Source: Planctomycetaceae bacterium (lineage in GTDB: Bacteria > Planctomycetota > Planctomycetia > Planctomycetales > Planctomycetaceae). Taken from it: a stretch of DNA of 44,649 bases. Positions 1 to 44,649 of this stretch are shown piece after piece. The stretch is from contig JABURQ010000029.1 of the NCBI GenBank assembly GCA_014762625.1, forward strand, positions 1 through 44,649, in the 5' to 3' direction. Every line of letters starts with the position of its first letter. The first letter of the stretch is position 1. The notes beneath the pieces are model-generated. The model did not search any database. It saw nothing but the letters and a program-made list of their open reading frames with translations, and was not told the DNA's origin. A program made the translations under genes and the position numbers.

Positions 1-691
1 GACATTCAAATAGTCGTGTTTGCGAAAACACCAGGCATAGCCTTGGAGGTCGGGGAAGAAATAAAGTTCCGGTCTATTCGACTGGACGCGACATTTCTCT
101 GCTTGTTCGCAGGACATCAGAAATTCCGTTTCCTGAGCACGGACAATGTGTTCGGGATCTTTACTCTCTTGATTGAAGTGACGAGCAACCGGGCAGAAAT
201 TTCCCCCGGCTCCGATGAGGAGAGTTGCTCGATAGCGACCGTTGATCAGCCACCCCTCGGCTTGACGTTCGAAGGAATCGACCGATTCCCCGAGATGGAG
301 ACGTGCTCCCGAACGCTGCAACAGATAGTTGTCAAATTCGATTCTTCGAATTCCGTAACTAACGGTCCGTTCATAACAGGTATCGACGGTAGAATCGTCT
401 CCCACGAGTCCGGTGCGAAAACCTTCGATCGGCTGAAGCTCATACTGAGAACCGTACTCCTCCAATGAAATCTCCAGTTCCTCAACAATCTGCGGAGTAA
501 TCCAGCCGCCACAAGTCTTCGACCGAGGAAACTCAGCCCGGTCAAGAATCACAACGTCATATCCGGCCCGTACCAACTGTCGCGCACAAGCGGATCCAGC
601 CGGTCCGCCACCGACGATGAGTACATCGCAATAATCCTTCTCGTTGCATTTTCGTTTGTGATTCACCTGTTCGTTATGGAGCTTAGTCACG
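1..691 (-). CDS. FAD-dependent oxidoreductase, geranylgeranyl reductase family (C-terminus outside window)
   Basis: The frame is open from a GTG at 691 to the left window edge, giving about 230 residues without a stop. The N-terminus carries an FAD/NAD Rossmann motif, DVLIVGGGPAGSA (residues 22-34), followed by FPRSKTCGGWITP, the Cys-Gly-Gly signature of the geranylgeranyl reductase/halogenase-like branch. Near the edge it reads YAWCFRKHDYLNV, which matches the conserved 'YGW-F-K-D-LNVG' block of that family. The family reduces isoprenoid or other C=C bonds using FAD and NAD(P)H; the substrate here cannot be read from sequence. The GTG overlaps the stop of the upstream methyltransferase as GTGA and has AGGAGG seven bases before it, so translation is coupled. 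The start is well supported; only the C-terminal half is missing. Confidence 0.85.
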
Positions 692-2021
692 GACGGTCCT
701 CCTCGTTTTTGAAAACAACATGCGGATATCCGTCGACTTCTTTGATGGCAGCGTATGGTACGGGAGTGTTCTCTTCGTAGAGGTAGTCGCGACTCCACGG
801 AATCGAATTATTTCGAGCACGGCAAAAGACGACTTGAAATAACTGCAATGTTCCTGCCTGAAACGACGCCACCGAGCCGGACAAATAAAGTCTCCACATA
901 CGAATAAATCGCTCATCAAACATCTTCCCAACCTGGTCCCGATGTTCTTCGAATCGCAGTAGCCAATGTCGGAGTGTCTCTGCGTAGTGCAGACGAAGAT
1001 TTTCCACATCGAGAATCGAAAATTCCCGGGGTTCGAAGATCGACATCATTTCCCGCAAAGAAGGTGGATTCGCCCCTGGGAAGATGCGTTCTTCCGTCCA
1101 TCGATTCAGTGGGGCGGGAGCGTTGCGACCGATCGTATGAATGAGTCCAACGCCCTTTTCGTTCAAGCAGCGATTAATGACCTCACCCAGCAAACGGTAG
1201 TTCTCGATGCCAACGTGTTCCAGCATGCCGACGGAGACGAACGCATCACAATTTCCAGCGATATGACGCCAATCCTTTTCGATGAACTCCACTTTGTCAG
1301 CAAGTCCTTCTTCGCGTGCTCGATCGCGGGCATAGACAATCTGCTCGTGTGAAATGTTATACGCGCTTACTTTCACACCGTACCGGCGAGCCATGTAAAG
1401 GCTTAACGCTCCCCAGCCACACCCCGCTTCGATGACCGTTTGGCCTGGTTTCAATTGCAGCTTGCGGCAAATGTGCTCCAGTTTAGCAGTCTGTGCCTCT
1501 TCCAGAGACATTCCATTTCGCGGGAAATAAGCGCAGGTGTAAACGAGCTCCCGGTCGAGCCATAATCGATAAAAATCATTTCCCAGATCGTAATGTTGCC
1601 GGATATTCCATTTCGATCCGTTCAGTGAATTGCGATGTTTTCGCAACCAATCCTTAGGTTGGAAACGCGGAGTTTCTCCCGGAGATTCCAGTAATTCGAT
1701 CGCACGGCATAGTTTCACAAGATCCCCTTTCACTTCAATGCGACCGTTAGAGTATCCGTCCCCAAAATGAAGGCAGGGATCGAGAAATAACTTCCCAAGT
1801 GTCGATCGATCTCGAATGATGACAGAGGCAACAGGCGTCTCACGACAAATTGTCATCGGCACTTCATCCCAAAGTGCAAAATGTATCGGCAAGTCTCCGA
1901 TCCAACGCAACAACACTCTTGCGACCCAACGATCGAAACGAGTCACCCTGCTACCATTGCTCGGCACCTGTTTGACATTGTCGAAATCTTGTTGCTTCGT
2001 TGCATCATTCGCCGTAGCCAT
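687..2021 (-). CDS. Cyclopropane-fatty-acyl-phospholipid synthase-like SAM methyltransferase
   Basis: A 444-residue protein of the CFA synthase family (COG2230 type). HYDLGNDFY lies at residues 143-151, the usual entry to the SAM domain, and the glycine-rich SAM loop EAGCGWG at 198-204, with VGMLEHVG further on as in other CFA-like methyltransferases. Family members add a one-carbon unit from SAM to the double bond of a lipid acyl chain, or methylate related lipids. I chose the ATG at 2021 because it follows the stop of a small upstream ORF by ten bases; an in-frame ATG at 2123 would add 34 residues that coincide with that ORF in another frame. The 3' end overlaps the FAD oxidoreductase start, so the two form one transcript and possibly one lipid or isoprenoid modification route. 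True substrate unknown. Confidence 0.88.
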   Translation of the reverse strand: MATANDATKQQDFDNVKQVPSNGSRVTRFDRWVARVLLRWIGDLPIHFALWDEVPMTICRETPVASVIIRDRSTLGKLFLDPCLHFGDGYSNGRIEVKGDLVKLCRAIELLESPGETPRFQPKDWLRKHRNSLNGSKWNIRQHYDLGNDFYRLWLDRELVYTCAYFPRNGMSLEEAQTAKLEHICRKLQLKPGQTVIEAGCGWGALSLYMARRYGVKVSAYNISHEQIVYARDRAREEGLADKVEFIEKDWRHIAGNCDAFVSVGMLEHVGIENYRLLGEVINRCLNEKGVGLIHTIGRNAPAPLNRWTEERIFPGANPPSLREMMSIFEPREFSILDVENLRLHYAETLRHWLLRFEEHRDQVGKMFDERFIRMWRLYLSGSVASFQAGTLQLFQVVFCRARNNSIPWSRDYLYEENTPVPYAAIKEVDGYPHVVFKNEEDRP

Positions 2022-2031
2022 TGATATCGCC

Positions 2032-2184
2032 TTACCAGTCCATGAGAGACTCCGACAACCGAGTCGGCACCATCTCTCGAAACGAGTTTGTTGAAATTGC
2101 AGATGCATTTTGCGTCCAGGCATGAAAAAACCTCTCCCGCAGTTGATCTACGGAAGAGGCTATCGTTGCCTGGTGATAAGACAT
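2032..2184 (-). CDS. Small 50-residue ORF upstream of the CFA-like gene
   Basis: ATG at 2184 has GGAGG five bases upstream, the strongest ribosome binding site in the area. The frame runs 50 codons (begins MSYHQATIAS, ends SESLMDW) to a TAA at 2034-2032, ten bases before the CFA-like start. The peptide has no membrane segment and no motif I recognise; it is mildly amphipathic with several Arg and Ser. Position and spacing fit a real small gene, or a translated leader that delivers ribosomes to the methyltransferase gene. A hairpin (2131-2159) followed by six T on the coding strand lies inside it. A chance ORF with a good SD cannot be excluded. Confidence 0.5.
   Translation of the reverse strand: MSYHQATIASSVDQLRERFFHAWTQNASAISTNSFREMVPTRLSESLMDW
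2125..2159 (-). promoter_or_regulatory. Hairpin plus T-run inside the small leader ORF (possible attenuator)
   Basis: On the minus strand two 9-base arms (2151-2159 and 2131-2139) can pair with one G-U, enclose an 11-base loop, and are followed by six T (2130-2125). This has the form of an intrinsic terminator, yet it lies within the 50-codon ORF and about 100 bases before the CFA-like start. Such a layout resembles a translation-coupled attenuator. There is no other minus-strand gene upstream that it could terminate. It could also be fortuitous. Confidence 0.35.
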
Positions 2185-2410
2185 CAGTTCCTCCAGTGAA
2201 GGAATATGTTGTCTACATTCGTTGCGAATCGACCCGATCGTGAGCCGTGAATTTAGTATCTCAAACTGATTTCAATGCTTCAAACGCAATTTTCGTGAAG
2301 AACGTTGTGCGTAGCGGTCACTCAGACGAGTGGCACGTGAATTTTCAGTCACTGCCTCTGCACAAAAGATATAGGCAAGAGGCCTCACTTGCTCAAGGAA
2401 TCTTGTCTAC

Positions 2411-2749
2411 GGATTCGCCATGGCGCGCGTTGGTGCGATCACTTGGCATTCGTGCGGCGCGATTCTGAATGTGGGATTCTGCCGTTATGCGGGCCAGGGA
2501 CAAAGGGAAGTCAGCTTACTTCGCAGGATGTGGAATATCCTGCGTCCCGGAGACGTGCACATGGCAGATAGTCTGATGTCGAACTGGACGTCGATCGCGA
2601 TGTTCAAAGAGCGTGGCTTCGAGTTGGTCAGTCGGCTCGATAAGGCTCACCGCAAAGCGGACTTTCGCAAAGGAACGCGTCTGGGAAAAGACGATCTTAT
2701 CGTCTACTGGTGCAAGCCAACATCGATCCGCTCGATTGATTGCTCTTGA
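2411..2749 (+). pseudogene. IS4-type transposase remnant
   Basis: The translated frame (ATG at 2420 is probably not an original start) contains GAILNVGFCRYAGQGQ, LRPGDVHMADSLMSNWTS, FELVSRLDKAHRKADF and GTRLGKDDLIVYW, ending KPTSIRSID. This is the order of the central part of IS4-family DDE transposases (usual forms: LRPGDV-LAD, R-ADFRRG, LGK-DH-V-W). The second catalytic Asp would be in HMADS. The N-terminal part with the first Asp and the C-terminal part with Glu are absent, so about 110 of the usual 350-450 residues remain. No terminal inverted repeats were found around it. It is a decayed insertion, not a functional gene. Confidence 0.75.
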
Positions 2750-2784
2750 GCTGTAACTTCATAGCTCAAGGGTTTCTTTTTTTT
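2745..2784 (+). terminator. Intrinsic terminator after the IS4 remnant
   Basis: Perfect 8-bp arms CTTGAGCT (2745-2752) and AGCTCAAG (2763-2770) enclose a 10-base loop and are followed by GGTTTC and eight T. It overlaps the end of the transposase remnant and insulates the downstream hydrolase gene from read-through. Confidence 0.7.
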
Positions 2785-3087
2785 CAAGAGTCATCGTTAA
2801 CAAGCCTGCGACTTTGCATTAGCCGTCGCCCCGTAACCCTACGCGAAAAGTCTCTCATTTCTGAGGCGCTCTCGGAGTTCCCTGTTTGTAGCAGAGGAAT
2901 TATCTGACAGTTGGTTAAACGGCATTGGCATCAGCTCTCCGGATCGAAGAAGTGCGCCCATTCGCATCTCTAAAGCCCACAACAAGAAGACAAGCTCTCC
3001 GCGGATCGCTGTTCGATCGATTGCCCGATTGTGGTACGTTACATGCCAGCCTTCCCACACGACCACACACACATTGGAGGCGAGTTA
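2785..3087. other. Intergenic stretch before the alpha/beta-hydrolase-like gene
   Basis: About 300 bases with no ORF that looks coding on either strand. A 77-codon minus-strand ORF (2839-3072) has no recognisable domain and no ribosome site. The promoter for the 3088 gene should lie here, but I could not pick out convincing -35/-10 boxes. Confidence 0.4.
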
Positions 3088-3987
3088 ATGCAGACCGAAG
3101 AAGTCACCTTTTACAGCGACGGCCTGAAGCTCGACGGCGCGTTTCATTTACCCGACGATTACGACCCGAATCGCCAGTATCCGTTGATTATTCCCTGTTC
3201 CGGATTTACCGGCCTGCGAAAGATCCATCCTGAGCGATTCGCCCGCTACCTGACGAAACACGGGTTTCTCTGTTTCTCGTTCGACTATCGGGGATTCGGC
3301 GAAAGCGAAGGAATTCGTCGCCGCGTGATCCTGGAAGAGCAGGTCCGCGACTTGCTGCACGCGGTGGGATTTGTGGAAGCCGATCCTCGCGTCAAGAAAG
3401 ATCGCCTGATTCTGCTCGGTTGGGGCATGGGGGCGGGAGTCATTCTGGATGCCGCGAGGGAATTGCTGGGAGTGATCGGATTGATCGCCGTCAACGGCCT
3501 CTACTCCGGAAAACGGGTCCAGGCGGCTCATCATACAACGGATGGTTTTCTGGAATTCCGCGATCGGGTACGTGCTGACTACACGGCTCGGGCGCAATCG
3601 GGAGAAGTCCGCTGGGACGATCCGTTTTATTACTACCCGCTCGACAAGCAGTCGCGGAAATATGTCGAAGAAGAACTCCGCCGACATCCTGACTACGACA
3701 TCGAGACTTATTCCGGTGAACTGGCTGATTCGCTACTCCGCTGGTATCCCGAAGCCCATGCGGCGTATATGCGTACGCCGATTCTGATCGCTCACGGAAC
3801 GCAAAACGCACTGCACCCGCTGGCGGAAGCGGAAGCACTATTTTCTGCCTACGGCGGGCCGAAGGAGTTGTACCTGATCGAAGGGGCCGGTCATACCGAA
3901 TGGATGTTCGATGAGAACGCTCACTTTCTCAAGCTGAACCGGCGGATTTTGAACTGGATCGAGGCGCTGCTGAAATATGACGATTGA
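3088..3987 (+). CDS. Alpha/beta-hydrolase-fold protein with degenerate catalytic triad
   Basis: A 299-residue protein starting at the ATG with GGAGG seven bases upstream; the ORF is open further 5' but lacks a better site. Fold markers are the early strand and oxyanion region (IIPCSGFTGL), the FDYRGFGES turn, the nucleophile elbow and the C-terminal GAGHTEWM. The elbow reads L-G-W-G-M-G (residues 110-115), so Gly113 stands where the nucleophile Ser of G-x-S-x-G should be. The acid position in HGTQNAL is Asn240 rather than Asp; His269 is kept. Known members of the fold with such changes are non-hydrolytic or use other chemistry, but no function can be assigned here. The stop overlaps the next gene by 11 bases, so the two are co-transcribed and probably act together. 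Confidence 0.85.
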   Translation: MQTEEVTFYSDGLKLDGAFHLPDDYDPNRQYPLIIPCSGFTGLRKIHPERFARYLTKHGFLCFSFDYRGFGESEGIRRRVILEEQVRDLLHAVGFVEADPRVKKDRLILLGWGMGAGVILDAARELLGVIGLIAVNGLYSGKRVQAAHHTTDGFLEFRDRVRADYTARAQSGEVRWDDPFYYYPLDKQSRKYVEEELRRHPDYDIETYSGELADSLLRWYPEAHAAYMRTPILIAHGTQNALHPLAEAEALFSAYGGPKELYLIEGAGHTEWMFDENAHFLKLNRRILNWIEALLKYDD

Positions 3988-4831
3988 CGTCGACAACGCG
4001 ATCGATCTGCACGTCCACAGCGCGCCGGATGTCTACCCGCGACTGTTGGACGATCTGGAAGTGGTCCGTGCGGCGGAAGCGTTCGGCATGCAGGCGATTC
4101 TGCTCAAGTCACATCACACCCTCACCGCCGACCGGGCACAGATGGTGCAGAAAGAGGTCGGCATTCAGGTTCGCGGTGGTCTCGCCCTCAACCTGACGGT
4201 GGGGGGGCTCAATCCGGTGGCCGTCGAAACCGCCATCGCATTCGGTGCTCGACAGATCTGGATGCCGACCATTCATGCCCAACACTGCTTGCGAACGGCG
4301 ACTGGTGAGATGTTTGAGGCAGAAGCGCGGAAAGGTTACCCCGGCATCGTTCCGTTCGACGCAGAGGGACAACCGGTTCCTGAACTATTAGTCATCCTAG
4401 AGATGATCCGCGACGCGGGGGCGATTCTGGGGACCGGCCATCTTGCCCCAAGCGAGTCGCTGAAGCTGATCGCCCTGGCGCGAGAAATGAAACTCGAACG
4501 CATTCTGATAACGCATCCCATCATGAGTTTCACCCGCTTCACGACAGAACAGATGCAACAAGCCGCCGACCTGGGAGCGATTCTCGAATTCGATGCCCTC
4601 TCCTGCCGAGAGAACTGGCCGCAGTCGATGCCCCCCTCTACGACCGCTCAAGCCATTCAAGCGGTCGGCGCCTCCCGTTGTGTCCTCGCTTCCGACGGCG
4701 GTCAGGTGATCAATCCCTCTGCTCCAGAGATGTTATTCTCCTTCGCTCACGATTTGACCCAACACGGTGTGACTCCCGAGGCTCTCAAAGTCTTGATGCA
4801 CGACAACCCGGCGTGGTTGCTGGATGTATGA
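3977..4831 (+). CDS. DUF6282-like metal-dependent hydrolase (amidohydrolase fold)
   Basis: A 284-residue cytosolic protein without signal peptide. It shows the usual metal-ligand series of amidohydrolase/TIM-barrel hydrolases: H-x-H in DLHVHSAPD (His12, His14), a His in GTGHLAPSE, a His in ILITHPIM and an Asp in VLASDGGQ. The HVHSAPD start and overall length fit the DUF6282 group. The start overlaps the end of the upstream alpha/beta-hydrolase-like gene by 11 bases, which signals tight coupling. The substrate is not known; the pairing suggests a small-molecule degradative step. The gene ends 72 bases before the convergent M20 gene. Confidence 0.8.
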   Translation: MTIDVDNAIDLHVHSAPDVYPRLLDDLEVVRAAEAFGMQAILLKSHHTLTADRAQMVQKEVGIQVRGGLALNLTVGGLNPVAVETAIAFGARQIWMPTIHAQHCLRTATGEMFEAEARKGYPGIVPFDAEGQPVPELLVILEMIRDAGAILGTGHLAPSESLKLIALAREMKLERILITHPIMSFTRFTTEQMQQAADLGAILEFDALSCRENWPQSMPPSTTAQAIQAVGASRCVLASDGGQVINPSAPEMLFSFAHDLTQHGVTPEALKVLMHDNPAWLLDV

Positions 4832-4903
4832 CGGTCGTCCGCGTTGATCCTGAAGGAGGCGGATTGATCGCCACATACATAGCTCGGCGTAAGCCCCTCT
4901 TTT

Positions 4904-6031
4904 TCACTGGCAATACTGTTTCAGGAGATTTCGGTAGACCGATGCGCCCTGTTCGAGTTGATCGAGGCTAATCCATTCGTCGCTCTTGTGCGCTTGAGCG
5001 ATATCCCCCGGTCCCAGGACGACGAGACGCCGAACCTCCGTGAAATTACAGGCTTCCGAACCATAGGAGACCGTGCGCGGCGGTTGGCCGCTGGCCAGCG
5101 TCGCGCAAGCCTGCACGAACTCGTCATCGGGCGAGCGGTAAAACGCCGGGTGGCGGGTCTTCACATCACAGATCAGCCCGTTTCGTTCCGCGCTGGCGAC
5201 GATCCGCTCGATCAGTTCATCCACGTCCGTATCGGGCATCGGGCGGAAACAGATCGTACTGATCGATTGGGGGGCCGTAATGTTGAGCGCCTGCGTGTGA
5301 TCGTTGATGCCCAGATTCAGTCGAATCGTCGGCGGGTCGAACTCGTGGTCCATCCATCGCTCCTCCGACTCGGTTTCCTCGTATAAACCCTTCATGTCCT
5401 GGAGAAAGGGGATCATCGCCCAGTTCGCGTTCACTCCTTCGCGAGTACTCGAATGGGCGGCTTTCCCCTGGGACGTCACATGAATTTGACAGCCCCCCTT
5501 GTGGGCGTAGACGACATCCAACGACGTCGGCTCTCCCACAATCCCCGCCGCATTGCCATCGATCAGTTCCCGGTAAAGTTGCGAACGTTCGGAAATCTCG
5601 ATTGCCCCCCGATGGTTGATTTCCTCGTCCGACGAGCAGGAGACGTAAATCGGACTCGTCAGAGGCTGGTCCCGCACCGATTCCAGCGCGGCGAGAAGAC
5701 ACGCCATCGGCCCCTTCATATCGGTGCTGCCTCGACCGTACAGGCGACCGTCACGGACCGTCGGTTCGAAGGGACCATGTTCGGCGATCGACCAGTCGTC
5801 ACTCACAACCACATCGGTATGCCCGAACCACGCGAGGCCGCCCGTCCCGGATCCGCGGCGACCCAACACGTTCACCTTCAGTTCGCCGTTCTCGTCCCGG
5901 TAATCCAGTCGTTCCGTTTCGCAGCCGAGTGACTGGAGGACCTGTTCCAGATACTCGCTCACCTCGAGGTTGGAGTGGTGACAGGTGGAATCAAAGCGGA
6001 CGAGTTGCTGTGCGTAGTCGAGTGAGTTCAT
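4904..6031 (-). CDS. M20 family deacetylase, ArgE/DapE type
   Basis: A 375-residue di-zinc amidohydrolase. It shows AWFGHTDVV (first metal His), GRGSTDMKGPMA (bridging Asp), SSDEE (catalytic Glu followed by metal Glu) and GEPTSLDVVYAHKG. The dimerisation domain follows, and the C-terminal block has GPGDIAQAHKSDEWI with the last metal His. Family members hydrolyse N-acyl groups from amino acids (acetylornithine, succinyl-diaminopimelate). The motifs and length fit acetylornithine deacetylase best, but no arginine genes are adjacent. I chose ATG 6031 because upstream in-frame sequence overlaps the sigma-factor stub in a different frame; no clear Shine-Dalgarno is present. The start lies 7 bases after the stub's stop, so it may be expressed from the stub's old promoter. 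Confidence 0.85.
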   Translation of the reverse strand: MNSLDYAQQLVRFDSTCHHSNLEVSEYLEQVLQSLGCETERLDYRDENGELKVNVLGRRGSGTGGLAWFGHTDVVVSDDWSIAEHGPFEPTVRDGRLYGRGSTDMKGPMACLLAALESVRDQPLTSPIYVSCSSDEEINHRGAIEISERSQLYRELIDGNAAGIVGEPTSLDVVYAHKGGCQIHVTSQGKAAHSSTREGVNANWAMIPFLQDMKGLYEETESEERWMDHEFDPPTIRLNLGINDHTQALNITAPQSISTICFRPMPDTDVDELIERIVASAERNGLICDVKTRHPAFYRSPDDEFVQACATLASGQPPRTVSYGSEACNFTEVRRLVVLGPGDIAQAHKSDEWISLDQLEQGASVYRNLLKQYCQ

Positions 6032-6038
6032 GAGGCGA

Positions 6039-6170
6039 TCACGGATTTTTCTGTGCCATTTTCGCAGCGGCCAGCTTGCGAAGTTGGTCGTAGACGAGCG
6101 GCAGTGGTTTCTCAACCGCCGAGGGGTCACCCGCGTCGAGATGATTCAGGATTTGAGTGACGTCGCTCAT
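6039..6170 (-). pseudogene. Truncated ECF sigma factor (N-terminal stub, 43 codons)
   Basis: ATG at 6170 opens a frame beginning MSDVTQILNHLDAGDPSA and continuing LPLVYDQLRKLAAAKMAQ, then stopping at a TGA. This is the N-terminal start of the planctomycete-type ECF sigma-70 family (usual form MSDVTxLLxxxxxGDxxAxxxLLPLVYxELRxLAxxxMAxE). Regions 2 to 4 that bind core polymerase and promoter are entirely missing; the next gene begins 7 bases on. A deletion apparently removed the rest of the gene. It cannot act as a sigma factor. The fragment is too short for ordinary gene calls. Confidence 0.7.
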
Positions 6171-6370
6171 TGTTGACTGCGCGATTTTCAAAGGAACGAT
6201 CCGTCGATTGGCAAGGGATTATCTTACAACGGGGACAGGAACGTTGTCACTTGAAATTAAGAGCGTTGTCGGCGGCTCCTGTCATACTGCGATCAGACAT
6301 GCACCGTCTTGTTTTTTTTCCAGCAGCCTCCCTGTCTGACAACAAACCGGCATAGAGGGGGGGAGAGAAT

Positions 6371-6390
6371 GATGCCGGCTTGCCGGCATC
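6371..6390. repeat. Perfect 9-bp inverted repeat with two-base centre
   Basis: The arms GATGCCGGC and GCCGGCATC are exact complements separated by TT. No T-run follows on either strand, so it is not a standard terminator. It is G+C-rich in an A+T-rich setting, which suggests a repeat-element fragment. Confidence 0.5.
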
Positions 6391-6590
6391 CGGTTCCCCC
6401 AACTCAGCAACGTGATCTTTGACAAGTTGAATTTGGCATTTCGTGCTTTGTTTTTTGTCCTTCGGTTTTGGAATCCAAACTGCCAAGAACCAAGTACAAA
6501 GAACAAACAACCGCCACCAAACAGTACACAAAAACAAATTCTGCGCAAGATGTGAAAAATCGGGTCAAAAACGATCGTTTTCCACTCGCG

Positions 6591-6637
6591 TTTTCAACTT
6601 TGCAACTTAACAACTCGCAAAATTGTCAAGTTGAAAA
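6591..6637. repeat. 10-bp inverted repeat TTTTCAACTT / AAGTTGAAAA
   Basis: The arms at 6591-6600 and 6628-6637 are exact complements with 27 bases between. A third partial copy (TTTTCAAC) follows near 6651. The word resembles part of the terminal repeat of the MITE-like element at 6773-6970 (GTTGAAAAAA), so it may be a decayed relative. Confidence 0.4.
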
Positions 6638-6772
6638 ACCTCGGGAGTTTTCAACAAAACAGTGGATTTCTTTCTGAACAGGGAAAGCACGTTTCGGGCG
6701 ACGAAATCGAACCGCCGATGGCATCGGATTTATCTCAAGTGACTGTGATTGGAGCCGGTTGCCGAGCCTGTC

Positions 6773-6970
6773 TTCAAAAATCATTTTGGCAGCGAATGGC
6801 GCCCTAGCAGCGTGTTGAGAAACGGATTTGTTGGCGAGAATGAGAGTTTTGAGATGAGCACAAGGAAGAAATTCGCAGGTGAATCCCGTGATTCAGCGAG
6901 AATTTGTGACGACGTGATTCATCTCAAAAAGCCATTCGCAGCCAAATGAGTTTTTTCAACGGGCTGCTAG
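6773..6970. mobile_element. MITE-like element with nested terminal inverted repeats
   Basis: The right end, read inward as reverse complement from 6970, is CTAGCAGCCCGTTGAAAAAA then CTCATTTGGCTGCGAATGGC. A related left end starts at 6804 (CTAGCAGCGTGTTGAGAAAC). A second left copy lies just outside it at 6773-6800, including TTTGGCAGCGAATGGC, the near-exact complement of 6931-6946. So one right end pairs with two left ends, as if one copy had inserted beside or into another. The interior has no transposase gene, only a 66-codon ORF without a recognisable domain. CTAG at both tips could be target or terminus. It looks like a non-autonomous transposon; the mobilising family is not identified. 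Confidence 0.6.
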
Positions 6971-7149
6971 CATCCGGGAACGCGAATTATCGTTCGTACA
7001 TTGAACGCATCTCCACAGTTTTAGACCGACATGTCTCAACCAGGAAAAATATCCAGATTGCATGTCCTTTTCGAATTGAAATCCGGATAGATTTTTTAGA
7101 GCACTCGATTTCGTTCTCATCATGCCGTCAGGAACAGGAGTCATTAACG

Positions 7150-8541
7150 ATGCCCCACGCTGATACAATCCAATATTCAATTTTCAAGCTGACGGTCGCG
7201 TCCGCCGCGCTTCTGGCTCTGTTCGCTGCGGACAATTCACGATCAATTGAGGCCAAAGAGAAACCGGACCTCGACTCACAACTACTGGCTTTATTGCTCC
7301 AGCATGAAGTCACTCCGATTGATATTCCCGACCATGAGAACAATCTCGTTCAACTCGGACAAGCTCTGTTCTTCGATCGCATTCTGAGTGGTAACCGAGA
7401 CATTGCCTGTGCGACCTGCCATCACCCTTTATTAGCAACGGGAGATGGTCTCGCCTTTCCCGTCGGCACCGGCACTCCTACCATCGGCGCATTGGGTTTC
7501 TTTCGTGAAAAAGGAGACGGTCGGGAGTTTGTCCCCCGAAATGCTCCCGAAGTATTCAATCGCGGATCCGTGCATTGGACGTCGCAATTCTGGGACAGCC
7601 GGATCGAAGTGTCGAACGGAGTTCTCCTCACTCCGGCAGGAGCGGATCTCCCTTCGGGATTGTCGACGGTCCTGGCCGCGCAAGCGATGTTTCCCGTCAC
7701 CAGCCGGGATGAAATGCGAGGTTCTCTCACCGATGTGCTGAGCGGCAACGAATTGGCCGCAATTCCCGATCAGAATCTGCCGGCGATGTGGGAGGCGTTG
7801 ATGATCCGGCTACTTTCTACCGATGGTTATCCGCAACTCTTCAGTGAAGCTTATCCGAATATCCCCGAAAAAGACCTAGGCTTTGAGCACGCAGCCACCG
7901 CAATCGCCGCATTTGAAGCAGAAGCATTCGGATATGACGACAGTCCCTTTGACAATTATCTCCGAGGGGACAATGAAGCCCTTGATGATACCCAAAAACG
8001 CGGTGCGATCCTGTTTTATGGAAAAGCGAATTGTGCGAGTTGTCATGCGGGAACACTACTGACCGATCAGAAGCATTACAATTTGGGGATTCCTCAACTC
8101 GGTCCGGGAAAGGATCCCGCGACGGGACTGGATTTCGGTCGCTTCGGAATCACAGGTGATCCGAACGATCTGTTCCGTTTCAGGACCCCTCCTCTCCGAA
8201 ACGTCACGGCGACCGGCCCCTGGATGCACAACGGCGCGTATTCAGACCTTCGGGACGCCGTCAAACATCATCTGGACGCTGTTAAGTATCTCCACATCTA
8301 CCAACCACAAAAACAGTTAGACCAACCGGAATTGTGGGAGACTGTGGTCGATGATGAGGAAACGAACGATCTGCTGACTGAAGATCTCGATCTGTCTCCT
8401 TCCCGTTTGAACGGTCGGGAACTCAAGGATCTCATGGCATTTCTCGAATCGCTGACAGCACCCCATCTGCACAACCGGCTGTTTCTGACCATCCCGTCCT
8501 CTGTTCCCAGTGGTTTACTGGAGGATGGGATTCCCGAATAA
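7150..8541 (+). CDS. Di-heme cytochrome c peroxidase (CcpA/MauG family)
   Basis: A 463-residue exported protein. The start at 7150 follows CAGGAG and is directly followed by a Sec signal peptide (hydrophobic VASAALLALFA); the ORF is open upstream but runs into the repeat element. Two heme c sites are visible, CATCH (residues 87-91) and CASCH (295-299), in the spacing of di-heme peroxidases. PPLRNVTATGPWMHNGAYSDL is the conserved block near the second heme that holds the axial Met or equivalent. The family reduces hydrogen peroxide or oxidises partner proteins in the periplasm. It is followed by the DUF1552/DUF1592 pair on the same strand, a common planctomycete association with other c-type heme proteins. 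Confidence 0.9.
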   Translation: MPHADTIQYSIFKLTVASAALLALFAADNSRSIEAKEKPDLDSQLLALLLQHEVTPIDIPDHENNLVQLGQALFFDRILSGNRDIACATCHHPLLATGDGLAFPVGTGTPTIGALGFFREKGDGREFVPRNAPEVFNRGSVHWTSQFWDSRIEVSNGVLLTPAGADLPSGLSTVLAAQAMFPVTSRDEMRGSLTDVLSGNELAAIPDQNLPAMWEALMIRLLSTDGYPQLFSEAYPNIPEKDLGFEHAATAIAAFEAEAFGYDDSPFDNYLRGDNEALDDTQKRGAILFYGKANCASCHAGTLLTDQKHYNLGIPQLGPGKDPATGLDFGRFGITGDPNDLFRFRTPPLRNVTATGPWMHNGAYSDLRDAVKHHLDAVKYLHIYQPQKQLDQPELWETVVDDEETNDLLTEDLDLSPSRLNGRELKDLMAFLESLTAPHLHNRLFLTIPSSVPSGLLEDGIPE

Positions 8542-8702
8542 CGCGCCGCTCGGGGAAAAAGCCCGTTTCTCGAGTCACTGTTTTGTGATAAGATAATAAG
8601 ACGGTATAGACGATGTATATAATGCAGCGTCTGTTTCGTCCCACCTCAAAAACAGTTGCTTCAACAGGCAGCTTCATTCCGCGTTTTTTCCGAGTGGATC
8701 CC

Positions 8703-9986
8703 ATGAAACCATCAATCGACCGTCGTCGTTTTCTGCTTCAATCCGTCGCGGGATCTCTCGCCTTGCCGGGGCTGCCCTCCCTGATGGCGGACTCGCCCGG
8801 TAACACCACACCAATTGTTGAATCGTTTGGTGCGGGAGTAGGAGCTCGTCGGTTTGTGGCGATCGGAAACCTGCTCGGTTTTCAACTCAAGCATTTTTTC
8901 CCGGAAACAACCGGCAAAGAGTTTGAAGAGACGGAACTGTTAAAACCTCTCGCCGCGAATCGAGATCAGCTCACCGTTTATCGGGGGCTGGATCACGGGC
9001 TGCGCGGCGGCCACTTCGCGGTGCATACGTTTCTGTCGGGTTTGTTACATCATGAATCGAAGAATCGTACGGACGGGAACGTGACCCTCGACCAGTTCCT
9101 GGCGGATGAAGTCGGCGATCAGACTCGTTTCCCCTCACTCACGGTCGGATCGGAAGGAGGCATCCACGGCGGTTGTCAGTTGTCCTGGACGAAATCAGGA
9201 GTCCGCGTTCCGCCGATCACAGGCCCCGCGGAACTGTTCGACCGGCTCTTCGTCGCTGACCCCCAACAACGCCAGGCACAGAAGGTAAAAGAGAACTCGC
9301 TGCAAGCGTCGATCCTGGATTCGATCCACGAAGAGGCACGCTCCCTCTCCAAGCGAGTGAATCAGGAAGACCGAGCCAAGCTCGACGAATATTTCAGTTC
9401 GATCCGCGACGTCGAGAAACGATTGGAGCTGCGTCAGCGCTGGTCTCACCAACCGAAGCCGGAAGCCCCGTTCGAGAAACCCGCCGACAAAAATACGGTC
9501 GAAGATCTCCCGATGCTGTATGAGTTGATTGCTCTGGCATTGCAGACTGACTCGACGCGTATCGCCACTCTCGAAATCGGCGGCAGCTTTCTGCCGCAAC
9601 ACCTGGGAATCGACAAGTCCTACCACGGGCTGTCGCATCACGGGAATGACGACGAAACGGTTGCCCATCTATTGACGCTCGAGAAGTACCAGATCGAACA
9701 ATTTGGAAAATTCCTGACGCGGCTGTCGAATATTCAGGACGGAGAACAATCACTACTCGATTCGACCGCCGTGCTGTTTGGTAGCGGTATGGGGAATGCC
9801 AACTCACATACGAACTCAGACTTGCCGATCGTTCTCGCCGGCGGCGGGTACGCGACGGGTGAGTTCAAACAGGCTCCCTCAAACGGGCCGAACAAAGTTC
9901 CGTTATGCAATCTCTTCCTGGACATCGCTCAGCGGATGGGCGTGGAGAAAGATTCCTTCGGAACGAGCACCGGAACCTTTTCCTGA
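8703..9986 (+). CDS. DUF1552 family exported protein
   Basis: A 427-residue protein whose start at 8703 is set by a twin-arginine leader, DRRRFLLQSVAGSLALPGL. The body has the family's typical blocks: FVAIGNLLGFQ, LKPLAANRDQLTVYRGLDHG, GGHFAVHTFLSG, DQFLADEVG, and near the C-terminus TAVLFGSGMGNANSHTNSDL then PIVLAGGG. DUF1552 proteins are related in outline to DUF1501/sulfatase-like exported proteins and occur in planctomycetes almost always next to a DUF1592 partner. Their function is unknown. The stop is three bases from the next start, so the two form an operon. Confidence 0.88.
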   Translation: MKPSIDRRRFLLQSVAGSLALPGLPSLMADSPGNTTPIVESFGAGVGARRFVAIGNLLGFQLKHFFPETTGKEFEETELLKPLAANRDQLTVYRGLDHGLRGGHFAVHTFLSGLLHHESKNRTDGNVTLDQFLADEVGDQTRFPSLTVGSEGGIHGGCQLSWTKSGVRVPPITGPAELFDRLFVADPQQRQAQKVKENSLQASILDSIHEEARSLSKRVNQEDRAKLDEYFSSIRDVEKRLELRQRWSHQPKPEAPFEKPADKNTVEDLPMLYELIALALQTDSTRIATLEIGGSFLPQHLGIDKSYHGLSHHGNDDETVAHLLTLEKYQIEQFGKFLTRLSNIQDGEQSLLDSTAVLFGSGMGNANSHTNSDLPIVLAGGGYATGEFKQAPSNGPNKVPLCNLFLDIAQRMGVEKDSFGTSTGTFS

Positions 9987-9988
9987 TC

Positions 9989-12499
9989 ATGAGTATGCAG
10001 TTTCTGAAGTCTATCGGTGGCGTTCGTTTCGTTTGCAGCGTGACGGTTCTGCTGGCGGTGGTAGCTCCCTCGTTTGCTGATGGACCTGCGAACCAAAGCC
10101 GACAGGTTTCCAAACTGCTGGGCCGGTTTTGTCTGCAATGCCACGACGCCGACACGGCGGACGGCGAACGGGAGTTTGAATCATTCTCGCTCCCTATCAA
10201 AACCGAACAGCAATTGATCACGGCAGATGAAATCATCGATCAGATGACTCTCCGAAAAATGCCTCCCGAGGAGGCGGATCAACCGACCGATGAGGAACGA
10301 CTCGCATTGATCGGCGCGTTGCGAAACGGGGTTCAGGCGGCGCGCAGTGAGTTTGAGGGCTCGCGCAGTCGGACCGTGATGCGTCGGTTGTCGAATCGGG
10401 AGTATGAAAACACGCTGGAGGTGTTGTTCGATCGACGCGTCGATACGCTGGGACTGACTGCTGACTTTCCGAAAGAAGAGACCAGCCATCACCTGGACAA
10501 TATCGGCGAGTCGTTGGTGACGTCGGGATTCTTACTGGACCAATACTTTCAAGCGGCCTCGCGACTTGTTGAATCTCGACTCGGTCAACCGACGATGGAG
10601 CCCCGAAACTGGCACTTCACGGATAACTTCAAACAGTACGAAGAATTGTCCGGTTCTCACCGGTCTGTGTTCAACTATGAGTATCTGTGTCTCTACGAGC
10701 AGCCCAACACGGACACGCGCCAAGGTGGCTACGGGCATATCGAAGACTTCCTCGAAGGAGTCCCGGCCTCGGGGCTTTACGACATTGAAGTTCACGCCCA
10801 GGCAATGCACCGCGACACACACTACGATCCCAAGATCTTCCGGATCGACTTTTCCGAACCGTTTCAACTGGCCGTCGTTCCTGGAGATGCGACCAAGGGG
10901 CACATCCATTATCCCCAGGCGATCGAACCGATCCTGGCATCAACGATCGTGCCGGATGAGGAACCGGAGTGGTTGAAATTTCGTGTCTGGCTCGAGAAGG
11001 GTCAGACGCCGCGATTCATTTTCCCGAACGGTCCCTACGAATCGCGGGCATCGGTCATCGCTCTCAACAGACGCTACAAAGACGAATTCGAGAATCCAGT
11101 ACAAGGTGTCAGCCGAGCGACTCTCCTCCGGGAGGGAGAATTGCCGCACATCAGAATCGGTGAAATCAAAATTCACGGCCCAGTGGCGGAACCGGGCGGT
11201 CGTAAAGAAGAACGGGCGGTATTTGGAGACGAGGGTTTTCAGGAAGCCCGAGCCCTCCAGCAACTCTTCGCCTTCGCTCGAAAAGCCTATCGCCGTCCAC
11301 TCAATGAGTCAGACAGACAGCGAATCTCAACTCTGTACGAACGGCGATTGTCTGAAGGAGCCACTTCGCGTGAGTCGGCTCTCGATACCTTGAAGATGAT
11401 TCTCTGCTCTCCCTCGTTTCTGTACCTCAGTGAAATCACACCTGAGAACCAGAACGAACTCGATCCTTACGATTTGGCATCCCGCCTTTCCTACGCGATG
11501 TGGACCGCTCCGCCGGATGAGGAACTGTTTGCGGCGGCGGATTCCGGTCGCCTGCGCGAACCGGCGGAATTGAAAAAACAGGTGCTGCGGCTTCTCCGCG
11601 ATGAACGTTCTGAGGAATTCGTGAACGGTTTTGTGGATAGTTGGCTCAACCTTCGTACGCTCGGTGATCTGCCTCCCCCTCGTAAGGCGGCCTGGGAGTA
11701 TTATGCCCGGAATTTGCCAGACTCGATGAAACAGGAAACCCGATTGTTTTTCCGTCACCTCCTCAAGGAAAACGGGTCGGTCGCAGACTTCCTGGATGCC
11801 GATTACACGTTTGTTGATAAGAATCTCGCCGAGCTCTACGGACTGCCCGCGAAAGAGACGTTGCGACTGGCCGATGGTTTTCAACGCGTGAACCTTTCCG
11901 ACAATCAACAGCGTGGGGGACTGTTAGGGATGGCGGGCGTCCTGACCGTCAGCGCCAATGGAGTCGATAGCTCACCAGTGACACGAGGCGTGTGGGTTCT
12001 GGAGAACCTTCTCGGCACTCCACCGCCGCCTCCTCCTGATGAAGTACCGGCCATCGAAGCCGATGTCAGCGGAGCGACGACTATTCGGGAACGACTCGCC
12101 AGACATAGCGCCGACCAGACCTGCTATGTCTGTCATCGCAACATCGATCCTCACGGCTTTGCTCTCGAACAATTCGATCCGATCGGTCGCTGGCGGGACC
12201 GATATTCCGCTCCCAAGGGAAAAGGGTCCGCCCCGAAAGTTGATCCGTCAGGCAAATTACTTTCCGGCGAAACTTTTCAGGATTTCGACAGCTTCAAACG
12301 GGTCCTGGTGGAAACGCGTCTCGACCTGATGACGCGGGGTCTGATCGAAAAACTGCTGGCTTACTCGACCGGTCGTCACATGACCCGCTCCGATCGTTTT
12401 GAAGTCGAAGAAATTCTGGCTCGCGTCAAGAACGACAACTACGGCCTGCAGACGATCGTGATCGAAGTGCTGACCTCAGAAACTTTTCGATCCCGATGA
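9989..12499 (+). CDS. Multi-domain DUF1587/DUF1595/DUF1592/DUF1588/DUF1585 c-type heme protein
   Basis: An 836-residue exported protein. A signal peptide (VCSVTVLLAVVAPSFA) is followed by a cytochrome c-like site FCLQCH. Then come, in order, DUF1587 (VMRRLSNREYENTLEVLF), DUF1595 (FARKAYRRPLNESD), DUF1592 (LDPYDLASRLSYAMWTAPPD), DUF1588 (RGGLLGMAGVLTVSANG and a second C-x-x-C-H in CYVCHRNIDPHGFALEQFD) and DUF1585 (LLAYSTGRHMTRSD). This is the standard planctomycete architecture. The role is unknown; heme sites and export point to periplasmic electron transfer or oxidative polymer breakdown. The start lies two bases after the DUF1552 stop. Confidence 0.9.
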   Translation: MSMQFLKSIGGVRFVCSVTVLLAVVAPSFADGPANQSRQVSKLLGRFCLQCHDADTADGEREFESFSLPIKTEQQLITADEIIDQMTLRKMPPEEADQPTDEERLALIGALRNGVQAARSEFEGSRSRTVMRRLSNREYENTLEVLFDRRVDTLGLTADFPKEETSHHLDNIGESLVTSGFLLDQYFQAASRLVESRLGQPTMEPRNWHFTDNFKQYEELSGSHRSVFNYEYLCLYEQPNTDTRQGGYGHIEDFLEGVPASGLYDIEVHAQAMHRDTHYDPKIFRIDFSEPFQLAVVPGDATKGHIHYPQAIEPILASTIVPDEEPEWLKFRVWLEKGQTPRFIFPNGPYESRASVIALNRRYKDEFENPVQGVSRATLLREGELPHIRIGEIKIHGPVAEPGGRKEERAVFGDEGFQEARALQQLFAFARKAYRRPLNESDRQRISTLYERRLSEGATSRESALDTLKMILCSPSFLYLSEITPENQNELDPYDLASRLSYAMWTAPPDEELFAAADSGRLREPAELKKQVLRLLRDERSEEFVNGFVDSWLNLRTLGDLPPPRKAAWEYYARNLPDSMKQETRLFFRHLLKENGSVADFLDADYTFVDKNLAELYGLPAKETLRLADGFQRVNLSDNQQRGGLLGMAGVLTVSANGVDSSPVTRGVWVLENLLGTPPPPPPDEVPAIEADVSGATTIRERLARHSADQTCYVCHRNIDPHGFALEQFDPIGRWRDRYSAPKGKGSAPKVDPSGKLLSGETFQDFDSFKRVLVETRLDLMTRGLIEKLLAYSTGRHMTRSDRFEVEEILARVKNDNYGLQTIVIEVLTSETFRSR

Positions 12500-12569
12500 G
12501 CTCATTGCCAGTTGGAAAACGAAAATGGGCATACCAGATTCTGGTGACGCCTTCTCGACTTCCTTCAGA

Positions 12570-13664
12570 CTATCGACTCACCTGATACTTCTGTACCAGC
12601 GACAAATCGACTTCGACCCCTAATCCCGGCGCCTCCGGAACCGGCATCCTGCCGGACGTGATCTGATGAGGGGTTTTGAGGATGTCGCTTTCGAGCGCGT
12701 AGTAGGTACAGTCATTCGCCAGCGGCATATTGGGAGAGGATGCCGCAACGTGCAACATCGCCGCGGTCTTCAAACCGAAATCGTGAGCGCAATGAAAAAT
12801 GCAGGGGACACCGGCAGAAGAAGCGATATCGACGATCAATTTCACCGCCCACAAGCCACCACATTGGTAGGTGTCCGGCAGAAGATAGTCCGCCGCCTCG
12901 CAATCGAGGATTTCCCGCACGCGAGACATTGTCGTTACTGATTCGTTGAGTGCGAGCGGAGTGGACGTCAGTTTTCTGATCCGGGCGGAGTCCTCCAGAT
13001 TCTCATCCGGCATCGGCTGCTCAAAGTATTCGAGGTGGTATGGTTCGAGCTCTTTGGCCAGCTGTTCGGTCACTTCCGGTGTGTATCCGGTATTGGGATC
13101 GATGCGGAGTTTCAGACGATCGCCGACCGCATCCCGAATTCCTTTGACCATCGCCAGATCTTCTTCGGGCGATCGTCCGGCTTTGGTTTTCATCGTGGTG
13201 AAACCGGCTTCCAGGTAGCCGCGAGCGATCTCGCCGGCCTTGTCGGGTGGCTGGATTCCCATGCAGGCTGCCAGTTCGATGCGATCGCGATACGGACCAC
13301 CCCAAAGACGATACAATGGTTGCCCGCAGGCTTTCCCCAAGATATCCCACATCGCCATCTCGACGGCGCTCTGAAGACGGGGACCGCCAAGATCCCAGTC
13401 TTCGTAGAGGGCTTCGATCGCCCCGGCGTCTCGTCCCATCAATTCAGGCCTGAGCGATTCCACTACTTCCGCCGTGAACGGTTTGTCGCCATAAAAGGAA
13501 AGAATCTGCGGCGTCTCTCCCCAGCCGACAAGACCATCGTCGGTTTCGAGTCTGATCAGCAACGCTCCTGTTGATGAGGTGGCGATATACCGCGACTGAT
13601 ACGGAAATGCGGGATGCTTTTGGGGGACATCTATGATAAAGGCTTCGACGCTGGAGATTTTCAT
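12570..13664 (-). CDS. Enolase superfamily enzyme, mandelate racemase/muconate lactonizing group
   Basis: A 364-residue cytosolic enzyme. The N-terminal capping domain is followed by the barrel with K-x-K in TMKTKAG, and metal ligands Asp in LRIDPNTGY, Glu in YFEQP and Glu in LALNESV (usually ADES). A His lies near the seventh strand (FHCAHDFGLK). The superfamily abstracts a proton alpha to a carboxylate, giving racemisation, dehydration or cycloisomerisation of sugar acids or dipeptides. GGAG lies nine bases before the ATG. It is followed upstream on the same strand by a second, exported relative, so the two may handle related acids. Exact substrate unknown. Confidence 0.85.
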   Translation of the reverse strand: MKISSVEAFIIDVPQKHPAFPYQSRYIATSSTGALLIRLETDDGLVGWGETPQILSFYGDKPFTAEVVESLRPELMGRDAGAIEALYEDWDLGGPRLQSAVEMAMWDILGKACGQPLYRLWGGPYRDRIELAACMGIQPPDKAGEIARGYLEAGFTTMKTKAGRSPEEDLAMVKGIRDAVGDRLKLRIDPNTGYTPEVTEQLAKELEPYHLEYFEQPMPDENLEDSARIRKLTSTPLALNESVTTMSRVREILDCEAADYLLPDTYQCGGLWAVKLIVDIASSAGVPCIFHCAHDFGLKTAAMLHVAASSPNMPLANDCTYYALESDILKTPHQITSGRMPVPEAPGLGVEVDLSLVQKYQVSR

Positions 13665-13803
13665 AAGGCCACTCCGGGAAGTGCTGAGAGTTCGTCTCTA
13701 CAAGATCGTACCGCGAAAGCCGCGTTGATGACGAATGGAACACCCGCAAGATTGGTAGTGATCATCGTCAAACATCGAGGCAAGCGGTTTCGAGAGGAGT
13801 GGA

Positions 13804-15189
13804 CTATTGGAATAACGGTCCCTGTTGTGCCTTCTCATAGAGTGCGCGCCATTGAGAAGAACCGTCGTCGGGGACCAGTTGCGTTTTGACCCCTTTCTCG
13901 AAGAAAGGAGTTTTCCCCGCCCGGCTCGCGTTGAGCATGAAGTTCACGGTGCCGTCGTTGGCGATATACATTTTCCGCCCATCGGCCCAGACAGTCTCGA
14001 TCAGTCGCTCCGGTTCGGGCCGCTGCTTCGGTTTTTTGACTTTGAACTTCGCGATCGCGTCTCGATCGAGTTCGTAACCCAGCCCCGGACGATCGGGAAC
14101 CTGCGCGTTGCCGCTCTTCACCGCGATCGGCTCGGTCAGAAGGATATGCGTATAAAGCTGATGGCAGTTCACGGCAGGCCAGGTTGCCTGACGCAGGACG
14201 CCTCCGAAGTGCAGTGAGAATGCGGCGGTAATGCCGGTCCCCACCATTTGCAGCCAGAATTTTTTGTCGGCCATTTCGCAGACCGCTCCGGTCTGCATGA
14301 TTTCGCGAGCGCCGTGTCCCACCACGAAGCCATCGCAGATTTCGTTTTTCAGGGCGACATACGGGTCGGGATTCCCGTAATGGTGGGCGATGCCGACGCG
14401 CGTAGCCGCCCGGATTTTCTGGTTCCCTTCGATATCATCCTGAAAGATGGGGGACTCATAGATGCCGATCTGTGGGTATTTCTCGAACTCCTTCAGAATC
14501 GGGATCGCCCGTTCGGCGGTGAGCAGCGTGTCGTTGAAGTCCATATCGATTTTGAATTCTTCGGGAACGACTTTGACGGATTGCTCGACCTGTTGCCAGA
14601 GATCGATCCACGGACGCCCTTTAGTTTTGTAGGCGAGATATCCCTGCTGCAACGCTTCCTTGCATTCGAGAACCATGTCTTCGGGAGAGGTATCGATATT
14701 CCACCAGGAAAGAGGCGTCTCGTCGTAAACCTTGTTCCCCAACAGAGCATGCACGGGAACCTCGCCGGCCCGCGCAACGGCATCGAAGAGCGCCATCTGC
14801 AAACCGGCACCGAGCGAATCATCCCACATCAGCTCGGCAGCGTTTTTCTGTTCCGCGCGGGCGACATCGTCGTCCGTGGTCACTCCCCAGGTGTAATACA
14901 GTAGCGTCTCCCCAAATCCCACCACCCCACAATTCAATTCAACTTCGACAATCTCCGAGTAACGCCAGTGCGGAATCTCGCGATCCATGTTCCGTGCGGG
15001 GACTTCGCGAAACGGAACCTTAACGGTCGTGCGGCGAATGTTTTTGACGCCGAGGTGCTTTGCGGAAGTGGGTTGAGCAGCAGAGACCGGATTCGAAACG
15101 GCGTTGGCCGCAAAAAGTGAGGAAGCGATCGCACCGGTTTTGAACAGATCGCGGCGGGAAACATTCGGGTCGGACGGAGGGAAGGACAT
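13804..15189 (-). CDS. Exported enolase-superfamily protein with Tat leader
   Basis: A 461-residue protein beginning with a twin-arginine leader (SRRDLFKTGAIASSLFAANA). The catalytic barrel shows K-x-K in YLAYKTKGR, a metal Asp in FKIDMDFND and Glu in IGIYESPIF. At the third ligand position, where ADES is usual, it reads VGIAHHYGNPD, with His in place of Glu/Asp. A C-terminal extension of about 80 residues, rich in Lys and Pro, follows the barrel. Export of an enolase-superfamily enzyme is unusual outside planctomycetes. It may act on sugar acids in the periplasm, or be a non-canonical member; substrate unknown. Confidence 0.8.
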   Translation of the reverse strand: MSFPPSDPNVSRRDLFKTGAIASSLFAANAVSNPVSAAQPTSAKHLGVKNIRRTTVKVPFREVPARNMDREIPHWRYSEIVEVELNCGVVGFGETLLYYTWGVTTDDDVARAEQKNAAELMWDDSLGAGLQMALFDAVARAGEVPVHALLGNKVYDETPLSWWNIDTSPEDMVLECKEALQQGYLAYKTKGRPWIDLWQQVEQSVKVVPEEFKIDMDFNDTLLTAERAIPILKEFEKYPQIGIYESPIFQDDIEGNQKIRAATRVGIAHHYGNPDPYVALKNEICDGFVVGHGAREIMQTGAVCEMADKKFWLQMVGTGITAAFSLHFGGVLRQATWPAVNCHQLYTHILLTEPIAVKSGNAQVPDRPGLGYELDRDAIAKFKVKKPKQRPEPERLIETVWADGRKMYIANDGTVNFMLNASRAGKTPFFEKGVKTQLVPDDGSSQWRALYEKAQQGPLFQ

Positions 15190-15403
15190 AGCGGGTTCCT
15201 GTTGGAGGAATGAATCGAGGCGGCGCTGACACTACTTCTTCGATAGCCTGAATCTCCGCTGATTGCAAGAACTCGTTTGATCACATAGATGTTTTCAGGT
15301 TCCGGGAGAGGCTCCATTATCTGCTTGTATTCTTAGAATCGCTCCCGTAATTTTGAACGACAGAGAGTACCCACTGCATCATAACGAATTGAAAGAGCCC
15401 CAA

Positions 15404-17620
15404 ATGATCCCACAGAGCCCCTCTCCCCGGCGTGTCATTCAACGACTCCTCATGCTTTTACTTGTGTTGATGCCGGCCAATGCATTTGCCCAGACTCAGC
15501 GTGTTTACGACGAGGGGCAATTGCCGAACGACAGTCGACTCGGGGAACTCAAAGATCTCAACGGTTATTTTCCGTTCGACGTTCCTTCCAGTCAGCCTGC
15601 CTGGGATGTTCGTGCCGAGGAGTTGCGACGACAGGTTCTCGTCGCTACGGGCTTATGGCCGATGCCAAACAAAACGCCGCTGAATGCCGTGATTCACGGC
15701 AAGGTTCAGCGGGACGGGTTTACTGTCGAGAAAGTCTACTTCGAGAGCGTTCCGGGACATTACGTCAGCGGACTGCTATTCCGTCCCGACGACGGCAAAA
15801 CGAATGTCAAACGCCCTGCCGTGCTCTGTCCTCACGGTCACGGCGGGCGACTTCAGGATCACGGATCGAACATCCAGAAACTGATCGAGTCCGGCGACGA
15901 AAAGTATGCTGACTCCGGGCGTTTTCCCAAACTGGCCCGTTGCGCCCATCTCGCGCGGATGGGGTGTGTGGTGTTCATCTTCGACATGCTGGGGTACGTC
16001 GACAGTCATCAGATTTCCTACGAACTGGCACATCGTTTCGCCAAACAACGTCCCGAATTCGATCAGCCTGATCACTTCGGCTTCTACAGCACGCAAGCGG
16101 AACTCCGTCTGCTTTCGATCATGGGGCTGCAAACCTGGAACTCGATTCGCTGTCTCGATTTCCTCGAACAGCTTCCCGATGTGGATGGAGAGCGAATCGC
16201 GGTGACCGGAGGTTCGGGAGGAGGCACTCAAACGATCTTGTTGTGTGCGATCGATCCCCGCCCGATTGCCGCGTTCCCGAACGGGATGGTCTCAACATCG
16301 ATGCAGGGGGGTTGTACGTGCGAGAATTGTACGCTGCTGCGGGTCGGCACGGGGAACGTCGAACTGGCGGCCCTGTTCGCTCCCAAACCGCAAGCGATGA
16401 CCGCCGCGGATGACTGGACCAAGGAAATGATGACCAAGGGTTATCCGCAGCTTCAACAACTTTACGAAATGCTGGGAGCCAAACAGAACGTTTACTGTCG
16501 CGAGATGCTGCACTTCAAGCACAATTATAACTACGTCACGCGGGCTACGATGTATGACTGGTTTAACAAGCACCTCCAGTTGGGTCTGGAGGAATCTGAT
16601 CTGGTCGAACGAGATTATCAGCTACTTACCCCGGAAGAATACACCGTCTGGAATGACGAGCATCCCCAACCGCAAGGGGGAGACGCTTACGAACGAGCGT
16701 TGTTGCAGGAACTGGCGAGAGAATCCGATCGGCAGATGGCAGAATTAATTCCCACCGATGAAGCGAGCTTCCGAAAATACCAGGACATTGTGGGTGGCGC
16801 TTTGGAGACGCTGATTCATCGGGAGCCCCCGAAATACGACGACCTGCAACGGGAGAAAGTTGATAAGGAAGAACGGGGCGGATATCTGCTGTTTAAGGAC
16901 AAACTCCGTGTGGCTTCGAGAGGCGAGGAACTTCCGGTCATTTCTCTCTACCCCAAACAGACGAAATGGAATGGTGAAGTCGTGATCTGGGTCGACGGCG
17001 AGGGCAAACGGGGACTGTTTGAAGACTCCGGTCTGGTTCGGACCGAAGTCATGCGACTGCTCGATGCGGGACTCTCGGTGGTTTCTGCCGATCTGTTTCA
17101 ACAGGGAGACTTTCTGTTCGGCGATCAACCTCTCCCACAACAACGGGTTGTCAAAAATCCGCGTGAGGCAGCGTCCTACACCTTCGCTTACAACGATACT
17201 TTGTTCGTACGTCGGGTCCATGACGTTCTGACACTGCTGGCCTGGATCCGGGGCGATGAACACGAACCTCAAAAAGTCTTTCTCGTCGGTGTGAACGGAG
17301 CCGGTCCGGTTGCGGCCGCTGCACGAGCGACGGTAGGCGATCAATTTGATGCGGCGGCCATCGACACAAAAGGATTCCGTTTCATCAATTTGAAATCGTA
17401 TCGGGATCCCGACTTTCTGCCGGGTGCGGTGAAGTACGGCGATCTGCCGGCTCTGCTGGCTCTGAACGCTCCACATCCTTTGTGGATTGGAGGAGAACAG
17501 GGAAAAACTCCCTCTCCCGTCAGTGAGAGTTATTCGGCTGCGGGAAGCGATGAGAATGTCACGTCCTACGAACAACAGAACACGATCGACGAGGCGGTCA
17601 ACTGGCTGATCAACCGCTGA
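15404..17620 (+). CDS. Exported acetyl xylan esterase-like protein with two alpha/beta-hydrolase halves
   Basis: A 738-residue protein with a Sec signal peptide (LLMLLLVLMPANAFA) that sets the start at 15404. The first half is a complete alpha/beta-hydrolase: CPHGHGG oxyanion region, nucleophile elbow AVTGGSGGGTQ with Ser in G-x-S-x-G, and a His in MLHFKHNYNYVTR. The second half (from about residue 510) repeats a Rossmann-like alpha/beta pattern (VVIWVDGEGKRGLF, VFLVGVNGAGPVAAA) but shows no Ser at its elbow (GVNGAG), so it looks non-catalytic. Planctomycetes carry many such exported esterases, presumably for deacetylating plant or algal polysaccharides. Divergent from the enolase pair. Confidence 0.8.
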   Translation: MIPQSPSPRRVIQRLLMLLLVLMPANAFAQTQRVYDEGQLPNDSRLGELKDLNGYFPFDVPSSQPAWDVRAEELRRQVLVATGLWPMPNKTPLNAVIHGKVQRDGFTVEKVYFESVPGHYVSGLLFRPDDGKTNVKRPAVLCPHGHGGRLQDHGSNIQKLIESGDEKYADSGRFPKLARCAHLARMGCVVFIFDMLGYVDSHQISYELAHRFAKQRPEFDQPDHFGFYSTQAELRLLSIMGLQTWNSIRCLDFLEQLPDVDGERIAVTGGSGGGTQTILLCAIDPRPIAAFPNGMVSTSMQGGCTCENCTLLRVGTGNVELAALFAPKPQAMTAADDWTKEMMTKGYPQLQQLYEMLGAKQNVYCREMLHFKHNYNYVTRATMYDWFNKHLQLGLEESDLVERDYQLLTPEEYTVWNDEHPQPQGGDAYERALLQELARESDRQMAELIPTDEASFRKYQDIVGGALETLIHREPPKYDDLQREKVDKEERGGYLLFKDKLRVASRGEELPVISLYPKQTKWNGEVVIWVDGEGKRGLFEDSGLVRTEVMRLLDAGLSVVSADLFQQGDFLFGDQPLPQQRVVKNPREAASYTFAYNDTLFVRRVHDVLTLLAWIRGDEHEPQKVFLVGVNGAGPVAAAARATVGDQFDAAAIDTKGFRFINLKSYRDPDFLPGAVKYGDLPALLALNAPHPLWIGGEQGKTPSPVSESYSAAGSDENVTSYEQQNTIDEAVNWLINR

Positions 17621-17687
17621 AGCTGAAGATTCTCAGCTGACTGGTGCGATGAGATCGCAGTCACAACAAATTGGCAGTTGGGCTTTG

Positions 17688-18548
17688 TTACGCGGCGTCT
17701 TTTAACAATTGTCTCTGCTCGAATTCGACGGTGCGCGGGATGTGGCTGGAGAGCCCCTGCCGGCAGACCGGAGAACTGAGCTCCTGTTGGAAATATTCCA
17801 GATTCTGAGTGTTCAGGTTGTTTCTGGAAAAAGAATCGACCGGCTCGTGCCAGAGATGATACGTCACGGTGCGATGGAGAATCGTGCGGAAGCGGAGTCC
17901 CGCCAGGGCAAGTCGTCGCTGAAGATCGCTGTCCTCCAGGCCCCAACCGACAAACCGTTCGTCAAATCCATTGACGCGCTCGAAGTCGCTTCTCGCGATA
18001 CCAATATTGTTGCCGGTCAGGCGCGGATGATTGGAAAGTGACAGAAAACTGTACCCCCAATCTTTGCACGCTTTGAGCAGAATTCGGGACCTTTCTTTCC
18101 AGGAGGCGAGCCCCTTGTATCGCTGTGCCAGGATGAAGTCTTTGTCGATCTGTTCGGAAGTTTCTCGATCGAGTCGCAAGCAGTCGCCGACGATCACCGT
18201 CCCAAGTTTCGCCGATCGCAAATGCCAGGCGACATGGTCGGGAGGGAGGAGACAATCACAATCGACGAAGAGAAGATAGGGAGCGGAACTGGCCAGCACG
18301 CCTTCATTGCGAGACCGGGCAAGTTGAAATCCCTCGTGGTCGTGGGTGGTGAAGGAGAGGGGAAACGGCGCTGACTTCGCGCAGCGATCGACCACTTCCA
18401 ACGTTTCATCGGTGGACCCATCGTCGGCAACCACCACTTCCATTCGCCCTGCGACCCCCTGCTGCTCTCCGAGCGACCACAGGCATCTCTGGAGATGCTC
18501 CGGTCGCTGGTAGCTGGAGACAATCACGGCGATCTCTTGCACGGGCAT
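17688..18548 (-). CDS. Glycosyltransferase family 2
   Basis: A 286-residue GT-A fold enzyme without membrane segments. It shows the N-terminal nucleotide-sugar strand IAVIVSSYQRPEHLQRCL, VVADDGSTDETLEVV, the D-x-D type metal site LFVDCDCLLPP and a catalytic-loop block GWGLEDSDLQRRLALAG (the E-D typical of chondroitin polymerase-like and galactosyltransferase-like GT2). It would transfer a sugar from a nucleotide sugar to a glycan or lipid acceptor in the cytosol. No Shine-Dalgarno is evident before the ATG. It is the first gene of a group of glycan/ligase-type genes in alternating orientation up to 25419. Confidence 0.87.
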   Translation of the reverse strand: MPVQEIAVIVSSYQRPEHLQRCLWSLGEQQGVAGRMEVVVADDGSTDETLEVVDRCAKSAPFPLSFTTHDHEGFQLARSRNEGVLASSAPYLLFVDCDCLLPPDHVAWHLRSAKLGTVIVGDCLRLDRETSEQIDKDFILAQRYKGLASWKERSRILLKACKDWGYSFLSLSNHPRLTGNNIGIARSDFERVNGFDERFVGWGLEDSDLQRRLALAGLRFRTILHRTVTYHLWHEPVDSFSRNNLNTQNLEYFQQELSSPVCRQGLSSHIPRTVEFEQRQLLKDAA

Positions 18549-18946
18549 GGAATGGTTGGTCGATCGGGGAGGAATGATAGGGAGACCGGCCTTGAGCGAC
18601 GTTTTCGCTGGAAACGCTGCTGACCGGAGAGTACCGGAGGTATAATCCCCATGGGAGATTGCGCCAAGATTTCTTTCTCGGTGAAGTCGTTTCCATGGCG
18701 GAATTTACAATAATTATCAACGCCCCAAAAACGCTCGTCATCATCATGACTAGAGACGGCACTTTCGTCCGCAAGATCACTTGCGACTCATCTGGACACA
18801 GAGTCTGAAATCTTCTAGATCTTTGGTCCTTTCCGTTGTGTCGCAGAAGAGATTGGAGTTGATTGTCCCCGAATTCGGATCTCTCCAGAAACTGCTTCCC
18901 GGAGATTCGTTCGCTATGCCAAATCACTCACTGTTCGGAAACCTTC
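18549..18946. other. Divergent intergenic region between GT2 and asparagine-synthetase-like genes
   Basis: About 400 bases with no convincing gene; a 37-codon ORF at 18694 has no good ribosome site. A perfect TATAAT lies at 18641-18646 on the plus strand but its -35 side (around 18618) is poor. If used, it would give the downstream gene a leader of about 300 bases. Confidence 0.35.
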
Positions 18947-20779
18947 ATGGCTCACGTCGTCCTCACTATCGAGCCAGATCCGACGATTCGCCGCACGTTC
19001 CTGTTGCAGGCAACGTCTGTTCTGGAGTCTGATTCTGAGCTGGAGGTTCATTCTGCGGAAGTCGGTGAATTGGCCGTCGTCTGGGCTCATGGGGCTCACG
19101 TACCCGTCGGGTTCATTCAGGATTCTCAGGATTTTTGTCTGCTCCTTGGGTACGCCATCGATGACCAGGAGCGTCACCTGGATGAGAATATTCTGCAGAG
19201 AGAATGGACGAAAGAAACAGTCAACCAGCCAGGTTGGAGCGGTTACTTTGCTGCAGTTCGCTACTCGGAGACCACCGGACTCGCCGTGGACGTCGATCTG
19301 CTCGGTTATTTCCCGATGTATGTTTATCATCGGGACGGGGTCCTGATTGCGGGATCGAGTGGCGCGCTCTTTGAATCCCATCCCCTATTTCGATCAGAAC
19401 TCGATCCCTTGGGATTGGCGGGAATTCTGCTCACAAACGGATTGGTCAATGAACGCACTCTGTTCAAAGATGTTCGTCAATTGAGCGCCGGCTGTCGCCT
19501 GTTTCGTTCTCCCGCAGGACTGGTTTCGGATCTCAGAACTTGGGAATTGGAGGTCGCTTCCGACGAATCGATCTCGTTCGAAGAAACGGTCTCATCGGTG
19601 GATGAGGAACTGATCGCCGCCATTCAGAGGCATCGTCCCCCTAACGAATCCACCACCTTAATGTTATCCGGCGGGTTGGACTCCCGCTTGATGGCAGGCT
19701 ATCTCGATCGAGTCGGGATGAATTTTTCAGCCACCACCTTCGGGAGATCAATCGACTTTGAAGTTCGCGGAGCTCGACAAGTGACTCGCTTGCTTGAGAT
19801 TCCACATACGGAGATCACAACGGAGGGCTCGGAAGAAGAGATCGTGAGAACGGCATCACGCATCGCCCATCTGGATCATCTCACGCACGGATTCAGCGGT
19901 ATCCAGGGGGAACGAGCATCTATCGGATCGACGTCTCCCATGTTCTGGTCGGGTCATTTTCTCGATGATTTGCTCGGAGGGTACGCAGCCGGATTTGCAA
20001 TCGACCCGGAGACTCATCAACTGAGCTTCGAAACTTTCTTCCGGAAACTGAATCGATGGGGAATGGCTCCCAAGACTCTATCACGCCTGATACAACCCTC
20101 CTTTGACGACAGCGACGAGGCCGTTGCTTCCGTGATCGAAAGTTTTCGAGCGACCTGGAATGGATACACAGGGTCGGATGCGCAGAAATCGTTTCAACTG
20201 AAACTGGCCACCCGAGCCCGCTATCATCTTGCCGGATCGCTGCATCGTCTGTCATTCGACACCTGGCCGATCACACCACACCTTGATCGCCGACTGTTAA
20301 ACCGGATGATTCGCGTTCCGCTGGAGTTCTCTCTTCGACGACGGCTCGAAAACCGACTCTTGTCGTCATCGTTTCCCGAACTCGATGCGTTACCTTTGGA
20401 TACGAATTCCTTTCGTTTCGAAAACTCCTCGGGACTCAAGGCCAGGCATCCTCTACACCCGAGGAAATTATGGGTGAGTGCTCAGAAGTCACTGCGAAGC
20501 TGGTATTGGCTCCACTGGCGGCGGACGGAACCGCGTCGATATCATCGTGTTTTCGATCCCGATCAAAGAGACTGGAAAATCATTCGAGCCGCCGCGGAGC
20601 CACATCGGCAGGAGCTTTCGACATGGCTGGATGACCGGGAACTTCGCAAAGTTCTGCCGTCACCGGAAGTGAACCTCGGCTACGCCGATCCATTTGCGGA
20701 TGGAGCGGCGTTCCGAAATCTGTGCGGACTGATGCTGTGGAAGGCTGGGTCAGTAAGTGAGCTCCATCGAGCGGCGTAA
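18947..20779 (+). CDS. Asparagine synthetase-like protein without glutaminase Cys
   Basis: A 610-residue protein with AsnB architecture. An N-terminal Ntn-type domain (GWSGYFAAVRYSETTGLAVD, VYHRDGVLIAGSS) is followed by an adenylation domain with PP-loop LSGGLDS (residues 240-246). Real asparagine synthetases start Met-Cys, with Cys as glutaminase nucleophile; here the start reads MAHVVLTIEP, so glutamine hydrolysis by the normal route seems impossible. AsnB-like enzymes without Cys exist in amidation of uronic acids in glycans and in lasso peptide or beta-lactam ring closure. It lies beside a PP-loop protein, glycosyltransferases and a pyruvyl transferase, so an amide-forming step on a glycan or small molecule is plausible. 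The start is weakly supported (GGAA upstream). Confidence 0.82.
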   Translation: MAHVVLTIEPDPTIRRTFLLQATSVLESDSELEVHSAEVGELAVVWAHGAHVPVGFIQDSQDFCLLLGYAIDDQERHLDENILQREWTKETVNQPGWSGYFAAVRYSETTGLAVDVDLLGYFPMYVYHRDGVLIAGSSGALFESHPLFRSELDPLGLAGILLTNGLVNERTLFKDVRQLSAGCRLFRSPAGLVSDLRTWELEVASDESISFEETVSSVDEELIAAIQRHRPPNESTTLMLSGGLDSRLMAGYLDRVGMNFSATTFGRSIDFEVRGARQVTRLLEIPHTEITTEGSEEEIVRTASRIAHLDHLTHGFSGIQGERASIGSTSPMFWSGHFLDDLLGGYAAGFAIDPETHQLSFETFFRKLNRWGMAPKTLSRLIQPSFDDSDEAVASVIESFRATWNGYTGSDAQKSFQLKLATRARYHLAGSLHRLSFDTWPITPHLDRRLLNRMIRVPLEFSLRRRLENRLLSSSFPELDALPLDTNSFRFENSSGLKARHPLHPRKLWVSAQKSLRSWYWLHWRRTEPRRYHRVFDPDQRDWKIIRAAAEPHRQELSTWLDDRELRKVLPSPEVNLGYADPFADGAAFRNLCGLMLWKAGSVSELHRAA

Positions 20780-20848
20780 TTACTTGGGATCGAACTTCAA
20801 GAGAAAGCAACTGACAGTTCTTCTCCTGTTTCAGAAGTAGAATTGAGT

Positions 20849-21964
20849 ATGAGATTCGTTGATATGAGAAAATCCTGGTATCTTTCGGCCCCGGCGCAAA
20901 CGTTCTCAGGCGGAGTTTGCCGGGTGAGCGCCAAGGTTTCGGGGCGAGAGGTGTGGTTCGAGTCAACCACGCCGCTGAATCCCTCGGCGGAAGCATTTGC
21001 CGGAGCTTTTTTCCTGCCGGCGTTACACACCGGTCGAACTTTGAACGTGGAATCCACCCTCGATGAACATTGGCTGGCCGAAACGGAAAAGCTATTACCC
21101 ACTTTGCACAAATGGTGGGGCTATCCTCAGGAATCGCCCCTCCGTGCGGAAACCGGTCAGGCACATCAGTCCGAACCGAGGAACTTATCGACGAGTGAGT
21201 CGTCCGGCCTTTGTTTTTCGTGCGGTGCCGATTCCTTCTACAGCTTACTGAAACGCGATTCCCCACCGAGCGACCTGGTGTACGCGCACGGTTACGACAT
21301 TCCCGTCGATGACCGGCAACGATTTCAGACTCTCGAACCTTCTTTGCGAGAAGTCAGTCGAGAACGAGATGTGAGTCTGCACGTCATCCGCACGAATTTA
21401 CGGACACATCCCCTGTTCAAAAAAGTGAGTTGGGACAGAACCCACGGAGCGGCACTCGCGGCGCTGGGACATTTACTCGGAGACCAGATTTCCCGGTTGG
21501 TCATCGCCCCGAGTTATCGTTACGAATGCGCACACCCGTGGGGATCGAGCTGGCTGCTCGACCCGCATTGGTCGAGTTCAACGGTCCGAATCGAACACGA
21601 TGACGCCACCCTTGGGCGATACCAGAAGATACAATCGATTTCTCAAATATCGCTCGCTCAAAAACATCTTCAGGTCTGCTGGTCTCTGAGGTCCGAAAGC
21701 GGTAACTGCGGCGAATGCGAAAAGTGCCTGCGAACGATGGTGATCCTGGAATTTTCGAAGGCATTACATCTGTGCCGAACGTTTCCTCAAAAAACCTCGT
21801 TGTCGGAACTGATCGATCGCCAGCCGAAATTGCCCTCACACCTGCACGCCACCTGGAAGGAACTGCGCGACTTGAGCCACCACCCCGAAACTCAAGCTGC
21901 CATCGATCGGTGGTTTGACCGTTCGGCGAATGCCTCAAACTGGTGGAGGCGTCTCGCCGGGTGA
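20849..21964 (+). CDS. QueC-like PP-loop superfamily protein with altered P-loop
   Basis: A 371-residue protein, unnamed. The PP-loop region reads LCFSCGADSFYSLL (S-C-G-A-D-S, residues 124-129) where functional enzymes have S-G-G-x-D-S; Cys replaces the first Gly. Further on it has VIAPSYRYE, and a cluster CGECEKCLRTM like the Zn site of QueC-type enzymes. Its N-terminal 110 residues do not match a domain I recognise. It follows the asparagine-synthetase-like gene by 69 bases on the same strand, so the two are probably one unit. The start is uncertain: TTG 20843, ATG 20849 and ATG 20864 are in frame. It probably adenylates a carboxylate or carbonyl oxygen; this is inferred from the fold only. 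Confidence 0.75.
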   Translation: MRFVDMRKSWYLSAPAQTFSGGVCRVSAKVSGREVWFESTTPLNPSAEAFAGAFFLPALHTGRTLNVESTLDEHWLAETEKLLPTLHKWWGYPQESPLRAETGQAHQSEPRNLSTSESSGLCFSCGADSFYSLLKRDSPPSDLVYAHGYDIPVDDRQRFQTLEPSLREVSRERDVSLHVIRTNLRTHPLFKKVSWDRTHGAALAALGHLLGDQISRLVIAPSYRYECAHPWGSSWLLDPHWSSSTVRIEHDDATLGRYQKIQSISQISLAQKHLQVCWSLRSESGNCGECEKCLRTMVILEFSKALHLCRTFPQKTSLSELIDRQPKLPSHLHATWKELRDLSHHPETQAAIDRWFDRSANASNWWRRLAG

Positions 21965-22018
21965 TTTTAAGAACGTGACACCTCCCTGGCTCGATCTCGA
22001 TCGGGAAGAGTGACTGAC

Positions 22019-22846
22019 TCAGGTAAAAGACAGTCGTAGCGAGTTGCGGATTCTGCGTGCAGCGGACGACCAGCAGTGTCGCGTCTTAAACGACCAACTC
22101 AACGTTCCTCGATTCAGTTTTGCCAGTGCTTCGTCCAGCGAACAGGCGAAGTCACAGCCGAGATCCCGAAGCCAGGTTTCGTAGAGACTCCGATTTTTAT
22201 GATAGGAGTTGGGTAACAGGATCACGTGGCGATCCTGCAAGATTCCCGCCACCGCCATATGCAATCGGTTCGTAATCAGAGACTCATAGCGTGCGGCCAG
22301 CCGCAGATATTCCTCAGGTGTGCGTGCCAGCTTGACGGGATCCTGCGAATACCAGGGGGGAACCGCGTGGGCTTCCTGATCCTTACGAAGGAAGACTCCC
22401 AAGGTTTCCACCGCTGGAGGGAAACTGGTTTTCGGCTCGTACGCCAGCGCTAAATCGGGAGCCAGAATTGCCTCGGGGGCAAACTTGAAGCTAGCGTTTT
22501 CACGGACAAACACACGATGAAAGGGGCGATCTTCCGGGCCGAGAAAGGACTGCGGCAGAATGGTGACAGGCAAGCCGGTTTCGAGACAGGCCCCTCTCAG
22601 GTCCCAATTCGACCGGTAGGTTTCTCCCATATTCCCCCCTCCTCCGAAGACCAGTTCCTGGATCCCTTCTAGAGATTGGTGCGGACTCCAATCTCTCCAC
22701 TGAACGCGAAAATGATCGAATAGCTGAACGGTCGCTTGCTCGATCAAGAGATCGCCGACATTTCCCAGCGGACGGACGAAGCCGATCTGTTTCCCTTGCA
22801 GCGGTTCAAAAACAGGCGAAAAGCGGGAGGCTGGTAGATGTGCCAT
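22019..22846 (-). CDS. Polysaccharide pyruvyl transferase family protein
   Basis: A 275-residue cytosolic protein. It shows GNVGDLLIEQA, the glycine-rich ELVFGGGGNMGE, TILPQSF, ITNRLHMAVAGIL and LLPNSYHKN, the ordered blocks of the CsaB/ExoV/WcaK-like pyruvyl transferase family. The family transfers a ketal pyruvate from phosphoenolpyruvate to a sugar of an exopolysaccharide or cell-wall polymer. It is shorter than many members (about 350). GGAGAG lies seven bases before the ATG. It is convergent with the PP-loop gene and divergent from the ATP-grasp gene, and it points to a surface glycan as the product of the region. Confidence 0.85.
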   Translation of the reverse strand: MAHLPASRFSPVFEPLQGKQIGFVRPLGNVGDLLIEQATVQLFDHFRVQWRDWSPHQSLEGIQELVFGGGGNMGETYRSNWDLRGACLETGLPVTILPQSFLGPEDRPFHRVFVRENASFKFAPEAILAPDLALAYEPKTSFPPAVETLGVFLRKDQEAHAVPPWYSQDPVKLARTPEEYLRLAARYESLITNRLHMAVAGILQDRHVILLPNSYHKNRSLYETWLRDLGCDFACSLDEALAKLNRGTLSWSFKTRHCWSSAARRIRNSLRLSFT

Positions 22847-23083
22847 TGAGGACTCTCCCTTGTTCGATCAGCGACATGAATAGACGAGAAAACCACCGCC
22901 GGTTCCGGATCTCCGAAACGCGCATGATGGTGGACTGTGGCCTTTCACCGGAGACAACCGTCCGGCGATGATAGGAGAAGCCATCAATCGAGGCCAGAGC
23001 GGATTACCAAGGACAATACCCCTGTTCCACCTTGAGGAAACCGGGGATTTTTTCTATCAATCGATTCTTCTTCCACTAATGGA

Positions 23084-24346
23084 ATGACGATGTTGAAGCC
23101 ACCTCGCCTCCCTCCGCCGGAATTTGTGTTGTCCGATTTTTATCCGGCAAACTGCGTCCTGAATTCTCGCCATTCATTTCAGAGTTTCGGGTGGCTCACA
23201 GCCAATCTACCCGGAGCCGACTTTCGGACGGGAGCCGCGTTGACGATCAACGGCTCGCTTCCCGTGATCTGTTCTGCCGGGGTCTGTTCGCCACGTACCA
23301 ACTATATTTTTGAACTCGCCGGACTCCCGGAGAACTCGCACCGAATCATCTATCAAAATCAATCGGGATTTGAATCCCTTCTGGACGAGTGCCAGCGACG
23401 AAAACAATCGGTCATCTTCCAGCATCAGTTTCCGGAACAGGAACGACCGCGGGAATTATACTGGATCGATCCGGATTTGCTGGGACACCTCAATAATAAA
23501 GCGTATTTGCATGAGTTCGTCCCGGAACCTTACGTCCCTGAGCGAACCATTTTTCCGGTGAGTGAATTGTCGACATTTCTGAGTGTAGAAGCGACTCGAC
23601 CTCTCGTCCTCAAAGGAGGGGCCAACCTGCCGACGGGAGGTGGAATCTCCGTCTGCATTATCCGAACAGATCAGGATCTGGAAAAAGCCCGCGAGCGTCT
23701 GCAGATCGGCGAGCAAGTTGTGGCCGAACGGTTCCTGTCGATCGAGAAGAACTACTGCGTGAATTTCGGCACGGACGGTCAGCAGGTGAGGTTACTGGGA
23801 TGCTGCGAGCAGATCACCAATGAATCCGGACAGTATTCCGGCAACTGGCTCAGCCTCGTCGATCAGCCTCCCGCTGAAGTGATTGAGGTCGGGTATGAGA
23901 TTATGCAAACGGCCGCAAAGCGGGGATATGTGGGAGTCGCCGGTTTCGATATTGTGCGCGAGAGTAGCGGTAAGATTCTGGTGATCGATCTGAACTTCCG
24001 ACTCAATGGATCGACCCCCGGATTGCTCTGGCAAAACCGCGTCCTGACCAGATCGGGATCGAGATCGGTCGGACGCATTGTCCGTTTGAGTTTTCCACTG
24101 GATGTCGATCCCGAGTTCACTCTCCTCAGGGAATTGACCGCAAGCGGCTGGTTCTTTCCGCAAGTGATCTACGATCCTGAAGTCAGCCAGAATCCCCTTG
24201 AGGAAGTGCGAGTCCTGGGAATTCTTTTCGGTCACTCCCGCGATCAGGTCGAGCGGCGACTTCAGAGGATTCACCGAAAGTTTCAAATTTTCACGCAGGC
24301 ACCGAGCAAGTCTCAGCAGTTTCCTCCGATTTCGCGGGCCGCTTGA
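23084..24346 (+). CDS. ATP-grasp ligase-like protein
   Basis: A 420-residue protein with a pre-ATP-grasp domain (ICSAGVCSPRTNYIFELAG) followed by an ATP-grasp fold. It shows the Lys strand LVLKGGANLPTGGG, QVVAERFLSIEKNYCVNF, and a Mg/ATP-binding end VIDLNFRLNGSTP with the D-x-N-x-R pattern. ATP-grasp enzymes form an acyl phosphate and couple a carboxylate to an amine, thiol or similar. It could therefore make a peptide- or amide-type bond in the product of this region. It is divergent from the pyruvyl transferase; both the 23084 and 23090 ATGs are possible starts. The specific substrate is not recognisable. Confidence 0.8.
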   Translation: MTMLKPPRLPPPEFVLSDFYPANCVLNSRHSFQSFGWLTANLPGADFRTGAALTINGSLPVICSAGVCSPRTNYIFELAGLPENSHRIIYQNQSGFESLLDECQRRKQSVIFQHQFPEQERPRELYWIDPDLLGHLNNKAYLHEFVPEPYVPERTIFPVSELSTFLSVEATRPLVLKGGANLPTGGGISVCIIRTDQDLEKARERLQIGEQVVAERFLSIEKNYCVNFGTDGQQVRLLGCCEQITNESGQYSGNWLSLVDQPPAEVIEVGYEIMQTAAKRGYVGVAGFDIVRESSGKILVIDLNFRLNGSTPGLLWQNRVLTRSGSRSVGRIVRLSFPLDVDPEFTLLRELTASGWFFPQVIYDPEVSQNPLEEVRVLGILFGHSRDQVERRLQRIHRKFQIFTQAPSKSQQFPPISRAA

Positions 24347-24366
24347 GACGCCCCCCTGTTTGCCGA

Positions 24367-25419
24367 TCAGGAGGTGAGAACCGACTGCGGCTTTCCTTGC
24401 CGAGGGAGTTTTTCCCACTCCGCAAAAACCTGGGCCCATGAATCCATCGCGACTTGAAGTCCCCATTCCCGTTCCAGTTTTTCGCGAGCCGCTATACGCA
24501 TACGTTCTCGTTCGCCTTTCTCGAAAGCACACCGGCTCGCTTTGTAGACAAATTCCCGATCATCGCGACACAGCCACCCGGTCACGCCGTCCTCCACCTG
24601 GATCCGCCAACCCCCACGGTCATCCACAATCAGAATGGAGCCGGAGGCCATCGCTTCAAAACCGACGCGCGGCAGGTTCTCGAAAGTGTCGGTCGTCATG
24701 ATGATGGCGTCGCACTGTGTGTAGAACGCGCGCTGACTGAGACCACAGGGCGGAAGCGTGCTGACAAACGGTTCGGGAGTTTTCCCGAACTTCTCACGGA
24801 CATTCTCTCCCCAGCCTAAAATCAGCCCCTCCTTGAGGACCGGAGCGGTCATCGTGTCGTAAATCCACAATTGCCGCGGATGGAATTTATCGGCGTCCGC
24901 ACGCGAAATACGACCGAATCGGAACTTTTCCTGAGGACGATTGTCGATGAAGGGGAAATCTTCCGCGTGGAAATACGGCTGAAAAAAGAGCGGTCGATAA
25001 CTTTCGAAGTCTTTGAGCCGAGCGCTCACTTTTTCGAACGCATGCTGAGTTTGATAAAGCTGAAAATCAATCCAACCCTGAGACTGCGCGACGATCTCTT
25101 GCTCGAACGTCCAGGACATGCAGTTCACGAATGTCGTACTGCGAGCGAACTTGTGAATCTGTTCGAGGTTCTCGAGGAACTGGTCGTTACAGAAGGAAAT
25201 ACAATGGAGGCCTTCCAGCGAAGCCCAGTCGTTCGGCTCATGATAGACGCAACCCCTCTCCTCCAATTTCATCCCCTTAAGATTCTCGTCGAGCGGCCCA
25301 CCCGGGCAAACATGAACTTCGATCCCCATCGCCTGCCAACACCGGATCTGATGATCCAGTTCGGTATCTGCTCCTCCGAGAGAACTCGGGTGTCCAATAA
25401 TGCAAAGTGAATTAATCAT
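24367..25419 (-). CDS. Glycosyltransferase, GT4-like (GT-B)
   Basis: A 350-residue GT-B type protein. The start at 25419 has AGGAG six bases upstream. The N-terminus has CIIGHPSSLGGADTEL, the GG-x-E/D acceptor-side loop seen in GT4 enzymes, and the C-terminal half has LPRVGFEAMASGSILIVDDRGG, the E-A-x-A-x-G nucleotide-sugar block, with a conserved ENLPR before it. It would transfer a sugar from a nucleotide donor in the cytosol. Convergent with the ATP-grasp gene (20 bases apart) and last of the glycan-like group. Downstream of it on the same strand there is no gene until 22846. Confidence 0.83.
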   Translation of the reverse strand: MINSLCIIGHPSSLGGADTELDHQIRCWQAMGIEVHVCPGGPLDENLKGMKLEERGCVYHEPNDWASLEGLHCISFCNDQFLENLEQIHKFARSTTFVNCMSWTFEQEIVAQSQGWIDFQLYQTQHAFEKVSARLKDFESYRPLFFQPYFHAEDFPFIDNRPQEKFRFGRISRADADKFHPRQLWIYDTMTAPVLKEGLILGWGENVREKFGKTPEPFVSTLPPCGLSQRAFYTQCDAIIMTTDTFENLPRVGFEAMASGSILIVDDRGGWRIQVEDGVTGWLCRDDREFVYKASRCAFEKGERERMRIAAREKLEREWGLQVAMDSWAQVFAEWEKLPRQGKPQSVLTS

Positions 25420-25601
25420 TTTCGCTCCTGTGACCGGATTTCTCGAACATTCAACCAACCCAAAAGAGTTGTGGCCAAATTTTCACTACCTGTGACACCC
25501 AGTAAAAGAGCAATTCCGCCCTTCCATCAAAATTGATTCAAAAAACAGGACGGCACGCTGTTTGAAAAAGCAGGCAGCGTGGAAGAGCCAAAACATCAAA
25601 A

Positions 25602-25967
25602 GCCGGAGAAGGCCTGTAAGCCGGGTTTTGTCGAGAGCGATCATTTCTCTAGGACGACGATTGCTCGACGCCTCCAGCAACGCACCCGAGAGTCAAACGG
25701 TGCGGACCGCACCTCCTCTCTGCTTGGTCTTGCTCCCGGCAGGGTTTACCAAGCCGGTTCGGTCACCCGAACCGCTGGTGAGCTCTTACCTCACCGTTTC
25801 ACCCTTACCTCCTGGGAAGCGAACTTCCCCGATCGGCGGTTTGCTTTCTGTGGCACTCTCCCTCGCCTCGCGGCGGGTGGGCGTTACCCACTGCCGTGTC
25901 CTGCGGAGCCCGGACTTTCCTCTCCGATGACGAAACATCGCAGCGATCGCTGAGCCTTCTCCGGCAA
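25602..25967 (-). ncRNA. rnpB: RNase P RNA (bacterial class A)
   Basis: On the minus strand the sequence has the class A landmarks in order. GAGGAAAGTCCGGGCTCC (P4 and 5' conserved region) comes first, then CACAGAAA, GGTAAGGGTGAAACGG, GGTAAGAGCTCACCAG, GGTAAACCC and GGGAGCAAGACCAAG. It ends with AGAGAAATGATCGC and ACAAAACCCGGCTTACAG. The ends (GCCGGAGAAGG and CCTTCTCCGGC) pair to form P1. Length about 366. It is the catalytic RNA that matures tRNA 5' ends. The ORFs of 120 codons that overlap it are chance. It lies between a glycosyltransferase gene and an amidohydrolase gene. Confidence 0.95.
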
Positions 25968-25972
25968 GACGT

Positions 25973-25978
25973 ATTCTA
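25973..25978 (-). promoter_or_regulatory. Possible -10 box of rnpB
   Basis: On the minus strand TAGAAT (one mismatch to TATAAT) lies five bases before the P1 5' end, close to the expected spacing. It sits beside a 10-bp palindrome CTACCGGTAG. No good -35 hexamer is seen at 16-18 bases. Confidence 0.3.
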
Positions 25979-26013
25979 CCGGTAGGACACCCAATTCGCT
26001 ACGAGGGTTCTTA

Positions 26014-27585
26014 TTATGCCGGGCGATATTTGAGCGAACGGCCCGGTTGTAAGTCTCCCGTAATTTCGATCGGCTCCCCGGCTTGTAGAATCGGCACGCC
26101 GTTCACGATGACATGTTCGATGCCGAGACACGTTTGTTGCGGATCGTCGTAAGTCGCCCGGTCGGAGACGGTCTGCGGATCAAAGACGACCACGTCGGCG
26201 AAAGTATTCTCGCGGATTTCGCCTCGGTCTTCGAGACCGAATCGTTGGGCAGGAATGCCGGTCATTTTGTGGACAGCCTGTTCCAGGGAAAAGAGTTTCC
26301 GATCCCGCACCATCGGTCCCAGCAGACGCCCCGCAGACCCGAACACGCGCGGATGAACGTGGGCGCTCTCATGGTAAATGCCGTCCGAACCCATCATATA
26401 GAGGTCGTGCTGCAGGAAGGGCTCGATGAGGCGGTCGTCCCCCTGATCGAACACCAGCAGAACCGCCAACCGCTCTTCCAACAGAAAACGGAACAGAGCT
26501 TCTTCCGCCGGCAAATCGACCTCGTCGACATACTGCGCGAGACTTTTTCCCTGATGGACGGCGTTTTCGGAACTGGCGGTCCAGGCGATTTTGATGTGGT
26601 CGAGGTCGAGTCGATAAAGCTTGAGACCCTCAGCGAATTGAGCTTTGACCGCTGGATCGCGCATTTTTGTCATCGCCGCCAGAGGACCGTCTTCCCAGAC
26701 TTCGTACGGCAGCAGGTAATTGAGCATCGTCGAGCCGGGTTGATAGGGATAGACATCAAAGGATATATCGACTTGATGCCGGGCTTCACGATCGATGTAT
26801 TCCAGAATCGGTTCGATATCGTCGGAAGTGAGACCTTTGAGGTGAGAAATATGAACCCGCACGCCCGCGCGGCGTCCGATTTCGACCGCCTCCTTCAAAC
26901 CGTTCATGATGCCGGTTTTGTAGCGCATATGCGTCACATAGAGACCATCATACGGGGCCATCGCTTCGCAGGCTCGCACCAGTTCCTCCGTCGTGGAAAA
27001 ACATTGAGCGATGTAGTCGAGTCCCGTCGACAACCCGACTGCTCCGGCCTCCATTCCCGCTCGGATCTCGCCGCAAATCTGTCGCATTTGGAAATCATCG
27101 ACCGCCTGACGCCCAAAACCACACGCCAGCGTCCGAACGTTGGCGTAGGGGACATGAGGGATGAAGTTCTGAACATTTCGCCCTTCTGCGAACTCCATGA
27201 ACTCCGCCAAAGAGCGCCAACCGCGATATTCATCCAGCCGCAAAGCGTTCAACGCACGCAAGTAGAATGTCCATTCCAACGCCGTCTGATCGTTGACGGG
27301 CGCATACGAGATGCCGTCCGCCATGATCACTTCGGTGGTGAACCCCTGCGTCGTCTTGGCAGACAGTTGCTCGGTCTTCAGCAACCAGCCATCGGTGTGA
27401 TTGTGGACATCGATAAATCCGGGGGCCACCGCTTTGCCGCCGGCGTCGATCACCGCTTGGGCGTCCGCGTTTGAAAGATCGCCGATCTTCGCGATGCGAT
27501 CTCCGGCAAGGCCGATGTCGGCGGGCCGGGACTCGGCTCCGGTCCCATCGATGAGAATTCCGTTACGGATCAGGATGTCGAACAA
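26014..27585 (-). CDS. N-acyl-D-amino-acid deacylase-like amidohydrolase
   Basis: A 523-residue cytosolic metal-dependent amidohydrolase. It opens with the standard small beta-domain (FDILIRNGILIDGTG), then PGFIDVHNHTDGW with the H-x-H metal pair, THMRYKT, VHISHLKGLT and a terminal GSDGIYHESAHVHPR. The HPRVFGSAGRLLGP block is typical of D-aminoacylases. It would hydrolyse N-acyl-D-amino acids or related amides; the exact substrate is unknown. It is divergent from the exported gamma-glutamyltransferase gene. Confident at family level. Confidence 0.87.
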   Translation of the reverse strand: MFDILIRNGILIDGTGAESRPADIGLAGDRIAKIGDLSNADAQAVIDAGGKAVAPGFIDVHNHTDGWLLKTEQLSAKTTQGFTTEVIMADGISYAPVNDQTALEWTFYLRALNALRLDEYRGWRSLAEFMEFAEGRNVQNFIPHVPYANVRTLACGFGRQAVDDFQMRQICGEIRAGMEAGAVGLSTGLDYIAQCFSTTEELVRACEAMAPYDGLYVTHMRYKTGIMNGLKEAVEIGRRAGVRVHISHLKGLTSDDIEPILEYIDREARHQVDISFDVYPYQPGSTMLNYLLPYEVWEDGPLAAMTKMRDPAVKAQFAEGLKLYRLDLDHIKIAWTASSENAVHQGKSLAQYVDEVDLPAEEALFRFLLEERLAVLLVFDQGDDRLIEPFLQHDLYMMGSDGIYHESAHVHPRVFGSAGRLLGPMVRDRKLFSLEQAVHKMTGIPAQRFGLEDRGEIRENTFADVVVFDPQTVSDRATYDDPQQTCLGIEHVIVNGVPILQAGEPIEITGDLQPGRSLKYRPA

Positions 27586-27768
27586 GAAATCACTCGCTTT
27601 GGTCTGAAGTAGGGCCCGTCCCCATCATATCCTCTACGGATATAAGATCCACGAACAGCAACTGTAAAGACCGGGCGAGTTCCCAAGTTCCCGGACTCAG
27701 CTTGACTCCGCGCCTCCCTCCACCGAGACTCAGTGGAAAAGCGCGGGAAACTTTTCAGGAATTATCAC

Positions 27769-29505
27769 ATGAGAACTCTCACCGTCGTCGTCTTGATCGG
27801 CTGGACATCGTCGCTTCTCGCTGCGGGACCGTTTGAACGCCCTGCCCGAACTCCCGTCGTCACAGCCGCCGGGCGGCAGGGCATGGTGGTGTCCAATTGC
27901 GATATCGCCTCACAAGTGGGAGTCGAGGTTCTCGCGGAGGGAGGAAACGCCGTCGATGCCGCGATTGCGGTCGGGTTCGCGCTCACCGTCACCTGGCCGG
28001 AGGCGGGAAACATCGGAGGGGGAGGATTCATGATGGTCGCGCCGTCCGACCGGGATGTGGTGTGCATCGAATACCGGGAAACGGCTCCCGACGCCGTCGA
28101 AGCGGATTCGTTATCGAAGTGGACAAACCGCCGTCACGAACGGATGGTGGGAGTTCCGGGAACGGTTCGCGGCTTCTGGCTGGCTCATCAGAGATACGGC
28201 ACACTCCCCTGGAAACGACTGGTCGAACCCGCCATTAAACTGGCTTCTGAAGGGATCGAGGCCGATGAGTTTCTGGCGTGGACACTCAATGGCATTCTCA
28301 GACAGGAAGACATTCAAACCGATCCGCGGTACGCCGAATTTCGACGTGTGTTCGGACCGCCCGACAAACAATACTGGACCGCCGGGGATCGACTGGTGCA
28401 ACCCGATCTCGGAAAGACATTCACACTGATCGCGGAGCGGGGCGCCGATGCGTTTTATGAAGGTCCGATCGCGGAACAAATTGTCGCTCAGATGAAACGG
28501 GGGGATGGCTGGATCACTTTGGAGGATTTGAAGTCGTACCGCGCCAATCATCGTCCGGCAATTCACGCACAGATTAAAGGCTACGACTTCTATGGCGCAC
28601 CGCTACCCAGTTCGGGCGGAACGACGGTCCTGATGGAACTGAGAATGCTGGAAACGCTGGGGGTTCAAAAATCTCCCGACTATTTCTGGTCGATGGAACA
28701 CATCCACCTGATGACGGAAATCATGAAGCGTGCGTTTCGCGAGCGGGCCGCTTATCTGGGGGACGCTGATTTCGTCGACATCAATCCTGTCGTCTGGTCC
28801 CGAGACCACGCCGCCCAACTGGCACAATCCATCGATCCTGAACAAGCCACGCCGAGCATCGAACTCGCCGGGGATATTCCCGTGACGAGAGAGCTTTACG
28901 AATCTCCACAAACGACTCATTTTTCGGTTATCGATGAAAACGGGATGGGGGTCAGCAATACCTACACACTCGAAGCCAGCTACGGAAGCTGCGTTGTGGT
29001 GAAAGGAGCCGGTTTTCTTTTGAACAACGAAATGGGTGATTTCAACCCGATCCCCGGACGGACCGATACGGAAGGACGCATCGGAACACAACCGAATCTG
29101 ATGGCTCCCGGGAAACGAATGCTGAGTTCGCAATCTCCCGTCATCATCAAACAAGACGGCAAGGTCAAACTGCTGGTCGGCTCTCCGGGCGGTCGCACGA
29201 TTATCAATACGGTCTTCGAGATCCTCGTACAGACCCTGTTCTTCGAACGTTCACTGGAGGATGCGGTGAACGGACCGCGATTTCATCACCAGTGGTTCCC
29301 CGACATTTTACATCTCGAGTCCGATTTATCGTTGTTGCCGGAGGATGTTCAGGAGGGACTGAAACAACGTGGACAGAATCTGTCCGTCCGGGAATCCGCG
29401 CGACAGGGTTCAGCGCATTGCATCGAAGTCGATCTCAAGTCCGGGGTCGCAACAGGCGTCGCGGACTGGCGACGTGGAGGAGCGGCAATCGCCGTGAAAA
29501 AATAG
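27769..29505 (+). CDS. ggt: Exported gamma-glutamyltransferase
   Basis: A 578-residue precursor. AGGAA lies eight bases upstream of the ATG at 27769, which opens a signal peptide (TVVVLIGWTSSLLAAG). GGNAVDAAIAVGFALTV and GNIGGGGFMMV are in the large-subunit part. The autocatalytic cleavage site is at TTHFSV (Thr383, the nucleophile), followed by the small subunit (GVSNTYTLEASYGS, GFLLNNEMGDF, GSPGGRTIIN). It cleaves gamma-glutamyl bonds, such as glutathione, in the periplasm. The genome segment also encodes a glutamate-cysteine ligase-like enzyme at 31317, so gamma-glutamyl metabolism is shared. Confidence 0.92.
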   Translation: MRTLTVVVLIGWTSSLLAAGPFERPARTPVVTAAGRQGMVVSNCDIASQVGVEVLAEGGNAVDAAIAVGFALTVTWPEAGNIGGGGFMMVAPSDRDVVCIEYRETAPDAVEADSLSKWTNRRHERMVGVPGTVRGFWLAHQRYGTLPWKRLVEPAIKLASEGIEADEFLAWTLNGILRQEDIQTDPRYAEFRRVFGPPDKQYWTAGDRLVQPDLGKTFTLIAERGADAFYEGPIAEQIVAQMKRGDGWITLEDLKSYRANHRPAIHAQIKGYDFYGAPLPSSGGTTVLMELRMLETLGVQKSPDYFWSMEHIHLMTEIMKRAFRERAAYLGDADFVDINPVVWSRDHAAQLAQSIDPEQATPSIELAGDIPVTRELYESPQTTHFSVIDENGMGVSNTYTLEASYGSCVVVKGAGFLLNNEMGDFNPIPGRTDTEGRIGTQPNLMAPGKRMLSSQSPVIIKQDGKVKLLVGSPGGRTIINTVFEILVQTLFFERSLEDAVNGPRFHHQWFPDILHLESDLSLLPEDVQEGLKQRGQNLSVRESARQGSAHCIEVDLKSGVATGVADWRRGGAAIAVKK

Positions 29506-29614
29506 GCGATTTTGTCCCGGAAGCAACGGTTCAACGTTAAACTGCGATTTCAATTTGTTCGGATCTCGGCAATATTACGTGTGGTCGCCCGAATAACGTA
29601 ACTTGGAGATTTGT

Positions 29615-30037
29615 ATGAAACCTACAGGATTGTTCGCCTCCGTTGGATTACTCGTCTTACGAATTGTTTCCGGTGCGATGATGATTGCCGCTCACGGCTG
29701 GGGTAAGTACGAGAGCTTCGCTGACAAAGCCGACAGTTTTGCTGACCCGCTGGGGCTCGGTCCCAAATGGAGCCTGATTTGCACCATCATTACGGAAGTG
29801 GCCTGTTCGGCTTTGCTGGTAATCGGACTCGGCACGCGACTCGCGGCCGCCGCTTTAGTGTTCACGTTTGGCGTCGTTATTTTTGTGGTCCACGGAGAGG
29901 ATAGCGTCCTCGATAGAGAACTCCCGATCCTGTATCTGGGTATCTATGCCACAATCGTAGCGACGGGTCCTGGAATCTTCTCCTTCGACGCTCTGATAGC
30001 CCGCCGTCGTCGGAAGCAAAAAGAAAAAGGCGAGTAA
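29615..30037 (+). CDS. DoxX family membrane protein
   Basis: A 140-residue protein with four predicted membrane segments (about residues 6-24, 50-70, 77-97, 108-128). The first segment ends in GWGKYESF, the family's usual sequence after helix 1 (G-x-x-K). GGAG lies six bases before the ATG; an in-frame ATG 12 bases earlier lacks this spacing. DoxX-like proteins are small membrane proteins of varied or unknown redox-related function. It follows the ggt gene by 109 bases and precedes the M20D gene by 46, so it could be co-transcribed with them. Confidence 0.85.
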   Translation: MKPTGLFASVGLLVLRIVSGAMMIAAHGWGKYESFADKADSFADPLGLGPKWSLICTIITEVACSALLVIGLGTRLAAAALVFTFGVVIFVVHGEDSVLDRELPILYLGIYATIVATGPGIFSFDALIARRRRKQKEKGE

Positions 30038-30083
30038 CTCAGTCTCTCACCCTCAATTCAAGACGGATACCAAGGCAGATATT

Positions 30084-31301
30084 GTGAATGAACCAGTAGA
30101 GACCACCTGGAGAGAGACTCTCGATCAGGTTGTCGATGAGCAATTTGAACGCATTCGACAAGTGCGGCGACACTTGCATCGCCAGCCGGAACCGAGCGGG
30201 GAAGAATTCCAGACTTCGCTGTATCTGGCGGAGCGGTTGGCGGAGTTTGGCCTGGAACCGAAACTCGGTCCCGAAAAGAGGGGGCTGGTCGTCGATCTCG
30301 GAGACGAAGAACCGAAACTGGGATTGCGAGGCGATATCGACGCCCTCCGCATCCAGGATGAGAAACAGGTCGACTATTGCAGCCACGTTGATGGTGTCAT
30401 GCATGCCTGCGGTCACGATGCACACTCGGCAACAATTTTCGGTGCCATCGCCACACTCGCCGAAATGCGAAAACGTGCCGCCCTCCCCTGGCCGGTGAAT
30501 TGTCGCGGCATCTTTCAACCCGCCGAAGAGACCAACCAAGGCGCGCTCGAAATGATGGCAGCGGGCGTTTTGAAGGGACTCCACTCCCTGCTGGGGGTTC
30601 ATATGGATCCATCCCGAATGGTGGGAACCATCGGCGTCCGACAGGGAGACTTCACCGCCGACTGCCACGAGATGAAAATCGAAGTCACCGGACGCGGCGC
30701 CCACGCCGCCCGGCCTCACGAAGCCATCGATCCGATCTCGGCGACCGCGCAGTTGATCAGTTCAATTTACCTGTTTGTCCCGCGCGGGACGAATTCTCAG
30801 GACCCGGTCGTGGTGACGTTCGGTCAAATTGAAGGAGGCTACGCCCCCAATGCGATTCCCGATAAAGTCGTCGTTCGGGGCACCTTACGGACTCTCGATA
30901 CACAGGTCAGTGAAGCGACGATGCGACACGTCGACCGACTGCTTCGTGGTGTCGCGGAAGCTTCGGAAACTCAGATTACTATCGAATGGACCTCAGGACC
31001 TCCCCCGGTCAAGAACGATCGCGATCTGACGCGTCTCCTCATACAAGCGGGACGCACCACCATTGGTAGCGAAAACGTGAAAACCATTCCCCGAGCCAGT
31101 ATGGGAGGGGAAGACTTCGCCAATTATCTCACCGAAGTTCGTGGAGCGATGTTTCGTTTGGGGTGCGCCCGAGCCGAAAACGCGCCTCCCCTGCATTCGT
31201 CGCTGTTTGATATCGACGAAGAGGCATTAAGAGTTGGAACGAAAGTGTTGGTATCTGCGGCGATTCTCTGGCACGATCCCGATCGAAACACGAGCGATTA
31301 A
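30084..31301 (+). CDS. M20D family amidohydrolase (hippuricase/IAA-amino acid hydrolase-like)
   Basis: A 405-residue enzyme starting at GTG 30084 (an ATG four bases on is out of frame). The motifs are LRGDIDALRI, MHACGHDAHSA (Cys and His metal ligands), FQPAEET (catalytic Glu), LGVHMDP, and RASMGGEDFANYL. These are the M20D pattern, in which a Cys replaces the first metal His. Members cleave N-acyl or aromatic amino-acid conjugates. It runs into the YbdK-type ligase gene with 15 bases between, so the two form an operon of a conjugate hydrolase and a conjugate-forming ligase. Confidence 0.87.
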   Translation: MNEPVETTWRETLDQVVDEQFERIRQVRRHLHRQPEPSGEEFQTSLYLAERLAEFGLEPKLGPEKRGLVVDLGDEEPKLGLRGDIDALRIQDEKQVDYCSHVDGVMHACGHDAHSATIFGAIATLAEMRKRAALPWPVNCRGIFQPAEETNQGALEMMAAGVLKGLHSLLGVHMDPSRMVGTIGVRQGDFTADCHEMKIEVTGRGAHAARPHEAIDPISATAQLISSIYLFVPRGTNSQDPVVVTFGQIEGGYAPNAIPDKVVVRGTLRTLDTQVSEATMRHVDRLLRGVAEASETQITIEWTSGPPPVKNDRDLTRLLIQAGRTTIGSENVKTIPRASMGGEDFANYLTEVRGAMFRLGCARAENAPPLHSSLFDIDEEALRVGTKVLVSAAILWHDPDRNTSD

Positions 31302-31316
31302 TACGGAAAGCGAGTG

Positions 31317-32432
31317 ATGGAACGAATTGAATTCAGCGCATCGTCGGAACCGTCTTTGGGAGTCGAAATCGAGTTAGCGCTCGTCGATAAACAGACGGGA
31401 GCACTCACCTCCGCCTGCCCCGAATTGATTGCCAATCTTCCCGAATTGGAACGGGGAGCCATCAAACCGGAATTAATGCAGTGTTATATCGAACTCAATA
31501 CGGACGTCTGCCATTCAGTCGCGGAAGCCGGCGATCAATTGCAAAAGAATCTCGCCGCCCTCGAATCGGTCGCCGAACCGCGGAATGTCGGCCTGTTATG
31601 GTCGGCAACGCACCCGTTTTCGTCCTGGCACGATCAGGATGTGACCGAAAACGATCGCTATCGAGGTCTCGTCGGACTCCTCCAGGATACCGCCCGCCAA
31701 CTGGTGACGTTCGGGCTTCACGTCCATGTGGGAGTCGATTCGGGAGACAAAGCGGTCATGATTTGCGACCGACTGCTCCGACATCTGCCGACTCTTCTCG
31801 CGGCGAGTTGTAACAGTCCCTTTTGGGAAGGTCGCATGACGGGCCTCAGTTCGTGGCGGACAAAAGTGATGGAAGGTCTGCCAACCGCGGGTTTACCCCC
31901 CTTCATGCGGAACTGGAGCGAGTACGTCTGGCTGATCAATCACCTGATCGAAACCGGATTCATCGAAACGATCCGCGAAATCTGGTGGGATGTCCGCCCG
32001 CATCATAACTTCGGTACGGTCGAAGTCCGTGTCTGCGATATGCCGGGAAGTTTGCAAGACGTCAAAGCGATGACAGCACTCATTCACTGTCTGGTCAAAC
32101 GGCTTTCGGATGAGATCGATCAAGGCACCTATCAGCACGACTGTCACCCCATGATGGTTCGACAGAATAAATGGCGCGCCGCCCGTTACGGACTCGAAGC
32201 CGAACTGATCGACACCATGAGTCACGAAATGATTCCGGTGCGGACGATTCTGAAACAGCACGTCGAAAAACTTCGCCCCATCAGCCAGGAATTGAACTGT
32301 TCCGATGAACTCGAAGACGTCTTGAGAATCGCCGACAGCCCCACCTGGGCCGAACAGCAGATGCGTCAACGGATCGAACTGGATGACCCCGCCGAACTAG
32401 TTAGGTGGATGCTCAATCAGTCGACGAATTAG
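31317..32432 (+). CDS. ybdK: YbdK-type glutamate-cysteine ligase (carboxylate-amine ligase)
   Basis: A 371-residue enzyme of the GCS2 family. It has the N-terminal LGVEIELALVD (metal Glu pair), ELNTDVCHSV, FGLHVHVGVDSGD, RNWSEYVWLI and FGTVEVRVCDMPGS. These are the ordered blocks of bacterial YbdK/GCS2 ligases, which use ATP to join an amino acid carboxylate and an amine, typically gamma-Glu-Cys. GGAAAG lies a few bases upstream. It follows the M20D gene by 15 bases. Its tail overlaps the tail of the convergent 61-aa gene by 20 bases. Confidence 0.88.
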   Translation: MERIEFSASSEPSLGVEIELALVDKQTGALTSACPELIANLPELERGAIKPELMQCYIELNTDVCHSVAEAGDQLQKNLAALESVAEPRNVGLLWSATHPFSSWHDQDVTENDRYRGLVGLLQDTARQLVTFGLHVHVGVDSGDKAVMICDRLLRHLPTLLAASCNSPFWEGRMTGLSSWRTKVMEGLPTAGLPPFMRNWSEYVWLINHLIETGFIETIREIWWDVRPHHNFGTVEVRVCDMPGSLQDVKAMTALIHCLVKRLSDEIDQGTYQHDCHPMMVRQNKWRAARYGLEAELIDTMSHEMIPVRTILKQHVEKLRPISQELNCSDELEDVLRIADSPTWAEQQMRQRIELDDPAELVRWMLNQSTN

Positions 32433-32598
32433 CCTCGTCGATTTTCTCGAACCCCTCGCAATCGATGACCGGCTGAGGCGGATATTTCGGGTAGCGTTTC
32501 TCGTCTTTAGATTTCTGACACATCAGAAATCGCGAGCCCTTGCCGGAAACGACCGATTTGTGATATCGGCAAAATTCGCACAACGTCGGAATAGTCAT
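32413..32598 (-). CDS. Small Cys-rich protein (61 aa), probable metal-binding
   Basis: A 61-residue protein with four Cys: CEFC near residues 7-10, CQKS at about 27 and DCEGF near 47. This spacing could bind one zinc. The C-terminus is acidic. GAAGAAG lies before the ATG. It is the last minus-strand gene below the GNAT gene (37 bases apart) and may belong to that transcript. Function unknown; I do not recognise a named family. Confidence 0.6.
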   Translation of the reverse strand: MTIPTLCEFCRYHKSVVSGKGSRFLMCQKSKDEKRYPKYPPQPVIDCEGFEKIDEANSSTD

Positions 32599-32635
32599 CG
32601 CTTCTTCACTTCAGCAGAGTTCGCGAAACTGATGA

Positions 32636-33163
32636 TCAATACTCTCGCCTTAACTGTTCTTCTTTGAAAATCTGAAAGCCGGATTTTTGGTACAGTTTCA
32701 GAGCAGCGGGATGATCGAAGGTGCAAGTGTGTAACCAGAAACGCTGTGGATTTTGGTTCCAGACTTCCCGAATCACCCAGTTCAGAAACCAGGTTCCCAA
32801 CCCCCGCCCGTGGTGCTCTCCCAGGAGACCGAACTGGACGAGTTCGATATCCAACTCATTGCGACCATCGAGTTCCGCGAAGCCCGCCGGAGCTCCATCC
32901 ACATGCAGCACAAACATCCGCGTGTCGGGGTGCTGAATGACGCTGGCGAGCTCTCCATCAGACATTTTGCGCCGACTGAGCCAGCGATAATTCCGACCGA
33001 CGGCATCATACAAGAAGCGATAATAGTCCACGCTGGGAGAATCGACTTCCAACACGTCAATCCGCCCCTGCGGAGTGCTGACTTCTCTCCCACCGGGTTC
33101 CCGCATCTCCAGATGGTAGACAGTCACCTCCACCAAATCGGGAGCATCGTTCTCAATCGTCAT
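32636..33163 (-). CDS. GNAT family N-acetyltransferase
   Basis: A 175-residue acetyltransferase. It shows the acetyl-CoA site FGLLGEHHGRGLGTWFLNW (the Q/R-x-x-G-x-G/A motif as H-H-G-R-G-L-G) and the last strand block HPAALKLYQKSGFQIF. Such enzymes acetylate an amine of a protein, antibiotic or metabolite; the substrate is unknown. It starts 24 bases after the DUF1559 gene, so it probably lies at the end of the pseudopilin transcript. It has no Shine-Dalgarno, which suggests dependence on upstream translation. Confidence 0.83.
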   Translation of the reverse strand: MTIENDAPDLVEVTVYHLEMREPGGREVSTPQGRIDVLEVDSPSVDYYRFLYDAVGRNYRWLSRRKMSDGELASVIQHPDTRMFVLHVDGAPAGFAELDGRNELDIELVQFGLLGEHHGRGLGTWFLNWVIREVWNQNPQRFWLHTCTFDHPAALKLYQKSGFQIFKEEQLRREY

Positions 33164-33186
33164 TGTTAATCTGGGCTAGAATGGTC

Positions 33187-34134
33187 TTAGAACATGTCGC
33201 CGATCAACTCGCCGTCGGCGCGATGTCCGAGGAACTGATAAGTCTTCGGCTCGATATTTTCGCTGATAAACCGCACGCTTCCGTCACCGAGAAGGAATTG
33301 GGCTCCGCCGGTATGCTGAGAGCTGAAACCACCGACCTGCGGTGCTTCCTGCTCGGCTTCCGGATTGTCCATCTGCCCAAATCTCTGCCTGTTAAAATCA
33401 TCAATTCCCACATTGATCATCGTCCCCATATTTCGCAAGGAAGACGCGGTACCCGACATCCATCCGAAGGGATTGATCGCCTCTCCATAACCCTCTTCTT
33501 CGACCAATTGACCTTGAGTTGGCGTGAAAGGGATATCAGCTTCCCCGACGAAGATCGTATAACTGCGACCATCCTGGATGTCGTCGAATGCAACGCTGCT
33601 GTTCAGGAACATCACGCCCGTATTATTCACATCGATGGGGGCCTCTTCGTGATGGTGGACGCCGTAGTAACTGGATATCGCGGCATTCCCGTCGGAATTG
33701 AAGACATTGGGACTGGAAGGACAGTGCTGGAGACCGAACGAATAATTCCGCACGGTTTCGTTGTTATCGTGATAAGCGCCGACATTGAAATCGATTTTAT
33801 TGAACGCATTTTGTTCGCCCACGTAAGGCAAAAGCTGCACCCACCAGCTCATCTGATACTCGTCCGTCGAAGGAACGATCGGCCTCGCCGTGTTCACCGA
33901 ACCGGGAGGCAGGACCTCAAACGACATCTCGTAACTATGCAACGCGATGCCGATCTGCATCAGGTTATTCTTGCAGGATGAACGGCGCGCCGCTTCGCGT
34001 GCCTGCTGCACCGCCGGCAGCAACAATGCGACCAGAACGGCGATGATAGCGATCACCACCAGCAGTTCGATCAGCGTAAAGCCTCGCCGCAGGTTGGCTT
34101 TCCGGGAGTGTAAGTTTTGTGTTGGAGTGTCCAT
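33187..34134 (-). CDS. DUF1559 prepilin-like protein
   Basis: A 315-residue protein with the planctomycete signature: a prepilin leader [20 protein letters not shown] (cleavage after Gly, Glu at +5) then [20 protein letters not shown]. The C-terminal end has [15 protein letters not shown], the H-x9-DG-type domain. GAGGAA precedes the ATG at 34134. It is exported and processed by a prepilin peptidase into a pseudopilus. It is the last pseudopilin of the set that starts with the ATPase at 40536. Many copies are usual per planctomycete genome. Confidence 0.92.
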
Positions 34135-34153
34135 AATCTGTTCCTCGATTGAG

Positions 34154-34588
34154 TCAGTTGTTGGATGGTTGAGAGACATCGACGAGAATCTCGCGCGACG
34201 TCCGGATGTGTTGGTGCGGATCGGTCGGATAATCGGCAACGACGGTCACAAGCCGTCGATCGCTATTTTCTTCGGGAGTGACTTTAATCGTGACGACTCC
34301 GTCATCGGATCCTCCCAGTTCCTGTTGATTCAGAGTCCAGGTTTCTCCCTCATAATCGGGGTTGGACTTTAACTGCATGGCGGCTCGTTCGATGCCCGAT
34401 TCCGCCAGCCAGGTCGATTGCTGACGCTGCTCGAATTGCAGCGTTCGTTCGCGTTCCCGCAAAGTGGTCTCCAACATCGTGAGCCCGATGGAAAATACAA
34501 TCAACATCGCCAGCAGGACAACGATCGTCACGGCACCGCAACGGGTAGGCTCACAGAGTCGGCTCGCTTTGTGTGAGATACGGTTCAT
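34154..34588 (-). CDS. Minor pseudopilin, PilX/GspK-like
   Basis: A 144-residue protein with one N-terminal hydrophobic segment ([19 protein letters not shown]) followed by [11 protein letters not shown], a form seen in PilX-like minor pilins (A-E-S-G-x-x-x-A). The leader lacks the common G-F-T-L, having G-A-V-T. It overlaps the previous pseudopilin gene by four bases (ATGA) and precedes the DUF1559 gene by 19. It probably primes or caps the pseudopilus. Family-level call only. Confidence 0.72.
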
Positions 34589-35103
34589 GGCGTTCCTCCC
34601 TCAAAACGGAGATCTTTCCCAATCGCCGCCAAAACTCGATACGTCCGCTGAGGAGTCTCTTCTTGCGATTTGCGATAAGGCTTGGAATAGATCAAAACGA
34701 CCTGTGGGATCTCGCTGGCGAATGTCTCGAAGCTCGCCGACTCGAAATTGACGGCATACGATTCGCGACCGACGATGCTACCGTCCGCTTCGATGGTTCT
34801 GAGGAAGGAGCCATCTTCAATTCGGTAATGGATGGTCTCACCTGACGGTTGTTTCAAATCGACGCCCGTCACCCGATCGTCCTCTTTGACAAGATTCGCC
34901 GACGACGCGGCGTGGGCATCGTGGCGGAATCGGACGGATAAATCGCTATGCGCCGTCGTGGCGACCAAGGTGTCGCGGCTGTGCCCTTCCGCCTTCATCA
35001 CCGAATTCATCACGGTGGCACTGATTGTTGTCACCATGCCCATAACGGTCACGATGAGAACCATTTCGATCAGAGTTTTTCCGGAACGGGATGCTGACTT
35101 CAT
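34585..35103 (-). CDS. Minor pseudopilin, GspJ/GspH-like
   Basis: A 172-residue protein with a prepilin-like N-terminus: short basic leader SRSGKTLIEMVLIVTVMGMV, with Glu at +5. The rest is a soluble pseudopilin domain. It overlaps the neighbours on both sides by four bases (ATGA), which shows translational coupling. Assignment to J rather than H or another minor class is based only on length and position. Confidence 0.75.
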   Translation of the reverse strand: MKSASRSGKTLIEMVLIVTVMGMVTTISATVMNSVMKAEGHSRDTLVATTAHSDLSVRFRHDAHAASSANLVKEDDRVTGVDLKQPSGETIHYRIEDGSFLRTIEADGSIVGRESYAVNFESASFETFASEIPQVVLIYSKPYRKSQEETPQRTYRVLAAIGKDLRFEGGTP

Positions 35104-35546
35104 AAGGATCCTCCCGTTTGTGGGTAAATGAACGTGGTCAGTCGAACGGGCCGGGCCGTTTGACCGGTTCGATCTCTCCAGCGGAGCGTAACTGTAATTT
35201 TTTGCCCCGCGAGCGGTGCCTCCGGAGGGGCAAGATCCACATCCAGTTGGGCGTCCGGCAGCACCTTCTGATACTCCGCCGGCACTTCCGACTGTTCGGC
35301 AATCGCTGTGGTCAACCCCGCGTATTTTTGCGACGTTAACTCTTCGAGCAGATTGGACGCGACCTGCGTGGCGATAGTACGACGCTGCGACACTTTTTTC
35401 TGGTAGTCGGCCCAGCGCAACATGGGCACAATCGTGCTGAACAGTAACGCCAGCAGCGTCATGCTCACGATCAATTCGACCGTTGTGAAAGCACGGCGAG
35501 TTGTAGTCGCCGGCTCTGCTCGGGTTTTTGAAAGGCGTTGATGCAT
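35100..35546 (-). CDS. Minor pseudopilin, GspI/PilV-like
   Basis: A 148-residue protein with leader RRAFTTVELIVSMTLLALLF, a prepilin peptidase site with A-F-T-T-V-E in place of G-F-T-L-I-E and a hydrophobic helix. A helix with repeated Arg/Gln follows, then a beta-rich C-terminus. Size and position fit GspI-like minor pseudopilins. It overlaps the next gene by four bases and starts 39 bases after the third GspF-like gene. Confidence 0.75.
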   Translation of the reverse strand: MHQRLSKTRAEPATTTRRAFTTVELIVSMTLLALLFSTIVPMLRWADYQKKVSQRRTIATQVASNLLEELTSQKYAGLTTAIAEQSEVPAEYQKVLPDAQLDVDLAPPEAPLAGQKITVTLRWRDRTGQTARPVRLTTFIYPQTGGSL

Positions 35547-35585
35547 GAGGATTTACTTCACAAACGAGTGATTATCTTCTAACGG

Positions 35586-36686
35586 TTAACTGAGATCATT
35601 GACGAGTTTGACCAGAGGGAGAAAAAATCCGACGCAGACAAAAAACGTCAGAAGGCCCATCACGAGGACGACTGCCGGCTGCGCGAACTCCAGCGCAGCA
35701 ATCGCTCGGAACCTGGTTCTTCGCTCCAGAGAATCAGCCAATTGACGCAAGACCCAGGGTAAGTTGCCCGCTTCCTTGGCCGTGTTTAGAAGTGCTGATT
35801 CGTCGCGGGTAATCAATTGCGATTGACGCATCGCTCCCCAGAAATTTCGTCCCTCCCGAGACAGCTGATCGACCTGCTTCAGACACTCCCTCACCGCGAA
35901 ATGAGGATGTTCGATGGAGATCATGGTGGCTGTCTGCTCCAGAGATTTGTCGGCCTCGGTCGTCGAAGCGAAGATCCTGAGCAACCCGGGAACATCCAGA
36001 CGCTTTAGGAGTCGTCCGGCAAAAGGTGTGGCCAATTCTCGAAAACCAATGAATGAGGCGATCGCTGCAAAGACACCCCCAACGAACAGTAACAGAAAGA
36101 TCAGCATCCCCCAGGGAGTGGAGGTCAAAAAATCGGCGAAATCGATCACGGCAACCGTCTGCCCCGGTAGTTCGGTATCGAAACCTTCGAAGATCTCTTT
36201 GAACTTCGGCACAATCCAGGTACACAAGCCGAACACGATGAAGAGGCCGATCAGCGGAATGAACGTCAGATAAATCGTGGCCATCGTGGGAGAAAAACCG
36301 GGATTGCTGCGACCGGTTCTTTTTTGGCTGTGCTCGACGGCGGCGTCAGTCGCCGCTTTCTCCAGATAACCATTCTCCTCACCGGCTCGCAGCATCAATA
36401 GTGCCTCCGCCGGGATGATGCGCGGTGAGACCTTACCGAGAGCCTTGGCAAGAGGTGTTCCGCTGGAGAGTAACGGGATTAACTGATTCACCCGACGTCG
36501 ATAGCGGCTCGAAAGAGATTCCCGGAGTATCTCCAGTTCCGCGATCAGATCGCGACCGGTTCTCAACGACGAAGCGATCGTCCAGAGAATGGCTCCCTGA
36601 TCCAACTGCGAACGTGCCCCCCGCGCATACATCACCCCGATTGTGAGCGGTACAAACAGGATGAAGGGAAGAGGAATCAAACCCAT
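35586..36686 (-). CDS. GspF-like inner-membrane platform protein (third of three)
   Basis: A 366-residue T2SSF-domain protein. A domain with repeated SLRTGRDLIAELEILRE and LLSSGTPLAKALGK is followed by a membrane segment, VPKFKEIFEGFDTELPGQTV (the conserved GspF block between halves), a second domain with TKEAGNLPWVLRQLADSLE, and a final membrane segment VLVMGLLTFFVCVGFFLPLV. GspF binds the ATPase and lies at the base of the pseudopilus. The start may be ATG 36686 or GTG 36698. It is third of three paralogous GspF-like genes in tandem. Confidence 0.82.
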   Translation of the reverse strand: MGLIPLPFILFVPLTIGVMYARGARSQLDQGAILWTIASSLRTGRDLIAELEILRESLSSRYRRRVNQLIPLLSSGTPLAKALGKVSPRIIPAEALLMLRAGEENGYLEKAATDAAVEHSQKRTGRSNPGFSPTMATIYLTFIPLIGLFIVFGLCTWIVPKFKEIFEGFDTELPGQTVAVIDFADFLTSTPWGMLIFLLLFVGGVFAAIASFIGFRELATPFAGRLLKRLDVPGLLRIFASTTEADKSLEQTATMISIEHPHFAVRECLKQVDQLSREGRNFWGAMRQSQLITRDESALLNTAKEAGNLPWVLRQLADSLERRTRFRAIAALEFAQPAVVLVMGLLTFFVCVGFFLPLVKLVNDLS

Positions 36687-36704
36687 GACAGGAGTCACTC
36701 CAGG

Positions 36705-37928
36705 TCAAATTAAAGACAAATCGTTTAATAACTTAATCAACGGCAGGAACAACGCCGTCACAAAAAAGCCCACCAGAAACAAAGTCGAAAACAGCAAAAA
36801 AGGTTCGAGAACCACCGGCAATAAACCGGCTCCATTATTGGCTTGCGCCGAATAGGCACTTCCCGTCACGCGTAGACTGTTACTGAATTCTTCCGGGCGG
36901 GACGACCAGCGAAACGACATCAGCAATGACTTCGGGATCGACAGGCAGGGAACGGCGGCGGATGACAACGATTCCCCTTGTTCCAACTTCTTCGCAATCA
37001 ACTCGCTCTCATCTTCAAGACTCAAATTCCCGCATCCAGACGCCGCCAGTTTGACGGCGGTCGCCAGCGGAACCCGTCTGTCGACGAGATCGGCCAGCAG
37101 CAGGCAAAAGGTCGCAAAAGTATTTTCGCGAAACGCCTTGCCGCTGAATGGAACGTGGTACGTTAATTGTTGCGTGAATTTCCGGATCGCTCGACCTCCC
37201 ACAATCCGCCAGATCACAAATAGGACGAAGGGGAGCAGGAGAAAGAGTCCGTATTTCACCGCAAAATCAGACATGCCCATCACCATCACCGTCATCCCCG
37301 GCAATTCCGTATCGAACCCCTCGAAGATCGCCTTGAATTTCGGAACCAAGTCCATGAGTAAAAATCCGCAAGCAAAAATTAGCGCCAGCAGAACAATCTG
37401 CGAATACAACAATCCGCCCCAGATTTTGCCTGCCGTCTGCCTGGCAGACTGGGTGATGGAGAGATAACGACTCAACAATCCGGAGAACTGATCGGGGGGT
37501 AGCTTGAGTTGAAACAGTCGAGCAAAAGTCGGTGGCATCTCTTGACCGGCGGATTCGGACAGTTCGTCCCAGGTCTTGCCCGCTTCGAGTTGTTCGCTGA
37601 GTGACCGCAGGGATTGGGCAATCCGCGGCGATGGATGCTCTTCCGCCATCAGACGTAAACCGGCCTCTAAAGGAAGTCCCGCTCCCGTAATCGAGGCAAA
37701 CGCTTCCCCCAGTTCATCGAGGTGATCGTCATTGAAGATGACGGACATCGCCGGTGAGTCTGTTGTCACCTTCTCTTCCGGGTCCGAATTTTCCAAGGTT
37801 TGCAACCGAATCTCGGTGAATCCCTGCTGCATCAATTGCTCGCGGGCGGATTCCAAAGAATCTGCCGTCAACTCCGCCAATATGGGCTGCCCGTTGGGGT
37901 CGATCGCGTTGTATTGAAACCGAGTCAT
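36705..37928 (-). CDS. GspF-like inner-membrane platform protein (second of three)
   Basis: A 407-residue protein. It carries the N-terminal extension FQYNAIDPNGQPILAELTAD, as in full-length GspF/PilC, then a first T2SSF domain (LGEAFASITGAGLPLEAGLRL). VPKFKAIFEGFDTELPGMTV is nearly the same block as in the 35586 gene, so the two are close paralogues. The second domain and a last membrane segment (LFLVGFFVTALFLPLI) follow. It begins 20 bases after the first GspF-like gene and lies 18 bases before the third. Confidence 0.83.
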   Translation of the reverse strand: MTRFQYNAIDPNGQPILAELTADSLESAREQLMQQGFTEIRLQTLENSDPEEKVTTDSPAMSVIFNDDHLDELGEAFASITGAGLPLEAGLRLMAEEHPSPRIAQSLRSLSEQLEAGKTWDELSESAGQEMPPTFARLFQLKLPPDQFSGLLSRYLSITQSARQTAGKIWGGLLYSQIVLLALIFACGFLLMDLVPKFKAIFEGFDTELPGMTVMVMGMSDFAVKYGLFLLLPFVLFVIWRIVGGRAIRKFTQQLTYHVPFSGKAFRENTFATFCLLLADLVDRRVPLATAVKLAASGCGNLSLEDESELIAKKLEQGESLSSAAVPCLSIPKSLLMSFRWSSRPEEFSNSLRVTGSAYSAQANNGAGLLPVVLEPFLLFSTLFLVGFFVTALFLPLIKLLNDLSLI

Positions 37929-37948
37929 AATTAAGTCCAGGAATACTC

Positions 37949-39022
37949 TTATTCGGATCCCAGTTGGGTCAGTAATTCAATTAAAGGGAGAAACAGAGCC
38001 AACGAATAAAGCAGGACCGCGGTCCCCGCGATCAACACCACAATCGCAATCGGAAAGACGGTCTGAAACCGCTGGCTGCTGGAGGTTGTGCGGCGATGGT
38101 AAATCTCGGAGAGGTGAGCCATGGTGGTGGGAAGCACATGCTGTCGCGCTCCGATTTTCATCACTCCGACCATGAAAGATGAAAACGCAGGGCCGGCTTG
38201 CATCGTGTTTGCCAGAGACTCGCCCGTTTCCGTACCTCGCGTCCAGCCTCGCACATCGGCGATCATTCGCTCCTGCCCCGTCGATTCGGCGGCCAGAGTC
38301 AAGGCACGCGTTTCTGGAACGCCGTACCGCATTAACTCAGAGGCGAAATGTGAAAAGGTGGACCATTGCGAATATCGGACAATGCGTCTCACACCCGGCA
38401 GCCATCGCGTCCAACCGTAATCCAAGGCTCCCCGATGACGTCGGGAACCGGCCGACCACAAACCCCAGATCAACCCCACACCCAGAAGTACAAAGGGAAC
38501 CCATCCAAGGAACCGGACTTCGCGAGGGAGAGTTTGCAAGGCCTGAATCCAAGCAGTTCCCCCGGTATCGAAGGCCTCCAGAGTCTGCACCATCCGCGGG
38601 ATGAAAAAGACCAGTGAGAGGTAGAATAGAAACCACGTCATCATCAGAACCAGCGTGGGATAGATCATCGCCAGCGTCATTTGATTGCGCGTCTCCTCCG
38701 CCTGCCGCGCGTAATTCGCCAGCGACTCCACCGCATCAGCGAGCCGTCCTGACTCCGCTCCCGCTTCCAAAATGGCGCTGTACGTCGGGGGAATATCCTG
38801 ATCGATTGATTTCAACGCTTCCGGCAGAGATTGTCCCATATCCAGTCGTTCGGCCAGCGCGCGGGTATAACGTTCCAAACGACCGGAAACAGACGAGGCA
38901 AAACCTCGAAGACCTACCGAGAGCGGAATTCCAGCCCGCAACAACGAGGCGATCTCATCGTTCAACGCGATGAATTCGCGCGCTTTCAGCGGATACTGTT
39001 GAGAGGACGATGAATCTGACAA
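37949..39022 (-). CDS. GspF-like inner-membrane platform protein (first of three)
   Basis: A 357-residue protein with two T2SSF domains: FIALNDEIASLLRAGIPLSVGL, GAESGRLADAVESLANYA and membrane segment MIYPTLVLMMTWFLFYLSLV, then FASELMRYGVPETRALTLAA and final segment VFPIAIVVLIAGTAVLLYSL. It is more divergent from the other two than they are from each other. A 278-base gap separates it from the ATPase gene. The stretch upstream contains a TTGACA (39251-39256) on the minus strand that could be a -35, but no good -10 at 17. Confidence 0.82.
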   Translation of the reverse strand: MSDSSSSQQYPLKAREFIALNDEIASLLRAGIPLSVGLRGFASSVSGRLERYTRALAERLDMGQSLPEALKSIDQDIPPTYSAILEAGAESGRLADAVESLANYARQAEETRNQMTLAMIYPTLVLMMTWFLFYLSLVFFIPRMVQTLEAFDTGGTAWIQALQTLPREVRFLGWVPFVLLGVGLIWGLWSAGSRRHRGALDYGWTRWLPGVRRIVRYSQWSTFSHFASELMRYGVPETRALTLAAESTGQERMIADVRGWTRGTETGESLANTMQAGPAFSSFMVGVMKIGARQHVLPTTMAHLSEIYHRRTTSSSQRFQTVFPIAIVVLIAGTAVLLYSLALFLPLIELLTQLGSE

Positions 39023-39300
39023 AGCAGGAAATCCCTTACATCAGACAGAAATCATGTTCGATAGAATTGCCAAACGACATCCGGTCGTTGATCAGCTTGA
39101 GACAGGAACTAAAGATCGCTACACACAAACAGAATGAATTTTTCCCGGCAGCAATCAGACAGAAGGAGAGAAAATCGCCAGACGAACGTCTCAGAAGAAA
39201 TCAACGAATTCCCCGACCTCTGACTTTATGGTCACTGGAGCGGGACCGTTTGTCAACAAAATTTTCCTGACGCGTTGTTAAGCGAGAGCCAAAACATCGC

Positions 39301-40536
39301 TTAAGAGCCTGCTTTCGGTTGACGAAATCCGAGAATGCGACGGATTTCCGCGGGAGAGGTCTGGCCTGACTCCACACACGTCCGAGCCATTTCCCAGCGG
39401 GAAATCATACCGCTCTGAATCGCGGCCCGATCGATCGTGCCGGAATCCATCCGATTCAGAATCGACTGGCGAATTTCCCGGGCATCGAGTGTCAGCAGTT
39501 CGATGATAGGAAATCGTCCCGCGTATCCGGTTCCATCACAGTTATCACATCCGGTGGGGATTTGGAATTTTTCGACATCCAAACCCAGCTTGTCCGTTTC
39601 ATCACTTCCGGCTTGGGCACAGGAACAAAGTTTTCGCGCCAGTTGTTGATTGAGAGCACACAGCAAGCCACTCGTTAACTGATAAGGCTCGATCCCCATA
39701 TCAAGTAATCGTGAAACTGCTTCCGATGCCGAGCCCGCGTGAAAAGTCGTAATCACCAGATGCCCCGTCAACGCCGCCTGAAAGACGAGTTGAGCCGTTT
39801 CGGTGTCTCGAATTTCTCCGACTAGAATGACTTCCGGATCCTGCCGCAACAGGGACTTGAGAGCAACTGCGTAATCGAAACCGCGCGAGGGGCGAATTTG
39901 AGACTGACTCGCTGCAGGGATGATCGACTCAATCGGATCTTCCAGCGTCGAAATAGCGCGACGGATGGGAGAGTCTTCCACAATCGCCCGCAGGCAGGCA
40001 TAAGCCGTCGTTGTCTTTCCAGAACCGGAGGGGCCCGTCAACATGATGACGCCGCTGGTCTCATACAAATTACGCTTCAGTTCTTCGAGAGTCTCATCGG
40101 GATAACCGAGAGAGGAGAGGGTGCGATAATCCCCCGATCCGATGAACAGTCGAATCACGGCTTTCTCACCGTGCACCGAGGGAAACGTGCTCACGCGCAT
40201 CTCGAATCCCTGCTCTCCTCTGGAGATTCGTCCTTCCTGAGGAACGTCGGCATGATAGGTCAGAAGTTCCGCGAGAACCTTCAACCGGGAAACAATATTA
40301 GCTTTCAGGGCATCCGGGAACTCGGCAATCAAATGCAACACACCGTTGATCCGCCAATTCATCTCCAGACTCGCAGCGCGCGGGATGAGATGGATGTCTG
40401 TGGTTCCGTGCTGACGCGCTGAGTTGAGAAACAGATCCACCAGCCGGGGAACGTTTTCGGGATTATTGAGCGCGTCGCCCGCCAACTGATTGTCGGCGAG
40501 ATCCTTAGCAAAACTGTCAGCAGGTGTGAGAGACAT
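39301..40536 (-). CDS. GspE/PilB-like secretion ATPase
   Basis: A 411-residue hexameric ATPase of the T2SE/PilB type without the long N-terminal N1 domain. It has TTDIHLIPRA (N2 region), Walker A GPSGSGKTTT, the Asp box STLEDPIE, Walker B VILVGEIRDTETA, the His box HLVITTFHAGSA and a C-terminal metal site CSCAQ...CDNCDGTGYAGR. It powers assembly of the pseudopilus through the GspF-type platform. It is the first gene of the set that runs down to 33187; no Shine-Dalgarno is seen before the ATG. Confidence 0.88.
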   Translation of the reverse strand: MSLTPADSFAKDLADNQLAGDALNNPENVPRLVDLFLNSARQHGTTDIHLIPRAASLEMNWRINGVLHLIAEFPDALKANIVSRLKVLAELLTYHADVPQEGRISRGEQGFEMRVSTFPSVHGEKAVIRLFIGSGDYRTLSSLGYPDETLEELKRNLYETSGVIMLTGPSGSGKTTTAYACLRAIVEDSPIRRAISTLEDPIESIIPAASQSQIRPSRGFDYAVALKSLLRQDPEVILVGEIRDTETAQLVFQAALTGHLVITTFHAGSASEAVSRLLDMGIEPYQLTSGLLCALNQQLARKLCSCAQAGSDETDKLGLDVEKFQIPTGCDNCDGTGYAGRFPIIELLTLDAREIRQSILNRMDSGTIDRAAIQSGMISRWEMARTCVESGQTSPAEIRRILGFRQPKAGS

Positions 40537-40675
40537 GGAATGCGATAACGTCAGACGGGAGATGTGGAACTTCGGTACGATTGTGGAAGATCGTGCCGGG
40601 AATTCCTAATATTTTCTGCCTGAGGCCCACGAACTTCTGAAAATACCGCACTTCAAACAGGTTTGACGGCTTTCT

Positions 40676-42040
40676 TCATTCGGCTCGCGCCACCAATGCC
40701 CGTTCGACTCGCCTTCCCACATATTCGACGTGCAGTCGCAAGTTGTAAAACTCCTCCATATAAGAGAGTGGCACCGAAGTGAGATCGTCCAGTTCGTCGT
40801 GCATCTCTTTGAGGGCCGCTTGATGATGGGCAAGGGATTCGGCAGTCGAACCGCTCCGCAGATCGGACTCAATTTCCCGCAACAGACGGTACCAGCGATA
40901 GATGCGGGATCGTATCCGCCAGCGATACAGAGGCGGGGCAATTTTGAAGAGTGGAAAGAGCAACGTCAAAATAGGAATCAACAGAATTTTCCCCCGGCTG
41001 ATGAAGGAGGCCACCCAGAAGGGCAAATGTTTCTGCAAGACGGGTGGTCCCGAGTCAAAGTAACTTCGAGCCAGATCATTGAGCGGAAATTCAATCAGCT
41101 TCGGCGAGGGAAACACTCCCTCGGGAACCAGTTCGTTTCCCCGTTCGTGACTTTTGGTTGCCGCCTCCATGAACAACGGAACAAACGCCTGATGCAAATT
41201 CCGGGTGGCCACCAGATTGGCGGCGGGGGCGATCAGATGAATATCCTGTCGCGGTAGATCCTGCTGCAAATCGATCACCCCACGATACAGAGTCACGTCA
41301 CTCAGATACGATAAAGACCTCGCCCAGGCACCGTGTCGTTGAAAGTTCATTAGTCGAATATTTTGCTCTTGTAAGAGACGTTGAATGGATTCGGAACGCG
41401 GCAATCCGACGAGGAACACGGCATCGATCTCTCCCGCGATCAGTTTCTCGACCGCTTCTCCGTTCCCGATCGACAACACCGTCGTTTCCTGATCGGCATT
41501 CAAGCCACTCAACGCCAGCAACCGTGTTGAGAGGGCCTGGGTTCCGCTGCCATCCTCACCGATGGCAATCGACTTTCCCTGCAACTTACGAAGATCGCTG
41601 ATCTCCTGATCGCTGCGATAGAAAACCCACACCGGTTCGAGATAAAGACTCGCAAGAGATTCCAGACCCGTTTGATGTTCGATTCCTTCGGGAGCCGTTC
41701 CTCCCTGAACGATGGCAATATCGACTTCGGGATCTGATTTCAACAGCTCATAATTTTCGACCGAGCCTGCCGTCTCGCGAACGACCAGTTCGATGCCGTA
41801 ATCGGCAAAAAATTTCGCATACTCCTCGGCAACTTGATGATAGCCGCCACCTTTCACTCCGGACGCGATCACGATCCGCCTCGGCGGTGCCGGCTCGACA
41901 AAAAACCAGGCCACGCCAAACGCCAGAAGAAAGAACAAAAGCCCCCCGCCCCATAACTTCAACCATAAACTGCGCAATCGCCTGCGGGTTTTGGTCAGTT
42001 TTGCGGTCAGAATACTCTGTGGATTCGCGTCGGCTGGCAT
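40676..42040 (-). CDS. Membrane-anchored TAXI-family TRAP transporter substrate-binding protein
   Basis: A 454-residue protein. An N-terminal membrane anchor (GGGLLFFLLAFGVAWFFV) is followed by a TAXI domain: IVIASGVKGGGYHQVAEEYA, IAIVQGGTAPEG, KSIAIGEDGSGTQALSTRL and DAVFLVGLPRSES. After residue 340 there is a second membrane segment (ILLIPILTLLFPLF) and a C-terminal charged helix likely to form a coiled coil. TAXI proteins usually have about 320 residues and sit by a TRAP permease; none is present here. The extra C-terminal part suggests a membrane-fixed receptor rather than a free periplasmic binder. Confidence 0.8.
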   Translation of the reverse strand: MPADANPQSILTAKLTKTRRRLRSLWLKLWGGGLLFFLLAFGVAWFFVEPAPPRRIVIASGVKGGGYHQVAEEYAKFFADYGIELVVRETAGSVENYELLKSDPEVDIAIVQGGTAPEGIEHQTGLESLASLYLEPVWVFYRSDQEISDLRKLQGKSIAIGEDGSGTQALSTRLLALSGLNADQETTVLSIGNGEAVEKLIAGEIDAVFLVGLPRSESIQRLLQEQNIRLMNFQRHGAWARSLSYLSDVTLYRGVIDLQQDLPRQDIHLIAPAANLVATRNLHQAFVPLFMEAATKSHERGNELVPEGVFPSPKLIEFPLNDLARSYFDSGPPVLQKHLPFWVASFISRGKILLIPILTLLFPLFKIAPPLYRWRIRSRIYRWYRLLREIESDLRSGSTAESLAHHQAALKEMHDELDDLTSVPLSYMEEFYNLRLHVEYVGRRVERALVARAE

Positions 42041-42351
42041 TGAGCTTCATTCCCTGAAACAAAAACATATCCATTTGTGGATTGTAGGCGAGTTTGGCAA
42101 ATCTCGCAGTAGCAGTCTGGCTCGGGGGTCGTCAAGGGTAATCAACTGCAACTGCCAGACGGTCAAATTGTTCAGGACGCCTCATAACTTACCTATTTTC
42201 ACAGACCGGTTCGAGACAAAGAATTTTCACTTCCGACAGAACCCTTTTAATGAATCCCATCTGGCTCACGCTTGCGATCAACCGATCTATCATAACTAGA
42301 TGATATTGCCCAAAGAATTGACCACAGATCCTGTGTTGGAGACATTCGATC
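42041..42351. other. Divergent intergenic region between TAXI and DUF1207 genes
   Basis: About 310 bases, with no credible gene. Promoters for both divergent genes should lie here; I see no clear box pair. A 102-codon plus-strand ORF (41991-42299) has no domain and overlaps the TAXI start. Confidence 0.35.
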
Positions 42352-43458
42352 GTGTTCCCGCTGAGAATTGCCCTACCCGTCATTCTGTGGCCCGTGCTCG
42401 TGCTCTGTACGGACGGTATTCTCGCCGCACAGCTCCAAGAAATTGGGTATTTCGGCAGTCGCAGTTCTTACGCGGACATCCATCAGTCGGCGACCTCAAC
42501 CCCGGAACTGTCACCTGAATTTGTCGCTCAAAACGACGAATTCTACCCAACCCAATCGCCCCTCGGGATCGCATCTCTTCTGAATAACGAGGAGACATCA
42601 CCATTCTCGTTGAGCCTTCAGGAAACAGGGATCAATAGCAGTGAAGAGAATCCGATTCTCCAAACCTCCCTGCTACAGAATGCGCCGGCGGGGGACTCCT
42701 GGACATTCCAACGTCTGCCCAATGGCTTGATGTTCAAATCGTATCTGGCGGGCGAGAAAGAACCTCGCTTCACCACGGTCTGGGCGGATCTCGACGGACA
42801 CGGTAACATCTGGGACGCCACGCTTGGCGGACGCGTCGGACTCCTCCGGTGGGGAACGGAAGACGTCGTCAACCCTCAAGGCTGGCAACTCGATATGGAA
42901 GGTGCCGCCATGCCGAGGCTCGATATGGAAAGCAAGAACGACCTGACCAGCGTCGACTTCCGATTTGGAGTTCCCATCACCTATCGCGAAGGAGGAACGT
43001 CATACAAGTTCGCTTACTACCATATCAGTTCCCATGTGGGGGATGAGTTTCTCGAAAACAATCCCGGTTATCAGCGTGACAATTTCGTTCGCGAAGCACT
43101 CGCGCTCGCCATCAGTCACGAACCAACCGACTACACCCGCGTTTACGCGGAAGTCGCCTATGCATTCATCGACTCAGGAAATGCTCAACCTTGGGAAATG
43201 CAATTCGGGTTTGAATACTCGGCCCTCGCCTCCAGCGGCGTCTACTCGTCACCCTTTCTCGCGATCAACTGGCATATTCGAGAGGAACTCGCTTACGACG
43301 GAAACATCACCGTTCAAACAGGGTGGCAATGGCGGGGAATCAAATCCGACCATCTGTGGCGTATGGGCGTGCAATACTACAACGGAGCCACCAGTCAATA
43401 CGCCCGCGGCCTGACTCACGACCGACTCGTCGGCTTCGGCATGTGGTTCGATTATTGA
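42352..43458 (+). CDS. DUF1207 family exported protein
   Basis: A 368-residue protein starting at GTG 42352 with GGAG ten bases upstream and a signal peptide (IALPVILWPVLVLCTDGILA). The C-terminal two thirds match the planctomycete DUF1207 pattern: VGLLRWGTEDVVNPQGWQLD, GAAMPRLDME, YKFAYYHISSHVGDEFLE and a final GFGMWFDY. Alternating strands and the terminal aromatic residue are in keeping with an outer-membrane beta barrel. Function unknown. It ends 11 bases before the stop of the convergent 91-aa gene. Confidence 0.8.
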   Translation: MFPLRIALPVILWPVLVLCTDGILAAQLQEIGYFGSRSSYADIHQSATSTPELSPEFVAQNDEFYPTQSPLGIASLLNNEETSPFSLSLQETGINSSEENPILQTSLLQNAPAGDSWTFQRLPNGLMFKSYLAGEKEPRFTTVWADLDGHGNIWDATLGGRVGLLRWGTEDVVNPQGWQLDMEGAAMPRLDMESKNDLTSVDFRFGVPITYREGGTSYKFAYYHISSHVGDEFLENNPGYQRDNFVREALALAISHEPTDYTRVYAEVAYAFIDSGNAQPWEMQFGFEYSALASSGVYSSPFLAINWHIREELAYDGNITVQTGWQWRGIKSDHLWRMGVQYYNGATSQYARGLTHDRLVGFGMWFDY

Positions 43459-43469
43459 GCCTTGAGACT

Positions 43470-43745
43470 TTATTCAACAGCGGTCTCTTTGGGAGGTTTT
43501 GGAGGAACCTTCGCAAATAGTTCCGGCGATGGAGAAAAGTATACGCGAACGAACTCGCGGGCAGCCGCCCGAGCGACCTCGAGGTTATCGCTCAGAAAAT
43601 CCTTCTTCACTTCATCACTGATTTGTTGCAGCCCCTTCAACCTATCGATTGCTTCCTCATTTTCTTTTGCTGAGGCAATGATTCTATCGAGTGAGTGTTC
43701 AGAGTTAAGGTCGGGAGTGGCCATTCGAAATTTCATGGTATTCAT
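43470..43745 (-). CDS. Hypothetical 91-residue protein
   Basis: A soluble, charged, helical 91-residue protein (MKFRMATPDLNSEHSLDRII, then EIR-type heptads with several Lys/Glu). No family recognised. The ATG overlaps the stop of the upstream GAF-like gene by four bases (ATGA), so it is translated after it from one message. The local sequence is richer in A+T than the neighbouring genes. Probably a partner of the membrane protein. Confidence 0.6.
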   Translation of the reverse strand: MNTMKFRMATPDLNSEHSLDRIIASAKENEEAIDRLKGLQQISDEVKKDFLSDNLEVARAAAREFVRVYFSPSPELFAKVPPKPPKETAVE

Positions 43746-44649
43746 GACTGCAATTCCTCAAGTCCGATTGTGACTCGAACCATTTTCAGGTTATTCATTT
43801 TATCGGCATAATCTGCCACATACATGAAAAGTGTCTTTACCAAATCGTCGAGATCATCATCCGGAACCGACATGTTGAGCCCATCAATGTTGAGTACTGC
43901 TCCAGTTCGTTCATTTCCATCGTAGTCTTTTATTTTAAGCGGGAAACTGACTATCCAACGTAAATCCGAGTGGACAAGTTCGTTGTGTTCGGAGGTGAGT
44001 TCGTATTCATCTCCCCAAGATGACTTTCCTTCTTCATCTATGATTGCAGATGCGAATGTTGGTTCTTGAACGACAAATACGGACCCACAGACCCCTTGGT
44101 TCGGACGAAAACGAATATGACGATCAGAGTGTCCATTCATATTCACCGTCAGTGCTTCAACGATTCGAAGTTCACAGACATTTCCCGAATATGCAGCAAC
44201 TCCAGAGTAATACGGACAAAATACATTTGCACGAATGTTTTCCTGAGCAATTTGGTTATGCCCCTTCTGCACAAGGCGAACATAGGCTTTTTGCTGGATC
44301 TCCCGAAGCTCTGACTGCATTTCTGAAACGATGTCCTCAGTAAAACAGTCCCAGTTCGGAACTATACGCTGCCACAGAATATCGCGAGAAGCTAACGACT
44401 CCGAACTAATTTCATTATCAACAGCCTGTTCATCTAATATCGATGATTCAGAATGTTGTAAGTTACTGGCATGTTTTGAGAGTGATATGACATTTGCTAT
44501 TACAAATGCAGCTAGCAATGATAGAACTACAAAGGATCCAAAAGCCCAACCAAAGAGATGTTCTTCGCGCCAAAAAGAGACGATAAATAAACCTGGTTCT
44601 TCTCGGATTATCGTGGCTGAGGCCGTTTCGGCTGGTTTTTCACTGACGT
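43742..44649 (-). CDS. Membrane protein with GAF-like domain (N-terminus outside window)
   Basis: The frame stays open to the right window edge, so the gene is longer than the 258 codons that follow the TTG at 44518. Just inside the edge it reads EEPGLFIVSFWREEHLFGWA, then a membrane helix (FVVLSLLAAFVIANVISL). A linker follows, and then a GAF-like domain with NVFCPYYSG, FRPNQGVCGSVFVVQEPTFA, HSDLRWIVSFPLKI and TGAVLNIDGLNM. GAF domains sense small molecules or pair with other domains. It is coupled to the 91-aa gene and markedly A+T-rich, which hints at horizontal transfer. The signal sensed and any N-terminal domain are unknown. Confidence 0.7.
   Translation of the reverse strand, partial: VSEKPAETASATIIREEPGLFIVSFWREEHLFGWAFGSFVVLSLLAAFVIANVISLSKHASNLQHSESSILDEQAVDNEISSESLASRDILWQRIVPNWDCFTEDIVSEMQSELREIQQKAYVRLVQKGHNQIAQENIRANVFCPYYSGVAAYSGNVCELRIVEALTVNMNGHSDRHIRFRPNQGVCGSVFVVQEPTFASAIIDEEGKSSWGDEYELTSEHNELVHSDLRWIVSFPLKIKDYDGNERTGAVLNIDGLNMSVPDDDLDDLVKTLFMYVADYADKMNNLKMVRVTIGLEELQS

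Follow-up and report, generated by a model that had tools for sequence, protein, structure and literature searches.

Gene content and organization of the locus

The window, a stretch of 44,649 nucleotides from a member of the Planctomycetaceae (assembly GCA_014762625.1, contig JABURQ010000029.1), contains a locus of six genes, flanked by genes for an alpha/beta hydrolase (15353–17620) and an amidohydrolase (26014–27585). A check of the open reading frames found all six intact and in frame at the following positions:

17688–18548, minus strand: GT2 glycosyltransferase, 286 aa (Pfam PF00535, 1e-19; Glyco_transf_7C, 1.1e-13; NCBIfam EPS_EpsD, 94.7 bits, under its cut-off of 370)
18863–20779, plus strand: AsnB-like protein, Cys-less, likely start ATG 18947, 610 aa from this ATG (Asn_synthase PF00733, 1.1e-5, 25.7 bits)
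20843–21964, plus strand: PP-loop protein of the QueC superfamily, likely start ATG 20849, 373 aa counted from 20843
22019–22846, minus strand: polysaccharide pyruvyltransferase (PPT) family protein, 275 aa (PS_pyruv_trans PF04230, 1.1e-12)
23084–24346, plus strand: ATP-grasp ligase, homologue of LdmS, 420 aa (Pfam ATP-grasp_3, 1.5e-8)
24367–25419 (open reading frame to 25458), minus strand: GT4-type glycosyltransferase (Pfam GT group 1 PF00534, 7.8e-8)

The Pfam matches agree with the identities that an earlier note on this DNA had assigned to the GT2, AsnB-like, PPT, ATP-grasp, and GT4 genes, and its observation that no unrelated gene lies between the six also holds, with no further gene detected within the locus. 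The strand order (− + + − + −) leaves the AsnB-like and PP-loop genes as the sole codirectional neighbours, separated by 69 bp if the ATG starts are used, and a single six-gene operon is ruled out because the strands alternate. Terminator-like sites between 17500 and 26000 are more frequent than expected by chance (17 vs 9.1, sd 2.9), and a promoter scan of the locus gave no more hits than chance (3 vs 3.5 in shuffled sequences).

The base composition of the locus is similar to that of its flanks. A recent insertion at an empty site is not borne out by comparison with a congener, where the orthologue of the alpha/beta hydrolase (79–80% identical) has different neighbours on a contig that stops about 9 kb downstream. 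Two genomes of the same genus lack the PP-loop gene, the PPT gene, and a full-length ATP-grasp gene. The full set of six was encountered in no other genome or locus searched.

A PP-loop family within the QueC superfamily

The PP-loop protein of the window has no match in Pfam at E 0.1 (including PF06508), none to TIGR00364 at the same threshold, and none among the NCBIfam and PADLOC models. Among 16 members of its family, three match PF06508 (best 1.2e-4), two match TIGR00364 (best 0.056), and one matches the QatC family model NF041925 (E 0.037); none of the six families matched by these 16 members is a sugar amidotransferase. The window protein carries the P-loop SCGADS and the cluster C279-x9-C289-xx-C292-xx-C295. 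The C(x)9 spacing recurs in 56 of 60 aligned members and the P-loop SGGxDS in 43, the conservation of the P-loop being partly built in by the search pattern. Of the substrate motifs of QueC, YxQxHxxE and YPDC are absent from all 60 members, and VPxRN is found in one.

A Foldseek search of the structure model (pLDDT 93.5) against the PDB returned nothing at E ≤ 0.001; the assignment of the fold rests on VIA-align, where the best Z without a clear match is typically 7 to 8. The best match of residues 8–361 is QatC of the qatABCD anti-phage defence (Z 14.1, rmsd 5.0, 290 residues aligned, including the N-terminal domain), and QueC (preQ0 synthase; Z 11.8), Cap9 (Z 10.6), LarE, and the nitrile synthetase ArtA are also among the matches. 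The model has the QatC-type fold, in which N- and C-terminal extensions surround a QueC core. Judging from sequence and model, the family is a branch of the QueC superfamily with a predicted QatC-like two-domain fold and a QueC-type Cys motif that lacks the other QueC signatures.

Both QatC and the window protein combine a PP-loop with a C-terminal Cys cluster, but the clusters differ, that of QatC being C(x)19CGxCxxRR according to PMC13329287. Unlike qatC, the PP-loop gene has no neighbour of the QatA or QatD type recognised by Pfam; QatB has no Pfam model according to the same paper, and its absence is deduced from there being no other gene in the locus. The cluster of QueC, C(x)8CxxCxxC, resembles that of the window protein, but the PP-loop family has an extra N-terminal domain, and the window genome encodes a canonical QueC in addition.

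This relationship could indicate that the enzyme uses 7-carboxy-7-deazaguanine or a different nucleobase acid and joins it to an amine of a glycan or protein, like Cap9 with its CD-NTase; Cap9 deazaguanylates its partner protein (PMC13329287). With a canonical QueC gene in the genome, the precursor pathway is likely present, and the top fold matches accord with such a reaction. Nevertheless, the near-complete lack of the substrate motifs across the family and a PP-loop-bearing genome (88% complete) without a QueC match above the cut-off make this explanation most unlikely.

It is very unlikely that the PP-loop enzyme yields a sugar amidine, nitrile, or thio derivative instead of an amide, in the manner of the WbpG or LarE pathways. 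WbpG, which is related to PF06508, is annotated as a sugar amidotransferase of an O-antigen pathway in PMC13329287, and LarE and ArtA appear among the fold matches. However, the Cys motif of the window protein is of the QueC type and order and differs from the reversed motif that the same paper describes for the WbpG cluster, the window protein matches no NCBIfam model, and the window has no recognised HisH/HisF-like or sulfur-donor gene.

A Cys-less subfamily of AsnB-like proteins

Translated from ATG 18947, the AsnB-like protein begins with MAHVVL and has no Cys after the start Met, as the earlier note had recognized. The Cys-less enzyme retains the two-domain fold and the SGGxDS motif (LSGGLDSR) of AsnB-like proteins and is predicted to adenylate a carboxylate. 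Its structure model (pLDDT 78.1, from eight sequences) aligns with TsnB9 (Z 29.7), Escherichia coli AsnB (Z 29.5), and beta-lactam synthetase (Z 27.3).

A Lys residue in a loop of AsnB and beta-lactam synthetase has a role in these enzymes. The Cys-less family has LP(L/M)D(R/T)N in place of this loop, and its chemistry may therefore differ. The AsnB-like enzymes that form uronamides (WbpS; eps_aminotran_1) also place an AsnB-like fold in a glycan pathway, and the uronamide of Porphyromonas gingivalis requires WbpS (PMC7468200). Unlike them, the window protein lacks the nucleophile Cys, belongs to a separate subfamily, and gives a partial match to TIGR03108 (eps_aminotran_1) of 43.5 bits, far below the cut-off of 816.9.

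Members of this distinct subfamily occur in eight of the 99 sampled PP-loop loci, all of which were reached via the PP-loop gene, and seven of the eight also have a PPT; the eighth sits on a contig of 3.8 kb. The reverse search of plasmids with the Cys-less family gave partial matches, none covering 80% of the query. Among 392 genomes of the same phylum, the window copy alone went beyond E 1e-50, although misses are possible because for listed genomes scoring covered three candidates only.

The pyruvyltransferase and the ATP-grasp ligase

The PPT scores above the cut-off of PF04230 (48.9 vs 25.3 bits). R194 and H196 of its RLH motif are invariant across 26 aligned sequences, and R154, D156, E158, and K217 are nearly so. 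By its sequence, the protein is a member of the polysaccharide pyruvyltransferase family, with a putative transfer of pyruvyl groups from PEP.

The ATP-grasp protein is homologous to the L-aspartate–L-methionine ligase LdmS over nearly the whole length of model NF047900 (5.5e-74, 249 bits) and matches PDB 7r8p (1.6e-45). It differs from LdmS in remaining under the cut-off of 475 bits and in its glycan context, and ligation of Asp and Met is no more than putative. Of 33 pattern matches to the locus protein P0005 in genome contigs, none was confirmed as a close relative.

Recurrence of the core in distant phyla

The PP-loop gene and a PPT, sometimes together with the Cys-less AsnB-like gene, form a core that recurs in distant bacterial phyla. 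The 99 deduplicated PP-loop loci comprise, in their GTDB part, the best 80 of 207 by similarity to the window PP-loop protein; a further 20 stretches were drawn from 33 PP-loop places. In 21 of the 99 loci the focal PP-loop copy has a PPT no more than 300 bp away (in 25 if any copy is counted), whereas random placement of the same PPTs would put 1.8 near the focal copy, with a maximum of 8 in 5000 trials. Where each side offers at least 1.5 kb of sequence (71 loci), a PPT adjoins a PP-loop copy in 16. Separately, of the 25 PPT matches that Pfam's own model gives in 22 genomes, 8 have a PP-loop gene at a distance of about 1.2 kb or less. In two Azospirillum plasmids that were viewed, PPT and PP-loop gene form a two-gene unit among unrelated genes, outside any glycan cluster.

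A PPT is not an obligatory partner, because in 74 of the 99 loci none was detected at 300 bp or less from any PP-loop copy (64 have none at all), counts that include many short contigs and misses of the HMM detection. It is absent beside the single haloarchaeal homologue of the PP-loop protein and beside the Paracoccus and Nostoc plasmid homologues that were viewed. In a quick PP-loop tree without bootstrap, PPT adjacency is scattered and no PPT-paired clade is present (22 of its 99 rows carry the label; 20 changes vs a shuffled mean of 20.0; 305 of 500 shuffles as low).

The remaining genes are less firmly attached to this core. An LdmS-like ATP-grasp was detected in 2 of the 99 loci, and phmmer (E 1e-5) revealed no close relative of the window GT4 near other PP-loop genes, where GT4-family proteins in general do occur. 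The earlier view that treats all six as a single unit is not supported. The alternating strands, these distributions, the excess of terminator-like sites, and the failure to find the six together elsewhere would fit a loose accessory island, in which PP-loop protein, PPT, and AsnB-like protein cooperate and the ATP-grasp and both glycosyltransferases are unrelated passengers. We regard this as unlikely, since the sole other locus found to combine the PP-loop gene with a homologous ATP-grasp, on a Gemmobacter plasmid and hence in another phylum, also has an adjacent PPT. MurF-like ligases accompany the PP-loop gene in two further places, a Pirellulaceae contig and another Gemmobacter locus.

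The neighbourhood of the core also bears on the class of product. Among 134 neighbour ORFs of 152 candidates, from 32 other loci chosen for a PPT within 2.5 kb or an AsnB, the commonest Pfam families are of the glycan and LPS/EPS type (the 25 most frequent of 143 families include GT4-type with up to 8, ABC_tran 6, GT25 4, GT9 3, Kdo kinase 3). This speaks against a small-molecule or glycopeptide natural product, in which the ligases would make a peptide or amide that the glycosyltransferases and the PPT then decorate, with no surface polysaccharide involved. Such a product is rather unlikely also in view of the window itself, where no carrier protein, nonribosomal peptide synthetase (NRPS), or peptide precursor was recognised, although the kinship of the AsnB-like fold with TsnB9, AsnB, and beta-lactam synthetase, the homology of the ATP-grasp to LdmS, the NRPS genes near PPT and PP-loop gene in two Gloeothece plasmids, and the fact that Pfam recognised no flippase, polymerase, or polysaccharide export gene in the window all point towards it.

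Proposed function

With moderate confidence, we interpret the locus as an accessory locus for the decoration of a glycan or glycoconjugate, built on the core of PP-loop protein and PPT and including the Cys-less AsnB-like enzyme, in which carboxylates would be coupled to amines. The interpretation starts from what is observed, namely the gene content, the predicted fold and motifs, and the linkage of the PP-loop gene with PPT and the Cys-less AsnB subfamily across phyla; we infer the substrates, the order of the steps, and the product. The GT2 and GT4 enzymes would build a short glycan, to which the PPT would attach pyruvate from PEP as a ketal, creating a free carboxylate. The QueC-like and AsnB-like enzymes might each adenylate a carboxylate (of the pyruvyl group or a uronic acid) and hand it to an amine, with ammonia, an amino acid, and a dipeptide as the candidates. 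The amino-acyl or dipeptide part would come from the LdmS-like ATP-grasp via an acyl phosphate. In favour of this reading, both the QueC-type fold (Z 11.8–14.1) and the AsnB/beta-lactam synthetase fold (Z 27–30) are those of adenylating PP-loop enzymes.

The amidated or amino-acyl, pyruvylated glycan proposed in the earlier note fits the company of PP-loop, PPT, and AsnB-like genes, the glycan-type neighbours, and the occurrence of other ligases, but it does not stand as the product of a six-gene unit, and we infer its chemistry. Observations counted against this interpretation of the locus are the loci and homologues with no PPT nearby, the scatter of PPT adjacency over the PP-loop tree, the position of the Azospirillum pairs outside glycan clusters, the lack of recognised export genes in the window, the P-loop SCGADS instead of SGGxDS, and the divergent loop of the Cys-less AsnB family.

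More tentatively, and with some doubt, the PP-loop protein could represent an unrecognised branch of the QueC superfamily in glycan loci of many phyla that couples the PPT-installed carboxylate to an amine. The result would be a new end-group, either a pyruvyl-ketal amide or an amino acid or dipeptide linked through the pyruvyl group, and the Cys-less AsnB would be a second, co-evolved activator. Among the papers searched, none joins pyruvyl transferase with PP-loop, and none mentions four or more of the terms pyruvyl transferase, PP-loop, asparagine synthetase, glycosyltransferase, and ATP-grasp; the five papers on QueC-like proteins and polysaccharides have phage titles, and further listings showed no title on the pairing of PP-loop and PPT. 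The core of QueC relative and PPT, sometimes with the Cys-less AsnB-like protein, may produce an amide-bearing glycan not known before.

QueC-fold enzymes are associated chiefly with tRNA and DNA bases and, lately, with phage defence. Another branch of this fold, associated with sugar pyruvyltransferases across many phyla, would suggest that a decoration of bacterial surface glycans has been overlooked. The PP-loop family and the Cys-less subfamily of AsnB-like proteins, neither of which has a name, also gain a concrete functional hypothesis. The two-gene unit of Azospirillum is small enough for direct testing.

Locus structure and distribution

The six-gene locus described in the earlier note is real: six intact ORFs occupy positions 17688-25458 of the window (contig bases 1-44649 of a 6.23-Mb planctomycete genome), encoding in sequence GT2 (-), an AsnB-like protein (+), a PP-loop protein (+), a polysaccharide pyruvyltransferase (PPT; -), an ATP-grasp protein (+), and GT4 (-). 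They are bordered by an alpha/beta hydrolase gene on one side and an amidohydrolase gene on the other, and their G+C and third-position G+C contents lie inside the range of the flanks. Judged by direction and neighborhood, a shared transcript could exist for the AsnB-like and PP-loop genes only. Pfam and NCBIfam assigned GT2, Asn_synthase, PS_pyruv_trans, ATP-grasp, and GT group 1. The ATP-grasp protein shows near full-length homology to L-aspartate-L-methionine ligase (LdmS; 249 bits vs. an NCBIfam cut-off of 475) and matches PDB 7r8p (1.6e-45). The remaining gene is listed as follows:

20843-21964, + strand: PP-loop protein, no family-model match

The locus is accessory, and the six genes are not conserved as one unit among the genomes and loci searched. 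The PP-loop family is represented in 20 of 392 same-phylum genomes, including the window's own. Across 59 genomes, made up of the window's own plus 58 relatives that include two congeners, the PP-loop protein occurs in one besides the window and the ATP-grasp protein has partial matches in two; the two congeners contain no PF04230 match.

An undescribed QueC-like family

The part of the locus worth following is an undescribed QueC-like family with a pyruvyltransferase partner. Searches of Pfam, NCBIfam, and PADLOC (E 0.1) and of PDB sequences (E 1) with the PP-loop protein found no match. A scan of GTDB contigs with the family alignment yielded 207 confirmed matches, and the best 80 were retained; with 20 loci from same-phylum genomes, one from a Gemmobacter plasmid, four from a viral collection, and the window, they form 106 loci in 99 groups at 85% identity. 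Tandem PP-loop copies are frequent, with a second copy ≤300 bp from the focal one on the same strand in 12/99 loci (L115, L119, L132, L139, L142, and L146 among others).

Residues C279, N288, C289, C292, K294, and C295 are invariant across 60 aligned members, 56 of which have the motif C(x)9CxxCxxC. P-loop conservation was not counted because parts of the P-loop were fixed by the search pattern itself. The window protein reads SCGADS, with Cys replacing the second Gly, and Cys occupies the same site in L109 (SCGADS), L099, and L119 (both TCGVDS).

QueC (PF06508) was touched by 3 of 16 members (best E 1.2e-4). An AlphaFold2 model (pLDDT 93.5, pTM 0.91) had no Foldseek match at E 0.001; the predicted fold aligned best with the anti-phage protein QatC (Z 14.1, 290 residues), whose structure is treated in PMC13279940, and with QueC at Z 11.8. 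The QueC signature motifs defined in PMC13329287 are absent from the 60 members, except for one VPxRN. That paper assigns the O-antigen protein WbpG to the QueC family and contains neither "polysaccharide" nor "pyruv".

Pairing with pyruvyltransferases

PPTs were found in 35 of the 99 loci (GTDB part, best 80 of 207 matches). They lie ≤300 bp from the focal PP-loop gene in 21 loci and from any copy in 25; random placement gave a mean of 1.8 and a maximum of 8 in 5000 trials for the focal copy, vs. 21 observed. Over successive distance bins (0-300 bp, 300-1500 bp, then 1.5 kb each), PPTs number 21, 5, 4, 0, 1, 2, 1, and 0, counted before two further PPTs were added, and GT2 genes number 5, 14, 9, 6, 5, 2, 4, and 4. 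An independent count covered the 20 genomes that carry a PP-loop gene plus the two congeners: of 25 PF04230 matches in these 22 genomes, 8 lay within about 1.2 kb of a PP-loop gene.

By record titles, adjacent pairs occur in Pseudomonadota, Planctomycetota, Verrucomicrobiota, Kiritimatiellota, Actinomycetota, Cyanobacteriota, Myxococcota, Thermodesulfobacteriota, Nitrospirota, and Vulcanimicrobiota. Many of the paired records are MAGs; those not titled as such include Aliagarivorans, Thauera, Microbacterium, and Rhodococcus. On a Priestia plasmid (Bacillota), the two genes are neighbors 349 bp apart, and on both Azospirillum plasmids viewed, the pair is isolated.

Accessory amide-forming candidates

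AsnB-like genes were detected by HMM in 11/99 loci. Eight loci share one distinct subfamily with no Cys following the start Met, marked by a MANxxxIVDPDxxRRxAF-like start, an SGGxDSR P-loop, and an LPLDRNS-like stretch. Seven of these also encode a PPT (the window, L117, L123, L139, L147, L157, and L169); the eighth, L099, is a 3.8-kb contig. All were reached via the PP-loop protein, so these counts say nothing on the frequency of the subfamily without it. Cys-bearing homologs occur in L134, L136, and as the first of two copies in L147; that of L146 is a fragment assigned to neither class.

Among the 99 loci, an LdmS-like ATP-grasp gene was found near the PP-loop gene in just two, that of the window and that of Gemmobacter aquarius; in the latter, PPT, PP-loop, ATP-grasp, and GNAT genes, in this order, adjoin EPS genes. 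A second Gemmobacter locus has the gene order formyltransferase, PP-loop, GT25, PPT, Mur ligase, and GT4. On a Pirellulaceae contig (L097:7768-10327), whose PP-loop protein is one of the closest relatives of the window protein, a Mur ligase immediately follows the PP-loop gene, and no PPT was detected. Both Mur ligases are MurF-like (168 and 178 bits, below the cut-off of 288.6). ATP-grasp genes of other types lie about 5 kb from the PP-loop gene in L147 and adjoin it, with no PPT beside, on a plasmid of the archaeon Halorientalis (L181); this and other haloarchaeal plasmids carry distant PP-loop homologs. NRPS genes are near by in two Gloeothece plasmids. The annotated neighbors of the Paracoccus and Nostoc homologs include no PPT and no such ligase.

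Proposed chemistry

QueC- and AsnB-like enzymes form adenylate intermediates, and ATP-grasp and Mur ligases form acyl phosphates. Because the locus combines three proteins of carboxylate-activating families with a pyruvyltransferase-family protein, whose product would bear a carboxylate, the most economical reading of the protein families is the formation of an amide on a glycan that is pyruvylated or contains uronic acid. The amidated or amino-acyl, pyruvylated glycan proposed earlier is plausible as chemistry, with product and substrate as predictions. Uronamide in P. gingivalis requires the AsnB-like WbpS (PMC7468200). The chemistry of the Cys-less AsnB-like proteins may differ because their C-terminal loop is altered.

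Other genes of the window

The window also encodes a planctomycete cytochrome C domain, in keeping with the phylum of the genome, and, at 12570-15189, an adjoining pair of mutually related enolase-superfamily (MR_MLE) genes. Gamma-glutamyltranspeptidase, M20 peptidase, and glutamate-cysteine ligase-family (GCS2) genes cluster at 27733-32432 (+ strand), perhaps as a gamma-glutamyl peptide unit. Three T2SSF genes and one T2SSE gene are consecutive at 35586-40536 (- strand), and AT skew is strong across 36001-40000 within this stretch.
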